Below, one piece after another: positions 1 through 64,000 of a stretch of 64,000 bases of DNA. This DNA comes from Pseudozobellia sp. WGM2 (lineage in GTDB: Bacteria; Bacteroidota; Bacteroidia; Flavobacteriales; Flavobacteriaceae). The stretch covers positions 186,001-250,000 of the forward strand of contig NZ_JADNYK010000001.1 in the NCBI RefSeq assembly GCF_017810075.1. Direction: 5' to 3'. The stretch's first letter is position 1. Each line of letters opens with the position of its first letter. The notes beneath the pieces were generated by a model, which was not told the DNA's origin, made no database searches, and worked only from the letters and a program-made list of their open reading frames with translations. A program made the translations under genes and the position numbers.

Positions 1-203
1 CTGGTCTTTTCTACAATTTCACTAAGACCTGGCTCATATACAGGAAGGTTATCTAGGTTGCTATCGTTCCATTGGTCGATCCTATTTTGATTGATGTCTA
101 CGACGGTAACGGTGATTTCAGGACATTGACTAGCAATGACCGACATGGTTGGTCCACCCACGTATCCCGCACCTATACAGCAAATTTTATTAACTTTTTT
201 CAT
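1..203 (-). CDS. ugd: UDP-glucose 6-dehydrogenase, N-terminal part (runs off window)
   Basis: The gene enters from the left edge and only about 67 N-terminal residues are visible. They begin [18 protein letters not shown], the GxGYVG dinucleotide-binding fold opening of the UDP-glucose/GDP-mannose dehydrogenase family, followed by a strand ending in VDIN, the acidic end of the Rossmann unit. The enzyme oxidises UDP-glucose to UDP-glucuronate in the cytoplasm. This fits the neighbouring decarboxylase at 568, which would use that product. An in-frame ATG lies four codons upstream (at 215); I prefer 203 because MKKVNK is typical of flavobacterial homologues. Substrate specificity (glucose versus N-acetyl-mannosamine nucleotide) cannot be settled from the fragment. 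Confidence 0.85.
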
Positions 204-567
204 GATAAAAGGCATTTCGTTTGGCTGCAAAGATTACCAATTAACTCAAAAAAAACCTACTTTTTTTCGATTAAAAAGAATTAATTCGGATTAAGCGAAA
301 ATTGAAGACTTAATAACCTTGACTACTTTGGCTACTTTTATAGAGGTGCTTTTTCGTATTGTAAGTACATAACATCTATTAAGTGTTAATTACGACTGAT
401 CAACTTTTCGCCATTTATCTAATATTCTGTGTGCTTGGTAGTATTTTTGGTATGAGTGTGACATCAGATTAAACGATAGTAATTATCTTCGCCTTTATAG
501 TAGGTTTTCAGTATATGAAGATTCAAGTAAATTATCAATATAATAATAACCCAATTTTAATTACCAG
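204..567. other. Divergent intergenic region between ugd and uxs
   Basis: No coding frame is credible here. On the minus strand, about 20 bases before the ugd start, TAATCTTTGC (228-237) resembles the Bacteroidota -7 element TAnnTTTG with one extra base, but I see no well-spaced -33 TTG, so the promoter call is weak. Promoters for both genes probably lie here. Confidence 0.4.
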
Positions 568-1554
568 ATGAAGAAAATACTTATTACAGGTGCTGCGGGC
601 TTTTTGGGCTCTCATTTGTGCGATCGCTTTATCAGGGAGAATTTTCATGTTATCGGGATGGACAATCTGATAACGGGAGATCTTAAGAATATAGAGCATT
701 TGTTCAAGCTTGAAAATTTTGAGTTTTACAATCACGATGTCACAAAATTCGTAAGCGTGCCAAAAGAACTGGATTATATTCTTCATTTTGCATCACCTGC
801 AAGCCCAATCGATTATTTGAAAATACCTATTCAAACATTGAAGGTGGGTGCTCTAGGAACGCACAATTTGTTAGGGTTGGCAAAAGTAAAAAAAGCGCGA
901 ATACTAATAGCTTCTACATCTGAGATTTATGGGGATCCTTTGGTGCATCCTCAGACTGAGGAATACTATGGTAATGTAAATACTATTGGGCCTCGTGGAG
1001 TGTATGATGAAGCTAAAAGGTTCATGGAGTCTATTACTATGGCATATAATAGATTTCATGGACTGGAAACCCGAATTGTGAGAATTTTTAATACCTATGG
1101 CCCTCGAATGCGCTTGAATGATGGTCGTGTTATACCAGCTTTTATTGGTCAAGCGCTTCGAGGCGAAGATTTAACTGTATTTGGCGATGGTAGTCAAACG
1201 CGGTCTTTTTGCTATGTGGATGATGAAGTAGAAGGCATTTATCGACTTTTACTTAGTGATTATGATATGCCTGTTAATATAGGTAACCCTCATGAAATTA
1301 CTATTAAAGACTTTGCTGAGGAAATTGTGAAACTAACAGGCACGGATCAAAAGATTATTTATAAACCACTTCCCAAAGATGATCCAATGCAAAGACAACC
1401 GGATATTTCCAAGGCAAAAGAAATTTTAGGGTGGGAACCTAAGGTGTCAAGAGAAGAGGGAATGAGAAAAACTTACGAATACTTTAAATCTCTACCGGAA
1501 GAGGAGCTTTATAAAAAAGAGCATAAAGATTTTACCGAATACAATAGAGTGTAG
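568..1554 (+). CDS. UDP-glucuronate decarboxylase (UDP-xylose synthase) family, NAD-dependent epimerase fold
   Basis: This 328-residue extended short-chain dehydrogenase starts with the NAD-binding motif GAAGFLGS (residues 8-15). It carries the active-site Tyr and Lys as YDEAK (about 147-151) after a STSEIYGD segment holding the catalytic Ser/Thr. The [11 protein letters not shown]-type motif and the final [17 protein letters not shown] signature are those of UDP-glucuronic acid decarboxylases, and the length is typical of the bacterial soluble form. It would convert UDP-glucuronate to UDP-xylose, taking the product of the adjacent ugd. It leads a plus-strand series of surface polysaccharide genes. 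A 4-epimerase or dTDP-glucose dehydratase role is less likely because of the HFASPASP and RxQPDI motifs. Confidence 0.88.
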
Positions 1555-1881
1555 AGAGTTTATTAAATGTTAAATTTCTTTATTTCGGAAATTTTAATTT
1601 TGTGGTAAGATGTTGATTAGGAATTGAGATGGGAGTCTTGTTATATTTTGGAGATGTTAAATTAAAATGTTTGTTACATCTTAATGGTTTTGTAGAACGT
1701 ACTTATAGTGTCACATATGATAAATTATTCAAATGCGGTTGACCGATTTTTCACGTGATTTAGCTAAATATGTAGTTTTGAGAATGTTTTAAACTTAGTT
1801 TTACAAACTCAATGTATTAGAATAAGGTAAAATTGTATTTGAGCATTGAATCCCCAAAAAAATGACTAAAACCGAAAAAAG
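1555..1881. other. Intergenic region before the aminotransferase gene
   Basis: No gene seen. Two TAnnTTTG-like octamers occur (TAATTTTG near 1597, TAGTTTTG near 1772), but neither has a TTG at the usual distance. A promoter for the 1882-8145 gene series could lie here; none is proved. Confidence 0.35.
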
Positions 1882-3012
1882 GTGAAGAGTATTACATCGA
1901 GCAAAATTTGGTTATCCTCTCCTCATATGGGTGGTACTGAAGAAAAATATGTTCAAGAGGCATTTGATACCAATTGGGTAGCTCCTCTTGGCCCCAATGT
2001 TAATAATTTCGAAAAGGCAATAGCGGAATATATTGATGACGATGTTTATGTGGCAGCCCTGAGTTCTGGTACGGCGGCTATACATCTAGCTTTAGAACTT
2101 TTGGAAGTGTCAAAAGGTGATGAAGTTATCTGTCAGAGTTTTACTTTTTCTGCATCGGCTAACCCTATACTCTATTTAGGCGCTACTCCTATTTTTGTTG
2201 ATAGCGAGAAAGATACTTGGAACATGTCGCCGGAATTACTTGAGGAGGCAATTGAAAATCGACTTAAAAACGGAAAAAAACCAAAGGCAATTATAGCGGT
2301 TCACCTTTATGGAATGCCCTACAAAGTCAACGAACTATCTGAGATTTCAAATAAATATAATATTCCGATTGTTGAAGATAGCGCAGAAGCTTTGGGAAGC
2401 TCCTTTCGTGAAAACAAATGTGGAGCTTTTGGTGATATCGGTGTTTATTCTTTCAACGGGAATAAAATCATTACTACTTCAGGAGGCGGTGCTTTGGTTA
2501 CCCGAAACGAAGAATTGAAAAAGAGGGCAGTTTTTTTAGCTACCCAGGCCCGTGATGATGCACCGCATTATCAACATTCTTATGTAGGTTACAACTATCG
2601 CTTGAGCAATGTACTTGCTGGTATTGGTAGAGGACAAATGGAAGTTTTAAACGATAGAGTAAAGGCAAGAAGGGCCAATTACGATTTTTACTTTAAAAAT
2701 TTGGGAGGTTCAAACAAGATTGAATTTTTGCAAGAACCTGATGGTTATTATTCAAATCGATGGTTAACATGCGTTCTCACTTCGTCCTTTGAAAAAAGAG
2801 AGGAAATACGTCTTGCTCTTCTAGAACAAGACATAGAATCTAGGCCATTGTGGAAGCCTATGCATTTGCAACCGCTGTTTGAGGGTTACCCTAATTTTTC
2901 CAATGGCACCTCTGAAAACTTGTTTGAACGAGGTCTTTGTCTGCCTAGTGGGTCAAACCTTAGAACAGAAGATTTAGTTAGAATAATTGAAATTATTAGA
3001 ACCAAAATTTAA
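1882..3012 (+). CDS. DegT/DnrJ/EryC1/StrS family sugar aminotransferase
   Basis: This 376-residue PLP-dependent enzyme transfers an amino group to a nucleotide-linked keto sugar. Visible family marks are the substrate-loop opening IWLSSPHMGG, the ALSSGTAAIHLAL cofactor phosphate loop (about residue 60), VEDSAEALGS with the Asp that contacts the pyridine nitrogen (about 165), and the lysine region SFNGNKIITT (about 190), Lys being the Schiff-base residue. Together with the CapD-type 4,6-dehydratase that starts 4 bases downstream this is the classic pair for a UDP-4-amino-4,6-dideoxy-N-acetyl-hexosamine (as PglF/PglE or the bacillosamine route). The start is GTG; no in-frame ATG precedes the conserved N-terminus. 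Confidence 0.9.
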   Translation: MKSITSSKIWLSSPHMGGTEEKYVQEAFDTNWVAPLGPNVNNFEKAIAEYIDDDVYVAALSSGTAAIHLALELLEVSKGDEVICQSFTFSASANPILYLGATPIFVDSEKDTWNMSPELLEEAIENRLKNGKKPKAIIAVHLYGMPYKVNELSEISNKYNIPIVEDSAEALGSSFRENKCGAFGDIGVYSFNGNKIITTSGGGALVTRNEELKKRAVFLATQARDDAPHYQHSYVGYNYRLSNVLAGIGRGQMEVLNDRVKARRANYDFYFKNLGGSNKIEFLQEPDGYYSNRWLTCVLTSSFEKREEIRLALLEQDIESRPLWKPMHLQPLFEGYPNFSNGTSENLFERGLCLPSGSNLRTEDLVRIIEIIRTKI

Positions 3013-3016
3013 AATC

Positions 3017-4948
3017 ATGATCAAAGATTTCTTGGTAAATAATGCGCATCGATACGCTTCAAAATGGCTTGTTTTGTTTATTGATGTATGTATGATAACT
3101 GTTTCCTTTGTGTTGTCATATATTATTAGGTTTAATCTCACCTTAGATTTTGAATTAGATAAATTATTTATTCAGCTACCAATAATCGCTCTAATCGCAA
3201 TGGCTTCTTTTGTCTTTACCGGCTCTCATAAGGGGGTGGTTAGGCATACAGGGGTAAGAGACGTATATAATATTTTCAATGCTATTTGCCTTTCGAGTAT
3301 TCTTCTCATTTCCATGGTGCTTTTCAACAGAGAGTTGGGCATGTTCGAAAATTTTACTGTTCCGCTCGGCATCATAATAATTCATAGCCTATTGAGTTTT
3401 GTAGCGCTAACCAGTTCACGGTATGTTTTTAAGTCGCTATACACGAATTTCATGGCTCGTGACTTCAAGATTAACAAGAATGTTTTGATATATGGGGCGG
3501 GTGAATCGGGGATTTTAACTCAGAACGCATTGGTAAACCATACTAAAAGTAAGGTTCGTGTAGTGGGTTATGTCGATGAAGATGTTAAGAAGGTAGGTAA
3601 GCAGATAAATGGGGTTAAAGTATTTCATAAGGATATTCTGACAAAAGATTTTTTTGTAAAAAATAGTATTTCTGAAGTAATTTTTTCCATTCAAAATATA
3701 GATCCCAAAGATTTAAAAATTTTAGTAGAAGGGTTGGTTGATTTTCCGGTACAAGTTAAAATTGTTCCTCCCGTAGAACAATGGATTAATGGAGAATTAA
3801 AAGTCTCACAAATTAAACAAATCCAGATTGAAGACCTTTTAGATAGGGCCCCTATCAGTATTAAGAATTCTAAGATTTCTGATCAAGTTAAGAATAAGGT
3901 TGTTTTGGTTACTGGTGGTGCCGGTTCAATTGGTAGTGAAATTGTTCGTCAAGTATGTACGTACAATTATAAATCTTTAATTATAATAGATCAAGCAGAA
4001 TCTGCCTTATACGATTTACAGCAGGAACTTAAGCAAAATGGTTTTCATAATTTCATTCCTATTGTGGGTGATGTACGTGACAAAAACCGTCTTAACAATT
4101 TGTTTCAAGAACATCGTCCAGATATTGTGTTTCATGCAGCCGCTTATAAACATGTACCTTTGATGGAGTACAACTCTTATGAGGCCATTAAGATAAATAT
4201 TGCAGGTACTAAGGTGGTCGCTGATCTTTCAATGAGTCATGGTGTTGAGAAATTTATCCTTATCTCGACCGATAAGGCGGTGAACCCGACCAATGTTATG
4301 GGAGCGACAAAACGCATCGCAGAGATGTATGTGAGTTGTATGCAGCAACATGGAAAAACAAAGTTCATAACCACTAGATTTGGTAATGTATTAGGTTCTA
4401 ATGGTTCGGTAATTCCTCTATTTAAGAAACAAATTGATAAAGGAGGACCCTTAACCGTTACGCATGCCGATGTAACTAGGTTTTTCATGACTATACCAGA
4501 AGCTTCCCAATTAGTATTGGAAGCCGGGGCTATGGGCGATGGGGGTGAGATATTTATATTTGACATGGGTGAGTCAGTTAAAATATATGATTTGGCCAAA
4601 AATATGATTAAGCTATCAGGTTTAAAATATCCAGAGGATATTGACATTAAAATTACTGGATTGCGACCCGGAGAAAAGTTATATGAAGAGCTGCTGGCCA
4701 ATGGTGAAAATACAATGCCCACTTATCATAAAAAAATCATGATTAGTAAGACCCGAGAATTAGATTATACAATGGTGAGGTCTAAAATTGACGAACTATG
4801 TGTTTCTAATATGTTCTTTAATGGTAGTACAATAGAGTTGATGAAAAAAATTGTACCTGAGTTTATTTCAAGTAACTCTGAACTATGTGTTCTAGATAAA
4901 AAAGAAGGTAAAAAAGTCAAAACCGCTCAATTGAAAAAAGTACTCTAA
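3017..4948 (+). CDS. Membrane-bound polysaccharide biosynthesis dehydratase, CapD/FlaA1/PglF family
   Basis: About 643 residues. The N-terminal 150 residues hold four hydrophobic segments, then a first nucleotide-binding region (IYGAGESG, about 160-167), and after that the catalytic short-chain dehydrogenase domain with VTGGAGSIGSE (about 297-307). The family uses a modified catalytic triad; STDKAVNPTNVMGATKR contains the conserved Thr-Asp-Lys and MGATKR Lys. The likely reaction is 4,6-dehydration of UDP-N-acetylglucosamine at the inner membrane, supplying the keto sugar for the aminotransferase immediately upstream. I chose the ATG four bases after the previous stop; a TTG ten codons earlier would overlap that gene and adds no conserved residues. 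Confidence 0.9.
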   Translation: MIKDFLVNNAHRYASKWLVLFIDVCMITVSFVLSYIIRFNLTLDFELDKLFIQLPIIALIAMASFVFTGSHKGVVRHTGVRDVYNIFNAICLSSILLISMVLFNRELGMFENFTVPLGIIIIHSLLSFVALTSSRYVFKSLYTNFMARDFKINKNVLIYGAGESGILTQNALVNHTKSKVRVVGYVDEDVKKVGKQINGVKVFHKDILTKDFFVKNSISEVIFSIQNIDPKDLKILVEGLVDFPVQVKIVPPVEQWINGELKVSQIKQIQIEDLLDRAPISIKNSKISDQVKNKVVLVTGGAGSIGSEIVRQVCTYNYKSLIIIDQAESALYDLQQELKQNGFHNFIPIVGDVRDKNRLNNLFQEHRPDIVFHAAAYKHVPLMEYNSYEAIKINIAGTKVVADLSMSHGVEKFILISTDKAVNPTNVMGATKRIAEMYVSCMQQHGKTKFITTRFGNVLGSNGSVIPLFKKQIDKGGPLTVTHADVTRFFMTIPEASQLVLEAGAMGDGGEIFIFDMGESVKIYDLAKNMIKLSGLKYPEDIDIKITGLRPGEKLYEELLANGENTMPTYHKKIMISKTRELDYTMVRSKIDELCVSNMFFNGSTIELMKKIVPEFISSNSELCVLDKKEGKKVKTAQLKKVL

Positions 4949-4982
4949 TTTTTTCACTATCATTGCATCAAAAATTTTAACT

Positions 4983-5762
4983 ATGTTCAAATTGAATACA
5001 TCTCGAAATCACTTTTATACAATATTATGCTTGGCCGTACTTGTTTTGACCTCTTGCGCATCAAGAAAGGAAGTCGTGTACTTTCAGAATACTGGAGATT
5101 TTGAAACTCTAGTTGATAAAAATAGTTTTACACCAAAATTTAAAGTAGATGATTTAGTGAGTATTTATGTCTCTACTCTAGATAGTGAGGCAAGTGCACC
5201 ATTTAATTTATTTAGAGGTGGATCCGAAGGAGGATTAAGGCCAGAACAAGTAGATTATTTGATAGATAAGGACGGGGAAATAGATTTTCCTGTGATAGGA
5301 AAATTGAAGATTGCCGGTTTATCATCAGAGGAAGTAAGGGTGCTTTTAAGAGACAAGTTGTCCGACTACCTTAAAGAACCAATAATCAATATTCGATTAA
5401 GAAACTTTAGTGTAACCGTATTGGGAGAGGTCAATAGACCTGGTACATACCCAGTAAACGGAGAGAGAATTACAGTATTAGAGGCTTTAGGTCTGGCTGG
5501 TGATTTGACCATTAAGGGAATTCGTGAAAATGTAATGGTCATACGTGACTTTGATGGCACAAAAGTTTATACCCGAGTGAATTTAACCAATAAAGATGCC
5601 TTGAGCTCACCAGTTTACTATTTGACTCAAAATGATGTAGTGTATGTTGAGCCAAATAACTCTGCAATAAAAACTTCGGCCCTTGACAATAGAGCATCTA
5701 TTTATGTTTCAGTAGCTTCATTACTTATCACTTCAACAGTACTATTAATTACAAGAAATTGA
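4983..5762 (+). CDS. Wza-like outer-membrane polysaccharide export lipoprotein
   Basis: A 259-residue protein with a lipoprotein signal (hydrophobic segment then LTSCAS, Cys about residue 25). It has the polysaccharide export (poly_export) domain, visible as the paired beta-rich DYLIDKDGEIDFPVIGKL region (about 90-110), followed by one SLBB-like segment (VLGEVNRPGTYPV, about 145-157). The C-terminus is a hydrophobic helix, as in Bacteroidota Wza proteins. It would form the outer-membrane channel for capsule or exopolysaccharide together with the Wzc-like protein that begins one base after its stop codon. Confidence 0.9.
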   Translation: MFKLNTSRNHFYTILCLAVLVLTSCASRKEVVYFQNTGDFETLVDKNSFTPKFKVDDLVSIYVSTLDSEASAPFNLFRGGSEGGLRPEQVDYLIDKDGEIDFPVIGKLKIAGLSSEEVRVLLRDKLSDYLKEPIINIRLRNFSVTVLGEVNRPGTYPVNGERITVLEALGLAGDLTIKGIRENVMVIRDFDGTKVYTRVNLTNKDALSSPVYYLTQNDVVYVEPNNSAIKTSALDNRASIYVSVASLLITSTVLLITRN

Positions 5763-5763
5763 T

Positions 5764-8145
5764 ATGAGTGAAAATTCTCAAGGAGTAGCATTGAATGGAG
5801 ACAATTTAAAGGATTCCATTAATGCCTACACAAAACATTGGAAATGGTTTGCTTTTTCTATATTCTTAGCTTATTTATTGGCATTTGTATACATTAGATA
5901 TGCAACACCGAAATATGCTGTGCAAACTCAAATACAAATTCTAGAGGATAAGACCTCTGGTTCAGAGCTTGATGTCTTTCAAGATATCTCTATTTTGGGA
6001 GGGGGAAAGAATAAAGTTGAAGATGAGCTTCGTATAGTGAATTCTCGCTCTAATTTTATAGCTGTAGTTAGAGAACTAAACCTTAATACTAGAATTTTGG
6101 TTCAAGGTAATATTAAAGAGACTGAATTATACCAAAACCCTCCTGTCAATTTAAGTTTTATAGCTGCAGACTCTACGGTTAACAAATCCAATTTTGAATT
6201 TTTCATAACTATTTCATCTTCTACAACTTTTGGGTACTCGGAAGAAGAGGATAAGCCTATGGAAGTTTATGCTTTTGGTAAAAATATACCCACTCCCTTA
6301 GGAGATGTTGTTATTACTCCCAACGTAGGGGTTTTTGAAAAGTATAAAGAGGAAAAATTAAGAGTTTCCGTAAGACCCATTGAAGAGGTAGCTCAAGAAT
6401 ATAGAACAAAAATATTGGTCACGAATCCTGGAGAGTTCTCAAATATTGTTAATTTAAGTTTAGAGGATCCTATAAGGGAAAAGGCAACCAATATTTTAGA
6501 TGCTTTAGTTCGGGTTTATAATCTGAATGCCATTCAGGACAAGCAAATAATTGCAGATAGAACTTCTAATTTTATAGATGAAAGAATTTCAAATATAGCT
6601 TCAGACTTATCCAGTGTTGATCAGTCGGCTCAAGATTTCAAAACGGAAAAAGGAGTTACCGACATTCAAGCAGAAGCTAACGTAAATTTAAATGTAGGTG
6701 TAGCTAATCAACAAGAATTGGCAAATGCGAGAAATCAGTTGAACATGGCTGCATCTATGCAAGAGATTGTGCAGCAACAAGGTAGTTTTGAGGTTTTGCC
6801 CACTAATTTAGGTCTTTCTGACCCCACTATTTCTAGTACAACGGATAGGTATAATCAGCTCGTTTTAGAAAGACGGCGGTTACTGAAAAGCTCAAACGAA
6901 AAGAATCCAGTTATTGTTAACCTTGATCAACAGATAGAGGGGTTGAAAAGGAGTATGCAGTCTAGTTTGAGTAGCACTGTAAGTAATCTAGGCTTGACTG
7001 TAAACTCACTAAGTGGGCAACAAGCGAGATTTAATTCAAAAATATATTCTTCTCCCGCAAATGAAAGAGCTCTTCGAGATATAACCCGACAACAGCAAAC
7101 TACAGAATCTTTATATCTTTATTTACTTCAAAAGAGAGAAGAAGCACAGATTACCGCGGCATCAAGCTCTCCTAAGTCTAAGGTCATTGATAGAGCATAT
7201 AGCTTAAGCCCGTTGCCAGTCTCACCAAAAAAAACTCTTATTTACTTGGCTTCATTTATATTGGGCCTTTCAATTCCCTTTTCTATTATTTATATTAAAG
7301 ACTTAATGGATAACAAAGTTCATAATATGAATACCCTTGAAAATTTAGTTAGGGATATACCTATATTAGGGGAATTGCCAAAATTATCTAAAAAAGATGA
7401 TATGGTAGTTGTTAAAGAAGACCGTTCAATTTTAGCAGAATCTTTGCGTATTATTAGAACTAACTTAGATTATATTATTAAAACTAAAAAATCTGCTGAT
7501 GGCAGAGGAAATATTATATTCGTGACATCAAGCGTTCCTGGCGAAGGAAAAACCTTTCTTTCTACTAATTTATCGATGATTGCAGCTAGTACTAATAAAA
7601 AAGTGTTATTAATAGGAGCTGATATTCGAAATCCCAAACTGTACACATTTTTTACTGGTAGTAATGTAGATAAAATGTCAAAGCCTAGTAGAAACAAAGA
7701 TGCTGGTCTTACAGAATATTTATACGATAATACTCTTGAAGTCAAAGACATTATAAATCCAATGTTGGTACATCAAAATACAATAGACGTCATATATTCT
7801 GGTAGAATTCCTCCAAATCCAGCAGAGCTACTTATGAGTCCAAGAATGAAAGACCTTTTTAATGAGGTTGCTGACAATTATGATTATATTATAGTTGATA
7901 CCGCTCCTTTAATGGTAGTTACTGACACACTTCTTATTAGTGAGTATGCTAACTTATTAATCTATGTTACAAGAGCTGGAGTAACAGAAACACGAGCTAT
8001 AGATTACCCAATTAAACTTCAACAAGAAGGTAAGATAAAAGGATTGTCTTTTGTTGTGAACGATGTTGAAACATCTAATCTTGGTTACGGTGGTAAATAT
8101 GGTTATGGTTATGGCAAGACTCAAAAAAAATGGTGGAAGTTTTAA
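5764..8145 (+). CDS. Wzc-like polysaccharide co-polymerase with tyrosine autokinase domain
   Basis: A 793-residue inner-membrane protein. A Wzz-type domain lies between two membrane helices (about residues 28-47 and 490-510), with a long coiled-coil periplasmic part between them. The cytoplasmic C-terminal third is a BY-kinase: Walker A SSVPGEGKTFLS (about 590), Walker A' LLIGADIRNPK, Walker B YIIVDTAPL (about 710). The tail is rich in Gly and Tyr (GYGGKYGYGYGK), the autophosphorylation cluster. It controls chain length and export through the Wza-like protein. A PHP-type phosphatase at 14238-14978 is the expected opposing enzyme. Confidence 0.93.
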   Translation: MSENSQGVALNGDNLKDSINAYTKHWKWFAFSIFLAYLLAFVYIRYATPKYAVQTQIQILEDKTSGSELDVFQDISILGGGKNKVEDELRIVNSRSNFIAVVRELNLNTRILVQGNIKETELYQNPPVNLSFIAADSTVNKSNFEFFITISSSTTFGYSEEEDKPMEVYAFGKNIPTPLGDVVITPNVGVFEKYKEEKLRVSVRPIEEVAQEYRTKILVTNPGEFSNIVNLSLEDPIREKATNILDALVRVYNLNAIQDKQIIADRTSNFIDERISNIASDLSSVDQSAQDFKTEKGVTDIQAEANVNLNVGVANQQELANARNQLNMAASMQEIVQQQGSFEVLPTNLGLSDPTISSTTDRYNQLVLERRRLLKSSNEKNPVIVNLDQQIEGLKRSMQSSLSSTVSNLGLTVNSLSGQQARFNSKIYSSPANERALRDITRQQQTTESLYLYLLQKREEAQITAASSSPKSKVIDRAYSLSPLPVSPKKTLIYLASFILGLSIPFSIIYIKDLMDNKVHNMNTLENLVRDIPILGELPKLSKKDDMVVVKEDRSILAESLRIIRTNLDYIIKTKKSADGRGNIIFVTSSVPGEGKTFLSTNLSMIAASTNKKVLLIGADIRNPKLYTFFTGSNVDKMSKPSRNKDAGLTEYLYDNTLEVKDIINPMLVHQNTIDVIYSGRIPPNPAELLMSPRMKDLFNEVADNYDYIIVDTAPLMVVTDTLLISEYANLLIYVTRAGVTETRAIDYPIKLQQEGKIKGLSFVVNDVETSNLGYGGKYGYGYGKTQKKWWKF

Positions 8146-8451
8146 TTCGGAATTTTATAAAAAGATTTCTCTCAGTTTGTTGAGTAAATTTAATTTGGTA
8201 ATTTCTAAATTATTCCAATATAAATTGAATTTATTTTTGAATTAGAATAGTCTTCCCCCCCCCCTTAAAAAAGCCCCTTCATTAATTGCCGGTATCTCTA
8301 CCTGATTTTAAGGGTAGCGTGATTAGATGTTAGGGCATTTGGTCGATGTTGAAATTGTTTTTAACGAAAAATGGTAGGGTATTAATTTGTAGAATTGTTT
8401 ATAAACTATCTTAGAGAACACTAAATCAAAGTTAATTTGATTAATTACGTT
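8146..8451. other. Intergenic region with a C10 tract
   Basis: No credible gene. The most visible object is a run of ten cytosines at 8255-8264 in an otherwise AT-rich stretch. A promoter for the large gene at 8452 is expected, but none stands out, and no hairpin terminator for the Wzc-like gene is seen. Confidence 0.4.
8255..8264. repeat. Homopolymeric C10 tract
   Basis: Ten consecutive C residues lie 110 bases after the Wzc-like stop codon and 187 bases before the ATG of the 1901-residue secreted protein. Such tracts are prone to slipped-strand length change. It is outside any coding frame, so an effect could only be on expression. Confidence 0.85.
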
Positions 8452-11400
8452 ATGAAAAAAACTTATAAGTTGCTATTCTACTTTTTTCAAAATACAAAGC
8501 ACATTAAATTACCAGAAAACTTCGGGTATTGCGCAGAGTTTATAAAAAGTTTCAAGCCTCTTTTCTTATTTTTGTTATTATCTTTTATTATATCACCGAA
8601 AAATATTTTGGCGCAATTGCCTGATGATTTTCAACGTGTAGAGTTAGCATCTGGTTTGGCAAATACTACAACAATGTCAATCGCACCTGATGGTAGAATT
8701 TTTTTGTTGGATAGATACGGTGAAATATTAATTTACAATACTTCAAATCAGAGCTTAGTATCAGCGGGTAATATACCTGTTTTTCATGAACTTGAAGATG
8801 GTTTGTTGGGTATTGCTTTCGACCCTAATTTCTTAGTTAATAATCATATTTACCTGCATTATTCTCCCGAATCATCTTCGGTCAATCGAGTTTCAAGATT
8901 TACAATGAATGGTGATGTGTTGGATATAGGCTCGGAAGTTATCGTTTTAGATTGGCCTAGCCAACGAGCAACTTGTTGCCACAGTGGGGGCGATATGGCC
9001 TTTGATTCTCAAGGAAATTTATACATCGCAACAGGTGACAATTCGCAACACACTGACTATTCTGCATTATATGAAAACAATATTTATTGGAGTGCTGAAA
9101 AGTCATCTTCAAACACAAATGATTTAAGAGGGAAAATATTGAGAATAACTCCTCAGCCTGACGGGTCGTATACTATTCCTACAGGCAATTTATTCCCAGC
9201 AGGAACAGCTAACACTCGTCCTGAAATTTATGTTATGGGCGCCCGTAACCCATATAGAATCTATGTTGATAAAGAAGATACCGACTGGGTCTTTTGGGGT
9301 GATGTAGGACCTGATGCTAATAATTCTGGGCCGGAAGGACCCATAGGTATGGATGAAATGAATTTAACTAAGGCTCCAGGTAATTATGGTTGGCCTTATT
9401 TCTTAGGTGATAATGAGGCCTACCAAATAAATTATGCTTCACCGACTTATTATAATAGCCCAAACTCCCCTAAGAATATTTCGACATGGAATACGGGAGT
9501 TGAAAACTTGCCGGTAGCCAAGCCATCATGGCTTGAGTTCAAAAGAGAAAATGGAGATACGTGGTCAATTTTTTCCGGACCTCGTTATTTTTATGATGAA
9601 ACTTTAACAGATCAACAACGTATGCCAGCTGAGTTTGATAAGTTGTTGTTTTATTACGATTTTAATACCAGCAAGATTTGGGCGGTCGAAATGGATTCTA
9701 ATGGGGTTGTTCAGTCTAATGAACAATTGGCCCCTTCGGTATTTGCCCAATCCAAAGATGGGTTTATTGATATGGAGTTTGGCCCTGATGGTCATATGTA
9801 TCTTTTACAATATGGAGCAGGGTGTTGTCCTGGTAATGTGGGTACTGGCAAGTTGATACGTGTTGACTATACTGGTGTAGTTTCAAATTCCTCACCTGTA
9901 GTTTCCATAAGTACTAATGTGACCAGCGGGGCTGTACCACTTACTGTTAATTTTTCTTCAGAAGGAACAACTGACGCTGATGGTGATTCTCCTTTGATTT
10001 ATGAGTGGGATTTTGAATCAGACGATGTAGTCGATTCAAATCAAGAAAATACCAGCCACACATTTACGGTCGAGGGTACTTACCAAGCGAGACTTAGGGT
10101 CAGAGACGGTAATGGTGGTCTTGGTGTTAAGGTGGTAACGATATACGCTGGCAATAACCCTGCGACTTTTTCATTTAATTCTCCACCGGATGGAGGGTTA
10201 GTCGGTTGGGGAGACGACATTGAAATTGATTTAGAGGTTTCAGATGCGCAAGATGGTAGTACTACTAATGGTAGCATAAATTGTAATGATGTTAAGATAG
10301 TACCTTCTTTGGGGCACTTGAATCACTTTCATGATGATTTAACATTGAATGGGTGCCCTCAATCAACGACACTTTTTTATGATGGGCACGATATTTATGG
10401 TGGTATGGATATTTATTATGTTTTGGGGTCAAACTACACAGATTCCGGGAACCTGACTTCTTTTGATCAAATTTTATTACATCCAAAAAAGAAAGAGGCG
10501 GAGTTCTTTGACAGTCAAAGTGGTACAGAAGTAATTGAGAACAACGATTCTGCAGGGGGCGGTACAGGTGTTATTAGGGTAGACAATAATGGCTTTATCG
10601 TTTTTGAGGGACGTAATCTTGAAAACATTACTGGGGTAAAATATAGAGTTTCCTCAACTGCGACCGGAGGTTCAATTGAGCTTAGAAAGGGTTCTGCTAC
10701 TGGAGCTGTAATAGTAACAACCGACATTCCATCAACTGGTGGTAGTAATATGTGGACTGATGTCGAGTCTACTTTTACTGATCCGGGGGGTAAAAATGAT
10801 TTATACTTTGTTTTTAAAAGCAATACTGGACAATCAGATATATTTGACCTTAATTTTGTTGAGTTTTTGGGTAATGGTGTGTCAGTGGATAATTCCCCCC
10901 CACTAGTCAATGAGGTCATCTCTAACTCATCAACTCAAATTAGTGTAGAATTTTCAGAATACGTTACTGAAGCTAGCGCACACGAGACTTCAAACTATTC
11001 ACTTACGGATGGTATCACCATATCAGCCGCGGTGCTTCAACCGAACAAAAGAACGGTTTTATTAACGGTTTCGCCAATGTCAGGCGGTACCATTTATGAA
11101 TTGAATGTAAGCAATGTTCAGAACGAGTCCGGTTTGATTATCGTTCCGGACAGTTATCAGTTGGGCACTATTAATCCAATAAGGGTTAATGCTGGGGGTC
11201 CTCAACTTATAATAAATGGAGAGATTTATGAAGAGGATCAACATTTTTTAGGGGGTACCACCTACTCAAGAAATGTTGAAATAGATGGAACAGAAAATGA
11301 CGAGTTATATATTACAGAGAGATTCGGAGATATGTCTTACGAAATACCGGTACAAGGAAATGGAACATTTGATGTAAGATTACATTTTGCAGAGTTATAT

Positions 11401-14154
11401 CATGGTGTGGGAAGTACACCTGGAGGTGTAGGAAATCGAATTTTTAATGTGCAGATTGAAGGTGCTCAAGTCCTTTCAAATTTTGATATTGCTGGCGAAG
11501 CCGGTGTAGCAACAGTTTTAATAAAGGATATAAATGATGTAAAGGTATCGGATGGTAGCGTGTCAATATCTTTTGAATCATTGGAAGGCGATGCTAAAAT
11601 CTCCGCTATAGAAATACTGGATTCAAGTAGTTTTGATGCGATTCCGTCAATTCATATTGTTTCGCCCGCACAGAATTCAGAAGTCAACTCCACTTTTAAT
11701 GTGGCTTTTGCCATTAGCGACTGGGAAATAGGTCGAGATAATACCCATGTACATTATTATGTAGATGATGTAATGATTGGACCTTACTATAGTTATAATC
11801 CAATAACTATTGAAGATTTAAGTTTAGGAAGTCATACCATTAAAATAGAGCTATTTAATCCTGATCACACTGGTACCGGAGTTTTTGATGAAATCACTGT
11901 AAATGTAATAGAAGAATTGAGCTGTAACGAAACTGATTTTCCAGAATCTTGGACGGTTCATGAACTTGAAGAAAATGAGTATGTTGCAGTATATACATTT
12001 GCAAATTACGATTTAGATGGTGATGGTTTGAGAGATATTGTAACAGGCGGATGGTGGTACAAAAACCCTGGTTCGGCCTCAGGAGATTGGCAAAAGAATA
12101 TAATTGGTGAAGGTTTTGGTAATGTGGCCCATGTTTATGATTTTGATAATGATGGCGATATGGATTTGCTAGGAACAACATTAGGTCCATCTCCCGATGT
12201 ATACGAGAGTGTACAGTTAGTTTGGGCACAAAATGATGGTAAAGGTAATTTCACTGTGTTCAACAACATTCCTGCAGGAGATTCTACCTATCATGAGCCT
12301 TTCGTTGCTGGACTTGCTGGGGGTATTTTTGATGTAAATGGTCCATATCAAATGGCAATCAATTGGAACGGGGGTGAATCTACAGGTTCGCCCGTACAAA
12401 TGTTAACGCCACCCGCCAAAAACAACATCACAACAGAAACGTGGAGTTTGGTTGATATTAGTGATGATAGTTCTGGTGAGGATATTCAGGCTGGTGATAT
12501 TGACGGTGATGGAGATTTAGACCTCTTTCAAGGTATCAACTGGTTGCGAAATAATGGAAACGGAGATTGGGAAACTTTTAACACAGGTATAACCTATCCA
12601 ACAACGGTCGATAGATCCCAATTAGCGGATTTTGATAGAGACGGAGATCTTGATGCGGTTGTTGGCCAATTAGGATCAGCAGGTAGTTTAGAGCTCTCGT
12701 GGTTTGATGCCCCTTCCGACCCTACTGACCCCTGGATAAGAAATGTTATAAGTACTAATGTTAGGGGGAGTTTGAGCGTTTTTGCAATTGATATAGATTT
12801 TGATGGAGATAAAGATATTGTAGTAGGAGAATGGAAAGGAGCCAAACGTCTCTTGGCTTTCGAAAATGATTTATGCAATTCTGGAGAGTTCGTTCAACAT
12901 GTTCTCGATGATGGTGGGCTAGGTTACGAACATCATGACGGAGCACGTGTAGTTGATATCGATAATGATGGCGATTTAGATGTGGTATCTAATGGTTGGA
13001 CTGTTGACTTTATCCCAAGAATTTATGAGAACACAACGGCTCTTCCTAGTAGCTACCGACCAGTAGCAAATGCCGGTGCCGATCAAATAATTACGCTACC
13101 GGATAACAGCGTCACTATTAATGGTTCTGGAAATGACCCGAATGGTGAAATACAGTCATATATATGGACAAAGGAAAATGGTCCTGACGGAATCACAATG
13201 AATGGCGAAACAACGTCTACTCTAGTTCTTGAAAATTTGGTTGAAGGTTCATATATATTTAGGTTGTCCGTAACTGATGAAGAAGGCTATATAGCTTCTG
13301 ATGAAGTTACTATAACCGTGAATGAGGCCACAGGTACAGGTAACACTAAAGCTCCTATCGTTAATGCTGGTGAAGATACAGTAATTAATTTACCACAAAA
13401 CAGTATAACGCTCAACGGCTCAGGGTCAGACCCTGACGGAGGTAACGTAACTTTTAGCTGGACACAAATTAGTGGCCCGAATGCAAGTATAACTGGAGAA
13501 AATACCTCTCAGTTAACTATTGATAATATGGTGGCCGGAGTCTATGAATTTCAATTAACGGTAACGGACGATGAAGGGGAAACCAACTCTGATAAAGTAC
13601 GTGTTGTCGTTATACCTGAGAATGGATTATTGGCGGTGTCTGAGGCAGTTCCTGCACAAGGTGAAGTTCCTCTTGAAGTGACTTTTACAGGAAGTAATTC
13701 ATTTGGGGATATAACCTCTCAGATTTGGGACTTTAAAGATGGAACAACTTCCACTGAAATAGATCCTGTACACACTTTTATTAATACAGGGACTTATGAA
13801 GTTGAATTAACTGTAACCGATAACGGAGGTAACCAACACACTTCTTCAGTAACCATTTTAGTGCTAGATGTTGGCGAGGGCCAAAAAATGGGTATTGTAG
13901 TAGAGAGAAATCCGGTGACCAGCGGTACAGCTGTATTTAGATTGATAAACCAGCCAGAAGATATGATTATGACAGGTATCAACTTACATGATCAGCAAGG
14001 TAAAATGATAAGTTCTTATAGTACCGAAGATATTGTAACCGTGGGTGATTCGTATCAAATCTCAGTTGACTCTTTGCCCGATGGTTTGTATTTTATTAGA
14101 ATTTTAATGAGTCAGGGTGACGTTGTTACGTTAAAACTTTTAATTAATAACTAA
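8452..14154 (+). CDS. Giant secreted sorbosone dehydrogenase-like / PKD / CBM6 / malectin / FG-GAP protein with type IX sorting domain
   Basis: 1901 residues from the ATG at 8452 (a TTG five codons upstream is less likely). Approximate order: unusually long signal region ending ILAQ (about 50); glucose/sorbosone dehydrogenase-type beta-propeller (55-475; motifs LLGIAFDPNF, HSGGDMAFD, GARNPYRI); PKD (480-570); CBM6-like jelly roll (680-810); bacterial Ig-like (815-905); malectin-like (910-1060); five FG-GAP/VCBS-type repeats with Asp-rich DxDxDGxxD calcium motifs (1180-1525); three PKD domains (1533-1807); a type IX secretion C-terminal domain (1813-1901) ending in DGLYFIRIL and a KLLIN tail. 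Probably exported by the Por/T9SS machinery and held at the surface. Substrate is unknown; the carbohydrate-binding domains suggest polysaccharide contact. A perfect hairpin terminator follows. Confidence 0.85.
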   Translation: MKKTYKLLFYFFQNTKHIKLPENFGYCAEFIKSFKPLFLFLLLSFIISPKNILAQLPDDFQRVELASGLANTTTMSIAPDGRIFLLDRYGEILIYNTSNQSLVSAGNIPVFHELEDGLLGIAFDPNFLVNNHIYLHYSPESSSVNRVSRFTMNGDVLDIGSEVIVLDWPSQRATCCHSGGDMAFDSQGNLYIATGDNSQHTDYSALYENNIYWSAEKSSSNTNDLRGKILRITPQPDGSYTIPTGNLFPAGTANTRPEIYVMGARNPYRIYVDKEDTDWVFWGDVGPDANNSGPEGPIGMDEMNLTKAPGNYGWPYFLGDNEAYQINYASPTYYNSPNSPKNISTWNTGVENLPVAKPSWLEFKRENGDTWSIFSGPRYFYDETLTDQQRMPAEFDKLLFYYDFNTSKIWAVEMDSNGVVQSNEQLAPSVFAQSKDGFIDMEFGPDGHMYLLQYGAGCCPGNVGTGKLIRVDYTGVVSNSSPVVSISTNVTSGAVPLTVNFSSEGTTDADGDSPLIYEWDFESDDVVDSNQENTSHTFTVEGTYQARLRVRDGNGGLGVKVVTIYAGNNPATFSFNSPPDGGLVGWGDDIEIDLEVSDAQDGSTTNGSINCNDVKIVPSLGHLNHFHDDLTLNGCPQSTTLFYDGHDIYGGMDIYYVLGSNYTDSGNLTSFDQILLHPKKKEAEFFDSQSGTEVIENNDSAGGGTGVIRVDNNGFIVFEGRNLENITGVKYRVSSTATGGSIELRKGSATGAVIVTTDIPSTGGSNMWTDVESTFTDPGGKNDLYFVFKSNTGQSDIFDLNFVEFLGNGVSVDNSPPLVNEVISNSSTQISVEFSEYVTEASAHETSNYSLTDGITISAAVLQPNKRTVLLTVSPMSGGTIYELNVSNVQNESGLIIVPDSYQLGTINPIRVNAGGPQLIINGEIYEEDQHFLGGTTYSRNVEIDGTENDELYITERFGDMSYEIPVQGNGTFDVRLHFAELYHGVGSTPGGVGNRIFNVQIEGAQVLSNFDIAGEAGVATVLIKDINDVKVSDGSVSISFESLEGDAKISAIEILDSSSFDAIPSIHIVSPAQNSEVNSTFNVAFAISDWEIGRDNTHVHYYVDDVMIGPYYSYNPITIEDLSLGSHTIKIELFNPDHTGTGVFDEITVNVIEELSCNETDFPESWTVHELEENEYVAVYTFANYDLDGDGLRDIVTGGWWYKNPGSASGDWQKNIIGEGFGNVAHVYDFDNDGDMDLLGTTLGPSPDVYESVQLVWAQNDGKGNFTVFNNIPAGDSTYHEPFVAGLAGGIFDVNGPYQMAINWNGGESTGSPVQMLTPPAKNNITTETWSLVDISDDSSGEDIQAGDIDGDGDLDLFQGINWLRNNGNGDWETFNTGITYPTTVDRSQLADFDRDGDLDAVVGQLGSAGSLELSWFDAPSDPTDPWIRNVISTNVRGSLSVFAIDIDFDGDKDIVVGEWKGAKRLLAFENDLCNSGEFVQHVLDDGGLGYEHHDGARVVDIDNDGDLDVVSNGWTVDFIPRIYENTTALPSSYRPVANAGADQIITLPDNSVTINGSGNDPNGEIQSYIWTKENGPDGITMNGETTSTLVLENLVEGSYIFRLSVTDEEGYIASDEVTITVNEATGTGNTKAPIVNAGEDTVINLPQNSITLNGSGSDPDGGNVTFSWTQISGPNASITGENTSQLTIDNMVAGVYEFQLTVTDDEGETNSDKVRVVVIPENGLLAVSEAVPAQGEVPLEVTFTGSNSFGDITSQIWDFKDGTTSTEIDPVHTFINTGTYEVELTVTDNGGNQHTSSVTILVLDVGEGQKMGIVVERNPVTSGTAVFRLINQPEDMIMTGINLHDQQGKMISSYSTEDIVTVGDSYQISVDSLPDGLYFIRILMSQGDVVTLKLLINN

Positions 14155-14180
14155 CGACTGAACTAAGGGTCAATCAATTA

Positions 14181-14211
14181 AAAAAGGGGATGCAAAATGC
14201 ATCCCCTTTTT
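14181..14211. terminator. Bidirectional rho-independent terminator
   Basis: Perfect 14-bp stem (arms 14181-14194 and 14198-14211, AAAAAGGGGATGCA and its complement) around a 3-base loop, with T runs on both strands. It lies between the convergent large secreted protein gene and the phosphatase gene and can serve both. Confidence 0.92.
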
Positions 14212-14237
14212 ATTTCAAGTCAATTGAATAAAATTTT

Positions 14238-14978
14238 CTAGTAAAAATTGGCAATAGTATTATTGATAATCGGTAAAAGTTTTTCAGCTGTTTTTTCAGA
14301 GATAGTCAGGTTTTTCAATGAGCTAAGTTGATTTATATTGTGCACATCAGATCCAATAAAATCGATCTGGCCTTGGTCCAACAGTTCATGGGCAACTTTA
14401 GTTACATCTTTGCCATAATAATCACCTAGTGATAAAAGATTCATTTGAAACATTATACCCTGTTCTTTATATTCAGAATACCTGCGTTTTCTAAAATGTA
14501 GAAATCCATAACGTTCAGGGTGTGCCAAAATAGGAAAGAAGTGTTTTTCTACTGTTTTGACGAGGGCTTCATCAAAGTTTATTGGAGGCTGTAAATAAGA
14601 CATTTCAATGAGCAAATAGTTGTCTTTCATCGGCATGACAGAATCATTATCCAGTAAATTTTCAAAGTTGTCGTCTATCATGTGTTCCGCTGACGCTTCG
14701 ATGTGAACATTATGTAAGTCCGCCTCTTTCAGACTATTTCTCAATTTATTTAGAGAATCGTTAATTGTACTACCAGTGTTAGGGTAATAGTTGTTCATAA
14801 TGTGAGGGGTCGCAACAAAGCGATTCACACCAAATTCTTTAAAACCTTTTATAAGAGCTATAGATTCTTCAACAGATTTAGAGCCATCATCTATTCCTGG
14901 AAGGATATGATTGTGAATATCTACAAATCCATCTAAATAATCGACTAAAAATTTTTTCTTGCTAAAAAAATTGAACAT
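14238..14978 (-). CDS. CpsB/YwqE-type PHP-domain protein-tyrosine phosphatase
   Basis: A 246-residue cytoplasmic metal-dependent phosphatase of the polymerase-and-histidinol-phosphatase (PHP) fold. The metal ligands are visible as DIHNHILPGIDDG (about residues 20-32), FVATPHIMNNYYP (His about 60), the Glu/His pair in IEASAEHM (about 96-103), ILAHPERY (about 152-159) and the terminal IGSDVHN (about 213-219). This is the full motif set of CpsB/CapC/YwqE enzymes that remove phosphate from the tyrosine tail of Wzc/CpsD kinases. The Wzc-like kinase with its Tyr-rich tail lies upstream, so it probably resets polymer length control. It is transcribed alone. Confidence 0.9.
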   Translation of the reverse strand: MFNFFSKKKFLVDYLDGFVDIHNHILPGIDDGSKSVEESIALIKGFKEFGVNRFVATPHIMNNYYPNTGSTINDSLNKLRNSLKEADLHNVHIEASAEHMIDDNFENLLDNDSVMPMKDNYLLIEMSYLQPPINFDEALVKTVEKHFFPILAHPERYGFLHFRKRRYSEYKEQGIMFQMNLLSLGDYYGKDVTKVAHELLDQGQIDFIGSDVHNINQLSSLKNLTISEKTAEKLLPIINNTIANFY

Positions 14979-15135
14979 ATAGTATAAAGTATGTTTGGCT
15001 TTTAATTTAACGGCAAAAATTGACCTTTATGATATGAAAAGAATTTGACCGTATTTGGTAAAGATAAGGTAGAAGAATGTTTGAAGCTAACAAATGGTAG
15101 ATGCTAAAACTTAGAGATAAACTATATAAAAAAAG

Positions 15136-15168
15136 AAAGAGTAGTGGAGGTTGTTTCCACTACTCTTT
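15136..15168 (-). terminator. Rho-independent terminator of the peptide/TonB operon
   Basis: 13-bp perfect stem (15136-15148 with 15156-15168, AAAGAGTAGTGGA and complement), 7-base loop. On the minus strand it is followed by CTTTTTTTA, a good U tract, 21 bases past the TonB receptor stop codon. Confidence 0.9.
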
Positions 15169-15189
15169 ATTTCAAAATTGTTCTATATT

Positions 15190-17421
15190 TTAGAAATTGA
15201 CCGAGATTTTGCCACGAATATAAAATGGCGTTCCTGGTGTAAAATGAATCTCTTCGAAAGATTGAGCTTCATTGAACAATCTACTTTCAGTCGCAAATTG
15301 GGTTTCATTCCATTCGGTATCGAACAGATTCTCCACTATAAGACCTAAAGTCCAATTTTTGATTGAGTAATTTAAGTTCATATCGGTTACGAAATATCCT
15401 TCGGCTACAATTGAGTTGTCTTCGTTGGCCGGCCTATCATTAACATATCGATAGTTAATGCCACCAGAAAAGTTACTTAAATCTCTAAAGGATAATCCAG
15501 CGGAAGAGGTAAAATCAGGGGCTAATGGAATGTAATTTTCACCGTCTGGGTCTTCAATACTTCTAGCGTGAGTATAATTAACATCACCATTGGCATAAAG
15601 CCAATCGGTTATTTGATATCGTAAACCAAGATCAGCACCTAGCCTACGTGTTTTTCCACTGGGTTCAACAATACCGGCATCACCAACATAAACGAATTCT
15701 TGCTGAAGAAAAAGATACCATAATGCGGCGTTTACCACAAATCTATCGGTAGGTTTGATAATCGTACCTAAATCAGAGCCGAAGGCAAGGGGTAAAATTT
15801 CTTCACCTTGATTTGCGGTGACCACACGGCTGTCGTTGGAGTGAAAACCGATTCCCGATTTTGAAAACAATTGAACATTTGGTGAAGCTGCATAAATTAA
15901 GTTCAATTTTGGCCCTATAAAGAGTTTGGTTTCACTTTTATTATCATAAGCTTCGCTCAACAGATTTTCATAGTCGAATTTGAAGTAGTCAAGACGTAGG
16001 CCTGGATTTATGGTCCATTTGTTCTTTTTATAAGTTAAATCAAAAAAACCGTAAGCGTTCAACTCATCTACATTTCCGTAGGCCAATCTCTCCAATAATG
16101 TTTTTCTATCTTTTGTTCGAGATAATTGAACATCGTTCACATCATCATATCTGAAACCCATACCTGATTCATATTTGAGCTGAGAATCATGACCACCAGT
16201 ATGAATAGTACGTTGGTAACTAGTTTCTGCACCAATAATAGTTCGGTCTTCTTTTTGACGAATTTGATCGGCATTGACAGGGTCTTCTAAAAAGAAGGTG
16301 AAATTCGAAAAAAGTTCAAAATCGTATTTTGAAATATATGCCTTTGATTTTACACTTGAATGTTCATCGATTTGGTTGGTGTGATTGACCAAGAAATTCG
16401 TTCTGCTGGTATTTCCGCCTTCTGTATCATCAATGGCTCCGAAACGTCCAATTAAACCTTGTTCAATAGCTCGCTGTGGAATTTGCCCAGAAGCATCCCA
16501 CTTGCTTTGAAAGTGTGATAGGGTTAAAGTAAGATCTTGGTCGTCATAATTGCTGAAATTATAGCGGCCCATAAGGTTGATACGGTTGAAGTTTTGAGGT
16601 GAATCAAATGGCCCATCGGTAAGAACAAGTTCTGAGGCTACATAGGCGTTGCTATAATCACCCTCTGTAATCTTGAACATACCAAGTGTTCTCAACGTAT
16701 TAAACTGACCTGCTTCAAGTGAAACTAAATTGTTGTCGATTTTCTTTTTTGTTTTTAAATCGATATATCCAGCGGTATTGAAATTTCCTTTATTGGCATA
16801 ATAAGGTCCTTTTCCGAAATCTAGATTATCTATGGTTTCAGGAATTATAAAATGCATATCTGCATAACCTTGACCATGTGCGTGTGATACCATGTTTACC
16901 GGTAAACCATCAACATTAATGGCAATGTCGGTACCGTGATCAATATCAAAACCTCTCAAGAATATTTGTTCGGCCTTACCACCGCCAGCATGTTGCCCGA
17001 TTATTAAACCAGGAACTTTGCGGAGAATCTCTTGCGAAGATTTTACCGGGTTGGCTTTAACATCTACGTTTACGAAATTACTCAAGGCATTTACTTTTGA
17101 GACCAAAACGACCTGGTCTAAAGAAACGACAGAATCCTCTAGCAAAATTTTCACGGTGCTATCGAGTAAATCTTCGGTTATTGTCAGTTGATGATTCTTA
17201 AAACCAAGGCTATAAAAGTATATGACATCGCCTACTGAAACATCATCGAGTTCGAAATAGCCAGAGACGTTTGTATAGGTATAACCGCCAGTGGTTTTAT
17301 TGTAAACCCCGACCCCTTCGATTGCCACTTCCTTTTGTGAAAGAACAGTACCGTAAAGATCATGTGCCTCGGCAGTAGCGCACGATAAGATTAGAAATAA
17401 TAAAAAGTATAATTTTTTCAT
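15190..17421 (-). CDS. TonB-dependent outer-membrane receptor, probably for the linked peptide or its metal complex
   Basis: 743 residues. Signal peptide (MKKLYFLLF...AEA), then a carboxypeptidase-regulatory-like domain (about 22-95: YGTVLSQKEVAIEGVGVYNKTTGGY), a plug (about 115-215) containing LRKVPGLIIGQH, FLRGFDIDHGTDIAINVDG and a His-bearing stretch VSHAHGQGYADMHF, then the 22-strand barrel ending in aromatic FYIRGKISVNF. It is the last gene of a minus-strand series that contains nonribosomal peptide genes (18064-24027) and is closed by a terminator, so it is probably the uptake port for that product. His residues in the plug and a His-rich small protein next to it suggest metal-related cargo. 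A role unrelated to the peptide cannot be excluded from sequence alone. Confidence 0.88.
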   Translation of the reverse strand: MKKLYFLLFLILSCATAEAHDLYGTVLSQKEVAIEGVGVYNKTTGGYTYTNVSGYFELDDVSVGDVIYFYSLGFKNHQLTITEDLLDSTVKILLEDSVVSLDQVVLVSKVNALSNFVNVDVKANPVKSSQEILRKVPGLIIGQHAGGGKAEQIFLRGFDIDHGTDIAINVDGLPVNMVSHAHGQGYADMHFIIPETIDNLDFGKGPYYANKGNFNTAGYIDLKTKKKIDNNLVSLEAGQFNTLRTLGMFKITEGDYSNAYVASELVLTDGPFDSPQNFNRINLMGRYNFSNYDDQDLTLTLSHFQSKWDASGQIPQRAIEQGLIGRFGAIDDTEGGNTSRTNFLVNHTNQIDEHSSVKSKAYISKYDFELFSNFTFFLEDPVNADQIRQKEDRTIIGAETSYQRTIHTGGHDSQLKYESGMGFRYDDVNDVQLSRTKDRKTLLERLAYGNVDELNAYGFFDLTYKKNKWTINPGLRLDYFKFDYENLLSEAYDNKSETKLFIGPKLNLIYAASPNVQLFSKSGIGFHSNDSRVVTANQGEEILPLAFGSDLGTIIKPTDRFVVNAALWYLFLQQEFVYVGDAGIVEPSGKTRRLGADLGLRYQITDWLYANGDVNYTHARSIEDPDGENYIPLAPDFTSSAGLSFRDLSNFSGGINYRYVNDRPANEDNSIVAEGYFVTDMNLNYSIKNWTLGLIVENLFDTEWNETQFATESRLFNEAQSFEEIHFTPGTPFYIRGKISVNF

Positions 17422-17510
17422 TTTATTTTTTTTTGGTAAAAAATGAATTGCATAGCATCCTCCAATTCAGTTGGGTGCTTGTCTTCATCTCTAAAAAGTT
17501 ATGTAGTAGT

Positions 17511-17545
17511 ATTGATTTTTAGAACCGCCTGTGGCAGAAATCAAT
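17511..17545 (-). promoter_or_regulatory. Imperfect hairpin in the leader of the TonB receptor gene
   Basis: ATTGATTT (17511-17518) pairs with AAATCAAT (17538-17545) with a GC-rich interior, between the His-rich gene and the receptor gene. It is not followed by a strong T run in the transcribed direction, so an attenuating or mRNA-stabilising element is as likely as a terminator. Confidence 0.4.
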
Positions 17546-17557
17546 TTTTAAAGTCAA

Positions 17558-17998
17558 TTAGGAGATAAATGAGGGTTTAGGAGGCTCGAGTAGAATAATG
17601 AAATAGCCTTTTTTAATTTTTTCCTCCACGATGGCAAAACAAATTACAGGTGCGGGAATGAAAGAATTATGAAAAACAATTTCATCAAATGTCAAATGTT
17701 TATCAAGCTTTACAAATTTTGAAATCGGAGCTTCTTCATTAGTGCTGTCGGCATCAAAAAGTGAGTTGACGAAATCTATAATCGAATGTTTGTGCTCGGT
17801 ACTTGCATGGGTATGCTCATGATGAGAGTGCACAACATGACTATGTGAACTGTAACCCTTGTGATTTAATACGGTTATTGGAGCTTCAAAAAAATGTGAA
17901 ACATCATGAAATAGATTGCCTATCTCATTGTGTAATGGAGCTGCCAGGTAGCAAATGCTTATAAAAAGCGCACTGTATTTTATGAGAAGTGACTTCAA
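17558..17998 (-). CDS. Small exported His-rich protein, possible metal binder
   Basis: A 146-residue protein with an N-terminal hydrophobic segment (about 5-24, signal peptide or anchor) and a central histidine cluster (about residues 50-75; SHSHVVHSHHEHTH then STEHKHS), with at least 12 His in about 25 residues. The C-terminus is short and hydrophobic. I do not recognise a named family. His clusters of this kind occur in periplasmic or membrane proteins handling Zn, Ni, Co or Cu. It sits 65 bases after the PP-loop nonribosomal peptide gene and 136 bases before the TonB receptor gene on the same strand, so it is probably in one operon with both. Function is inferred from composition and context only. 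Confidence 0.7.
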   Translation of the reverse strand: MKSLLIKYSALFISICYLAAPLHNEIGNLFHDVSHFFEAPITVLNHKGYSSHSHVVHSHHEHTHASTEHKHSIIDFVNSLFDADSTNEEAPISKFVKLDKHLTFDEIVFHNSFIPAPVICFAIVEEKIKKGYFIILLEPPKPSFIS

Positions 17999-18063
17999 GC
18001 TATTTAATTGATTGTATCGTTCGGTTTGGTTATTGGTACCTACGTAATTTTTATAAAAAGGTT

Positions 18064-21000
18064 TTATTTTTCTAATAAAGCAGTCAAAGTTTGTTCGATG
18101 TAAGATGCATATGACGCAATGGTCGTATGTTCAAAAACTTTGTTCAATGGAAAATTCATTTCTATCTCTTCATTAATTCTTGCGGTAACTCGAATGGCTG
18201 CCAAAGAATGCCCTCCTAGGGCTATAAAATCGTCGTGAACCCCTACTTTTTTCAGCTGTAACACTTCTTTCCAAATACCTTCAATTAGCTCCTCAATTTC
18301 GTTTCTAGGGGCGACGTAAGGCGTATCCATTTCTAATTGGGCACTCGACAGATTTTTTAACCCTGCCTTGTCCATTTTTCCATTTTTCGTCAGAGGAATT
18401 TCAGTTAAATGCTTGAACACCGAAGGAACCATATATGAGGGCAGTTCTTTGGCCAGTGCTATTTGAATTTCGTTTATAGATAAATCTGGGTTGCCCGTGT
18501 AATAGGCGACAAGCTTATTTGAGTTGATTTCTTCTTCATCGATTTCATTGTAACCAATTTCTTGAATAATTCTTTTGACTTCGATTTCATCTATTACTTC
18601 ATTGATTTCTTCAAGACTTTCGTTACGGGTTTTGTGCCCTAGGCGAACATCCCAGCTATACGGAAATGAATAATTGCTATAACCCAATTCTTTTTTATGA
18701 ACATAAATACCGACTTGGTTGATTAAGCAATTTGTCGAACGCCCAGTATCTGTAGGGCGTACCCATCCTGCTCTCTCTTTGAGAAATACGAGCATTTCTT
18801 CCAAACTTACATCACTGAATCTATAAAAGTCGACGAATTGAACCTTTTCAAACGTTTCATCATCATCGAACATCGAAGTGTCGAGAAGTTTTTTGACGGC
18901 ATCCGATTCTTGATGGTACAACTTTCTGGCTTCTAAAATAGTTTGGTCTATTTCGGTTGTGTCCAAATCATCATTCCAAAAAAGCTCTTCGGTCAATCTA
19001 GTTTCGAAAAATTGCCCTCTTGAAAGCCCTGTGACTATAAACGGAATGTTCTTCTCTAAAGCAATTTTAGTACTCAGGGTATAAATAGTTTTAAAGCATC
19101 CGTTACAAACATTTTTATGTCTGTGAAGGCTATCGACAAAAATTTCATTCATATGGGGTGTTTTGCCATACACATGGTCGACCCCTAAGCGAGTGACGAT
19201 TCTGTCGATATTTGCTTTAGCTTGTTCGGAAATATAGCCATTATCCATAGTGAAGGCCAATACCTTTAACCCCATATTTATCAGACGAGCCAGTACATAG
19301 GTGCTATCTTTACCGCCGCTCAATAACGATATGCAGTCATAGTTTACACTCTTGTCTCGTTTCGAGGATAATAGGCTTATCAATTGTTCGTCATTTTTGA
19401 AATACCGATGTGCCTTATCCTTATAGGTTTCGAAAGCTCGGCATAGATGACAAACGCCTTGGTCATCAAAGTCTGTACTGGGGTAGTTTGAAGGCAGGCC
19501 ACATTTGGTGCAGTTTACTACTTCTTCCTCGTGAATCGGTTGTTCGTTTTCTACCAAAACAACTGCACAGTTATCGATACCATCAAGTTGATTTAAAGTA
19601 GCTTCTATTTCCGATAGCTCGATTCTATGCCCACGGAGCTTGATCTGATCATCTATTCTGCCTAAGTACTCAAATTCCCCATCTTTATTCAAGCGTACCG
19701 AGTCTCCCGATTTGTATAGTTTTGAACCAGGATTATAAGGGTTATCTATGAATTTTTCCAATGTCATTTCTGAAGCCCCGATATAACCTTTGGCCAATCC
19801 GATGCCACCTAAATAGAGTTCACCAGAAACCCCACTAGGTACTAAATTCATATAATCGTCAAAAATATAGGATTGTATATTCTCAATAGGATGACCAATA
19901 GGTACCGAACTTTCTATATGCTTAGCTGGATCGAACTCAGAAGCAATACAACCTACAGTTGCTTCTGTAGGGCCATATTCATTGAATATTCTAAGTCTTT
20001 TTGAAAAGGATGCACTAATTTCTTGGGCAAGAGAAACCTTAAGGTCTTCACCACCCAAAATCATAGTATGTATGCTTGAGTCATCAAAAGTTTTTCCTTT
20101 CAATAATGATAAATGAGAGGGAGTTAACTTAATAGTGTTGACTTGATTATCTTCTACAACTCGAAGAAGAGTGGTGTCAGGCCCTAAACCACCCTCCTTG
20201 TAGATAATCATTCTACCACCATTTATAATGGGTAGAAACGTAGAGGTAATCGTAAGGTCGAATCCGATAGAAGTGAACAGCGCAAAAACTGAACTTTCAT
20301 CTACTTGGTAATAATTTTGAGCCCAGTTCAGATAGTTTGCCAGGCTCTTATTAGCAATCTTGACACCTTTAGGTTTGCCTGTACTACCGGAAGTATAAAG
20401 AATATAAGAGAGATCATCTTTATTGATATCGAGGTCTAAATTTTTTGATGATTCAGTATCGAGACTAGGTGCTATTTCATGTATGTTAATAATTTCGTTC
20501 GTGTCGATACTAACTTTTGACTGAAAATTTCTGTCAGTTACCATTAATGAGCTGTTCGAGTTTGAATAGATGTATTCAAGTCTTGCTCTAGGTTGATCCG
20601 AAGCTATGGGCACAAAAGCGGCCCCGGTTTTCAGAACTGCCAGAATAGCAATTATGTATTCTGGACTACGATTCATATGTATGGCTACTGTCGACTTATG
20701 ATCAATGTTTTTAGCCTTTAAATATCGTGCTAACCTATTCGCTTTTTTATTAAGGTTGGAATAGGTGAGTGTTTGTTCTTCAAACTGTATCGCTATACCG
20801 TTTGGTTTTTCAGAGGCCCATTTTTCAAACCGTTCTAAAACGGTTTTCTCGGGTTTGATAATTTCTTGATGAGAACCGATAAGATTCTGCTTTTCATCGG
20901 CACTTACAAGTTCAATCTCCTCTATGGGCTTATCAATATTATTTAAAAATGCATCGAGAAGCTTAAAAAAATGATTGGCTATGTCTACAGATTTTCTACC

Positions 21001-22218
21001 CTTCAAGAAAGTTTTTTTGATATCGAAAGCCAAGCGATAGTCTCCATTCTTTTGAAAATCATAAACATGACATCTAATGCTATGGGCACTGTCTATATGT
21101 TCGTTATGTACCCAATCGATTCTAGTAGGGTGGCCGTTGAAATCGGGGAAATCAGCAGTAATGAAATTGAGTAGGGCAGAGATATTTCTTTCCTTGACCG
21201 CACCGGTCATTCCAGGCCCCGCGTTTTTCAAAAAAGAATTACTTTCCACTTTTATGCGCTGCAGAAGTGTATTAAAAGTATCGTTATCTTCAATTTCTAT
21301 GGAGTAGGGGAGAACTTCTATAAAAAGACCCGCTGTTCTGTGGAACCTGCGCTCACTTCGATTGTGAGCCGGAGAACCAATGACTAAGCTTTTTTGGCCA
21401 CTGGTACGATAAAGAAAACTCAAGTAGAGAGTGGTGAAAATATTAAAGAGAGTTAAATCTTGTGTCCAACCTCTTACTTCCGGTTTATTTGCTAATTCTT
21501 TTAGTTTTTTGGTGCGTAAAGTACCGATTGATAATTCGATACGCTCAGCTTCGGTGGACAAAGCGTCATTTTTTTCTCCGTAGAATCTAAAATTTTGAAT
21601 GTCTTTTGAGACTTTGTTGGCCCAGTATTTTTTATAGGATTCGTTTATTTTGCTGTGCTGTACCTCTTGTTCATACTGCACGTAATCGCTAAAAGAGGCA
21701 GATTCCGCTGGAATGCTGTTTTTTTCTTGAAGTAAGTCGCCATATAGCGTAGCCATTCGATTGTACAAAATAGAAAAGGTCACTGCATCCGTTACCAAAT
21801 GATGTAGTTTGAAATACCATATATACCTGTTTTCACTTGTTTTCAAAAGACTACTTTCATAGACTTGCTTTGAGACGTTTAAAGGTTTAAGGGTTTTCTC
21901 TTTGATGTAAGAATGAATCTCATCTTTTGTTCGATGCCCAAAATCTAGAATCTTAAAATTTATAATGGAATTTTCGTTGATACTTTGGTGGGGCGTACCT
22001 TTTCTATCTATAAAAATAATTTTGAAAATATCATTCTCATTTACAAGTATTTGAAATGCTTTCTCAAAAGTTAATTCGTTTATAGTGCCATTTATATCAA
22101 ATGTGTAAACGACATCGTGCAACGGAACATTGGGATGCATTTGCTGCCCTGTCCACAAGGTCAATTGACTTTGAGTTAGGGGTAAGAAATTTTCAAATTG
22201 CGTTTTCATAGGGGGCAT
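18064..22218 (-). CDS. Nonribosomal peptide synthetase C-A-PCP with a PP-loop ATPase domain inserted in the A domain
   Basis: 1384 residues (a second ATG at 22209 is also possible). Condensation domain about 10-440, active site HHLVTDA (about 138-144, last Gly replaced by Ala). Adenylation domain from about 460: A3 YTSGSTGKPKG, A5 NEYGPTEA, A7 LYKSGD, A8 GRIDDQIKLRGHRIEL. After VVLVEN (about 890) about 340 residues intervene before the A9-A10 part resumes (LVAYYTG to NGKMDK, about 1233). The insert has two CxxC pairs (CTKC...CHLC, about 902-925), the PP-loop SGGKDS (about 967) and a further CxxC (VCNGC, about 1035), like N-acetyl-sugar amidotransferases (WbpG) and tRNA thiolases. PCP follows with LGGHSL (Ser about 1337). 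No epimerase or thioesterase. The substrate-pocket residues read by alignment to GrsA are DLTKIGEVGK, one change from the asparagine code. Confidence 0.93.
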   Translation of the reverse strand: MPPMKTQFENFLPLTQSQLTLWTGQQMHPNVPLHDVVYTFDINGTINELTFEKAFQILVNENDIFKIIFIDRKGTPHQSINENSIINFKILDFGHRTKDEIHSYIKEKTLKPLNVSKQVYESSLLKTSENRYIWYFKLHHLVTDAVTFSILYNRMATLYGDLLQEKNSIPAESASFSDYVQYEQEVQHSKINESYKKYWANKVSKDIQNFRFYGEKNDALSTEAERIELSIGTLRTKKLKELANKPEVRGWTQDLTLFNIFTTLYLSFLYRTSGQKSLVIGSPAHNRSERRFHRTAGLFIEVLPYSIEIEDNDTFNTLLQRIKVESNSFLKNAGPGMTGAVKERNISALLNFITADFPDFNGHPTRIDWVHNEHIDSAHSIRCHVYDFQKNGDYRLAFDIKKTFLKGRKSVDIANHFFKLLDAFLNNIDKPIEEIELVSADEKQNLIGSHQEIIKPEKTVLERFEKWASEKPNGIAIQFEEQTLTYSNLNKKANRLARYLKAKNIDHKSTVAIHMNRSPEYIIAILAVLKTGAAFVPIASDQPRARLEYIYSNSNSSLMVTDRNFQSKVSIDTNEIINIHEIAPSLDTESSKNLDLDINKDDLSYILYTSGSTGKPKGVKIANKSLANYLNWAQNYYQVDESSVFALFTSIGFDLTITSTFLPIINGGRMIIYKEGGLGPDTTLLRVVEDNQVNTIKLTPSHLSLLKGKTFDDSSIHTMILGGEDLKVSLAQEISASFSKRLRIFNEYGPTEATVGCIASEFDPAKHIESSVPIGHPIENIQSYIFDDYMNLVPSGVSGELYLGGIGLAKGYIGASEMTLEKFIDNPYNPGSKLYKSGDSVRLNKDGEFEYLGRIDDQIKLRGHRIELSEIEATLNQLDGIDNCAVVLVENEQPIHEEEVVNCTKCGLPSNYPSTDFDDQGVCHLCRAFETYKDKAHRYFKNDEQLISLLSSKRDKSVNYDCISLLSGGKDSTYVLARLINMGLKVLAFTMDNGYISEQAKANIDRIVTRLGVDHVYGKTPHMNEIFVDSLHRHKNVCNGCFKTIYTLSTKIALEKNIPFIVTGLSRGQFFETRLTEELFWNDDLDTTEIDQTILEARKLYHQESDAVKKLLDTSMFDDDETFEKVQFVDFYRFSDVSLEEMLVFLKERAGWVRPTDTGRSTNCLINQVGIYVHKKELGYSNYSFPYSWDVRLGHKTRNESLEEINEVIDEIEVKRIIQEIGYNEIDEEEINSNKLVAYYTGNPDLSINEIQIALAKELPSYMVPSVFKHLTEIPLTKNGKMDKAGLKNLSSAQLEMDTPYVAPRNEIEELIEGIWKEVLQLKKVGVHDDFIALGGHSLAAIRVTARINEEIEMNFPLNKVFEHTTIASYASYIEQTLTALLEK
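18491..19540 (-). other. Inserted PP-loop ATP pyrophosphatase (amidotransferase/thiolase-like) domain inside the A domain
   Basis: This is the segment of the synthetase that interrupts the adenylation domain between core motifs A8 and A10. Order: zinc-finger-like C-x2-C-x16-C-x2-C, PP-loop SGGKDST with the strand ISLL before it, FTMDNGY, a second CxxC about 68 residues after the PP-loop, and the VTGLSRGQ segment typical of the WbpG-type amidotransferases. Members of this fold activate a carbonyl oxygen with ATP and replace it by nitrogen or sulfur. The reading frame is continuous on both sides, so it is a true domain insertion and not an assembly error within the frame. Confidence 0.85.
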
Positions 22219-22231
22219 GCTTGTGGTTTGG

Positions 22232-22459
22232 TTATCTCGAAAGGTATTGCATGATATTTTTTATGGTCATGAAGTTTTCTATAGTCATATCTTCTGAAGG
22301 AATCTTTATATCAGCTTCGGTTTCAATGAAATTGATGAGGTTCATCATGCCCATAGAGTCTACGATTCCGCTACCTAACAAATCTTCATCATCATAAATT
22401 TTATCTAGGGGTTCGCTAGCTAGATTATTGATGATATATGATTCTATCTTATCTTTCAT
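22232..22459 (-). CDS. Free-standing acyl/peptidyl carrier protein
   Basis: 75 residues, a typical carrier-protein length. The phosphopantetheine attachment motif reads GIVDSMGMM (Ser about 35), followed by IETEADIKIPSEDMTIENF, the conserved helix II to III region of acyl carrier proteins. It overlaps the preceding adenylation gene by four bases (ATGA) and is followed after 13 bases by the C-A-PCP synthetase. The most direct reading is that the free-standing A domain loads this carrier to provide the first building block. The phosphopantetheinyl transferase at 30040-30744 would convert it to the holo form. Confidence 0.92.
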   Translation of the reverse strand: MKDKIESYIINNLASEPLDKIYDDEDLLGSGIVDSMGMMNLINFIETEADIKIPSEDMTIENFMTIKNIMQYLSR

Positions 22460-24027
22460 TTAGTGGTTTGGTCTAGAAGATTATTAATTTCTTTTCTATT
22501 GATTTTTCCGGAACTGGTTCTGGGCAGATCTGCGAAAACTTCTATTATTGTGGGTATGGCATAAAGTGGTAGGTGTTCTTTACAAAAATCACGAAGTTGA
22601 TGATTGTAGGTCTCAGCACCCTCTTGTAATTTGATGACAGCTGCTAATTCTTGTGCTTCTTTTTCTTTATCTAAAACGACCACAGCGACTTCTTCTACGT
22701 CTTCATGTTTTAAAAATGTATATTCCACTTCATCCAATTCGACTCTATGGCCTCGCAGTTTTATCTGTCTATCATTCCGACCTAAAAACAACAGTTCACC
22801 GTCTTGGTTTTCTTTGACCAGATCACCCGTTCGATAATAAATATGCTCATAGCCTTGAGCAATTTTAACTCTTTTAAAAGCCTTATCGGTAAGTTGTTCA
22901 TTATTCCAATACCCTTGCATTAAGGTGGCTGACCGAACGGCTAATTCGCCTATTTCACCTTTTTTCACTTCTTCTTGTCGATTGTCTAAAATTTTAAACT
23001 CAGTATCTGCCCAGACGTTACCGATAGGAACATTGGATTCAGCCGTAGGTAGCAGCTCAATGTTATAATAGGTGCATAAAATAAGTTCTGCTGGCCCATA
23101 AAGATTGGTGAATCTGGTCTCTGGCCAAAGTTGCATCAATGCTCGTAAATGCTTGGGTACAAATACCTCACCTGCAAAGAAAATCCACCTTAAAGCCCTA
23201 AAATCATGCTTCTCGATACGGCCACTGTTCAACAATTGAATTAACATAAGAGGCACTGAGTACCAAATACTAATTTTTTCATCGACTATCATAGCAGCGA
23301 GGCTTGTCGGCATTTTCAGATGAGCATCAGAAACGATTACGGTCGTTGCTTTTACTAAAGGAGCAACAAAATAGCCGAATGTAGAGGGGTCAAAATGAAG
23401 TGGTGCTGGGTTACCGAATATATCTTCGCTGGTTAAATCAAAGGTGTCTGCCATAATTTTTGCCAGACTCAATGCACTAGAATGTGTATGCATTATGCCT
23501 TTAGGTACTCCCGTAGAACCTGAAGTGTAAAGAATAAATGCCAGGTCACTGCCTAAGACATTTTTTTTGTTCGGTAATGTAGCAGAGTGGGAATAAACGA
23601 ACTGCCAAGAGACAGTTTTCGTCTCAAACGAAATGTCACTACCTATTATCGATATGACCGTAGTCTCTGTCTCCAAAACCTTATTTATTCTTCTATTTTG
23701 TAAAGGCGTTGTGACCAGATGGGAGACCCCGCAGTCGTTTAAAATTTTGGATACTCTCGAAATAGGGGCGAAAGGGTCGATTGGAACGTATGCGGCGCCC
23801 GATTTTAAAATGCCGTAAACTGCAATTGTGGTTTCAAGACAGCGATTCATATATATACCTATACGGTCACCTTTCTTAACACCATCATTAATTAGGTAAG
23901 CTGCTAGACGGTTTGATTTATTGTCAAGCTCTCGATAGGTAATTGAATCATTGAAACACCGAAAAGCCTGCTTGTTCGGTGTATCCGAAGCGGCTTTCTC
24001 TATTATTTGTTGCAAGGTATAAATCAA
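22456..24027 (-). CDS. Free-standing amino acid adenylation enzyme
   Basis: 523 residues, a complete single A domain: A3 YTSGSTGVPKG (about 160-170), A5 NLYGPAEL, A7 YYRTGD, A8 GRNDRQIKLRGHRVEL, A10 SSGKINRKE near the end, whose Lys is the catalytic residue. It lacks condensation and carrier domains; the carrier is the next gene, overlapping by four bases. Pocket residues aligned to GrsA read DPFYFALLCK, which resembles the pattern I recall for free-standing proline-activating enzymes of pyrrole pathways (DLLYLALVCK), but no acyl-CoA dehydrogenase for pyrrole formation is nearby. The start appears to be TTG at 24027; no in-frame ATG lies between it and the preceding stop. Confidence 0.9.
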   Translation of the reverse strand: MIYTLQQIIEKAASDTPNKQAFRCFNDSITYRELDNKSNRLAAYLINDGVKKGDRIGIYMNRCLETTIAVYGILKSGAAYVPIDPFAPISRVSKILNDCGVSHLVTTPLQNRRINKVLETETTVISIIGSDISFETKTVSWQFVYSHSATLPNKKNVLGSDLAFILYTSGSTGVPKGIMHTHSSALSLAKIMADTFDLTSEDIFGNPAPLHFDPSTFGYFVAPLVKATTVIVSDAHLKMPTSLAAMIVDEKISIWYSVPLMLIQLLNSGRIEKHDFRALRWIFFAGEVFVPKHLRALMQLWPETRFTNLYGPAELILCTYYNIELLPTAESNVPIGNVWADTEFKILDNRQEEVKKGEIGELAVRSATLMQGYWNNEQLTDKAFKRVKIAQGYEHIYYRTGDLVKENQDGELLFLGRNDRQIKLRGHRVELDEVEYTFLKHEDVEEVAVVVLDKEKEAQELAAVIKLQEGAETYNHQLRDFCKEHLPLYAIPTIIEVFADLPRTSSGKINRKEINNLLDQTTK

Positions 24028-24421
24028 ATCAGAAGGTAAGGTTTTTAATTATTGGTGTAAATAAAAACAATACCCTACCGGAAAGGTGTTGTCTTAATTT
24101 CATAGCATTGGTAAAGGTAGGTTTTGGTTTTTTTGTTTTCAAATGTGCAGTGGTGACATAATCCGATTAAACTTGTCGATAATCGAGAAAACCACTCATT
24201 AGACTGAATTTGACCTAATAATTGTTAATATTTATCGAATAATAACCAACCAGAACTCGTTGAAAATAGTCTTTATTGGCCTGACATAATTCTTCTAACA
24301 TCAAAAAAATAGCTTCAAATTTCGTCGCGCGAGCTGTTCAAGATATTTTTTTAACTCTAAAGAAATGTGATTGCCAGGGCATAAAAGATTTATTTCAAAA
24401 TTCTGTACCTTTTCAAACGCT
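24028..24421. other. Divergent control region between the two peptide operons
   Basis: 394 bases with no credible gene. It must hold the promoters of both divergent operons. I see a near-palindrome TCGATAATCGA at about 24176-24186 and an AT-rich dyad-like stretch around 24220-24250, candidate operator sites, but no clear TTG/TAnnTTTG promoter and no recognisable Fur or Zur box. Confidence 0.4.
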
Positions 24422-25672
24422 ATGAAAAAATTATTACTCTTATTACCATTACTCTTATTACCATTACTCACTTTTAGTCACCAGCCCAAACAAAGTCTAA
24501 TATACCTTAGAATATATGAGGAAACTGGGATAGAAGGTAGATTTGAGGTCAACGCCAATGAATTGATAAGTGTTTTTGGGTTAGATTATGGATTGAATCC
24601 GTCGATAGATGAAGTACGGCCCCATCAAAATCGAATTCAAGCCTATTTATTGGAGAATGCTGAATTTTCTTCCGAAAACGGAAATTTTCAAATTGTATTT
24701 ACCGGTGAAATAACCAAACTAAATACTGGGTTTGGAGACTTCATTAATTTTCACTTTAAGCTAGAACCGTCTGAAAACCTACCCGATAATCTAATTGTCG
24801 AATACACTGCCTTTACTCAAGAAGATCCATCTCACCGCTGTTTAATTGCAATGGAGTATAATTGGAAAGCCGGTTTAATAAACAATGAATCGATAGTTGC
24901 TCTATATTTAAGTAAAGACGAACCTAAAGGTACTATATCACTTACTGAAACTTCATTATGGAAAGGTTTTGTAGCTATGGTGAAGCAAGGAATTTGGCAT
25001 ATCTGGATCGGTATGGATCACATTCTATTCTTGCTAGCCTTGATTTTACCATCGGTTGTTCGAAGAAAAACAACCAAAATCAGAGGTGATGGTGCAGAGG
25101 TGGCCGATACAGGTTTTAGTATTCTAGGTTGGGAGCCCGTGCAGAAGTTCAAACCGGCCTTTATGTATATTTTGAAAATAGTGACTTTCTTTACTTTGGC
25201 CCATACCATTACGTTAAGCTTGGCGTCTTTGAACATAATTAACTTGCCGTCGAGAGTAGTTGAGTCTATTATCGCATTTTCGGTTGGCTTGGCCGCTTTT
25301 CACAACATTAGACCCATCTTTAAAGGAAAAGATTGGATTATAGCCTTTGTATTCGGATTGTTTCATGGCTTCGGATTCGCTAGCGTATTAGGCGAGTTAG
25401 GCTTTAAAGGGGAGTATCTATCGTTGTCTTTGGTGGGTTTTAACGTAGGGGTTGAAATAGGTCAAGTAGTAATTATAGCTCTGATATTTCCGATTTTGTA
25501 TTTGATTCGAAATCGTAAGTTGTATCCGAAATTACTGGTCGGGTTATCGGCATTATTGATATTTATTTCAATCTATTGGTTTATAGAAAGAGCCTTCGAT
25601 ATCGATTTGCCGTTAGATGAAATTGTGAATCGTAACCTCTACCCAATTGCGAGGTTCATTGGTTTGTTGTAA
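24422..25672 (+). CDS. HupE/UreJ-family membrane protein, probable metal permease
   Basis: About 416 residues from the ATG at 24422. A signal peptide made of LLLLP repeats is followed by an exported domain of about 165 residues, and then about six membrane helices. The membrane part carries the HupE/UreJ histidine motifs IWHIWIGMDHILF (about 197-209), TLAHTITLSL and LFHGFGFASVLGELG. HupE/UreJ proteins are nickel or cobalt permeases in hydrogenase and urease systems; in Bacteroidota they are frequently found with TonB receptors. Here it begins the plus-strand operon, 24 bases ahead of a peptide synthetase gene, which ties metal handling to the peptide. The metal and direction are not shown by the sequence. 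Confidence 0.85.
   Translation: MKKLLLLLPLLLLPLLTFSHQPKQSLIYLRIYEETGIEGRFEVNANELISVFGLDYGLNPSIDEVRPHQNRIQAYLLENAEFSSENGNFQIVFTGEITKLNTGFGDFINFHFKLEPSENLPDNLIVEYTAFTQEDPSHRCLIAMEYNWKAGLINNESIVALYLSKDEPKGTISLTETSLWKGFVAMVKQGIWHIWIGMDHILFLLALILPSVVRRKTTKIRGDGAEVADTGFSILGWEPVQKFKPAFMYILKIVTFFTLAHTITLSLASLNIINLPSRVVESIIAFSVGLAAFHNIRPIFKGKDWIIAFVFGLFHGFGFASVLGELGFKGEYLSLSLVGFNVGVEIGQVVIIALIFPILYLIRNRKLYPKLLVGLSALLIFISIYWFIERAFDIDLPLDEIVNRNLYPIARFIGLL
24434..24463 (+). repeat. Exact 15-bp tandem duplication in a signal peptide
   Basis: TTACTCTTATTACCA occurs twice without a gap (24434-24448, 24449-24463) with six bases of a third copy after it, encoding LLLLP LLLLP LL in the signal sequence of the HupE-like protein. 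Changes in copy number keep the reading frame. Confidence 0.9.
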
Positions 25673-25696
25673 ATTAAGTTTTAACCAGATATCCTT

Positions 25697-28612
25697 TTGG
25701 AAAATAAAGCAGGAAATAGTTCCCTTTTAAACAGGTGGAAGAATAGAGATAAGGATAAGAACTTAATTTCTGTTATTCCAAAAGCACCTGAAGATGTTGA
25801 TATACCCTTATCGAGAGGTCAGCAACGAATATGGTTTTTACAGCAATTATATCCTGATAATCCTTTTTACAACTATTCTGAGCTAATCTGTTTTGAAGGA
25901 AACCTGAATGTAGAATACCTTAAAGCGTCATTGAACAGAATTTTTCAAGATCACGAAATTCTGCGGTCTTTCTATCCAATGGTAAATGGTAATCCGGTTC
26001 TTCGAATTTCACATAAGCTGCCTGAAATACAGGACACTGATTTGTCAGGTTTCGAAGAAGAGTCTGCACAGTCGAAGCTCGATCAATTATTGACGAAGCA
26101 ATCACGTACTGTTTTCGATTTGTCGTCACCAGGGCTTTTAAAAATTTCATTGATTAGAACAAATGCTGATAAATATGTTCTATTCTTTACCATGCACCAT
26201 ATTATTGTTGATGAATGGTCAATAGGTATTCTAAAGCAACATTTGGCTTCTCACTATAAAACGCTTTCAAAAGGCAATGAGTTGCAGGTCTCTAATGCCG
26301 AAACTCAATATCGAGATTATGCTTATTGGCAGAGTAAGCAATCGATCAAGTCAGATGAACTCGCCTATTGGAAAAATACACTTTCTGGTGAGCTACCTGT
26401 TCTAGATATGCAGACGGACCAAAAGAGAAAGGCAAGTCCTCTTTTTAACGGGGGCCAGATTACTAGAAAACTTTCTTCTGAATTATCTTCTGATGTACTT
26501 GGGCTGGCAAAAAAAATGGAAACTACGCCCTTCATTTTTTTATTATCGGTGTACTATATTCTGTTAAAACGTTACACGGGGCAAGATGATATTTTAATTG
26601 GCACACCGATATCGAACAGAAGTACAAAATCTTTAGAAAATATCTTTGGGTTTTTTATCGACACCATAGTTCTGCGCAATCATATTGATAGTTCACTATC
26701 TATAAAACAGCTTGTTCAGCATATTAAAAAAAATACTTTAGAGGCCTTTGCGCATAAAAATGTGCCTTTTGATGTTTTGGTCAAAGAATTAAAAGTCGAC
26801 CGGTCTTTGAGCATAAACCCTTTTTTTCAGATTATGTTTCTATACCATCCACAAGAAGAAGTTCCCACCTTTGGTGATGAGGTTCTTATATCTGATGAAA
26901 CGGAATTTGATACCAAGGTGGCCAAGTTTGATTTGACATTGTCGGTTTCTGAGAAAGATGGCCAATTGTCCTTGACATTTGAGTATGATTCGGATCTCTA
27001 CTTTGAAACGACAATCGTTAGAATGCTTGAACATTACGAATTGCTTTTAAGAGGTGTTCTAAACGATTCGAATAGTACGGTTAAAGAACTGCCCATGTTG
27101 ACCGATATTGAAAAGTCGATTTTTTATGATACTACCTACGGTGGTGAGAACATATTTTCTTCTTATCGGGCCGTTCATCGTATCATAGATGATATAGGCA
27201 AAAGGTTTCCATCAAAAATTGCGGTAACCTATAAAAATGAATCGATAACCTATGAAGAACTGAATCATAGGGCCGATAAAATCGCTCAAATAATATTTAA
27301 CTCAACATCTAGGAAAAATGAAATAATTGGTCTCTGCCTTGATCGCTCGATAGATATGATTGTAGGTCTTTTGGGTATTTTAAAAGCAGGCTGTGCTTAC
27401 CTGCCTATAGACCCCAATTATCCTTTAGAGCGTTTGAATTTTGTACTTGAAGATGCACAATGTAATTGTTTGGTTTCAGATTCTTCCCTTAGTCCGGTCT
27501 TCGAAGGGCAAGAAAAGATATTGATTTATTTAGATGAACTTTTAGGTGAAGATTCGAAAATATCCGATGTTGATCTTCCAGAAGTATCAAGAGATGATTT
27601 GGCCTATGTTATCTATACCTCGGGCAGTAGTGGTCAACCTAAGGGCGTGCCAATTTCACATGATAATATTATAAACTCTACGGCGGGTAGGTTAAGTTTT
27701 TACCCTGAAAATCCAGAAGCATTTTTATTGATGTCTTCCATTTCGTTCGATAGTTCTAAAGCAGGAATATTTTGGACCTTATGCACCGGAGGAAATCTTA
27801 TCGTCACTGAAAATCGAATCGAGCAAGATATTTCTCAAATTGAGAATATTATCGAAACAAACGGGGTGACCCACACCTTGATGTTGCCCACGTTATACGA
27901 CTTGGTATTACAACATGCTACACCTAGCAAAATTGCAAGTTTAAATACGGTCATAGTGGCTGGTGAAGCCTGCAATGCAAGCATGTGCAATAGACATTTC
28001 ACGATTACTGCAGAGATTAATACCAAATTATATAATGAGTATGGCCCTACAGAGGCCACTGTTTGGTGCACGGCCTTTGAAGTAAAGTCAGATACTATTT
28101 CGACAGTGATACCTATTGGGAAACCTGTGGCAAGTGCAGCAATCTATTTGGTAGATAAGAATTTGAATCTCGTTCCGTTTGGTGCTGTCGGTGAAATATA
28201 TGTCTCAGGCCCGGGATTGGCCAAAGGCTATATCAACCGACCAGAACTTTCTAAAGAAGCTTTTATCGATAATCCCTTTGAAACCAATGGTAGTTCGAAA
28301 CTTTATAAAACAGGTGATCTAGGAAGGTATCGTTCAGATGGTTGTATAGAGTTTTTGGGCAGGGTAGACCAACAAATCAAACTTAGGGGGTATAGAATAG
28401 AATTGGAAGAGGTGGAGAAGGCAATATCTTTAAATAATGGTATAACCGGAGTGGTTGCCTTTGTGGAGGAAGTTAAAGCTTCTGAAAAAGTGAAAAATAC
28501 AGTTGATTATAATGATCCAGAGGCGTTTTCAAATTTTTTAAAAAAATCACTTACAAAGAAAGAATTGAACGAGTTATTGGCAAGTGTTGAAAAACTAAAT
28601 GTTGAAGCTTAA
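25697..28612 (+). CDS. Nonribosomal peptide synthetase C-A protein lacking the end of its A domain
   Basis: 971 residues from a TTG start (the in-frame stop at 25682 leaves no ATG). Condensation domain about 30-480, active site MHHIIVDEW (about 165-173). Adenylation domain from about 500: A3 YTSGSSGQPKG, A5 NEYGPTEA, A7 LYKTGD, A8 GRVDQQIKLRGYRIEL. The frame then stops after a helical tail (KKSLTKKELNELLASVEKL), before A9-A10; those motifs, with the essential A10 Lys, are on the next gene, 35 bases downstream. Pocket residues aligned to GrsA read D S A L I A E V W, with the final Lys on the next protein; I cannot assign a substrate to this code. It would extend the peptide started by the minus-strand genes. 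Confidence 0.92.
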   Translation: MENKAGNSSLLNRWKNRDKDKNLISVIPKAPEDVDIPLSRGQQRIWFLQQLYPDNPFYNYSELICFEGNLNVEYLKASLNRIFQDHEILRSFYPMVNGNPVLRISHKLPEIQDTDLSGFEEESAQSKLDQLLTKQSRTVFDLSSPGLLKISLIRTNADKYVLFFTMHHIIVDEWSIGILKQHLASHYKTLSKGNELQVSNAETQYRDYAYWQSKQSIKSDELAYWKNTLSGELPVLDMQTDQKRKASPLFNGGQITRKLSSELSSDVLGLAKKMETTPFIFLLSVYYILLKRYTGQDDILIGTPISNRSTKSLENIFGFFIDTIVLRNHIDSSLSIKQLVQHIKKNTLEAFAHKNVPFDVLVKELKVDRSLSINPFFQIMFLYHPQEEVPTFGDEVLISDETEFDTKVAKFDLTLSVSEKDGQLSLTFEYDSDLYFETTIVRMLEHYELLLRGVLNDSNSTVKELPMLTDIEKSIFYDTTYGGENIFSSYRAVHRIIDDIGKRFPSKIAVTYKNESITYEELNHRADKIAQIIFNSTSRKNEIIGLCLDRSIDMIVGLLGILKAGCAYLPIDPNYPLERLNFVLEDAQCNCLVSDSSLSPVFEGQEKILIYLDELLGEDSKISDVDLPEVSRDDLAYVIYTSGSSGQPKGVPISHDNIINSTAGRLSFYPENPEAFLLMSSISFDSSKAGIFWTLCTGGNLIVTENRIEQDISQIENIIETNGVTHTLMLPTLYDLVLQHATPSKIASLNTVIVAGEACNASMCNRHFTITAEINTKLYNEYGPTEATVWCTAFEVKSDTISTVIPIGKPVASAAIYLVDKNLNLVPFGAVGEIYVSGPGLAKGYINRPELSKEAFIDNPFETNGSSKLYKTGDLGRYRSDGCIEFLGRVDQQIKLRGYRIELEEVEKAISLNNGITGVVAFVEEVKASEKVKNTVDYNDPEAFSNFLKKSLTKKELNELLASVEKLNVEA

Positions 28613-28647
28613 ATACGTTTAAAGGCCGTATAGAAGAGAGAAGAAAA

Positions 28648-30030
28648 ATGTTAGTCGAAAATAATATAGAAAATCGAATCCGAAGGCTTTCTGAAGAGGA
28701 GCGTAAACTACTCATGTACAAAGCTGAGCAGCGAATTGCTGAAAAATCGGAAGCGGCAAAGCCAAGCGACTCAAAAAGGTTGATTGCTTATATCACTGCC
28801 TATAATACTGTTGATATAGTTGCGCTAAAGCAATCATTACGCAAAAAAATGCCCGAATATATGGTTCCCTCACATATGATCAAGGTAGACAGTTTTCCTA
28901 GGCTTCCCAATGGAAAAATTGATAAGCGGGCCCTTCAAAATGGAAACTATTTTAGTGAAGAAGAAAAACGAGATTCTAAAGACATACAACTTCCAAAGAA
29001 CGAAGTTGAAAATGAACTGCTTACAATTTGGAAAGATATTCTTGGTATCGATGAGATTAGTACAACAGATAATTTCTTTGAAATAGGAGGTGACTCCATT
29101 TTAAGTATACAGGTGATTGCGAAGGCTAGGGCTTCTGGTATGCCCTTGACCCCAAAACAGCTATTTGAATATCAGAATATCTCAGAACTCGCCCGTTTTG
29201 TAACGTCAGAAACTGACAGGTCTCAGGATGTTATGGCTAATTCTAGTTTTAAGCACTTGGTTGCGATACGCACAAAAGGAAACAAGCCTCCCATATTTTG
29301 TCTTCATAGCGGGGGTACCCATTTTTTCTTTTATAATCTTTTCGCAAAGTATTTACAAGAGAATAGGCCGGTATACGCGCTACAGGCCTCACCGCATGAA
29401 GGTAATCTTGTATTACATGAAAGTGTTACTCAGATGGCTGAAGATTTTATTTCCGAAATCAAGGAGGTTTACCCTAAAGGACCATATCATTTTATCTCTT
29501 ATTGTTATAACACGGCTATTGGCCTTGAAGTCGTGAGGCTTTTGGAGAAAGAGTCGGAATCTGCGAATTTAATTATAGCAGATACCATGGCCGATTATTT
29601 AAGTTTGTTCGCCGCTTCAAGAACCCCAGTTAGGGCAGCGGCTTTTCTAGATAGATTTAAATCGAGTCCGATTAAGACGGTTTCGGGTTTACTTAGAGGT
29701 AAAGTTGTTACACCAATCAAAGAGAAGCTTAAAAATTTGGGAGCTTCCGGTAGCAAGAAAAAGGTTCAGCTTCTGCATCATAATCACATCAAAGTTTATC
29801 GATCTTACAACTGGCAGCCTGTAAAGAGTACCATAAATCTATTATTGACATCAAAAAAGAATATTGAATTCAATGATAGCATTGTCGATTCTTGGCAAAA
29901 TTTATCTGATAGTGGAGTAGAGGTGCACCAGACTAAGGGGCATCATAATAGTTTGTTTTTGCAGTCTACCGTAAATGAAACCGCAAAGAATGTTGATAGT
30001 ATTATGGCCAAGTTTGAAAAGAAACTATAA
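28648..30030 (+). CDS. Nonribosomal peptide synthetase: A-domain C-terminal piece, PCP, thioesterase
   Basis: 460 residues. N-terminal helix RRLSEEERKLL (about 7-20), then the missing end of the adenylation domain (LIAYITA to PNGKIDKRAL, about 47-95), a carrier domain with GGDSILSI (Ser about 150), and a thioesterase from about 200. In the thioesterase the nucleophile elbow expected as GxSxG reads ISYCYNT (Cys about 286), so the nucleophile is probably Cys; an Asp lies in IADTMADY and the catalytic His in KGHHNS (about 432). It would supply the A10 lysine to the preceding protein in trans and release the product. Separate from it by 35 bases with an AGAAGAGAGAAG leader, so this is not a simple frameshift. 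Confidence 0.9.
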   Translation: MLVENNIENRIRRLSEEERKLLMYKAEQRIAEKSEAAKPSDSKRLIAYITAYNTVDIVALKQSLRKKMPEYMVPSHMIKVDSFPRLPNGKIDKRALQNGNYFSEEEKRDSKDIQLPKNEVENELLTIWKDILGIDEISTTDNFFEIGGDSILSIQVIAKARASGMPLTPKQLFEYQNISELARFVTSETDRSQDVMANSSFKHLVAIRTKGNKPPIFCLHSGGTHFFFYNLFAKYLQENRPVYALQASPHEGNLVLHESVTQMAEDFISEIKEVYPKGPYHFISYCYNTAIGLEVVRLLEKESESANLIIADTMADYLSLFAASRTPVRAAAFLDRFKSSPIKTVSGLLRGKVVTPIKEKLKNLGASGSKKKVQLLHHNHIKVYRSYNWQPVKSTINLLLTSKKNIEFNDSIVDSWQNLSDSGVEVHQTKGHHNSLFLQSTVNETAKNVDSIMAKFEKKL

Positions 30031-30039
30031 CTTTTTCCA

Positions 30040-30744
30040 ATGAAACTTCCCGAAAACGAGGTGCATATTTGGTATTTTGATGTAGAGGAATTTGAAAAAG
30101 ACTTAGATTTTTATAATAATTATCTTTCGACACAAGAACTTTTAAGATCACAGCGGTTCAAATTCGAAAAAGATAGGATACTAAATGTTCTTGCCAGAAG
30201 TTCGCTGAGAATATTATCTGGTCAGTATTTAGGCTGTGAGCCAGAAAAGATAAAAATTGCTTACGAAGAATTCGATAAGCCATATCTTATAGATTACCCA
30301 GATTTTAAGTTTAATGTCTCACATTCAGGTCAGTACGTAGCTTTAGCCTTCGTTAAGTATTATACATGTGGAGTTGACATCGAACGGATAAAGAATGATT
30401 TCGATGTGCTCGAAATTGCCGATAATTTCTTTTCGCCTTCAGAAATCGAACAGCTTCATAATGTTTCGAAAAATCAACTATTCATTGCCTTTTACCGATT
30501 ATGGACGAGAAAGGAATCTTTCATAAAAGCTAAGGGTAGTGGGCTCTCGTTTCCTTTATCCTCTTTTTCTGTTTCATTGGATAAAAATGCTCACTTACTT
30601 TCTACAGACTGGGATTCAGACGAAAAAGAACAATGGTCTATGACTTCTTTTGAACCTGCCCCTGGTTATCAAGGAGCTCTTTCCGTACAGGGTACAGTGA
30701 AAAAGGTAATTAGGAGGACTTGGAAAGGTGTTCAAGACCTATAG
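30040..30744 (+). CDS. 4'-phosphopantetheinyl transferase, Sfp type
   Basis: 234 residues. The three conserved blocks of Sfp-type enzymes are present: KPYL...FNVSHSGQYVALAF (about 85-110), the magnesium-binding GVDIERI (about 120-126), and FYRLWTRKESFIKAKGSGL (about 150-170, the WxxKES block). It transfers phosphopantetheine from CoA to the serine of carrier domains. It begins nine bases after the thioesterase gene and closes the plus-strand peptide operon, so its natural clients are the three carrier units of this locus (in the genes at 22232, 18064 and 28648). Confidence 0.93.
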   Translation: MKLPENEVHIWYFDVEEFEKDLDFYNNYLSTQELLRSQRFKFEKDRILNVLARSSLRILSGQYLGCEPEKIKIAYEEFDKPYLIDYPDFKFNVSHSGQYVALAFVKYYTCGVDIERIKNDFDVLEIADNFFSPSEIEQLHNVSKNQLFIAFYRLWTRKESFIKAKGSGLSFPLSSFSVSLDKNAHLLSTDWDSDEKEQWSMTSFEPAPGYQGALSVQGTVKKVIRRTWKGVQDL

Positions 30745-30751
30745 TAAACCC

Positions 30752-32056
30752 TTATTCCACAATGAACTTAAGCCCTCCGGTTGCGATTATCGAACTGAAC
30801 GTGGTGTCACGGTCATAGTTGTAAAATTTAAAGTCGATACTTTTTAATCCGATTTTTGACACCCGGAGTTTGGTAAAAATATCAGTGTAAGAAATTCCCA
30901 GCCCATATTGATTGGCCTTGTATCGGGAAAGGTCATAATCAGAAGTGTAAAAAATTGAAGATGAAAAATGTTGTTCATGGCCGGCGAAATAATCAGAGTC
31001 GGTTTGCCTATAGTAGCGATAAGAGGGGTAAAGTGTAAATTTATCGGATAGTTTTATGGGTATCTCAACACTGGCCGTATGGGAAGATATTCCCCAATCA
31101 TCAACATAATAGCGATAATAAGAGCGTACCGAAATGGTGGAACTCAGAAAATAATTTAGGCGGCCACCTAAGGCGATTTTGAATCGACTATCTGGTAATC
31201 GTTCAACGTCATCGGCCAACTGAAAATTTTCAACGAAAGCATCTGAAATATCTTGAAAATAGACCCGCTGAAAGGGAGTGGACAATAGTCCCTGCTGTTG
31301 AATAACATCTACAGAAATAAGGCCTTGAAGATTTTTATGCAGAATTTGTGATAGTCCCAAACCAACGGAATAAGAGTTTCTGTTGCTATTATCAAGTTCG
31401 GTGAAATTAGGGGCATAGGCCGTATTTCCGGTAATTTCGCTACTTCTGAACTCACCGTTACCATTTTTGGTAAAGGGCCTCAGTTCGATGGGGTAAATAA
31501 TTTTCCATTTATCTAAATAAACATTTGCGTTCAAGTTTAACTCAGTGTTTTTTTCATTAAAAAGCTTCGCATAACTTCCCCCAAAACCAAAAGAGAAATA
31601 ATCGTATTCATTTGAAACCGATAGGCGGGCAGACCATATATTATTTCTATCGTCTGAATTGTGGGTATAGGTTCCTGTAAAGTTAACCCAAGTATCGGAT
31701 CTTGAAGCTCCCGTGGTAGCGATAAAGGGGTTTCCGTCGGTGTTGCTATCAAAAGGGTTTACATTACTCGAAGAGGCAGACGTGTACGCCGATATTCCTG
31801 CATCAACGGTCAAAATATCGTCATCGTTCAGGGGAATTGAAACAATTACCGTAGCCGTGGCATCAGTTAATTCTTCGGTGCCCCGGCCACCTGTGACGGC
31901 GGCATTATCACCCTCTTGTGAATAGTAACTAGAAAGAAAATCGATTTCTGAACTTTCCAGTACACGTTGTTTGTAATCTTGATTTGTGTCTTGTGCATAG
32001 GTGGTCAAGACCATGAACAACAGTGTAGGCACCCATAAAACAGTAGTTTTTTTCAT
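30752..32056 (-). CDS. DUF3570-family outer-membrane-type protein
   Basis: 434 residues with a signal peptide ending TYAQ. The remainder is rich in alternating aromatic/polar strands ending in an aromatic residue, as expected for an outer-membrane beta-barrel, and matches my knowledge of DUF3570 proteins (early EIDFLSSYYSQEGDNAAVTGGRG segment). It is the last gene of a three-gene set with a DUF4266 lipoprotein and an ApbE flavin transferase; these three families recur together in Bacteroidota and Proteobacteria. No experimental role is known to me. It converges with the phosphopantetheinyl transferase gene with seven bases between stops. Confidence 0.82.
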   Translation of the reverse strand: MKKTTVLWVPTLLFMVLTTYAQDTNQDYKQRVLESSEIDFLSSYYSQEGDNAAVTGGRGTEELTDATATVIVSIPLNDDDILTVDAGISAYTSASSSNVNPFDSNTDGNPFIATTGASRSDTWVNFTGTYTHNSDDRNNIWSARLSVSNEYDYFSFGFGGSYAKLFNEKNTELNLNANVYLDKWKIIYPIELRPFTKNGNGEFRSSEITGNTAYAPNFTELDNSNRNSYSVGLGLSQILHKNLQGLISVDVIQQQGLLSTPFQRVYFQDISDAFVENFQLADDVERLPDSRFKIALGGRLNYFLSSTISVRSYYRYYVDDWGISSHTASVEIPIKLSDKFTLYPSYRYYRQTDSDYFAGHEQHFSSSIFYTSDYDLSRYKANQYGLGISYTDIFTKLRVSKIGLKSIDFKFYNYDRDTTFSSIIATGGLKFIVE

Positions 32057-32083
32057 AATCAGGGGATATCGTTTTAGTCGTGA

Positions 32084-32296
32084 TCAATTGCAACCGCAGC
32101 CTCCTCCGGTTTTTCCTCCGTTTGCGCCCACGGCCGCCTCTCGGTACGAATACATAGTATTAACATTTCGGTCTAGTTTTTTTTGCGTTAGCGACATATC
32201 TGGATCATTTATGTTCACTTTTTGATATTCTTTAACGGTTACGCAGCTCATCAAAGAGTAGCCTACGGCCAGAATTAATAAAAATCGATTTATCAT
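32084..32296 (-). CDS. DUF4266-family small lipoprotein with Cys/Gly-rich tail
   Basis: 70 residues. Lipoprotein signal with lipobox SLMSCVTV (Cys about 18), then VKEYQKVNINDPDM, a short helical middle, and a C-terminal tail GGKTGGGCGCN. The family is DUF4266. It overlaps the ApbE gene by four bases (ATGA), so the two are translationally coupled. The mature protein would be about 53 residues, lipid-anchored, with two Cys at the extreme C-terminus in a glycine context, which suggests metal or redox-cofactor binding or a covalent modification; this is inference. Confidence 0.82.
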   Translation of the reverse strand: MINRFLLILAVGYSLMSCVTVKEYQKVNINDPDMSLTQKKLDRNVNTMYSYREAAVGANGGKTGGGCGCN

Positions 32297-33273
32297 AAAT
32301 TTTCTATTTCAATGTGTTTCGATGTAGAAATTTGTCCCTTTTCGTCAATTATTATGCATTCCACTTTTGGTATTTGGTTGATTCTGTCAATTCCGACATC
32401 TTTCCCCATAACAAAGACTGCCGTTGCAAGCGCATCGGCCAATTCGCCGCTAGGGGCGAAAATGGTTACACTTGAGATTCCGAAAGAGGGGTAGCCAGTT
32501 CTAGGATCAATAATATGGCAATAACGCTTACCGTTCAAGATGAGGTACTTCTCGTAGTTCCCTGAAGTTACGACGGCATTATTGTTTAACGGTAATAGGG
32601 CGAAAGTCTTGTTTTTGTTCAACGGGTTGGTAATAGCGACTTGCCAAGGTTGGCCATTAGGCTGTACGCCCCAAGAATTCATGTCGCCAGAGGCATTTAT
32701 TATACCGGCACTTACGCCCTTAGACATGAGTAAAGCCTTTGCTTTATCGGCCGCATAACCTTTGCCGATGGCACCAAAACCAATTTTCATCCCCTCCAAT
32801 TTTAGAAAGATTGAACTGGTTGCTGAGTCTAGAACAATATTGTGGTATCCGACTTTTTCTACGGAGGCTTTTATTAGAGATGGATCGGGCATTTGTTGCA
32901 TGCTTCCATCAAACTTCCAAATCTTGTCCATAGAAGCGTAACTGATGTCAAAAGCACCATCGGTCAAGTTTGAAATTTGGTTACATCTTTTAATAAGGCC
33001 GAAAAGCTCAGGGTCGACTTGAACAGGTGACACGCCCGCATTTTTATTTATCGAAGAGGTTTGTGATTTGTAATTCCAAGAAGAAATTAGGTTTTCAATT
33101 CTTGAAATTTCCGTTACGGCCATGTCAATATACTCATGACCGGAAACCGAATCGCTAGCTACGACCGTTATATCAAAACGGCTGCCCATAAGTTTTAATG
33201 TTCGTGAATAGGAGTTTTGACTCCAAACGGAAAGGGAGGATAATAAGAATAGTAGGAGGAAGCCTCTATACAC
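32293..33273 (-). CDS. apbE: ApbE-type FAD:protein FMN transferase
   Basis: 326 residues, exported by a signal peptide ending WSQ rather than a lipobox. Family motifs: LKLMGSRFDITV (about 27-38), ISRIENLIS, the GFGAIGKGYAADKAK segment (about 168-182), NASGDMNSWG (about 195-204) and IDPRTGYPS (about 255-263) with the AxATAVFVMG region of the metal site. ApbE proteins attach FMN through phosphodiester bonds to Thr or Ser of client proteins in the periplasm. No client with the usual S/T-G-A-T type motif is obvious in this window; the coupled DUF4266 lipoprotein and DUF3570 protein are the natural partners to test. Confidence 0.9.
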   Translation of the reverse strand: MYRGFLLLFLLSSLSVWSQNSYSRTLKLMGSRFDITVVASDSVSGHEYIDMAVTEISRIENLISSWNYKSQTSSINKNAGVSPVQVDPELFGLIKRCNQISNLTDGAFDISYASMDKIWKFDGSMQQMPDPSLIKASVEKVGYHNIVLDSATSSIFLKLEGMKIGFGAIGKGYAADKAKALLMSKGVSAGIINASGDMNSWGVQPNGQPWQVAITNPLNKNKTFALLPLNNNAVVTSGNYEKYLILNGKRYCHIIDPRTGYPSFGISSVTIFAPSGELADALATAVFVMGKDVGIDRINQIPKVECIIIDEKGQISTSKHIEIENL

Positions 33274-33410
33274 TGAAATCTGATTTTGAAGCTGCGTTAA
33301 AAGCGGACTACAGTAAAGATATAAAGTTAAATTTTATATTCAGATTCGGTGGATGCGAGAAATAGAAATAATATGAAAGTTATCGGTTTATAATTTTGGC
33401 TAAAAGATAA

Positions 33411-33456
33411 AAAGCTGTTCGGTAGGCAGACATTACAAATACCTAACCGAACAGCT
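33411..33456 (-). terminator. Rho-independent terminator of the small secreted protein gene
   Basis: AGCTGTTCGGT (from 33413) pairs with ACCGAACAGCT (to 33456) and extends by three more pairs across a one-base bulge. On the minus strand it is followed by TTTTTATCTTTT. It lies 22 bases past the stop codon of the 33479-33817 gene. Confidence 0.85.
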
Positions 33457-33478
33457 GAAATGAACTAACCAACTATAT

Positions 33479-33817
33479 CTAATTCGCCACTAGCTCCCCG
33501 TTGTCCAGTGCTTTTTCGAAGTTGGCAGCCACAACGGCATGGCTTCCGAAGAAGCGATTTCCATTCTCACGCTTTAATTTGATTTGAACAGTACCATCAT
33601 TTTTATCTTCAACTGATGTTACTACTACCTTCTGCCCTTTGAGATTCTTATAGTTGGCAATGCCACCTCTTTTGATAATAAAATTGGCTCTTGGAAATTC
33701 GATATGTTTGTAGGTTCTAGTTTCGGGTTGACCGATTTCAAAAACGTCACCTACTTTTACTTCCTCTTGAGCGAACATTACGCCTGAAAACAATAAGGCT
33801 ATTACATACTTTGTCAT
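33479..33817 (-). CDS. Small secreted protein of unknown function
   Basis: 112 residues with a short signal peptide (cleavage near VMFAQ). The mature part is a compact beta-rich sequence of about 95 residues (VKVGDVFEIGQPET, VVVTSVEDKNDGTVQIKLKRE) without cysteines. I do not recognise a characterised family; similar small proteins are common in Flavobacteriaceae. It is transcribed alone and has its own strong terminator at 33411-33456, which suggests notable expression. Confidence 0.75.
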   Translation of the reverse strand: MTKYVIALLFSGVMFAQEEVKVGDVFEIGQPETRTYKHIEFPRANFIIKRGGIANYKNLKGQKVVVTSVEDKNDGTVQIKLKRENGNRFFGSHAVVAANFEKALDNGELVAN

Positions 33818-34013
33818 AATTGTGTGTTTTAAGATTAAAGTCCTATTATTTTAATAGATACCCTATCTATACAATCAGCATGCCTATTTAAAGAAAGTAA
33901 TCAAGTGTTTGTTGTAATATATTTAATATCAGTTAATTAAAATTTTATTTAGCTGTGTTTTAATAATAACACACCGGGTAATATTTACTCGGTGGGTAAT
34001 TTATCATCAAAAC

Positions 34014-35336
34014 CTATTTTAATTTACTTCGCAAAGTTTTCCTGTCAATTTCAAGAATTTCGGCAGCTTTAGTTTTGTTACCTCTGGTATATTGTAGTAC
34101 ACGCTCAATGTATTTTTGTTCCATTTTTTTTAGGGAGGCAAAAGCATCATCTTCAAACTCGATTTGAAATTTTAATCGATTTGGCAAGTGTTCTATATCC
34201 ACCTTTCTATCGGACATAATAATTGCTCTCTGCACCACATTTTCTAATTCTCGAATATTTCCGGGCCAATTGTAACGGGTCAAGACATCTAGCGCATCAG
34301 GGGCTATTGTTAGGGGGCGGTCTTTATATTCATGCCCATATTTTTGAAGAAACTTTGAGACCAATAAATTGATGTCACTTTTACGCTCTCTCAATGGGGG
34401 AACGCTAATTTCCACAACTGTCAGCCTATAGAAGAGATCTTCTCGAAACCTTTTTTTACGTATTTCTTCGGTTAAATCGGAATTGGTGGCGGCAATTATT
34501 CTAATGTCGACTTTCTCCGCCTTACGTGACCCCACCTTTACAATTTCCTTTTCTTGAAGGGCTCTCAGTAATTTGGTTTGCACGGCCAAGGAAGCCGAAC
34601 CGATTTCGTCTAAAAAAAGAGTACCTCCATCAGCGGCTTGAAAAAAACCGGTTCGATTCTCATTTGCTCCTGTAAAGGCACCTTTTAAATATCCGAAAAG
34701 TTCAGATTCTTGAAGGTTTTCAGGTATGGCTCCACAGTTGACAGCTACAAAAGGAGAACGTGCATATTTTCCCGAATAATGAATAGCTCTGGCTACCAGC
34801 TCTTTTCCGGTTCCGGTTTCACCTTCAATGAGTACGGTTGCCTTATTGTTTTTTACTCTTTCTATGAGTTCGGTGACTTTTAGAAAAGCCTCGGATGCCC
34901 CAATCATGCCATCATATCGATTATCGTCAATATTGGGACTTAATTTTTTTGAACGTCTTTTGGCCTCACCATGGGCCAATGCCTTGTCGATACTTTCTTT
35001 AAGTTCTTGTTTAGTAAAGGGTTTTGTCAAATAATCAATGGCACCCGTTTTTATACCTTCTAAAGTTCCGGAAACGGATGGATAACCGGTAACTACAAGT
35101 TTAGGTATGTCAGGGTAATTTTCATTTGCGAATTGTAAAAGCTGCATGCCATTGACTTCTGGCATTTGAATATCGGTTATCAGTAGGTCGATTGGGGTAT
35201 CTCTTAATATTCGTACCGCTTCTTTTACCGAAACAGCTTTGTAAGAATGAAAGTTCATCGATTGCAGATGCCTTTGCAATAATTCTAATATACTAATGTC
35301 ATCATCGACCAGTAGAATGTTTTCTTTTCTCAGCAT
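34014..35336 (-). CDS. NtrC-family sigma-54-dependent response regulator
   Basis: 440 residues in three domains: receiver (about 1-120) with DD near residue 11 and phospho-acceptor Asp in LLITDIQMP (about 55), TGYPS and the K of YLTKPF (about 105); AAA+ domain (about 145-380) with Walker A GETGTGKE, sigma-54 contact loop GAFTGA, Walker B GGTLFLDEIG and the R-finger region; and a Fis-type helix-turn-helix at the C-terminus (NKTKAAEILEIDRKTLRSKLK region). It starts two bases after the stop of the histidine kinase gene and is its cognate regulator. It would activate sigma-54 promoters; no convincing site was found in this window. Confidence 0.94.
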   Translation of the reverse strand: MLRKENILLVDDDISILELLQRHLQSMNFHSYKAVSVKEAVRILRDTPIDLLITDIQMPEVNGMQLLQFANENYPDIPKLVVTGYPSVSGTLEGIKTGAIDYLTKPFTKQELKESIDKALAHGEAKRRSKKLSPNIDDNRYDGMIGASEAFLKVTELIERVKNNKATVLIEGETGTGKELVARAIHYSGKYARSPFVAVNCGAIPENLQESELFGYLKGAFTGANENRTGFFQAADGGTLFLDEIGSASLAVQTKLLRALQEKEIVKVGSRKAEKVDIRIIAATNSDLTEEIRKKRFREDLFYRLTVVEISVPPLRERKSDINLLVSKFLQKYGHEYKDRPLTIAPDALDVLTRYNWPGNIRELENVVQRAIIMSDRKVDIEHLPNRLKFQIEFEDDAFASLKKMEQKYIERVLQYTRGNKTKAAEILEIDRKTLRSKLK

Positions 35337-35338
35337 AT

Positions 35339-36427
35339 TTATAGTTTTGGGAAATCAACCGTAAAAATGGTACCGGTCGGCTTGTTAGGTTCGTGTCGTA
35401 TTTTACCTTGGTGACTGTTTATAATTCCATGTACAACGCTTAAGCCTAGTCCTGAGCCATCACCAAGAGGTTTTGTGGTAAAGAAGGGTTCAAAGACCTT
35501 ATCTTCATTTTCTTTTGAAATTCCTTCACCCTCATCAGAAATAGTCAACTGAACATTTTTAGGGCTCTGTTGAATATTCAGTTCTATTTTACCGCCAATG
35601 GGGGAATAGTAAATGGCATTCATGATCAAATTGAAAAGCACTTGGGTCAGTTGTACCGTATCAGCTTTAATCGCGATAGTTTCATGGCTAAAAGATTTTT
35701 TCAACTGAATATTTTTAGTTCGAAATGAAGGCTTTAATAAATTGAGAACGTTTTCAATTAGGGGGTTTATGGCGATTTCATTCATTTCTTGCGGCATTTC
35801 ACAAGCGAAGAACATGAGTTTCTTTACAATTTCTCGACTGAAAATTGCATTTTCCATAATCTTCTCAAGATCTCTTATCGCTGTTTTATCAGTAAGGGAG
35901 TCTTTCAATAGTTCGGCAAACCCCAAAATATTTGCTAAGGGAGTATTGAGTTCGTGAGCGATGCCCGCCGTAATCTCCCCGAGAATATGCAGCCGATCGG
36001 CTCGCTCCATTTGCCTTTTAATAGCGGCCTCTCGCTCTCTAATATGTTTACGTTCAAAAAGATTACCTATCACCAAACTAATATTGTCCAACAAGGCTTG
36101 CTCTTCAATCAGAAAGTCGGAAAGTGTGTATTTTTCAGCCGGGTAACTTACTTTAATAAATCCTGTTTTTTGGTCAAAAACTTGTATGTTCGAGTACAAG
36201 CATATTTTGCTGGGCCGATAGTTATCCGTTTTTATACGAAAACTTTCATATACTAAAATCACCTCAGTATCTTCATTGAACTGCCATGCTTTTTTCAGGC
36301 AGAGTACGATAGCTTCCAGCGATTCTTCGAGCTTGTCATAATCCGCATTAACTATAATTGAAGTTACCTCATAAAGACAGGTCAGTTCTTTTACCCGTTC
36401 TTTCAGGCGTGCTTCCGTAGAGGTCAT
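35339..36427 (-). CDS. Soluble sensor histidine kinase
   Basis: 362 residues without any membrane segment. The first 140 residues form a GAF-like sensory region (LTCLYEVTSIIV start), then a short coiled coil, the HisKA dimerisation helix with GEITAGIAHELNTPL (His about 162), and the HATPase domain: N box NLIMNAIYYSP, G1 DEGEGIS, FEPFFTTK and G2 GSGLGLSVV. This is the NtrB/ZraS-like sub-type that pairs with NtrC regulators. It is probably cytoplasmic and senses an internal signal, unlike the usual membrane-bound two-component kinases. It lies directly upstream of its regulator. Confidence 0.93.
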   Translation of the reverse strand: MTSTEARLKERVKELTCLYEVTSIIVNADYDKLEESLEAIVLCLKKAWQFNEDTEVILVYESFRIKTDNYRPSKICLYSNIQVFDQKTGFIKVSYPAEKYTLSDFLIEEQALLDNISLVIGNLFERKHIREREAAIKRQMERADRLHILGEITAGIAHELNTPLANILGFAELLKDSLTDKTAIRDLEKIMENAIFSREIVKKLMFFACEMPQEMNEIAINPLIENVLNLLKPSFRTKNIQLKKSFSHETIAIKADTVQLTQVLFNLIMNAIYYSPIGGKIELNIQQSPKNVQLTISDEGEGISKENEDKVFEPFFTTKPLGDGSGLGLSVVHGIINSHQGKIRHEPNKPTGTIFTVDFPKL

Positions 36428-36827
36428 ATCGGGTTCTGTTTTAGGTATTACTAGAGAATTATTGCTTCATCAAAAGAACTTAAAAATACAATTTAATTAT
36501 TGATACAAATCGACCTTTCGCACAGTAAGAGATGCCAAACATCTATTCTTGTTTTATGTGGAATACAATTATTGGGTTTTTGAAGTATGATTGAAAATTA
36601 GTCTGAGATGAAACGACATTTTCCTATTTTTTGCTTTTAACTTTCGGATTGGTTTCTAGGCAAATTGCTACACTGGACACGAAAAATGCTCTTTATTGGA
36701 ACAGTATAAACCTCAATTCTCGTAAAGCGCTACTTGAAATATATTTTGGTCTATAAAGACGACAGATTCGATTGAACGTATTGTAGACTACATAAACTAT
36801 TGGTGAGCTCGAAATGGAATTTGATTC
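36428..36827. other. Intergenic region upstream of the histidine kinase
   Basis: 400 bases without a credible frame. I looked for a sigma-54 site and found none with correct GG-N10-GC spacing. It should contain the kinase operon promoter; nothing distinctive was seen. Confidence 0.4.
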
Positions 36828-37292
36828 TCAATAAAAAAGCCGGAATATGGTGAATACAGTTATGCCAAAAACTACATGGGCAAAAATTAGTTGTATATAG
36901 AAATAAGTAAGGTTGATTTTAGGCGGATTATTATGAAGATAAAATAATACAGACCAACCTATAACACCGATTATGCCAGCGAAAAAACCTAAAATAGCCC
37001 CTATAAGTAAATTTTCGCCACAAATATCAAAATGGTAGAAAGCCCACAAGCCCAATACCATGATAAGACCAATTAATAGATGTATGCTCCAACCACGTAT
37101 ATCATTTTTAGAAATATCTAAGTTACTACCGAGTGAATTGTCGAAAAGTGCATTCAACAAATGAGCTTCGTTAAATTTATGACCGGTCAAGACCGCTAAC
37201 AGTTGACTAAATGCAGTCATTAATATTGTCCCCACAACGGACGCAAGTATAATTATTGCAAAATGCATAACTCGATTTTGTATTGAAATCAA
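36828..37292 (-). CDS. Small four-helix membrane protein of unknown function
   Basis: 154 residues with four predicted membrane helices (about 10-34, 68-87, 92-117 and 128-151). The loop between the first two helices is about 35 residues long and polar (LTGHKFNEAHLLNALFDNSL), and the third helix region is Gly-rich (GAILGFFAGIIGVIG). I do not recognise the family; no catalytic motif is visible. It stands alone, with about 270 bases on either side before the next genes. Confidence 0.65.
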   Translation of the reverse strand: MISIQNRVMHFAIIILASVVGTILMTAFSQLLAVLTGHKFNEAHLLNALFDNSLGSNLDISKNDIRGWSIHLLIGLIMVLGLWAFYHFDICGENLLIGAILGFFAGIIGVIGWSVLFYLHNNPPKINLTYFYIQLIFAHVVFGITVFTIFRLFY

Positions 37293-37482
37293 ATAACAAC
37301 TATTAATTTGAACTTCTCTATAATATGGTCTAAATAATTTTCTGACATATGATTAATTAAGTATGATTCGGCTAACCTCAGAGAAACCACTTAGTCCAAC
37401 TCAAAACCTTTTTGAAGATAGAATGGCATGTATGTATAATTGCAATGCCCTCAACTTCAGGTGTATTTTTGTAAATGAATAT

Positions 37483-37520
37483 ATTGAAAAGACGACCCCA
37501 TTTGGGGTCGTCTTTTCAAT
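37483..37520 (-). terminator. Strong rho-independent terminator
   Basis: Perfect 18-bp stem (37483-37500 with 37503-37520; core GACGACCCCA) and a 2-base loop, 43 bases after the stop of the DUF2383 gene. The arms include A and T runs, so it could work on both strands. Confidence 0.93.
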
Positions 37521-37562
37521 TATTTGAGATGCTTTCACAAATATTTAGAATTCCTCGAAAAA

Positions 37563-38015
37563 TTAATCTTTAAGATCTTCTAAAGATTTTACTTTGTTCA
37601 GGTCTGTTCTAATTTTCATCATCTGATCTCTGATAATAGTCGAAACCCTTAAAGGTAAAGCCTCATCTTTCAACACTTCATCATACTCTTCGATAGCAGC
37701 TTTATCACCTCTGATACATTCTTCTAACATTGATTCGTCACTATCGGCTGAAAAGAGGTTTTTAACATCCATCCAAGCTCTATGAATTGTGCCTTGAAAG
37801 CTACCATTGTCATTGATTTGATCATAGGTAGCTATGAGCTCATTCTTTAACGCCCCATTAAAGCTTCTTCGCTCTTCTGATTTTCGTGTAAAAAAAGCCT
37901 TTAAATTTGTACTCTTTGCATTTTCAGCAGCTTTCTTATACCCTTTCTCCGCATCTCTGTTCTTTTCAAGAATCTCTTGTAATTGATCAACTAATTTTCT
38001 GTTTTTCGTTTCCAT
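37563..38015 (-). CDS. DUF2383 / PA2169-family four-helix-bundle protein
   Basis: 150 residues, all-helical. It opens METKNRKLVDQLQEILEKNRDAEKGYKKAAENA and continues LKAFFTRKSEERRSF, the repeated helix pattern of the ferritin-like PA2169/DUF2383 family, with Glu and His positions that could bind metal (TIHRAWMDVKN, ECIRGDKAAIEEYDEVL). Members are often induced by stress or in biofilms; no activity is established. It has a strong terminator, so probably a single-gene unit. Confidence 0.85.
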   Translation of the reverse strand: METKNRKLVDQLQEILEKNRDAEKGYKKAAENAKSTNLKAFFTRKSEERRSFNGALKNELIATYDQINDNGSFQGTIHRAWMDVKNLFSADSDESMLEECIRGDKAAIEEYDEVLKDEALPLRVSTIIRDQMMKIRTDLNKVKSLEDLKD

Positions 38016-38233
38016 GATATGTACTGTTTAAGTTTAAAGTATAGTTAAGGTAACTCAACAGAATCATAAGGGTTAATTCAAAGAACTATATATTTAACCT
38101 AATCGAATTGCGCTAAAAAATTATCTTATCGGTGCTGCCGAAGAATTAATAGCAAACCCTTCAGGTCTTAAATAAATATTTGATATACGATAATAGTGAT
38201 AGGTGTTCGAATAGTGAAATAGCCCGGATAAAA

Positions 38234-38512
38234 TTAAGATGCTTCTTTAAAAGAATTTTTCTTGAGGCACAACATGATTTTGATAAGGGAATGTGCGAAT
38301 TGCTCTGTAAAAAGTTTATCATCTTCAAGAGAAACACATGCCTTTAACCTATCAAGATGATAGTCTATTTTTTCACAGGCTACTGTGGTATTAAGAACGT
38401 GTTCGCGACGAAAGTCCATAATTACGGAGTACGCCTCTACAGCGTTCTTACGACTATAGTAATCGTTCTGTAACTCCCTCAATTTAACTAAAACTTCCCC
38501 CTTAGTTTTCAT
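38234..38512 (-). CDS. Small helical protein of unknown function
   Basis: 92 residues, predicted all-helical and soluble, with no signal peptide. It contains two Cys (VACEKIDYH, LKACVSLED) and a Cys near the end (IMLCLKKN). I do not recognise the family. It lies in the same orientation as the DUF2383 gene, about 220 bases upstream of it. The ATG is preceded by a suitable A-rich leader. Existence as a gene is moderately supported by length, start and amino acid composition. Confidence 0.6.
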   Translation of the reverse strand: MKTKGEVLVKLRELQNDYYSRKNAVEAYSVIMDFRREHVLNTTVACEKIDYHLDRLKACVSLEDDKLFTEQFAHSLIKIMLCLKKNSFKEAS

Positions 38513-38875
38513 TGTAAAAATTCGTTTCTACCAACTGATTTTAAAAAACGCTCAAATATAAGTTTTAGTTTAAAAATAAGTAAGAAAAATCTTATTTTTA
38601 TAAAATTTTATGATACGGCATGAAATGGTCACGACCTACAACGTTATATCTTATAATTATATGAAGTAACGTACTGACGATTATCAGAACCAAGCTAAAA
38701 AATATCGAGTTAACCATTTAGGGAATTGACGTTTTATGGTGCATTAAACAAATCTTTTCCCAGGTGCCATAGGTACCCCCATCCCCAGATAAAGGGTAGG
38801 GGGGAATTAAAATTGGACGCCTTTTATTTCTTTGTGTCCGGATGTTTTTAAAATACTCTGTATTAAAAAAACCTA
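38513..38875. other. Intergenic region with a G/C-rich dyad
   Basis: No gene seen. CCCCCATCCC (38776-38785) and GGGTAGGGGG (38794-38803) can pair in an eight-pair stem broken by a 2x2 mismatch, in otherwise AT-rich DNA, just downstream of the kduI remnant. It may be a decayed terminator. Confidence 0.4.
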
Positions 38876-39202
38876 TTATTTCAAATCGGTTATTTGGGCA
38901 ACATCCATATCGCCGTAATCTAGGTTTTCACCGGCCATGCCCCAAATAAATGAGTAGTTCGAAGTTCCTGAACCACAGTGAATCGACCATGGCGGTGATA
39001 TTACAGCTTGGTGGTTGTGCATCCAAATATGGCGGGTTTCTTGTGGCTGACCCATAAAATGACAAACCGCCTGCTCTTCTGGTACATCTAGGTAGAAATA
39101 GATTTCCATTCTACGGTCATGTACGTGCGCGGGCATGGTATTCCATACACTTCCTGTTTTTAAGGTGGTCATTCCCATTTGTAATTGGCAGGTATCTACC
39201 AA
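38876..39202 (-). pseudogene. kduI: kduI remnant: C-terminal third of 5-keto-4-deoxyuronate isomerase
   Basis: 108 codons match the C-terminal part of KduI (4-deoxy-L-threo-5-hexulose-uronate ketol-isomerase, normally about 280 residues), including the metal-binding cupin segment [45 protein letters not shown] and the end [11 protein letters not shown]. About 170 N-terminal residues are missing; the frame opens only at a TTG and is not preceded by recognisable kduI sequence. KduI works in pectin and alginate-type uronate catabolism. The retained part is well conserved, so the truncation is probably recent, or the segment was carried here by a rearrangement. A functional product is unlikely. 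Confidence 0.85.
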
Positions 39203-39519
39203 TTAATACTCAGTAATCTTATTGAAATAAGCAAATAATGACGGAAGATTGACCTCAAGAAAAAGATGCACATGAAAGCATATTATTAGAAGTAAAGAAG
39301 GTAAAAAAATCCCTTGGCTAAAACCCTCATAAATTGCTTGTTTACGCTTCAATTGTATAACTTTTTTAAAATGAAAACTTTTTCATTATTAATGACACTT
39401 TTAATGATTATATTCTTTATGTTTCAGCGGAAAAAGAGAGTTTGTCAAATTAATAATCTTAAGTAGTCTTTAACCGTAATTTACCACAAGATTTTACTTA
39501 CGATTACATTTTTTTTATA
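39203..39519. other. Intergenic region upstream of the TIR-protein gene
   Basis: Apart from the 31-codon frame at 39371-39466, nothing coding is seen. No remaining kduI 5' sequence could be recognised here. Confidence 0.4.
39371..39466 (+). CDS. Possible 31-residue single-helix membrane peptide
   Basis: ATG at 39371 opens a 31-codon frame ending TAG. The product, MKTFSLLMTLLMIIFFMFQR followed by a short basic and polar tail, is a hydrophobic helix with a Lys/Arg stop-transfer end. The stop is 53 bases before the ATG of the TIR-protein gene on the same strand. The preceding bases are AT-rich, consistent with flavobacterial starts. It could be a leader or membrane microprotein of that gene, or a chance frame in AT-rich DNA. 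Confidence 0.35.
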   Translation: MKTFSLLMTLLMIIFFMFQRKKRVCQINNLK

Positions 39520-41634
39520 ATGAGTTCAACGAAAAATATTCTTGCAATTTATGCCGGCCAAGATAAAGATGTGCTGCGGTATCTTCTGCCTCATTTTCAA
39601 CCTCTGACAAAGGAATTCAATATAACTATTTGGAGTGAAGATGCCATTGATAGTGGGCAGCCATGGAATTCACAAAATGGATCACGATTGCACCGTGCAG
39701 ATGTATTTTTGATTTTTCTGAGCAATACGTTTATGAATTCCGAATTTATCGAGCACGACGAATTTAAAGGGATTATAGACCGTTATAAAGAGGGCAGCGC
39801 CATTGTTATACCAATACTTTTAGATGAGTGCCCGTGGGACATCGAATTTACCTCTGATGACTTTAATTTTAAAGAACTACAGGTCTTCCGTAAGGATAAA
39901 GATTCCGTAGGCGATTGGAGCCCAGCGGACAAAGTTTGCATGCAAGTTGCCTATTATGTTCGGGGTTTACTTTCTTCATCGACTAAAAAGAACGTTCTCG
40001 AAGTATCAGAAAATAGGGAAGGGAAGAAGCTGATGAAGGCAAAAAAGGATGAGCAAATTGTAATTGATTTTTTTCCAGAAAGAGAAGTTGACCCTAAAGT
40101 TGACAGTGAGAGGGAGGATAAAATAGAAGCTGAGGCCAAAAAGAGAGACGAAGAAAGTAAAAGACTTGAGGAAGAGGCTGAGGCCAAAGAGTTGATCAGA
40201 AGGGAAAAAAGGCTAAGGCAGAAAGCGGAAATTCAAAAAAGAATTGAAAAAGAGGTTCAGGCTAAAAGAATGGTTCAAGAAGAATCATGGGGTAATACTG
40301 TAGCCAGTACCCAAATTGCGGTGGAGGAGAACAGACGCGCTGAAACTACCAACCCGTTAAGAGAGACCGAACAGGAGACAAGCCTGAGTGAAATAGTTAC
40401 AGCAAGAAGAAAAGTTGCGAATAACAATTCTCTAGCAAGATACAACTATCAATTTGTTACCGAAGAGAGGATCGATGCCAAAAGAGTGGTTCAAGAAGAA
40501 AGGCGAGGCGATGAAGAGGTAAAAGTTTTAAAGGCATTAGAGGAGAAAAGATTGGCCGTAATAGCAAAATCGCAAAGGGAAACGGAGCGGGAAAAGCGTC
40601 AGCGTGAATTCGTCGCTCCACAGCAAATGGTCAAGAAAGCCGGTGGCCTAGCAAGATATAACTATCAGTTTAAAGGCGTTGAAGCAATTGAGCCAAAAAA
40701 CGGGGAGCAAAAAGAAAGGCGTGGTACTGAAGAAACGAAAGCTAAGGTTATAAGAGAAGAGAAAAGACTGGATGAATTAGTTCTGGAACTGAAAAAAACC
40801 TTGAAGAGAAGTAGCTTGGTTTTACGAAATTATCAAGTCAAAAGCACTGAAGCAACCAAGCAATTTTTAAATGCTGTAAAATCTAAACTAGCAGGGGAGA
40901 AGAAAGGACTGGCAGTAGTTGAAGCGCTTAAAAAAGTTATTCAAAGAACTAGAGCGGAGGCACAAAATTACCAAGTTAAGATCACTTCGATGATCGTGCC
41001 ATTATTTAAAGAAGCGAAAAAGAATATACGAAATAGAATAAGCACGCATAAGATAAGAGGAGTTCGTTCTGAATTTTTAATCGTAGGGCTTGTTATTTTT
41101 GGAATATTGATTTACGTATTTACAGGAGAGTCCGAAAAACAATCGATTCCACCATCGGAAATTGAGGAAGTACAGGTAAATTCCAATTCTGATTCCGATA
41201 CCGATGCAGGTACGGATGACCAAATTAAAACGAATTCCTTGAGGGCAGCAGCTATTCTTAAATTAGGTGTTGGAGATGTTTACAATGACGGTATTATTTT
41301 TGCCATTGACCCATCGAATAAAACAGGAAAAATAGCTGCTATGGTCGACGTAGGTCCTATGACATGGAATAATGCCATGACTATTCACGAGCAATTAGGT
41401 GAGGGATGGCGATTGCCCACTTTAGAAGAATTACGACTTATGTACAATACTATTGGCCAGGGATCCGATAACAGGGGTAAATTTTCCAATGAATTGTATT
41501 GGAGCGCAACTCCATTCGATGATTACCAAGCTCGGCTTTTAAGATTCAGTGATGGTAATGGCTCGTATCATTTCAACAGTTCAGGTACGCATAGAAAATT
41601 TCTAGTCCGGGCCATTCGAGATTTCGAGCGATAA
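39520..41634 (+). CDS. TIR domain - coiled coil - transmembrane - Lcl/DUF1566 protein
   Basis: 704 residues. N-terminal TIR_2-like domain (about 5-150): NILAIYAGQDKDVLRYL, TIWSEDAIDSGQPW, ADVFLIFLSNTFMNSEFIEHDEF with a Glu at the position of the NADase residue. Then about 350 residues of highly charged coiled coil with four spaced NYQ motifs (LARYNYQF about 304 and 377, LVLRNYQVK about 433, AEAQNYQVK about 479). One membrane helix (about 519-540) is followed by an acidic linker and a C-terminal Lcl/DUF1566 domain (about 585-704; WRLPTLEELRLMYN, LYWSATPFDDYQARLL). Topology is probably TIR and coil inside, Lcl outside. TIR domains in bacteria are often NAD-cleaving immune or signalling modules. 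The combination is unfamiliar to me, and a scaffold role is also possible. Confidence 0.8.
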   Translation: MSSTKNILAIYAGQDKDVLRYLLPHFQPLTKEFNITIWSEDAIDSGQPWNSQNGSRLHRADVFLIFLSNTFMNSEFIEHDEFKGIIDRYKEGSAIVIPILLDECPWDIEFTSDDFNFKELQVFRKDKDSVGDWSPADKVCMQVAYYVRGLLSSSTKKNVLEVSENREGKKLMKAKKDEQIVIDFFPEREVDPKVDSEREDKIEAEAKKRDEESKRLEEEAEAKELIRREKRLRQKAEIQKRIEKEVQAKRMVQEESWGNTVASTQIAVEENRRAETTNPLRETEQETSLSEIVTARRKVANNNSLARYNYQFVTEERIDAKRVVQEERRGDEEVKVLKALEEKRLAVIAKSQRETEREKRQREFVAPQQMVKKAGGLARYNYQFKGVEAIEPKNGEQKERRGTEETKAKVIREEKRLDELVLELKKTLKRSSLVLRNYQVKSTEATKQFLNAVKSKLAGEKKGLAVVEALKKVIQRTRAEAQNYQVKITSMIVPLFKEAKKNIRNRISTHKIRGVRSEFLIVGLVIFGILIYVFTGESEKQSIPPSEIEEVQVNSNSDSDTDAGTDDQIKTNSLRAAAILKLGVGDVYNDGIIFAIDPSNKTGKIAAMVDVGPMTWNNAMTIHEQLGEGWRLPTLEELRLMYNTIGQGSDNRGKFSNELYWSATPFDDYQARLLRFSDGNGSYHFNSSGTHRKFLVRAIRDFER

Positions 41635-41804
41635 CCAGAGCTTGAGAGCCAAAGAATAGATTCGGTAAGTATGTTAAAAATTGGTTGACGGCACTATCCC
41701 ATTAACCGGTATATTGAAAATTATAGGTATGGACCAATTTCAACTCTTTGCCTTAGTCGTGTCTTTCTGATAAAGGGTATCAACAAAAACTTCCCCGTTA
41801 ATGC

Positions 41805-44099
41805 CTATTTATAGGTTTTGACTCTTTCGTCTTCGATTTTCCCGTTCCAATTCAACCCGAAAGCGAAATCATACGTATTGCCATCCGTATCGATATAGGG
41901 TTTCATGTCTCTAGGTATATCTTCAAATTGTTCTTCAACGGTCAACATATCTATAGGCATTTGAAAGGGTAGCAAAGCAGAAGGCTCTACCGCTCCGGTA
42001 ATAATTTCCATTAGTGCCTGGTCTTGAACGCCCATGTGCACAAGAATGGCAGCAGCACTACCTTCAATTTCGGAAAACACCATGGGTTTGCTCACTTTTA
42101 CGGAAACGATTACCGGCTTTTCACCCATCTTGTTCTTAGTGTCGTTTACCAATTCCATATCGCTATTATTAATCGTCTTCACCGATTTTCCCTTGTAGCT
42201 TCGGTTGGTGAAATCTTCTAGCGGACTACCACCGGCCAGACTTACTTCTCTAGCGGTATCTGCAGTGTAAGGGCCATATTGTAGGTTGATCGGCACGTAA
42301 CCGTTACCTCCTTTTTCCAAATCAGCCTCATCATAACCAACGCCACCATCAGGACTCGTGATACCTACAAGGGCAAAATCTGCTTCTTCTGGTGTTTCCA
42401 CGACATCGAAATACTTCGCAACGACTTCCATATTAAAGGCATCTATAGTTTTTGGTTCTGTGGTAATGCCCCACCAGTTGGTTGATGGTGCAATGTAACG
42501 TTGTGGAACATACACCTTTTGTTTGATTTTCATCGGGAGACTCTGATTGCTGTTCTTTAGCATTACGATCGATTTTAATTGTGCATCGAAACCGGCTTTC
42601 ATAAATTCACTTTTGCCTACAATCTCCTTTGTTTTTGCAACATCCAAATAGGGATTCTCAAAAAGACCCACCCTGAAAATATTGGTCAGCAATCGAACCG
42701 CCGATTTTTCAAAACGGGTACGCATAGCATCTTCGCCCAATTCGGCAACCCCGATTTTATAGGCTTCCAAAACCGGAGCCATATCATTGTTCCCTCCAAA
42801 TTGATCCATTCCCGCATCAATGGCCTTATAATGACGTTCTGCTACGGAAAGGCCTTCTACGCCATAAGGTTTGCCTTCAAATTTGGACACAGAGGTCATA
42901 TCTCTGGTAATGCCCCAATCTGTACATAATACACCCTCATAACCGTACTCACCGCGCAAAACTTCGGTAATGAGGTATTTGTTGTAACCATTGGCGACAT
43001 TTTCTCCTTCACCTGTGGAAATGGTGTAATACGGCATTACGGCTGAGGCCATTTTTGTCGGTCCGTCCAACTTAAAAGCACCTTCGGTAAAGGGCTTCAT
43101 ATGGTCTTCTATATTTTTTCCAGGATATACGGCATATGCGCCATATCCAAAGTGGCCATCACGACCTCCTTCTTCCGGACCACCACCAGGCCAATGTTTT
43201 ACCATAGCGTTCACGCTCTGCATGCCCCAATCACCCCCGTCGGTAGATTGAAAACCATCAACGTAGGCTTTGGCTAAATCAGCTGCCAAGTCGGGGTCTT
43301 CACCCATGGTACCGTCAAAACGGCTCCAGCGAGGTTCCGTAGCCAAATCTATTTGAGGAGATAAGGCGGTTGAAATACCTAACGCTCTATATTCCTTAGA
43401 GGCGATTTCGCCGAATTGTTTCATCAAGGCAGGGTCAAAAGAAGCTGCAATACCTAAAGTACCTGGCCACATAGAGATGTCACCACCGGCACCGGCATTA
43501 AATTCTGCATAGGAATCGCTACCATGTCTTGGGTCTGAACTCGTATTGACCGGAATGCCAAAATCTAGGCCTTCTGCAAAAGTTTGGGCATTATTGTTCC
43601 ATTGGGCGGCAACAGCTGGGCTCTCTACGGAGGTAATCAATACATGTCTCAAATGGTCGTCAGTCAAGAATTTCTTTTGTTCGTCAGAGAGGTCACTAGC
43701 TTTGGCCTTACTTTCTGCAAAAGATTTTCCATCATAACTTGATGCGCCCCAACCACGGCTCGCACCGGGCAATGATTGGTGTGAACTATACAACATCAAA
43801 CCAGCGATATCTTCAAGACTCATTTTACTAGCCAAATCTTTAGCACGTTCAACCACTGGTAAACGCCAATCTTCATAGGCGTCCAAAGTTCCATTTTTAT
43901 TTAAATCTTTGAAAGCAAAGCGGTCTACGGTCAATAACTTCACACCAGATTCAGGAGTGTATCCTAGAGTGCTTCCATCTTGATTTACCACTTCGACAAA
44001 TCCATCTTTTTCAATGGATGTAAATTTTTCGCCACAACCTGCCAAAATCAGAGAAAAAATTACGGGAATTATGGTCGTATTAGATATTTTATATTTCAT
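41805..44099 (-). CDS. GH3-family beta-glucosidase-type lipoprotein
   Basis: 764 residues with a lipobox (SLILAGCGE, Cys about 22). The GH3 N-terminal barrel includes ISTALSPQIDLATEPRWSRFDGTMGEDP (about 240-265), MVKHWPGGGPEEGGRDGHF (about 305-325; Lys-His binding pair) and the nucleophile aspartate in EGVLCTDWG (about 400). The second alpha/beta domain follows (SIVMLKNSNQSLPM, ILVHMGVQDQALMEI). It would remove beta-linked glucose or related sugars from oligosaccharides at the periplasmic or outer face. It is 68 bases downstream of pcaF and may be read from the same strand, but its sugar role is separate from the pca pathway. Confidence 0.9.
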   Translation of the reverse strand: MKYKISNTTIIPVIFSLILAGCGEKFTSIEKDGFVEVVNQDGSTLGYTPESGVKLLTVDRFAFKDLNKNGTLDAYEDWRLPVVERAKDLASKMSLEDIAGLMLYSSHQSLPGASRGWGASSYDGKSFAESKAKASDLSDEQKKFLTDDHLRHVLITSVESPAVAAQWNNNAQTFAEGLDFGIPVNTSSDPRHGSDSYAEFNAGAGGDISMWPGTLGIAASFDPALMKQFGEIASKEYRALGISTALSPQIDLATEPRWSRFDGTMGEDPDLAADLAKAYVDGFQSTDGGDWGMQSVNAMVKHWPGGGPEEGGRDGHFGYGAYAVYPGKNIEDHMKPFTEGAFKLDGPTKMASAVMPYYTISTGEGENVANGYNKYLITEVLRGEYGYEGVLCTDWGITRDMTSVSKFEGKPYGVEGLSVAERHYKAIDAGMDQFGGNNDMAPVLEAYKIGVAELGEDAMRTRFEKSAVRLLTNIFRVGLFENPYLDVAKTKEIVGKSEFMKAGFDAQLKSIVMLKNSNQSLPMKIKQKVYVPQRYIAPSTNWWGITTEPKTIDAFNMEVVAKYFDVVETPEEADFALVGITSPDGGVGYDEADLEKGGNGYVPINLQYGPYTADTAREVSLAGGSPLEDFTNRSYKGKSVKTINNSDMELVNDTKNKMGEKPVIVSVKVSKPMVFSEIEGSAAAILVHMGVQDQALMEIITGAVEPSALLPFQMPIDMLTVEEQFEDIPRDMKPYIDTDGNTYDFAFGLNWNGKIEDERVKTYK

Positions 44100-44167
44100 G
44101 ATATTGATTTCTTTGATTTACCTATTTTATTGTTTGTGGCTTAAATGAAGATTTTTTAAAGTCTAAA

Positions 44168-45382
44168 CTAGTATTGATTAACATTCTCAATAATAGTAGC
44201 ATAGCCCATACCAACACCCACACACATGGTAGCCAAACCATATTTTCCTCCGGAGCGAACTAATTCGTTCGTTGCCGCTTGAAGTATTCGTGTACCAGAC
44301 ATTCCTAAAGGATGACCAATGGCAATCGCCCCGCCGTTAGGGTTTATTCTTGGGTCGTCATCTGCTAAACCTAACTCTCGTGTACAGGCTAGCGCTTGAG
44401 CGGAAAAGGCTTCGTTGAATTCCAGTACATCCATGTCCTTTAATTCCAAGCCTGCTTTTGCCAAAACTTTTCTAGTGGCGTACACAGGACCAATACCCAT
44501 TATTTTTGGTTCTACACCCACTACGGCTGAAGCTACTATTCTAGCTTTTGGCGTGAGATTGTATTTTTTCAATGCATCTTCTGAAACAACTAACATTGCT
44601 GCCGCACCGTCATTTAATCCTGATGCATTACCTGCGGTTACCGTTCCATCTTTTTTGAAAACGGTTCTTAAAGTGGCTAATTTTTCTACCGTTGTACTCG
44701 GTCTTATAAATTCATCTTGGCTCACGATAATGGGGTCTCCTTTTCGTTGCGGAATTTCAACCGGACAAATCTCTTCCCCTAAAATTCCATTTTGCTGTGC
44801 TTTTGCAGCTTTCATTTGAGAATTATATGCAAATAAATCTTGGTCTTCCCTGCTTATGCTAAACATCTCGGCTAGATTTTCTGCGGTAATTCCCATGGCA
44901 TCCGTACCATACATTTCGTGTAACTTTTTATTCACAAAACGCCATCCAAAGCTAGAGTCTTCCATTTTAGAGTCGTTACCAAACGCCGTTGATGGTTTTG
45001 AAATCACCAAAGGTCCTCTAGACATATGTTCCATTCCCCCGGCAATAAATACATCGCCATCACCAGCTTTAATAGCACGATTTGCTTGCACCACGGCAGA
45101 CATACCTGATGAGCATAATCTATTGATCGTTTCACCGGGAACGGTATATGGTAATCCTGCCAAGAGTAGCGCCATACGCGCCACATTTCTATTGTCTTCC
45201 CCGGCTTGATTATGGCATCCTAGTATAACATCATCAATCGCATCTTTGGGTAGATTCGGATATTTTTCGAGTAAGGCCTTGATGGGTATTGCCGCCAAAT
45301 CATCTGCTCTCACTTGTGCCAAAGCACCTCTAAAACTTCCTATTGGGGTTCTTATCGCGTCAACTATATATGCTTCTTTCAT
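44168..45382 (-). CDS. pcaF: 3-oxoadipyl-CoA thiolase
   Basis: 404 residues, thiolase family. The acylated Cys is in NRLCSSGMSA (about 90), with GGMEHMSRGP (about 110-120), NASGLNDGAA (about 250), and the catalytic C-terminal His and Cys in NPNGGAIAIGHPLG and ATMCVGVGMG. Length and the HNQAGEDNRNVARMA segment agree with PcaF. It cleaves 3-oxoadipyl-CoA with CoA to succinyl-CoA and acetyl-CoA, the last step of the protocatechuate branch. It is the last pca gene of a seven-gene minus-strand series. A general acetyl-CoA acetyltransferase role is possible from sequence alone; the context decides. Confidence 0.9.
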   Translation of the reverse strand: MKEAYIVDAIRTPIGSFRGALAQVRADDLAAIPIKALLEKYPNLPKDAIDDVILGCHNQAGEDNRNVARMALLLAGLPYTVPGETINRLCSSGMSAVVQANRAIKAGDGDVFIAGGMEHMSRGPLVISKPSTAFGNDSKMEDSSFGWRFVNKKLHEMYGTDAMGITAENLAEMFSISREDQDLFAYNSQMKAAKAQQNGILGEEICPVEIPQRKGDPIIVSQDEFIRPSTTVEKLATLRTVFKKDGTVTAGNASGLNDGAAAMLVVSEDALKKYNLTPKARIVASAVVGVEPKIMGIGPVYATRKVLAKAGLELKDMDVLEFNEAFSAQALACTRELGLADDDPRINPNGGAIAIGHPLGMSGTRILQAATNELVRSGGKYGLATMCVGVGMGYATIIENVNQY

Positions 45383-45471
45383 TCTTAAGTCGTTGTTCGT
45401 TGTTGGATTTTATAGATTGATTCTTTCTTTTAGTTCCTTACCGTAAGCTCAGAGAACTTGAACTTGATTTT

Positions 45472-46821
45472 TTACTTTGATAACTGTTCTACAAATTTGG
45501 CTTCGGTTTTTTCACGGACTTCTTCCAAGGTACTACCTGGTAAAATCTCTATAAGGGTCAACTGTCCGTCAATAAATTTGAACACGGCCAATTCTGTAAT
45601 TAACATATCTACACAGTTAAAATCGGTAATAGGTAACGTGCAATTTTCAACTACTTTTGAACCGCCGTCTCTATCCGTATGACGTAATGTAATTATTAAT
45701 TTTTTGGCGCCCGATGCTAAATCCATCGCACCGCCTACTCCTAATAAAGGTTTTCCGGGTACGGACCAGTTGGCCAGATTTCCTTGCGCATCTACTTCCA
45801 ATCCCCCCATAATGGCTACATCAATATGCCCGCCACGAATCATGGCAAAACTATCGGCACTATCAAAATAACTGCTTCCAGGCAACGCCGTAACGGGTAC
45901 TTTACCTGCATTTACAGGATAATACATAGCGCCGCCACCATCTTTTGGTTCGGGACCTACACCGAGCATTCCGTTTTCGGTATGTAGAATGATTCCGTCT
46001 TCTGGTTTTATCAAATCGGCTACTAAAGTTGGGATGCCAATTCCAAGATTCACCACATCGCCTTTTTCTAATTCCGCAAACGCTCGTTTGGCCATATTCA
46101 TCCGTTTTTCATCAATTACTTTTGAGGAACCTACCGATGCTGATGAACCCAAATCTTCTTCCGTTAGTTTTCGCTCCACCAAATAGTCCACAAAACAACC
46201 TGGAGTATGAATCTCATTAGGGTCAATTTCCCCATTAGGAACAATTTCTTGCACTTCAGCAATTACAATATCAGCAGCTGTTGCCATGGCTCTATTGAAA
46301 TTTTGTTCCGTCATGCGGTATTGCAGATTTCCTGCCGTATCTGCTTTCCAAGCTCTTATTATGGCTACATTTCCTCGAATACCTTCTATAAAAACTTGCT
46401 CTTTTCCATTAAGCATTTTGGTTTCTCGTCCTTCAGCAATCAAGGTTCCTGCAGATGTGGGCGTATAAAATCCGCCAATACCTGCACCACCTGCCCGTAT
46501 AGCTTCTGCCAAAGTTCCTTGAGGCAATAATTCATATTCCACACGACCTTCTTGTGCCGCTAAAACGGCTTCTCTATTCGAAGTGAAAAAAGAGCCGATC
46601 ATTTTCTTTAATTGTCCATTGTTCAACAAGCGACCACCGCCCATATTGGGTTCGCCTACATTGTTTGCGATAAAGGTGAGGTCTTTAGTCTTGGTCTTTG
46701 CCAATTCATGAATGATATTCACGGGGTTACCCGTCATACCAAAACCACCCCCTAAAATGATGTCTCCATCTTTTACTAAACTTGCCGCTTTTTCAGCACT
46801 TATTATTGGAACTGTTTTCAT
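45472..46821 (-). CDS. pcaIJ: 3-oxoadipate CoA-transferase, fused subunits A and B
   Basis: 449 residues. The first half (about 1-232) is the A subunit of family I CoA transferases ([15 protein letters not shown] near 20, FYTPTSAGT near 120). The second half is the B subunit ([25 protein letters not shown] near 240, catalytic Glu in [12 protein letters not shown] near 285, [12 protein letters not shown]). In most bacteria these are two genes (pcaI and pcaJ); here they form one polypeptide, as in mitochondrial SCOT. It moves CoA from succinyl-CoA to 3-oxoadipate. Adjacent genes are pobA (six bases upstream) and pcaF, consistent with this substrate rather than acetoacetate. Confidence 0.9.
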
Positions 46822-46827
46822 TGAAAA

Positions 46828-48021
46828 TTAATTTTTAAACGATTCAAACGGTAGCCCTACATAGTTCTCTGCTATGGTGGTTTTATATGCTCTAGATACT
46901 TTTAGATAATCAAATTTTGCTTTTTGTAAGCGATAGGTAAATGACCCATGAGCGTCTTGTTTGTGAAATAACTTGGTCATAAAATTAGAGAAGTCCTGCG
47001 CTCTCCATATTCTACGAAGGGCATCATTGGTATAAGTGTCCAATAACGTTTCAGAATTCGTTTTATAATAGGCCACAAAGGCGTCAACCATATGTTTTAC
47101 ATCGGCAATGGCCAAGTTCATTCCTTTACCCCCTGTTGGTGGAACTATATGTGCAGCATCGCCAGCCAATAATAATCTACCACTTCGTAAACTATCGATC
47201 ATATGGCTGCGCATAGGCGTTATTCCTTTTTCAACAATAGGACCCTCTTTAAGCTCCCAACCAGGTGTAGCTAATCGCTTAGATAATTCACTCCAAATTC
47301 TATCGTCAGACCAATTATCTACCGATTCATCATTGTCTACCTGAACATATAATCTACTTACAGTCTCTGAACGTAAACTGTGTAATGCAAAACCATTCTC
47401 GTGATATGCATATATTAATTCATCTGTTGAAGGTTCTACATTTGCCAATATTCCCAACCAGCTGAACGGATAGGTAATATCATAGGACTGAAAACTTTTC
47501 TTTGGCAAGGTCTTTCTTCCAATGCCATGAAAACCGTCACAGGCCGCCACAAAATCGCATTCCAGAATTCCTTCTTCGCCGTCTTTTTCAAAATGTATTT
47601 TAGGACGCTTCGTATCAAAATCTACTATTTTTGTCGCCCTAGTTTCAAAGTGCAGTTCTCCGCCCTCTTGTAACCAAGCATCCGTAAGGTCTTTGGTAAT
47701 TTCCTGTTGACCGTAAATGGTTATGGTTCTGCCGCCGGTCAATTCGCCAAAAGGGATATGAACACGTTCCTCATCAAAGCTAAGGTATACGCCATCATGA
47801 ACAATGCCTTCTTTTTTCATTCTGGCATCAAGACCCAATTCCTTCAAGATATCTTTGGTGTTCTGTTCTACCAAACCGGCACGAACCCTACCTTCAACAT
47901 ATTCCCGTGAACGCAGTTCTATGATTGCAGCATCTATACCGTGCTTTCTTAACCAATTTGCCAAGACCATCCCAGAAGGTCCGGCACCTATAATTCCTAC
48001 TTGTGTTTTAATATGTATCAT
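46828..48021 (-). CDS. pobA: 4-hydroxybenzoate 3-monooxygenase
   Basis: 397 residues, single-component flavoprotein hydroxylase. FAD-binding GIIGAGPSGMVLANWL (about 9-24), the second conserved region with CDGFHGIGRK (about 160), and RLLLAGDAAHIVPPTGGKGMNLA (about 277-300), which binds the FAD ribityl chain. The substrate-side GRTITIYGQQEITK and overall length are those of PobA. It hydroxylates 4-hydroxybenzoate to protocatechuate with NADPH and oxygen. Lying inside the pca series, it feeds the ring-cleavage enzymes PcaHG directly. Confidence 0.93.
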   Translation of the reverse strand: MIHIKTQVGIIGAGPSGMVLANWLRKHGIDAAIIELRSREYVEGRVRAGLVEQNTKDILKELGLDARMKKEGIVHDGVYLSFDEERVHIPFGELTGGRTITIYGQQEITKDLTDAWLQEGGELHFETRATKIVDFDTKRPKIHFEKDGEEGILECDFVAACDGFHGIGRKTLPKKSFQSYDITYPFSWLGILANVEPSTDELIYAYHENGFALHSLRSETVSRLYVQVDNDESVDNWSDDRIWSELSKRLATPGWELKEGPIVEKGITPMRSHMIDSLRSGRLLLAGDAAHIVPPTGGKGMNLAIADVKHMVDAFVAYYKTNSETLLDTYTNDALRRIWRAQDFSNFMTKLFHKQDAHGSFTYRLQKAKFDYLKVSRAYKTTIAENYVGLPFESFKN

Positions 48022-48025
48022 CCGG

Positions 48026-49156
48026 TTAGTATTCTATTCCTAAATCTGTAAATACTTCTTCTGCCGAATGCATGGCATCGTTGGCCGCCGGTAAACCACA
48101 ATAAATTCCCGATTGTAGAATGACTTCTTTTATTTCATCTATGGTTACACCATTGTTGAATGCCGCTTTTACATGCATTTTAAACTCCGCTTTTTTATTG
48201 AGCGGTATCAACATGGCAAGGGTTATAAGGCTTCTGTTATGTTTGGGTAAACCCGGTCGGGTCCAAATTTCTCCCCATGCATAGTGCGAAATAAATTCTT
48301 GAAAATCGGTGTTGAATTCATTCTTGTTTCCGTTGGCCCTATCTACATGGGCATCACCTAAAACCGTTCTACGCACATGCATACCCCTGTCAAAAGTATC
48401 TTCGCCGACTATAAAATTGATAAGCGTTTCTGCATAATATGCCGGTAATTCGGTGCTTGGTAAATGTCTGGCATGAAACACTTTTAGCTCAGCACCTGCT
48501 ATTTCTTTTTGCATGATTTCAGCTTGGGCCACATTGGTAACGGCATCTTCATCACCTGTAATGATTAAAGTCTCTAGCTGAATTTGTTTAATATCCTCCC
48601 TAAAATCGGCATGGCCAATTGCAGCACAACAGGCGGTATATCCTTCTGGTCTGTTCGCCAAGAATATTTTTTTCATTTCCGCTACGCGGGATGGATGCGT
48701 TTGGTGATAGCTTTCGGTAAACCATTTTTCCATTGTGGCATCTACGATAGCTTGCATGCCTATTTCATTGATGGTTTTAATACGGTCGTTCCATCCTTCC
48801 ACAGTACCAATCTTTGAGTTGGTATTACTTATGATAAGTTTGTGTAATCTTTCAGGGTGATTGATTCCTAACCATTGTCCGATTAACCCGCCCATAGACA
48901 ATCCGCAGAAATACACTTTATCAATCTTCAATTCATCTAAAAGATCAATCACGTCCTGACCCAAAAGTTTGATTGTGTATGGCCCATCGGTATATTCACT
49001 TTGTCCATGTCCACGGGTGTCGTACTGTAATACCCTAAAATAGGGCAGTAGGTAGGGTACGAGTTCGTTCCACATACTCATATCTGCACCTAAGGAGTTG
49101 GAAAATACCAACACCGGACTATTGGGAGTGCCTTGAATCTTATAATTCGTCTTCAT
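48026..49156 (-). CDS. pcaL: Fused 3-oxoadipate enol-lactonase / 4-carboxymuconolactone decarboxylase
   Basis: About 376 residues from the ATG at 49156 (an upstream TTG would overlap pcaB). The N-terminal 250 residues are an alpha/beta hydrolase of the PcaD type: DTRGHGQSEYTDGPYT and nucleophile elbow CGLSMGGLIG (Ser about 100). The C-terminal 120 residues are the PcaC decarboxylase: GMHVRRTVLGDAHVDRA, RPGLPKHNRSLITLAML and the CGLPAANDA end. The fusion corresponds to PcaL of actinobacteria, in the same order. It performs two consecutive steps: decarboxylation of the muconolactone, then hydrolysis of the enol-lactone to 3-oxoadipate. Confidence 0.92.
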   Translation of the reverse strand: MKTNYKIQGTPNSPVLVFSNSLGADMSMWNELVPYLLPYFRVLQYDTRGHGQSEYTDGPYTIKLLGQDVIDLLDELKIDKVYFCGLSMGGLIGQWLGINHPERLHKLIISNTNSKIGTVEGWNDRIKTINEIGMQAIVDATMEKWFTESYHQTHPSRVAEMKKIFLANRPEGYTACCAAIGHADFREDIKQIQLETLIITGDEDAVTNVAQAEIMQKEIAGAELKVFHARHLPSTELPAYYAETLINFIVGEDTFDRGMHVRRTVLGDAHVDRANGNKNEFNTDFQEFISHYAWGEIWTRPGLPKHNRSLITLAMLIPLNKKAEFKMHVKAAFNNGVTIDEIKEVILQSGIYCGLPAANDAMHSAEEVFTDLGIEY

Positions 49157-49161
49157 ATTTT

Positions 49162-50478
49162 TTATTTTTCCAAATAGTTCTTTAGAATGGCTTCGACCCA
49201 TTCTACACTATGTCCAATAGCATTTTCGGGTCGGAACAATTTGTCCAGATTATCTATTTCCGGATACAATTCCGTAATAACTTCCTTTAGATGCTTTTCG
49301 GTCGAATTCGTAATTTTACAGGCTTTTTGAACGGCTTCATGGGCCTGCATTTTTCCCATGGTCTTAGAAAGTTGTAAGGCTACTTTTTCGGCGTAAATTA
49401 ATCCATTGGTCACCTCAATGTTCAAGAGCATCCGTTCCCTATCTACCTCAAGATTTTGAATTAAATCAACGGTCTTGTCCAGTGAACCGGCGGTAAGTTC
49501 CATTAATTGGGTCAAGGTTTCCCATTCGGCATGCCAACTTCCTGCAGACCTTTCGTGTTCTTGTACCATACTACTAAGTAGCGTGGAAACAAGACCTGGA
49601 GTTCGCAAGCTGTTGCTCAATATTAAGGCAGATGAAACAGGGTTTCTTTTATGGGGCATGGTACTCGAGCCTCCTTTACCCTCTGAGGCACCTTCAAAAA
49701 CCTCGGCGATCTCAGTCTGCATGAGAAGGGAGATATCTTTTGCTATTTTACCCAAACTTCCGGAAAGCACGCCCGAAAAGGAGGCAAATTCATTGAATGT
49801 ATCCCGTTCCGATTGCCATGGAAAGCTGGGGCTCAATCCAAGAATTTTAGCAAACTCAATTTGTACTTGGCGCGTGATATATTCATTGCCACTACCAACG
49901 GCACCGCCCAATTGAATGCATAGTAATCTCTTTTTTAGTTGCTGTAACCGATTGAGACTTCGAGTAATACTTTCTAACCAAGTGGCTGTTTTTAATCCAA
50001 AAGAGATGGGTTTGGCCTGTTGAAGCAAAGTACGGCCGATCATAATTGTGTTCTTATGTTCTTGGGTCAATTGCACCAAGTTTTGCTGTAATCGGTTCAA
50101 CTTATTTTCTGACCAACCGAGATATTCCTTAATGGTCAACACGGTCGCTGTGTCGATAATATCTTGACTTGTCGCCCCTAAATGCACATATTTTGAAGCT
50201 TCAAAATCTCTATTCTTAATGGCTTTGGTCAGCTGTTTAACCAAAGGTATGGCTGTATTTCCACCAAGGCTTACATCGGCTTTTAACGCATTGATATCTA
50301 TAGCATCGACCATGCAGCAATCAGCAATGACCGTGGCAGCTTTCTCGGGAATGATACCCAGTTTGGCTTGGGCCGCAGCCAAGGCTGCCTCTACCCGTAA
50401 TAGATTTGAAACCGCATTTCTGTCAGAAAAAAGCGCGGTCAATTCGCCGGTATAAAATGTCTCGGAATATAATGACAT
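49162..50478 (-). CDS. pcaB: 3-carboxy-cis,cis-muconate cycloisomerase
   Basis: 438 residues, fumarase/aspartase superfamily. Signature GGSSTMPHKRNP (about 265-277), HLGATSQDIIDTA (about 97-109) and the GRTLLQQAKPISFG region (about 145). Length and the context between pcaG and pcaL identify it as PcaB rather than adenylosuccinate lyase, which is its closest confusable relative. It converts 3-carboxymuconate from protocatechuate cleavage to 4-carboxymuconolactone. It begins 14 bases after the pcaG stop. Confidence 0.92.
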   Translation of the reverse strand: MSLYSETFYTGELTALFSDRNAVSNLLRVEAALAAAQAKLGIIPEKAATVIADCCMVDAIDINALKADVSLGGNTAIPLVKQLTKAIKNRDFEASKYVHLGATSQDIIDTATVLTIKEYLGWSENKLNRLQQNLVQLTQEHKNTIMIGRTLLQQAKPISFGLKTATWLESITRSLNRLQQLKKRLLCIQLGGAVGSGNEYITRQVQIEFAKILGLSPSFPWQSERDTFNEFASFSGVLSGSLGKIAKDISLLMQTEIAEVFEGASEGKGGSSTMPHKRNPVSSALILSNSLRTPGLVSTLLSSMVQEHERSAGSWHAEWETLTQLMELTAGSLDKTVDLIQNLEVDRERMLLNIEVTNGLIYAEKVALQLSKTMGKMQAHEAVQKACKITNSTEKHLKEVITELYPEIDNLDKLFRPENAIGHSVEWVEAILKNYLEK

Positions 50479-50492
50479 GGTCTGCTTGTGTT

Positions 50493-51029
50493 TTAAAGAT
50501 CAAAAAAGACCGTTTCTTTTGGGCCTTGCATATAGATGTCGAACACGTATTTTCCATCTCTTTTTTCAGCGATCAAGGTATTTCTTCGTTCGTGATCGAT
50601 GGCATTCAAAACCTGATCCGTTTCATTCAGCTTATGTTCATCCGAAAAATAAATACGGGTATAGGAGTGCAATAATTGCCCCCGCATAAATAAGATGACA
50701 TGAATAAAAGGGGCTTGCCCGTTGACCGATTTCGGTTTTATAGTTTTGAAGAAAAAACGATTTCTTTTGTCCGTACCTGTACCGTATCTGCCGAATAACC
50801 TATGTTCTCCATCATCTTGCCATAATTCGACCATGGCATCGTTGATAGCATTTTCTTCACCATCATAGACAATGCCCGTTATTTCTATGGTTTCCTGATT
50901 TTTTAGATCGAAAGCCATATCATTATCCACCCAAGAGTCAAAATCATATCCATATTGCGTAGGCACTAGTCCGTAGGCGAAAAAAGGTCCGATTGTCTGC
51001 GAAGGTGTTTGAAGTTTTTTCTTATCCAT
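50493..51029 (-). CDS. pcaG: Protocatechuate 3,4-dioxygenase, alpha subunit
   Basis: About 178 residues from the ATG at 51029; a TTG three codons earlier is less likely. It opens LQTPSQTIGPFFAYGL, the classical PcaG start, and contains VELWQDDGEHRLFGRYG and VNGQAPFIHVILFMRG. The alpha subunit lacks the iron-binding Tyr and His set of the beta subunit, as seen here. It forms the (alpha-beta-Fe) dioxygenase with PcaH, whose gene ends 17 bases upstream. Confidence 0.93.
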   Translation of the reverse strand: MDKKKLQTPSQTIGPFFAYGLVPTQYGYDFDSWVDNDMAFDLKNQETIEITGIVYDGEENAINDAMVELWQDDGEHRLFGRYGTGTDKRNRFFFKTIKPKSVNGQAPFIHVILFMRGQLLHSYTRIYFSDEHKLNETDQVLNAIDHERRNTLIAEKRDGKYVFDIYMQGPKETVFFDL

Positions 51030-51046
51030 TGTGTTCAATATAAAGC

Positions 51047-51754
51047 CTAAATATTTTCAAAAGGTGTGGCATTGTGACCACGTAATACGATATCAAAGCG
51101 GTAGCCCAAGGCAAAATCAGGTTCGGTCAAATTGTAATCGAATTTAGAAACCAACAGCTCTCTACCTTTTAAGGGTATCGATTGAAACATAGGATCCTGG
51201 TCAAAAAGAGGATCGTGGGGAAAGTACATTTGCGTAATCAATCTGCTGGTGATGTCGCCGCCGAATAGGGAAAAATGAATATGGTTGGGCCGCCATGCAT
51301 TGGGGTGATTGCCCCAAGGGTAGGCGCCTGGTTTTATGGTGTAAAATTTATAGTTGCCCTCGGCATCGGTCATGCAACGCCCGGTACCTAGAAAATTGGG
51401 GTCTAAAGGTGCGTCGTGCTGGTCTACCTTGTGTACATACCTGCCTGCGGCATTCGCTTGCCAAATTTCGAGCAAGGTATGCGGAATCGGTTGCCCTCTT
51501 TCATTGGTGACCTTGCCATGAACGACAATGCGTTCACCTATAGGCTCTCCATTTTTAATGGCATTTTTGGTAAGGTCATGATCTAAAACTCCTAGTTCGA
51601 AATCTTTGAATACCGGTCCGCTTAGTTTTATATCGGACTTTTTAGGAACTACTAAGGGCTTGGTGGGTGCTCGTAGAATGGTCGATTTATACCCTTCATA
51701 CAAATAGGCCGGTTGAATTTCCCTATCGAACCCCTCCTTGTTACTTTCATTCAT
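51047..51754 (-). CDS. pcaH: Protocatechuate 3,4-dioxygenase, beta subunit (iron-binding)
   Basis: 235 residues. Intradiol dioxygenase core: HGKVTNERGQPIPHTLLEIWQANAAGRYVH (about 75-105; first Tyr ligand), FYTIKPGAYPWGNH (second Tyr ligand, about 145) and NAWRPNHIHFSLFG, with the two His ligands of the non-haem Fe(III) (about 158 and 160). It opens the ring of protocatechuate between the hydroxyl groups. It is the first gene of the pca series; a possible promoter is at 51782-51810. Confidence 0.94.
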   Translation of the reverse strand: MNESNKEGFDREIQPAYLYEGYKSTILRAPTKPLVVPKKSDIKLSGPVFKDFELGVLDHDLTKNAIKNGEPIGERIVVHGKVTNERGQPIPHTLLEIWQANAAGRYVHKVDQHDAPLDPNFLGTGRCMTDAEGNYKFYTIKPGAYPWGNHPNAWRPNHIHFSLFGGDITSRLITQMYFPHDPLFDQDPMFQSIPLKGRELLVSKFDYNLTEPDFALGYRFDIVLRGHNATPFENI

Positions 51755-51781
51755 TGTAAAGGTCTTTACTTCTAAGTATTC

Positions 51782-51810
51782 CGAAAGTAGTCTTATCTAG
51801 GTAATTACAA
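51782..51810 (-). promoter_or_regulatory. Candidate promoter of the pca operon
   Basis: On the minus strand TTG (51808-51810) is followed after 18 bases by TACTTTCG (51782-51789), close to the Bacteroidota consensus TTG-N19-TAnnTTTG with one mismatch, about 28 bases before the pcaH ATG. The match is modest. Confidence 0.35.
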
Positions 51811-51959
51811 TTGGATAAATTATCATTTTACCAGTACAAAATGAACATTGTATAGTAAAATTTGGTTCTAAACACCTTCAATAATCTTATTAAAAACCTG
51901 ATTATAATTAAATTACCTAATTTAGTAGCGTTATATTTTTTTGTTATAAATACACATTT

Positions 51960-52829
51960 ATGGATGCCATTCTAAGATATCAGGGCCTTTATGGGGATCA
52001 ACAATTACCCATGGTGTCCGATTTTATTCATATGGAACCATTGGAAGAACGGAGTAAAATCTATTCATGGGAAATAGAAGAGCATCTTCATACCGATTTG
52101 GTTCAGCTATTTATAATTCAAGCTGGTGAAGGTATTTTGGTTTCTGAGAGAAAAAAAACGGAAATAAAGTCTCCGTGTATTATAACCATTCCCGCCAATG
52201 TACTTCATGGCTTTCAATTTAAGCCAGAAATGTTGGGTACCGTCATTACATTTTCAACTGGTTTTCTGGATTCATTATTACGGGAAAAACCGGATATTAA
52301 AAAAGAGATCAATCGGTTATGTCGTTTCTCATTTGACCATAATTCAGAAGGCTTTAAGAGTTTACTACGATTGAAAGAGCATATACAACGAGAACTTTTT
52401 GAAGAAGCTCCGGAAAAAATATTGGCCTTGAGAGCCTGTTTCGAGCTCTTTTACCTAGAGCTGTATCGAGAGAAATTCAGGACTACTTCGCAAGAGCTCA
52501 TCTCTAATAATCGGTCGCTTAAATACTTTCAGCAGTTTCAAGACTCAATTCGGCAACATGCCCAAAGTCTACTTTCTATTAAAGATTTTGCCGATGCTTT
52601 GGGCATTACCCAAACCCATCTTAACCGCGTTTGCCATACCGTAACCGGAAAATCTGCCCTTAAAGTGGTACAAGATTTTACCATGAACGAAGCCAAAAAA
52701 TACCTGCTCAACACCTCATACTCTATTGCCGAAGTAGCCTACTTCTTAAATTTTAACGACCCTGCCTATTTTAGTCGCTTGTTTAAAAAACGGGTAGGCG
52801 TAGCACCTGGGGAGTTTAGGAAGGGATGA
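51960..52829 (+). CDS. AraC-family transcriptional regulator, probable pca/pob activator
   Basis: 289 residues. N-terminal cupin-type effector domain (about 25-110; HTDLVQLFIIQAGEGILVSE and IPANVLHGFQF), linker helices, and a C-terminal pair of helix-turn-helix units (about 190-288): SLLSIKDFADALGITQTHLNRVCHTVTGKSA and YSIAEVAYFLNFNDPAYFSRLFKKRVGVAPGEFRKG. It is divergent from pcaH with 205 bases between, the usual layout for the pathway regulator; PobR/PobC and HpaA-type AraC activators of hydroxybenzoate genes have this shape. Effector (4-hydroxybenzoate, protocatechuate or oxoadipate) is unknown. Confidence 0.9.
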   Translation: MDAILRYQGLYGDQQLPMVSDFIHMEPLEERSKIYSWEIEEHLHTDLVQLFIIQAGEGILVSERKKTEIKSPCIITIPANVLHGFQFKPEMLGTVITFSTGFLDSLLREKPDIKKEINRLCRFSFDHNSEGFKSLLRLKEHIQRELFEEAPEKILALRACFELFYLELYREKFRTTSQELISNNRSLKYFQQFQDSIRQHAQSLLSIKDFADALGITQTHLNRVCHTVTGKSALKVVQDFTMNEAKKYLLNTSYSIAEVAYFLNFNDPAYFSRLFKKRVGVAPGEFRKG

Positions 52830-53157
52830 TTATTGGTTGGTGGTTGGTTTTGGATGACGGTTCTGTTTATAAAACGAAGTGTATAAAAAGACACCAACTT
52901 TTCGGATTAACACAGAGCCGAATTTTTAATTTTTATGTTTAATTTTCTTTTCTAAATATAACCAAATTAAAAATTTGTCGGACTTCGCAAATAGGCAAAA
53001 CCTTTTGGAAAGCCTTTATTAGCTAGGTTTTATACACATGTTATCTGCTGGATTTATTCCGCAAACTTGCTAGCGTTGGTAAGACATACGCTGCCTGCAA
53101 TTATGGCTTAAGCGTTGGCTTGTGCGAATTGCAAATGTGTATGGCTTTCAGCGTTGG
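52830..53157. other. Left flank of the restriction-modification cassette
   Basis: No gene. From about 53039 the sequence changes character: GTTATCTGC, then TTCCGCAAACTTGCTAGCGTTGG and two more GCGTTGG-containing segments before the end of the endonuclease gene. The part before 52990 is AT-rich with only weak dyads and no clear terminator. Confidence 0.45.
53057..53079 (+). repeat. Left copy of the flank repeat
   Basis: TTCCGCAAACTTGCTAGCGTTGG. It recurs with a few changes at 55611-55636, on the other side of the restriction-modification genes and in the same orientation. Confidence 0.7.
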
Positions 53158-54252
53158 CTATTTTGTAAACCTAATTTGCAAATTAAGGTTAAAATATAAT
53201 TCTCCGTTTTCCTCATATATTTCACCAAAGCCGTGTCGAGTAGAACTTGCTGTCTCTAGTTTCGTATTATTGAGTAAGTAATCCTCAAATTCATTTCTGT
53301 TGTAAATGTGATAACATAAAACGTCTCCATTTTCTTTTATAATTAAATATCCACCTGTAGAATCATATTTTCCTGTCCAAACTTTCGACGGCATCATTCC
53401 TAATGCAACATCTGTCAAGAATCGTTTTATTTTATACTCATAGAACTTATGTTCGTTCTCTATATCAAAGTTTAATGGATTTTTGTCTGCCGTTTTATTA
53501 ACCAAATCTGTCAAATGAGAGAACTCACTCGAATAAAAATCAAAAACGATTTGTGATAAAATCTCAGGAAGTAAACTATCGATTAAAATAAGATTATTTG
53601 AGAATATTGGTTTTTGAGCTTTATGAAAATCTAAAGAGCAATTGTTTTTTATAATAGCTTTTACTCGTCCTTTCAAATCAGCTGACTCTTTTTTTCCTCT
53701 TTTTACTATTAAAGAATTTATTTTACTGATTTCTTGATGTTCTATTGTACCATTTATTTTGTAGATAAAATTTGTCGTTTTACCAGCATTTAGTAGAGTT
53801 GAAGGACTACCAAGTTGAGATTTTATGCTAAAACCTAATGTTGGTTGTTGATTCGTTCTTTGGTCGTGAACAACAATTGTAATATCAGTTTTTGCAGAAG
53901 AACTGGCTTTAAGTGAAATACAGTTTATAGAATGCATAAACTCCTCAATTTCTGGAACAGAAAAAGTTCTTTCCTTATTTTTCTTGATTACGTTTAAGAG
54001 AAAAAGGGCTTTGTCTTTAAATTCTGAAATTGGGATTTTCAAGATTTCTTCATTACCCGAAATTAAAATAATCTCATCTTGTATAGAATACTTAAAATTA
54101 CCATTGTTTTCGCTACGAAGTATTTTTATGATTGGATAAACTAAACCTTCTAACTTTTCAATGTCTTTGTCTCCAAGAAATAATTGTTTGTCGCCTAGTA
54201 ATTTAAAAAGAGCATAAATTTCGCTCCATTCTCCTTTATTTCCTGTAATCAT
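53158..54252 (-). CDS. HpaII-family type II restriction endonuclease
   Basis: 364 residues. The segment KTDITIVVHD (about 120-130) to LGFSIKSQLGSPSTLLNAGKTTNF (about 140-163) is the signature I associate with the HpaII endonuclease family (RE_HpaII). The Asp and the Lys in FSIKS fit a PD-(D/E)xK-type nuclease centre. Length agrees with R.HpaII (about 358). The expected target is CCGG, by family. The gene overlaps the preceding methyltransferase gene by four bases (ATGA), so the pair is translationally coupled, methylase first, which protects the host during synthesis. Confidence 0.85.
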   Translation of the reverse strand: MITGNKGEWSEIYALFKLLGDKQLFLGDKDIEKLEGLVYPIIKILRSENNGNFKYSIQDEIILISGNEEILKIPISEFKDKALFLLNVIKKNKERTFSVPEIEEFMHSINCISLKASSSAKTDITIVVHDQRTNQQPTLGFSIKSQLGSPSTLLNAGKTTNFIYKINGTIEHQEISKINSLIVKRGKKESADLKGRVKAIIKNNCSLDFHKAQKPIFSNNLILIDSLLPEILSQIVFDFYSSEFSHLTDLVNKTADKNPLNFDIENEHKFYEYKIKRFLTDVALGMMPSKVWTGKYDSTGGYLIIKENGDVLCYHIYNRNEFEDYLLNNTKLETASSTRHGFGEIYEENGELYFNLNLQIRFTK

Positions 54253-55517
54253 TTGCGGTTAAGCTTTTCTAATATTTTTTCGGCAGTTGCTTGAATTGCA
54301 GGAACTGCAACTGAATTACCAAACTGCTTGTAAGCCTGTTGGTCTGAAACAACAATTTTAAACTCATCAGGAAAACCTTGAAGCCTAGCCCATTCTCTTG
54401 GTGTCATTTTTCTAATTCCTTCACGGTTGACCTCGCCTGATATATTGGTTACGGGTATGAAGTTTGTTAGTTTGTCATCTAGGATTAGATTTCTTTCGCG
54501 ACCCATTCCGCCACAAACAACAGCATTGGCGATTCCATCGTTCGGGATTATTTCGTAACCAAAACCATTACCTTTACTTTCATGTCTTGCCCGATGTTTC
54601 CGAAGGGTGTCTACGTAAGTTGTTGATAGATAGTATTTTACAGACACCTCTTCTTCTTCTAGAATGTCTTCTAAAACTATTTTTTCATTTATAGGCTCAG
54701 GATAATGGAATTCCGAAATCCCTAAATCTTTTCTAAAACCAACAATGAAAATTCGCTCTCTGTTTTGGGGCACGCCAAATTCTTTCGCATTTATTACTTG
54801 GGGTTCAGGAACATAATAGTTCAAATCTTCTCTAAGTACATTTAAAATCGTAGCTAAAGTTTTACCTCTATCGTGACTTCGAAGACCTTTTACATTTTCT
54901 AAAAATATTGCCTTTGGTTGTTTTTTCTTGATGATTTCTGCGACATCAAAAAATAGTGTTCCGCGAGTATCTTCAAAACCACCTCTTCTACCAGCTATTG
55001 AAAAAGCTTGACACGGAAAGCCAGCGCACAGAACGTCAAATCCATCTGGAATGTAACTTTTTGTTTCAGGTTTTGTTATGTCGCCAAAAGGTACTTCTCC
55101 AAAATTTGCTTGGTAAGTTCGTTTGGAATATTTGTCCCATTCGCTTGTAAAAACACACTTTCCTCCAAGGTTTTGTAAAGCCATTCTAAATCCCCCGATT
55201 CCCGCAAAGAGGTCAATAAATTTGAATTTTTGTTTTTTAGGTTCGGGAAATGGAACTGAATTTTTAAAATCGTAAAGTAAATATTGTAATGCCTCTTCCG
55301 CTGCTTTATGTGATATTTTATCTTCTGGATATTTTTTTTCTAAAATGTCCTTAACATGTTCAATGGCACCCTTTTTATAGAACTGAGAAACACCATTTTT
55401 GTGATTATGCAAATAATGGGTAAAGGAAGCTTTCTGCTCGTTTTCTGGCTCTACTAATCTAATTTTGAATGAAGTGCCGTCAAAGTCTTCAATTGTTATC
55501 CGTTCTTTTAATTCCAT
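54249..55517 (-). CDS. DNA (cytosine-5) methyltransferase, partner of the HpaII-type endonuclease
   Basis: About 422 residues from the ATG at 55517 (a TTG five codons earlier is possible). Motif I FIDLFAGIGGFR (about 100), motif IV with catalytic Cys AGFPCQAFSIAGRRGGF (about 165), motif VI ENVKGL (about 200), motif VIII QNRERIFIVGF, and motifs IX-X RLQGFPDEF and QFGNSVAVPAI at the end. An extra N-terminal 95 residues precede motif I, as in M.HpaII-like enzymes. It would methylate the endonuclease site, CCGG by family. Confidence 0.92.
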   Translation of the reverse strand: MELKERITIEDFDGTSFKIRLVEPENEQKASFTHYLHNHKNGVSQFYKKGAIEHVKDILEKKYPEDKISHKAAEEALQYLLYDFKNSVPFPEPKKQKFKFIDLFAGIGGFRMALQNLGGKCVFTSEWDKYSKRTYQANFGEVPFGDITKPETKSYIPDGFDVLCAGFPCQAFSIAGRRGGFEDTRGTLFFDVAEIIKKKQPKAIFLENVKGLRSHDRGKTLATILNVLREDLNYYVPEPQVINAKEFGVPQNRERIFIVGFRKDLGISEFHYPEPINEKIVLEDILEEEEVSVKYYLSTTYVDTLRKHRARHESKGNGFGYEIIPNDGIANAVVCGGMGRERNLILDDKLTNFIPVTNISGEVNREGIRKMTPREWARLQGFPDEFKIVVSDQQAYKQFGNSVAVPAIQATAEKILEKLNRK

Positions 55518-55610
55518 TAGTGTTGCATTCAAGTTTGTACTCGCAAGATAGCAAGGAAAGACTAAATTCGTTCAGACCACTTTTGGAATTTACGAGACAT
55601 TTTTCAACAA

Positions 55611-55636
55611 TTCCCGCAAACAAGCTAGAGCGTTGG
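55611..55636 (+). repeat. Right copy of the flank repeat
   Basis: TTCCCGCAAACAAGCTAGAG then CGTTGG. It differs from the 53057 copy by one extra C, two substitutions and a two-base insertion, in the same orientation. Confidence 0.7.
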
Positions 55637-55741
55637 AAAATTTTAGCTCTTTTGATTTTTTTGTTGTGGCTGAAGTATTGGCAAAAAATCAAATGTGCTA
55701 GAATATGCGGCTGGCTTTTTTTTCAGCTTGCTGATAACGGT

Positions 55742-55769
55742 TGAATATAGTTACAAGTTACTATATTCA
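55742..55769. repeat. 10-bp inverted repeat beside the cassette end
   Basis: TGAATATAGT (55742-55751) and ACTATATTCA (55760-55769) are perfect complements around an 8-base spacer, directly after the GCTGATAACGG end. It could be an integration site or a weak hairpin. Confidence 0.7.
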
Positions 55770-55960
55770 GGAATATGATTAATCACACCTTCACATCCTT
55801 ACAAGCCATTCTAATCTCTAAAGCAGTAGAGGGAAGTATGCTTTATTATTTATTGGAAATATAAAAATTTTGATTGTAGTAGATTACGGGAAACCGTAAA
55901 GATTGGTTGTAGATTGTTAGTTGTTGATTGTTGAATTTTATGAGTGGAGTAAAGGGTTAC

Positions 55961-56410
55961 TTATATTTTGTTTTCAAAAAATGCTATATCAGCTTGTGTT
56001 AGCTCATCTTTTGCTAAAGAGATTACAAATTGCTGTCGTTGGTTTATTACCAACACAAACCTATCTTTCGTAGCACTTATGTTCTTGATCCAATTCCAAT
56101 CCTTGGTTTCTACCAAGTCTTTATTCCTATGCTTTATTGTTATCTTTTCTTCAGAAAATGTTACCTCTGCATCAAATTCCATTTGATTACCCTGAACTTT
56201 AGCGGCCATGATCATTATTGGAAATACGATCAGCAGTAAACCAAAAAAATAGATCAAAAAAGAGGTGAATACATTATACTGTTTTACAGGCACCACAACA
56301 GCAATCATTAGGGTGGCCAAAAGGTAGCGCCACACACTTTTCTTAAAGAAGAAATACATTTTTCCGCTCATGATATGCTTAAAATTGGATACTACGCTCT
56401 TCGTTACCAT
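55961..56410 (-). CDS. Small membrane protein with YcxB-like domain
   Basis: 149 residues. Two adjacent membrane helices (about 29-45 and 48-72) follow a short cytoplasmic start; the soluble C-terminal 75 residues are beta-rich (FDAEVTFSEEKITIKHRNKDLVETKDWNWIKNI, then DRFVLVINQRQQFVISL), the pattern of YcxB-like (PF14317-type) proteins. Function is unknown. It lies between the restriction-modification cassette and the van genes and is not evidently part of either. Confidence 0.75.
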   Translation of the reverse strand: MVTKSVVSNFKHIMSGKMYFFFKKSVWRYLLATLMIAVVVPVKQYNVFTSFLIYFFGLLLIVFPIMIMAAKVQGNQMEFDAEVTFSEEKITIKHRNKDLVETKDWNWIKNISATKDRFVLVINQRQQFVISLAKDELTQADIAFFENKI

Positions 56411-56550
56411 GTTGTACCTGTTCTTTTTTGATTTCTCAACATACTCCCCATAGTGTAGTAACCCTATGTGGGCACTTTTGGTTACCTACCGCTACTAAAA
56501 AGTAACGATACGATTTGCATATTGTTATTTTATATGAAATTTGATGGCAC

Positions 56551-56622
56551 TTCGAATGCGCTCAGCGTGACATTTCTGCGAAGCTTAATTCTAGTCATCC
56601 GAACGGAGTGTATAGTAGAACC
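56551..56622. repeat. Flavobacterial REP-like interspersed repeat, degenerate
   Basis: The words GCGCTCAGCGTGACATTTCTGC and GTCATCCGAACGGAGTG are familiar from short intergenic repeats in many Flavobacteriaceae genomes (usually as TTCGACTGCGCTCAGCGTGACA and GTCATTCCGAACGGAGTGAG). Here two such halves stand side by side. Recognition is from memory, not from a search. Confidence 0.5.
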
Positions 56623-56850
56623 TTAAATACGATTAGGGCCATTATCAACAATCTCCTCTAAAACTGGGCTCAATTCTTCCGTGGTTAATACCATTTCAAT
56701 ACCAAACGGACGCTTAGACACATCACTTTTTCAACCCCTTTTTTGAATTTGACAGTACTCAAGGGTATAGCTGTAAATGCAAGGGTTATATCTGCTGAAA
56801 CCCCTTCTATAGAATCATCTTCTGAGGGGCAAATGTATCCATTCCAGTAC
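56623..56850 (-). pseudogene. Decayed coding frames, weakly VOC/glyoxalase-like
   Basis: On the minus strand one frame gives KRPFGIEMVLTTEELSPVLE before a stop at 56623, and a different frame upstream gives NGYICPSEDDSIEGVSADIT then LAFTA. Joined by frameshift they resemble the end of a VOC-superfamily (glyoxalase-type) protein. The resemblance is weak and the fragment has no usable start. Confidence 0.3.
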
Positions 56851-56852
56851 CT

Positions 56853-58151
56853 TTAGGTAATAGCCTTAGAAGAGATATAAAAGGTTACCAAGCCCGCCAA
56901 AAGCGCAGGAACGGCAAAAATCATAAAATTGACGGACATCGAAAGCCCCATACCTACGAGTACACCGCCAAGTGCAGGGCCCAATACACCACCCAATCTA
57001 CCTGCACCAATGGCCCAACCCACACCTGTAGTTCTAAATTCTGTGGGATACATACGGGCAGCCACGGCATACAGCCCCACAAAACCACCTTGTAGGGTAA
57101 AACCTAGTAGTCCAAAAACGAGTAGTATAAAATCTGAACCCACAAATACACTGAATATTGCCATGAATATTGCTGTTATTCCGAAGAAAATTGCGATTGT
57201 TTTCTTGAGGCCTATTTTAGATGAAATATATCCTTGAATTAAAACTCCAAAAAATGCACCGATATTAAATACCGTACCTGCATAAATAGCAAGCTCCATA
57301 GATAAACCTGCATTAGATGCCAGTTTTGGAATCCAACTAATGAGAAAATACAAACATCCGAAGGCAAAAAATAAGGCTACCCATAACTGAATGGTAGACC
57401 GTTTATATTTTTTAGTAAGCAATTGATTTACAGGAATACCCAACGATTTAGCCGGCTTTTCAGGCAAGGTTGAAATTTCAGGTAATTTTAGTTTGGTTAA
57501 AATCTTGTTGACCTTACCAAGTGCACGTTTTGGTTGCTTCTTTACATAATATTCAATGGATTCAGAAAGGAATATAAAAATTAACGGAATGGTTATGAAC
57601 GAAGCCACCCCTGCTAGTTTAAACATCATTTGCCACCCACTTGATGGAACTACAGAAGCTGCAACATACCCTGCCAATACCGCCCCTACAGGATAGCCTG
57701 CAATAACAAAACTAACCCAAAAGTCTTTTGATCTGTTAGGGGTATATTCCGCCGTTAAAGATGCGGTACTGGCGAGCATGCTACCAATGCCCAAACCACT
57801 AATAAAACGTAGAAAAATTAATTGCGGTACTGTTTCTGTGTAGCCAGTTAGAAATATACTTGAACCCATTAAAAAGGCACTTATCAGAATCATTTTTTTT
57901 CGGCCAATCTTATCCGCGTAAGGCGCCAGAAACAATGCCCCCAATGCCATACCTGCAAGACCCGCACTAAATACCATACCTAAGGCTTCTGGACCAATAG
58001 CCCAAGATGTAGCGATTGCAGGGGCGCAATAGGAGATGACCAGCACATCCATACCATCTAAAATGTTCATTAAAAAACAAACGAATATGGTTGCGTATTG
58101 CAAGTTAGAGATGCCGCGCTCATCTAACTGCAGCGCAATTGGTTTTGACAT
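56853..58151 (-). CDS. MFS transporter, aromatic acid:H+ symporter type (PcaK-like)
   Basis: 432 residues with twelve predicted membrane helices. The first helix carries NILDGMDVLVISYCAPAI, the Asp-bearing motif of the aromatic acid:H+ symporter branch (DGYD in PcaK), and the loop between helices 2 and 3 has the MFS signature APYADKIGRKKMI. It probably brings vanillate, 4-hydroxybenzoate or protocatechuate across the inner membrane. It lies 24 bases after vanB on the same strand, so it is co-transcribed with vanAB. Confidence 0.88.
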   Translation of the reverse strand: MSKPIALQLDERGISNLQYATIFVCFLMNILDGMDVLVISYCAPAIATSWAIGPEALGMVFSAGLAGMALGALFLAPYADKIGRKKMILISAFLMGSSIFLTGYTETVPQLIFLRFISGLGIGSMLASTASLTAEYTPNRSKDFWVSFVIAGYPVGAVLAGYVAASVVPSSGWQMMFKLAGVASFITIPLIFIFLSESIEYYVKKQPKRALGKVNKILTKLKLPEISTLPEKPAKSLGIPVNQLLTKKYKRSTIQLWVALFFAFGCLYFLISWIPKLASNAGLSMELAIYAGTVFNIGAFFGVLIQGYISSKIGLKKTIAIFFGITAIFMAIFSVFVGSDFILLVFGLLGFTLQGGFVGLYAVAARMYPTEFRTTGVGWAIGAGRLGGVLGPALGGVLVGMGLSMSVNFMIFAVPALLAGLVTFYISSKAIT

Positions 58152-58175
58152 TTTATTTGGTATTAGATGTTGTAA

Positions 58176-59153
58176 CTACCCCCTATAAGCTGTGTCTATG
58201 GTAATATTACCATTGGCAACCCTGCTTACACAGGCACACATTTTTTTATTTTCACCTTTTTCTGCTTCACTAAAAAAGAAATCGCGGTGATCAATATCCC
58301 CAGAATATTCGATTATATCTAATTGACAAAGTCCGCACTCGCCTTTTTTACAATCATACATGACATCAATTTTTGCATCAAGCAAAGCTGACAACAAGGT
58401 TTGATTTTCATTTACCTGTACTTCTTTATTGAACCTCGGTAATTTGACGGTGTATGCCTGGGGAGCGAACAAACCCGAAGCCCCAAAAGTCTCGAACCGT
58501 AAATTCTGATTGTGAAACGGACCGTTTTCCCAGGTCTTACGAACTGCATTCATTAAACCAATGGGGCCACATAGATATACTTGCGTTTCAATATCGCAAA
58601 GATGTAGAATCTTTGACGTATCAAAAAAACCATCAATATCACTATAATGTACTGTTAAGCGTTGCCCCAATAACTTTTGTAACACTTCTATATAAGGCAT
58701 TTCTTGAGCAGACCTGCCCAAATACAACATGCGTACATTCTTGTCAGTTTTTGCCATCAACTCTTCGGCCATCCCTAGAATGGGTGTAATTCCAATGCCT
58801 CCTGCAATAAGTAAATAATTTGGAGTATTAAAACTAAGTTCAAAATGATTGGTGGGCTGTGAAATGCGCAACTTGCTACCTTCTTTTAATCCCCACATAT
58901 ATTTGGATCCGCCACGGCTTGCGGGCAAACGCTTTACCGCTATGGTATAAGGTTTATTAGGATCGTACTGCCCCACCAAAGAGTAGCTTCTGATTTCCGG
59001 CAAATCATTGATCAAAACAGCAATATCTAAATGCGACCCCACGGTAAAGGCCGCTGTATCACCTGCAGGGATAATTTGAATCTGCATGACATTATCAGCA
59101 ACTTTTTCCATTTTGCCCACCACAGCATCTTCCCAAGTATTCCTATACCTCAT
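58176..59153 (-). CDS. vanB: Vanillate O-demethylase reductase subunit
   Basis: 325 residues. FAD-binding barrel (RSYSLVGQY, about 55-63), NAD-binding domain (LLIAGGIGITPILGMAEEL, about 112-130; LCGPIGLMNAVR, about 205) and a C-terminal plant-type [2Fe-2S] ferredoxin with C-x4-C-x2-C (DCKKGECGLCQLDI, about 270-283) and a last Cys in KKMCACVSR. It passes electrons from NADH to the Rieske oxygenase VanA. Its ATG overlaps the vanA stop (TAATG), showing tight coupling. Confidence 0.92.
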   Translation of the reverse strand: MRYRNTWEDAVVGKMEKVADNVMQIQIIPAGDTAAFTVGSHLDIAVLINDLPEIRSYSLVGQYDPNKPYTIAVKRLPASRGGSKYMWGLKEGSKLRISQPTNHFELSFNTPNYLLIAGGIGITPILGMAEELMAKTDKNVRMLYLGRSAQEMPYIEVLQKLLGQRLTVHYSDIDGFFDTSKILHLCDIETQVYLCGPIGLMNAVRKTWENGPFHNQNLRFETFGASGLFAPQAYTVKLPRFNKEVQVNENQTLLSALLDAKIDVMYDCKKGECGLCQLDIIEYSGDIDHRDFFFSEAEKGENKKMCACVSRVANGNITIDTAYRG

Positions 59154-60214
59154 TAGTTGTTCTTTTCTTTTGCTACCATATTATCAGTAATTCTTCTTGC
59201 CCACATAGCACCGGCATCTATGTTCAAATTATAAAATTCACGATCCGGGTTTTCGTTGATTGCCTCTTGTTGGGCCTCTAAAATATCCTCATCCTGAGAA
59301 AAAATATGGGCGACCCCATTTTTAAGTTCTGTAGTATTACTTTGATCCTTTAAGTTATAATTTCTGCTGAACGCCCAGAAATAAAGACAAGTTTGGTTCG
59401 TAGATGGTGTTATGGTATTTAATACATAGCCATTGACCCCTTTAGACCTATCACCTTCTTGAGCACCTGTATTGGCTATGGCTACGCCAACATCTATATT
59501 TACGGTACACGGGGCTTCAAATTTTATGATCTGCCAGCGATCTACGGTACCATCATGGTCAAATACTTTGTTCAATTGCCCTTTCCAAAATGGTGGTGGC
59601 TGTATATCTTTCATCCAACGCGTAACGGTCGCCGTTTTCTCATCGTAGTGTACATCAAAAGGTGCTTCTGCCACATTACGATCACCAATAGTTTCTGAAT
59701 GTACAAAGGTTTCGTGGGTAAGGTCCATCAGATTATCTACCACCAACCTGTAATTACAGTGTACTTTGATCATTTGTCCGTCACCTGCCCAGTCTGGATC
59801 ATCGTTCCAATGCATATCCGGAATTTTTGATTCATCGGCCAATGCCGGGTTGCCCATCCACACCCAAATAAAACGATATTTCTGAATTACAGGATAGGAG
59901 CGTACACAGGCAGATGGGTTTATGGTTTCTTGCGAAGGCATATACGAACAACGTCCATCACTGTTATACTCCAAACCGTGATAGCCACAAACAACCGTAT
60001 CATCCCTTAAACTACCTTTTGATAAGGGCAAAAGCCTATGCCAGCAAGCATCCTCTAAAGCTATTGGCGTTCCATCTTTTTTTCGATATAACACCAATGG
60101 CTTGTTACAAATAGTACGTGGTAGTAATTTATGCTTTAATTCTACATCCCAAGCAACCGCATACCAAGCGTTCATGGGGAAAGATTCGTTCATTGTAAAA
60201 GTATGTGTAGACAT
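59153..60214 (-). CDS. vanA: Vanillate O-demethylase oxygenase subunit (Rieske)
   Basis: 353 residues. N-terminal Rieske [2Fe-2S] site CWHRLLPLSKGSLRDDTVVC then GYHG (about residues 57-80; Cys-x-His and Cys-x2-His). The catalytic domain has the mononuclear iron motif VDNLMDLTHETFVHSETIG (about 160-178), with the bridging Asp and two His. It removes the methyl group of vanillate to give protocatechuate and formaldehyde, feeding the pca genes. An alternative start is the Met of MNESF seven codons in. It is the first gene of vanA-vanB-transporter. Confidence 0.92.
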   Translation of the reverse strand: MSTHTFTMNESFPMNAWYAVAWDVELKHKLLPRTICNKPLVLYRKKDGTPIALEDACWHRLLPLSKGSLRDDTVVCGYHGLEYNSDGRCSYMPSQETINPSACVRSYPVIQKYRFIWVWMGNPALADESKIPDMHWNDDPDWAGDGQMIKVHCNYRLVVDNLMDLTHETFVHSETIGDRNVAEAPFDVHYDEKTATVTRWMKDIQPPPFWKGQLNKVFDHDGTVDRWQIIKFEAPCTVNIDVGVAIANTGAQEGDRSKGVNGYVLNTITPSTNQTCLYFWAFSRNYNLKDQSNTTELKNGVAHIFSQDEDILEAQQEAINENPDREFYNLNIDAGAMWARRITDNMVAKEKNN

Positions 60215-60432
60215 GATGTTATTTTATAGGATTATCAGCTAAACCTTATGATTTAGAATACAATTTGACACATTTTTAATAAATTTCACAATAAAGGATT
60301 GATATTGAATATATTTAGCTTGTAAATGATTCAATTTTTAATTTTCTTTTTATCAATTTTACAATAATAGCCTACCTACAATGTCATATAGGGCTAAAAT
60401 TGAATTAAATTTTGAATTTTTACTAATACACT

Positions 60433-61191
60433 ATGAAGATAATAGACCTTTCCGTAACCATTTCAGAAAAAATTAAAGAGCCCCTGCCTACCAAAATTGT
60501 ATATGAAGACCATAAAGACGGTGCTCAAAAAATGGGAAGTATTCTCTTTGGCGGTCTAACCGATGTATTTCCTAATGGAAATGGTCCGGCAGGTGAATTT
60601 TTGACGGTTACTAGTCATTGTGGCACGCATGTAGATGCTCCTTATCATTACTACCCAACATGTAATGGCGAGCCCTCTAGAACTATAGATGAAATGCCCC
60701 TGGATTGGTTTTTTAGAGATGGTGTGGTTTTAGATTTTACAGACAAGCCAGATGGGTATATGTTTGAACCCGAAGATTTAATAGAAAAGTTAGAAGCTAT
60801 CGATTACACCTTGAAACCATTTGATATCGTATTGATCCGTTGCGATGCCGATAAAAGAATACATGATGATGATTTTACTAAGATACATGTTGGTGCGTCG
60901 GCCCAAGCCACCCATTGGTTAATAGACCAAGGTATAAAGGTAATGGGTACCGATGGCTGGGGGTGGGACATTCCTATGCATTTACAGGTAGAAGATTATA
61001 AGGCCAACCCAAGGGAGGGCGTTATTTGGCAGGCCCATTATGTGGGTATTGAAAAAGAATACTGCCAGATAGAAAAATTGGCCAATTTAGACCAGCTGCC
61101 TCCTTATGGCTTTAAAGTAGCCTGTTTTCCCGCTAAAATTGAAAAAGCAAGTGGCGGGTGGACCCGTGCGGTAGCGATACTTGAAGAATAA
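60433..61191 (+). CDS. Cyclase-family metal-dependent hydrolase
   Basis: 252 residues, kynurenine formamidase/isatin hydrolase (cyclase, PF04199-type) superfamily. The metal motif HCGTHVDAPYHYYP (about 62-75) matches HxGTHxDxPxH, and the FDIVLIRCDAD and VMGTDGWGWDIPM segments match the second half of the site. Members hydrolyse amide or lactone bonds of aromatic and cyclic compounds. It is divergent from vanA and followed after 11 bases by an AraC gene, so it probably acts on an aromatic-related compound. The true substrate is unknown; I see no tryptophan-degradation genes here. Confidence 0.85.
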   Translation: MKIIDLSVTISEKIKEPLPTKIVYEDHKDGAQKMGSILFGGLTDVFPNGNGPAGEFLTVTSHCGTHVDAPYHYYPTCNGEPSRTIDEMPLDWFFRDGVVLDFTDKPDGYMFEPEDLIEKLEAIDYTLKPFDIVLIRCDADKRIHDDDFTKIHVGASAQATHWLIDQGIKVMGTDGWGWDIPMHLQVEDYKANPREGVIWQAHYVGIEKEYCQIEKLANLDQLPPYGFKVACFPAKIEKASGGWTRAVAILEE

Positions 61192-61202
61192 AAGTAACCC
61201 TT

Positions 61203-62114
61203 ATGAAAATCGGTAAAGAAAAAAGTATACCTATCTTGAGTTCATATGAAATTTCAAACTTTCATATGCATTCTATTGATTGGTTGCCCATCATATCGAA
61301 TACAAGGCACGATGATTTTCATATTAACAGAATCGATGACATAAGCGATAAAAAAAGTTTTCATGTTTTGCCCCATCGCAAGACATTTCACGATTTTTTC
61401 TTTTTGACCAAAGGCACTTCTAAAAGAAGTAAAGGTCTTAATAGTTATCAAATTAAGGCCCCGGCCATTTTTTTTCTACCTGCTTACCAAATTACGGAGC
61501 ACGAAATGATCAGTGAAGATGCCGAAGGTTTTTACTGTCATTTTCATGAACGTATTTTTGATATGTTTCCGAAAGGCATGCTGACCGAACGTTTTGCTTT
61601 TTTTCAATATCAGTCGAACCCGGTATTACAGATAACCTCAGAAACCCAAGAAATAATTACCGGAATACTAAATCGATTATTTACGATTTACAGAGGAGAG
61701 AACTACGGAAAAAATTTATTCTCTTTATACCTAATGGCCATTTTCGAAGAGTTAAAGACCGAAATACCAGATGTAGTTACAAAAACTAGAAAATCAAATT
61801 TTGAAATTACCAAGCGCTATAAACATGCTTTGGCAAAACATATTTATGATTATCAAAACATAACCGATTATGCCGATTTATTGAACGTTACCCCAAACTA
61901 CCTTAATAAATGCGTAAAAACGGCGATTGACAAAACTGCCCAAGACCTTTTAAAGGAAATGCTCATTCTAGAAGCTAAAACGCTAATTAAGCATTCTGAA
62001 CTTAATGTATCGGAAATCGCCGTTAAACTGTGTAACCAAACTCCAAGTAATTTTGCCCGTTTTTTTAAAAAACAAACAGGCCTTTCCCCTAAAGAATATG
62101 CACAGACAACGTAA
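61203..62114 (+). CDS. AraC-family transcriptional regulator
   Basis: 303 residues. N-terminal cupin-like sensory domain (about 50-110; HDFFFLTKGTSKRS and APAIFFLPAYQITEHEM). C-terminal HTH pair (about 205-300) with NITDYADLLNVTPNYLNKCVKTAIDKTA and LNVSEIAVKLCNQTPSNFARFFKKQTGLSPKEYAQ. It is in one unit with the cyclase-family hydrolase and probably controls that gene and the divergent vanAB-transporter operon. This is inferred from position. Confidence 0.88.
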   Translation: MKIGKEKSIPILSSYEISNFHMHSIDWLPIISNTRHDDFHINRIDDISDKKSFHVLPHRKTFHDFFFLTKGTSKRSKGLNSYQIKAPAIFFLPAYQITEHEMISEDAEGFYCHFHERIFDMFPKGMLTERFAFFQYQSNPVLQITSETQEIITGILNRLFTIYRGENYGKNLFSLYLMAIFEELKTEIPDVVTKTRKSNFEITKRYKHALAKHIYDYQNITDYADLLNVTPNYLNKCVKTAIDKTAQDLLKEMLILEAKTLIKHSELNVSEIAVKLCNQTPSNFARFFKKQTGLSPKEYAQTT

Positions 62115-62709
62115 GCTATAGGGCCATTAGGTTGTATTTCGGTCGTATATCTAATAACAAATGTACGATGTTCTACCTATTCAATTCAGCTGCTAAGTAG
62201 GGGGTAGGCCCATAATTTAGTTATTTTTTGAGTTTCCGTATTTAGACAACTGTATGTTGAGCTTCCAATACTTCTCTACACTTTTTAATTTTCATAAATA
62301 ACACATAAAGGGGTTTTACCATTCATCAATTGGCGTAGATATATTCCGGTATGGTTGTCCTATTATATTTTACTTCAAAAAATAATTTTGATGGTCAAGT
62401 TGAGTACTGACAAGACCTGTATTTTATATCCTTAAAATCTCAATTGACCGACGGCTTATAAGGCCAACTTTCCAATTGAAGCTTTAATGAATAAGTTGAA
62501 TTTAAAAAGACCCTAATTTTTTCAAGTTTAAAACGGAATATTTTTCTTGATTTACAAAAATGTATTGATTTTGAATAGTATAGTTCTTTTATTGATTCAC
62601 ATTAATCATTATTATATTAGAAATTTGAAGACAATATTTTTAATATATTGATAAAATTAGAACATCAATATGATTAATGTTATTTTATTTCAACTTAAAC
62701 TAACTTCAA
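62115..62709. other. Long intergenic region before the second TonB receptor
   Basis: 595 very AT-rich bases without a credible frame. A TAATTTTG octamer (about 62390) matches TAnnTTTG, but the nearest upstream TTG is 25 bases away, too far. A regulatory region for the receptor gene is expected. Confidence 0.4.
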
Positions 62710-64000
62710 ATGAAAACACATGTTCGATTAATTTTAACTTGTTTCGGATTCTTTATGATTGGTTTTGTTCAAGCTCAAACGGGCGAAATCACTGGTCAAG
62801 TTAAAGATGAATCCGGTATTGTATTACCAGGTGCGTCCGTTATAATTGATGGAACACAAAATGGAACAATGACCGATTTTGGTGGAAAATTTAGGCTTAG
62901 TGGTCTAGATTCTGGAGATTACCAAGTAATTATTTCTTTTGTCGGTTTTACAAAACAGATAATTTCTGTGTCGGTACCGCAATCGCAACCTTTATCTGTT
63001 TCGCTATCAGAAGATGCCACGCAATTGGATGACGTTGTGGTGACCGGTGTATTTGATGCTCGCAGTCGTATGGATGCCTCTGTGGCAATTACAACTATCG
63101 GAGCTAAACAATTGGCAAGAGTTGCGCCCACTAGTTCTGCAGATTTGTTAAAGAACATACCGGGTGTTTTTGTAAATCAAGCAAGGGGAGAGATTTGGAA
63201 CTCCGTTTATTCAAGGGGGCTTTCAGCAAATTCAATTGATAACCTTAACGGATATAGATATGTATCCTTACAAGAGGATGGTTTACCTGTAACCAACGTA
63301 GAATTATACCCTGATTTATTTTTGAGAGCTGATGCCATGACCTCTCGTGTTGAAGCCGTTAGAGGGGGTACTGCCTCTATCTTGGGTGCCAATGCTCCTG
63401 GGGGAATCTTTAATTACGTATCTAAAACTGGAGGTTATGAGTTTGCCGGTGAAGTACGTGCCAAATATGGTCTTGAAGGCAATGGTGAGAATCCATATTA
63501 CAGGGCTGACTTTAATGTTGGTGGACCAATGAGCAAGGGTTGGACCTATAATGTTGGAGGTTTCTTCCGCCAATCCGATGGTGCAAGAGACCGTGGTTAT
63601 CCTATTAACAAGGGCGGTCAAATTAGAGCTAATATTGTAAAAAAATACAATTCAGGTTCGTTTAGGGTAAACCTAAAATATTTGAACGATAAGAACGATA
63701 GAATGGCTTTCATTCCTTCTACAAACTGGGAAGATCCACAGATAGCAGATGGTTTTTCTAAATATGATTCTTATGCCTTATATGACTTCTCAATGGAAGT
63801 GCCATTTAATGACGAAGGCTCTCGAACCATCAGTTCTACTGATTTGCTGCACAATATAGACCGCTCTGTTGGTTTCAACTGGGTGCAAGATTTAGGAAAA
63901 GGATTTTCACTCAAAAATGATTTCAAGTATTCTAGAAAAGATGATGAAAGAAATGCTACTGCAGTTGTTACGCCCATAAGCACTACCGACATTCCATTCT
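62710..64000 (+). CDS. TonB-dependent receptor, 5' part (runs off window)
   Basis: 430 residues are visible and the frame is open to the window end. Signal peptide MKTHVRLILTCFGFFMIGFV and AQA, a carboxypeptidase-regulatory-like domain (about 27-100; GQVKDESGIVLPGASVIIDG), a TonB-box-like DDVVVTGVFD (about 108-117), a plug (about 120-235; LLKNIPGVFVNQ, DAMTSRVEAVRGG, ANAPGGIFNYVSK) and the start of the barrel. The plug is of the siderophore-receptor type rather than SusC; no SusD partner can be judged from the window. Cargo is unknown; the position after the vanillate/AraC genes could mean uptake of an aromatic compound. Confidence 0.9.
   Translation, partial: MKTHVRLILTCFGFFMIGFVQAQTGEITGQVKDESGIVLPGASVIIDGTQNGTMTDFGGKFRLSGLDSGDYQVIISFVGFTKQIISVSVPQSQPLSVSLSEDATQLDDVVVTGVFDARSRMDASVAITTIGAKQLARVAPTSSADLLKNIPGVFVNQARGEIWNSVYSRGLSANSIDNLNGYRYVSLQEDGLPVTNVELYPDLFLRADAMTSRVEAVRGGTASILGANAPGGIFNYVSKTGGYEFAGEVRAKYGLEGNGENPYYRADFNVGGPMSKGWTYNVGGFFRQSDGARDRGYPINKGGQIRANIVKKYNSGSFRVNLKYLNDKNDRMAFIPSTNWEDPQIADGFSKYDSYALYDFSMEVPFNDEGSRTISSTDLLHNIDRSVGFNWVQDLGKGFSLKNDFKYSRKDDERNATAVVTPISTTDIPF

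Follow-up and report, generated by a model that had tools for sequence, protein, structure and literature searches.

The 64,000-nucleotide stretch of Pseudozobellia sp. WGM2 analysed here (hereafter the window) encodes an NRPS adenylation (A) domain that is divided between two consecutive genes. The two products most likely form a working two-polypeptide A domain, left after the loss of a methyltransferase (MT) gene from a three-gene cassette (A, MT, A). The mechanism proposed is as follows: (i) the first protein would contribute the large A subdomain, as far as the A8 hinge, together with the condensation (C) domain; (ii) the second protein would supply the small lid subdomain (A9 and A10, with the catalytic Lys) in one chain with PCP and TE; (iii) the short helices on the cut edges probably hold the two halves together; (iv) with the halves so held, the lid would be able to close for adenylation and to turn for thiolation. 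As to its origin, the arrangement most likely derives from a cassette A(N), methyltransferase, A(C), with a GAMT-like gene in the A8-A9 gap. The common ancestor of the window's clade would have lost this MT gene by deletion and, in a Pseudozobellia relative, the halves would later have been joined into a single gene retaining both helices.

The first gene (25697-28612, plus strand) has a TTG start and encodes a C-A(N) protein of 971 aa, with Condensation and AMP-binding matches, which contains the condensation domain and motifs A1-A8. A8 reads QIKLRGYRIELEEVE and is followed by a tail of about 45 residues (28475-28609, plus strand), containing the helix NFLKKSLTKKELNELLASVEKL, and by the TAA stop at 28610-28612. 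The spacer of 35 nt (28613-28647, plus strand) corresponds to the slot that holds the MT gene in relatives. The second gene (28648-30030, plus strand) starts with the ATG at 28648 and encodes an A(C)-PCP-TE protein of 460 aa. It opens with a head (28648-28767, plus strand) containing the helix NIENRIRRLSEEERKLLMYKAEQRI, followed by A9 (MPEYMVP), A10 with the catalytic Lys (LPNGKID), the PCP (GGDS) and the thioesterase. The motifs of an NRPS A domain are thus all present, A10 Lys included, with A1-A8 in the first protein and A9-A10 in the second. Tail and head are homologous in all split relatives.

The gene of a HupE/UreJ_2 membrane protein (24371-25672, plus strand) is localized 24 nt upstream of the C-A gene, and such a gene adjoins the C-A gene in every relative examined within the family. 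An Sfp/HetI-type phosphopantetheinyl transferase (30040-30744, plus strand) is encoded 9 nt downstream of the A-PCP-TE gene. The minus strand carries a stand-alone, uninterrupted adenylation protein of 523 aa (22456-24027), a C-A-(PP-loop)-A-PCP synthetase of 1384 aa (18064-22218) and a TonB-dependent receptor (15190-17421) belonging to the same conserved cluster. The PP-loop domain of the synthetase (at about 18523-19512) is WbuX-like and is inserted at the A8-A9 junction. This WbuX/PP-loop N-acetyl sugar amidotransferase type (TIGR03573) is therefore the guest of the other A domain of the locus at the same junction, but it lies within a single polypeptide and is unrelated to the MT of the second slot.

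Among the first 299 family genomes searched, 49 match at the chosen cut-off, some of them outside this cluster. The architecture survey included the 20-kb loci from those matches, 80 HupE-found loci of named genomes and two further loci. It led to six arrangements: (i) plain fusion without insert, in about 35 genomes (e.g., Zobellia, Pricia, Maribacter, Saprospiraceae); (ii) a split without MT, in the window, its congener G227, Euzebyella marina, E. saccharophila, Cytophaga sp. FL35 and Poritiphilus flavus; (iii) a split whose gap is exactly occupied by a separate MT gene (about 262 aa), in 17 genomes (Bacteroidota and two Pseudomonadota), including Algibacter luteus, Hyunsoonleella flava, Agaribacillus, a Cyclobacteriaceae MAG, a Sneathiellales MAG and a gammaproteobacterial MAG; (iv) a split with remnants of the MT gene in the gap, described below; (v) in the Krumholzibacteriota MAG L132, a 2551-aa protein ending in A(N)-tail-MT, the next ORF being head-A(C)-PCP-TE; (vi) in the Pseudozobellia relative, both halves in a single ORF (1453 aa) that still includes the tail and head helices. 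In the third arrangement the MT gene usually overlaps both halves or is at most 25 nt away. No single-ORF A-MT-A member of the family was found among the loci examined. Saprospiraceae ORFs of 1870-1890 aa were considered as a single-ORF A-MT-A ancestor and rejected, being C-A-PCP-C-PCP-TE without MT.

Read from motif anchors, the pocket of nearly every Bacteroidota member is D-S-A-M-(I/M)-A-E-V-W in all architectures, some members having one or two substitutions. This near-identity suggests that the substrate is probably the same whatever the architecture.

Pfam and NCBIfam give only a weak methyltransferase signal for the slot gene. Compared with solved structures, the slot MT is GAMT-like: it matches 3orh at E 1e-26, the match covering some 136 residues of the SAM-binding core. 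It shares this core with GAMT (PDB 3orh, 1xcj) but is longer at both the N- and C-termini and, in all loci seen, lies within this NRPS cluster. Its members have 63-71% identity within the first eight aligned. Wider searches returned 1 weak match in 396 genomes at the order level and 2 matches in 345 genomes at the phylum level. One may speculate that the substrate is a guanidino or amidine compound, with which a GAMT-like partner and the acidic residue of the pocket would agree.

Remnants of the MT are present in the slot of two to three genomes. By tblastn, the 232-nt gap of Algibacter mikhailovii contains MT codons 1-55 and 228-261, and that of the MAG L073 contains codons 2-73 and 195-261; in both cases the middle of the MT, including the catalytic core, is missing. 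In a third genome (G231) about 33 N-terminal MT codons, in a shifted frame, were recognised by eye in a 90-nt gap, a weaker case than the two obtained by tblastn. Loss as a direction is thus seen directly in these remnants. In the window genome, no match to the MT was found elsewhere at E<=1. The spacer of the window contains no recognisable MT relic, and a PP-loop relic was also rejected there, the 35 nt containing nothing recognisable. It must be noticed that, with such a spacer, the split may predate any MT in the window's lineage. Because every member of the window's own clade is devoid of MT and of relic, the loss in this lineage is one that we infer. It is given better odds than an MT never acquired, since the shared edges occur together with an MT in distant phyla.

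The locus has a hot spot at its A8-A9 junctions, as an earlier note on this DNA had proposed: one A domain has the PP-loop there, and the other has, in the relatives, the methyltransferase slot. The same note had supposed that an inserted domain may once have been present in the split A domain, and had called for orthologues in a fused or PP-loop-bearing version. A former insert fits the slot gene of the relatives, and fused versions do exist. On the contrary, the guest of the slot in relatives is a methyltransferase gene and not a PP-loop, so that the former insert was likely a GAMT-like MT, encoded by a separate gene and not carried as an in-protein domain.

The tail helix of the first protein (LL...LS.EEI.ELL.SVE.L) and the head helix of the second (I..RI..LS.EER.LL..K) are common to all split forms, in Bacteroidota as well as in Pseudomonadota. 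Both are missing from the plainly fused forms; the edges are thus old and kept. Their conservation in split forms is consistent with a docking of the two halves through these helices, which is the role we would assign to them. A second tail helix (LS.EEK.YLL.QL) is present in most MT-bearing Flavobacteriaceae and absent from the window's clade. It is also absent from three MT-bearing loci (L106, L141, L142) and is thus not simply an MT dock. AlphaFold models were made of the Pseudozobellia A domain; in larger alignments, tails and heads fell in wrong columns. Both edges are helical in these models (pLDDT about 62-83), but the overall confidence is low (mean 59-63, pTM 0.37-0.48) and they give no usable helix-helix geometry.

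The C-A(N) tree places the window and G227 together with the Pseudozobellia relative (SH-aLRT 97); the three then join the other MT-less split forms (92 and 92), and the plainly fused Zobellia is the next neighbour of this MT-less split group (99). The fused gene of the Pseudozobellia relative is nested among split forms and retains both helices, and is therefore best read as a re-fusion. Over the whole tree, parsimony counts at least 13 changes between fused and split, and the starred branches by themselves require 8 for the label «fused», to be read with the open forks of this tree and with the fact that A domains recombine. The root may have been split or fused, several Saprospiraceae being plainly fused.

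The order of events could also be the reverse, i.e., gene fission came first and the MT entered the gap later in some lineages, the window being an older two-gene state that never had an MT. The relic-free spacer of 35 bp and the MT-less clade agree with this order, as do the tails of this clade, which have no second helix whereas most MT-bearing relatives have one. Moreover, the MT can sit outside the slot: in one genome (G842, locus L151) it is found after the PP-loop synthetase, so that it may also act from elsewhere or move. Nevertheless, the MT occupies the identical slot across distant phyla and is once fused to the first half, and the fossils give loss as the direction observed. Besides, the distances between MTs closely follow those between C-A(N) proteins (r 0.85; partial r 0.74 when HupE is controlled for), and the MT thus mostly travels with this A domain. 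Poritiphilus, split and MT-less, still retains the second tail helix. Late entry of the MT is for these reasons considered unlikely.

As to function, the first protein might adenylate alone, or the A(C) piece might be a mere linker, with no reconstitution in trans. A domains without lid can sometimes show residual partial reactions, which speaks for this possibility. However, A9 and the A10 Lys are retained in the second protein of all split relatives. The first protein of the corallorazine system gave no turnover by itself: Crz1.2 alone showed no exchange, while Crz1.2 plus Crz2 showed nearly full exchange (PMC11342130). An adenylation by the first protein alone, or a mere linker role of the A(C) piece, is thus quite improbable, and the analogy with Crz1/Crz2 argues for an A domain that would work as two proteins at this locus.

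A split A domain at this junction has been known since 2024 from Crz1/Crz2 of Corallococcus (PMC11342130). The likeness is close: A1-A8 and A9-A10 are on consecutive ORFs, the cut being after A8, and A9-A10 open the next protein, joined to a T domain; the junction also involves a methyltransferase, here in the relatives of the window. Three differences are found: (i) in Crz1/Crz2 the MT is the usual N-methyltransferase of interrupted domains and is fused to the first protein, whereas the window, whose first protein ends 45 residues after A8, has no MT and its relatives have a separate GAMT-like gene; (ii) only L132 has the Crz layout with the MT fused to the first protein, but with a GAMT-like domain; (iii) the clusters differ, the release domain being TD in Crz1/Crz2 and TE here. 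Methyltransferase insertion between A8 and A9 is textbook knowledge (PMC11355689, PMC8949500), as in the interrupted A-M-A domains TioS, KtzH and ColG (PMC11355689). In the relatives of the window, the insertion point is the same and the guest is likewise a SAM methyltransferase. However, the guest of TioS, KtzH and ColG is inside one polypeptide, while in the present family it is encoded by a gene apart from its host, or is no longer there.

The two genes are close together and their frames differ, which could point to a programmed frameshift or stop readthrough joining the ORFs into one protein. This is very improbable. The spacer is 36 nt in G227 (about 90% identical, with the same split) against 35 nt in the window, so that the relative frame of the two genes is not conserved; with 4, 15 and 23 nt in others, no common relative frame exists, and the gap can hold a whole gene. 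The split itself, with its stop, 35-base spacer and new ATG, stands as the earlier note had described it, coordinates included, and both genes are under purifying selection. Between the window and G227, dN/dS is about 0.2 for both genes (C-A 0.19, A-PCP-TE 0.18), the tail having 0.27 and the head 0.17. With the congener and other genera being split as well, it is neither due to chance nor to the assembly. The second gene's reading frame extends without a stop as far upstream as 28606, and a single indel (one missing base) near that place could have made two ORFs out of one; nevertheless, a sequencing or assembly error, which that note had kept in view, is excluded by G227 and the other genera with their differing spacers, and the chance of such an error, or of a recent mutation that inactivated a single fused gene, is negligible in view of the selection on both halves and of the edge helices common to all other split forms.

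Literature searches on HupE-linked NRPS clusters and on GAMT-like or PP-loop inserts of A domains returned nothing relevant. As far as searched, the following appear to be new: a free-standing GAMT-like guest gene, fossils of this gene in the slot, edge helices shared by several phyla, and a re-fused gene with its scar. A wider reading is put forward tentatively, at somewhat less than even confidence: the A domain would be a three-part exchangeable device, made of two halves with matched helices and of a free-standing GAMT-like MT docking between them, lost and re-fused several times, the window form being an apo interrupted A domain in trans.

Interrupted A domains are thought to arise through the insertion of a tailoring domain at A8-A9 and, to our knowledge, the intermediate states are hardly known. 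In this cluster most of the states are found side by side with nearly the same pocket: fused, fused with a scar, two genes, two genes plus a broken MT, three genes, and A-MT fused with a separate lid. The cluster thus makes the order of events in A-domain interruption testable, and its naturally occurring cut sites and helices could serve to rebuild A domains in trans.

The A domain of the other synthetase is interrupted between A8 and A9 by a WbuX-like PP-loop domain (18523-19512, minus strand). Related synthetases are of about 1040 aa in loci L043, L050, L051, L052, L058 and L063 of relatives, among others; such a length leaves no room for the PP-loop domain. In genome G842, the GAMT-like methyltransferase gene is localized immediately after the PP-loop synthetase (locus L151, 7552-8370), i.e., not in the gap between the two A-domain halves.

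The module split within its A domain in the window is cut at another point in genome G150 (locus L048, 12222-16162), where the C domain and A-PCP-TE are encoded by separate ORFs. The thioesterase of the A-PCP-TE protein (28648-30030) has FISYCYN as nucleophile elbow, Cys replacing the usual Ser; the corresponding motif of relatives is AYCFN or YYCYS.

Genes for a DUF3570 protein, for ApbE and for a small protein (112 aa) at 30752-33817 adjoin the NRPS cluster of the window (15190-30744), and the same trio flanks the cluster in Pseudozobellia and Euzebyella. A literature search for a HupE/UreJ_2-linked cluster of this kind found no paper. The cluster is found repeatedly in Bacteroidota, Cyanobacteria, Pseudomonadota, Gemmatimonadota, Krumholzibacteriota and others. 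HupE/UreJ_2, a stand-alone A protein and the PP-loop-interrupted synthetase make it up in the window and in the relatives' loci compared (L068-L142); a TonB receptor is added in Bacteroidota, and many relatives also carry genes for a PigA/RedW-like prolyl-PCP dehydrogenase and for an ornithine cyclodeaminase-like protein. The cluster appears to be a metal-linked pathway for a proline/pyrrole peptide.
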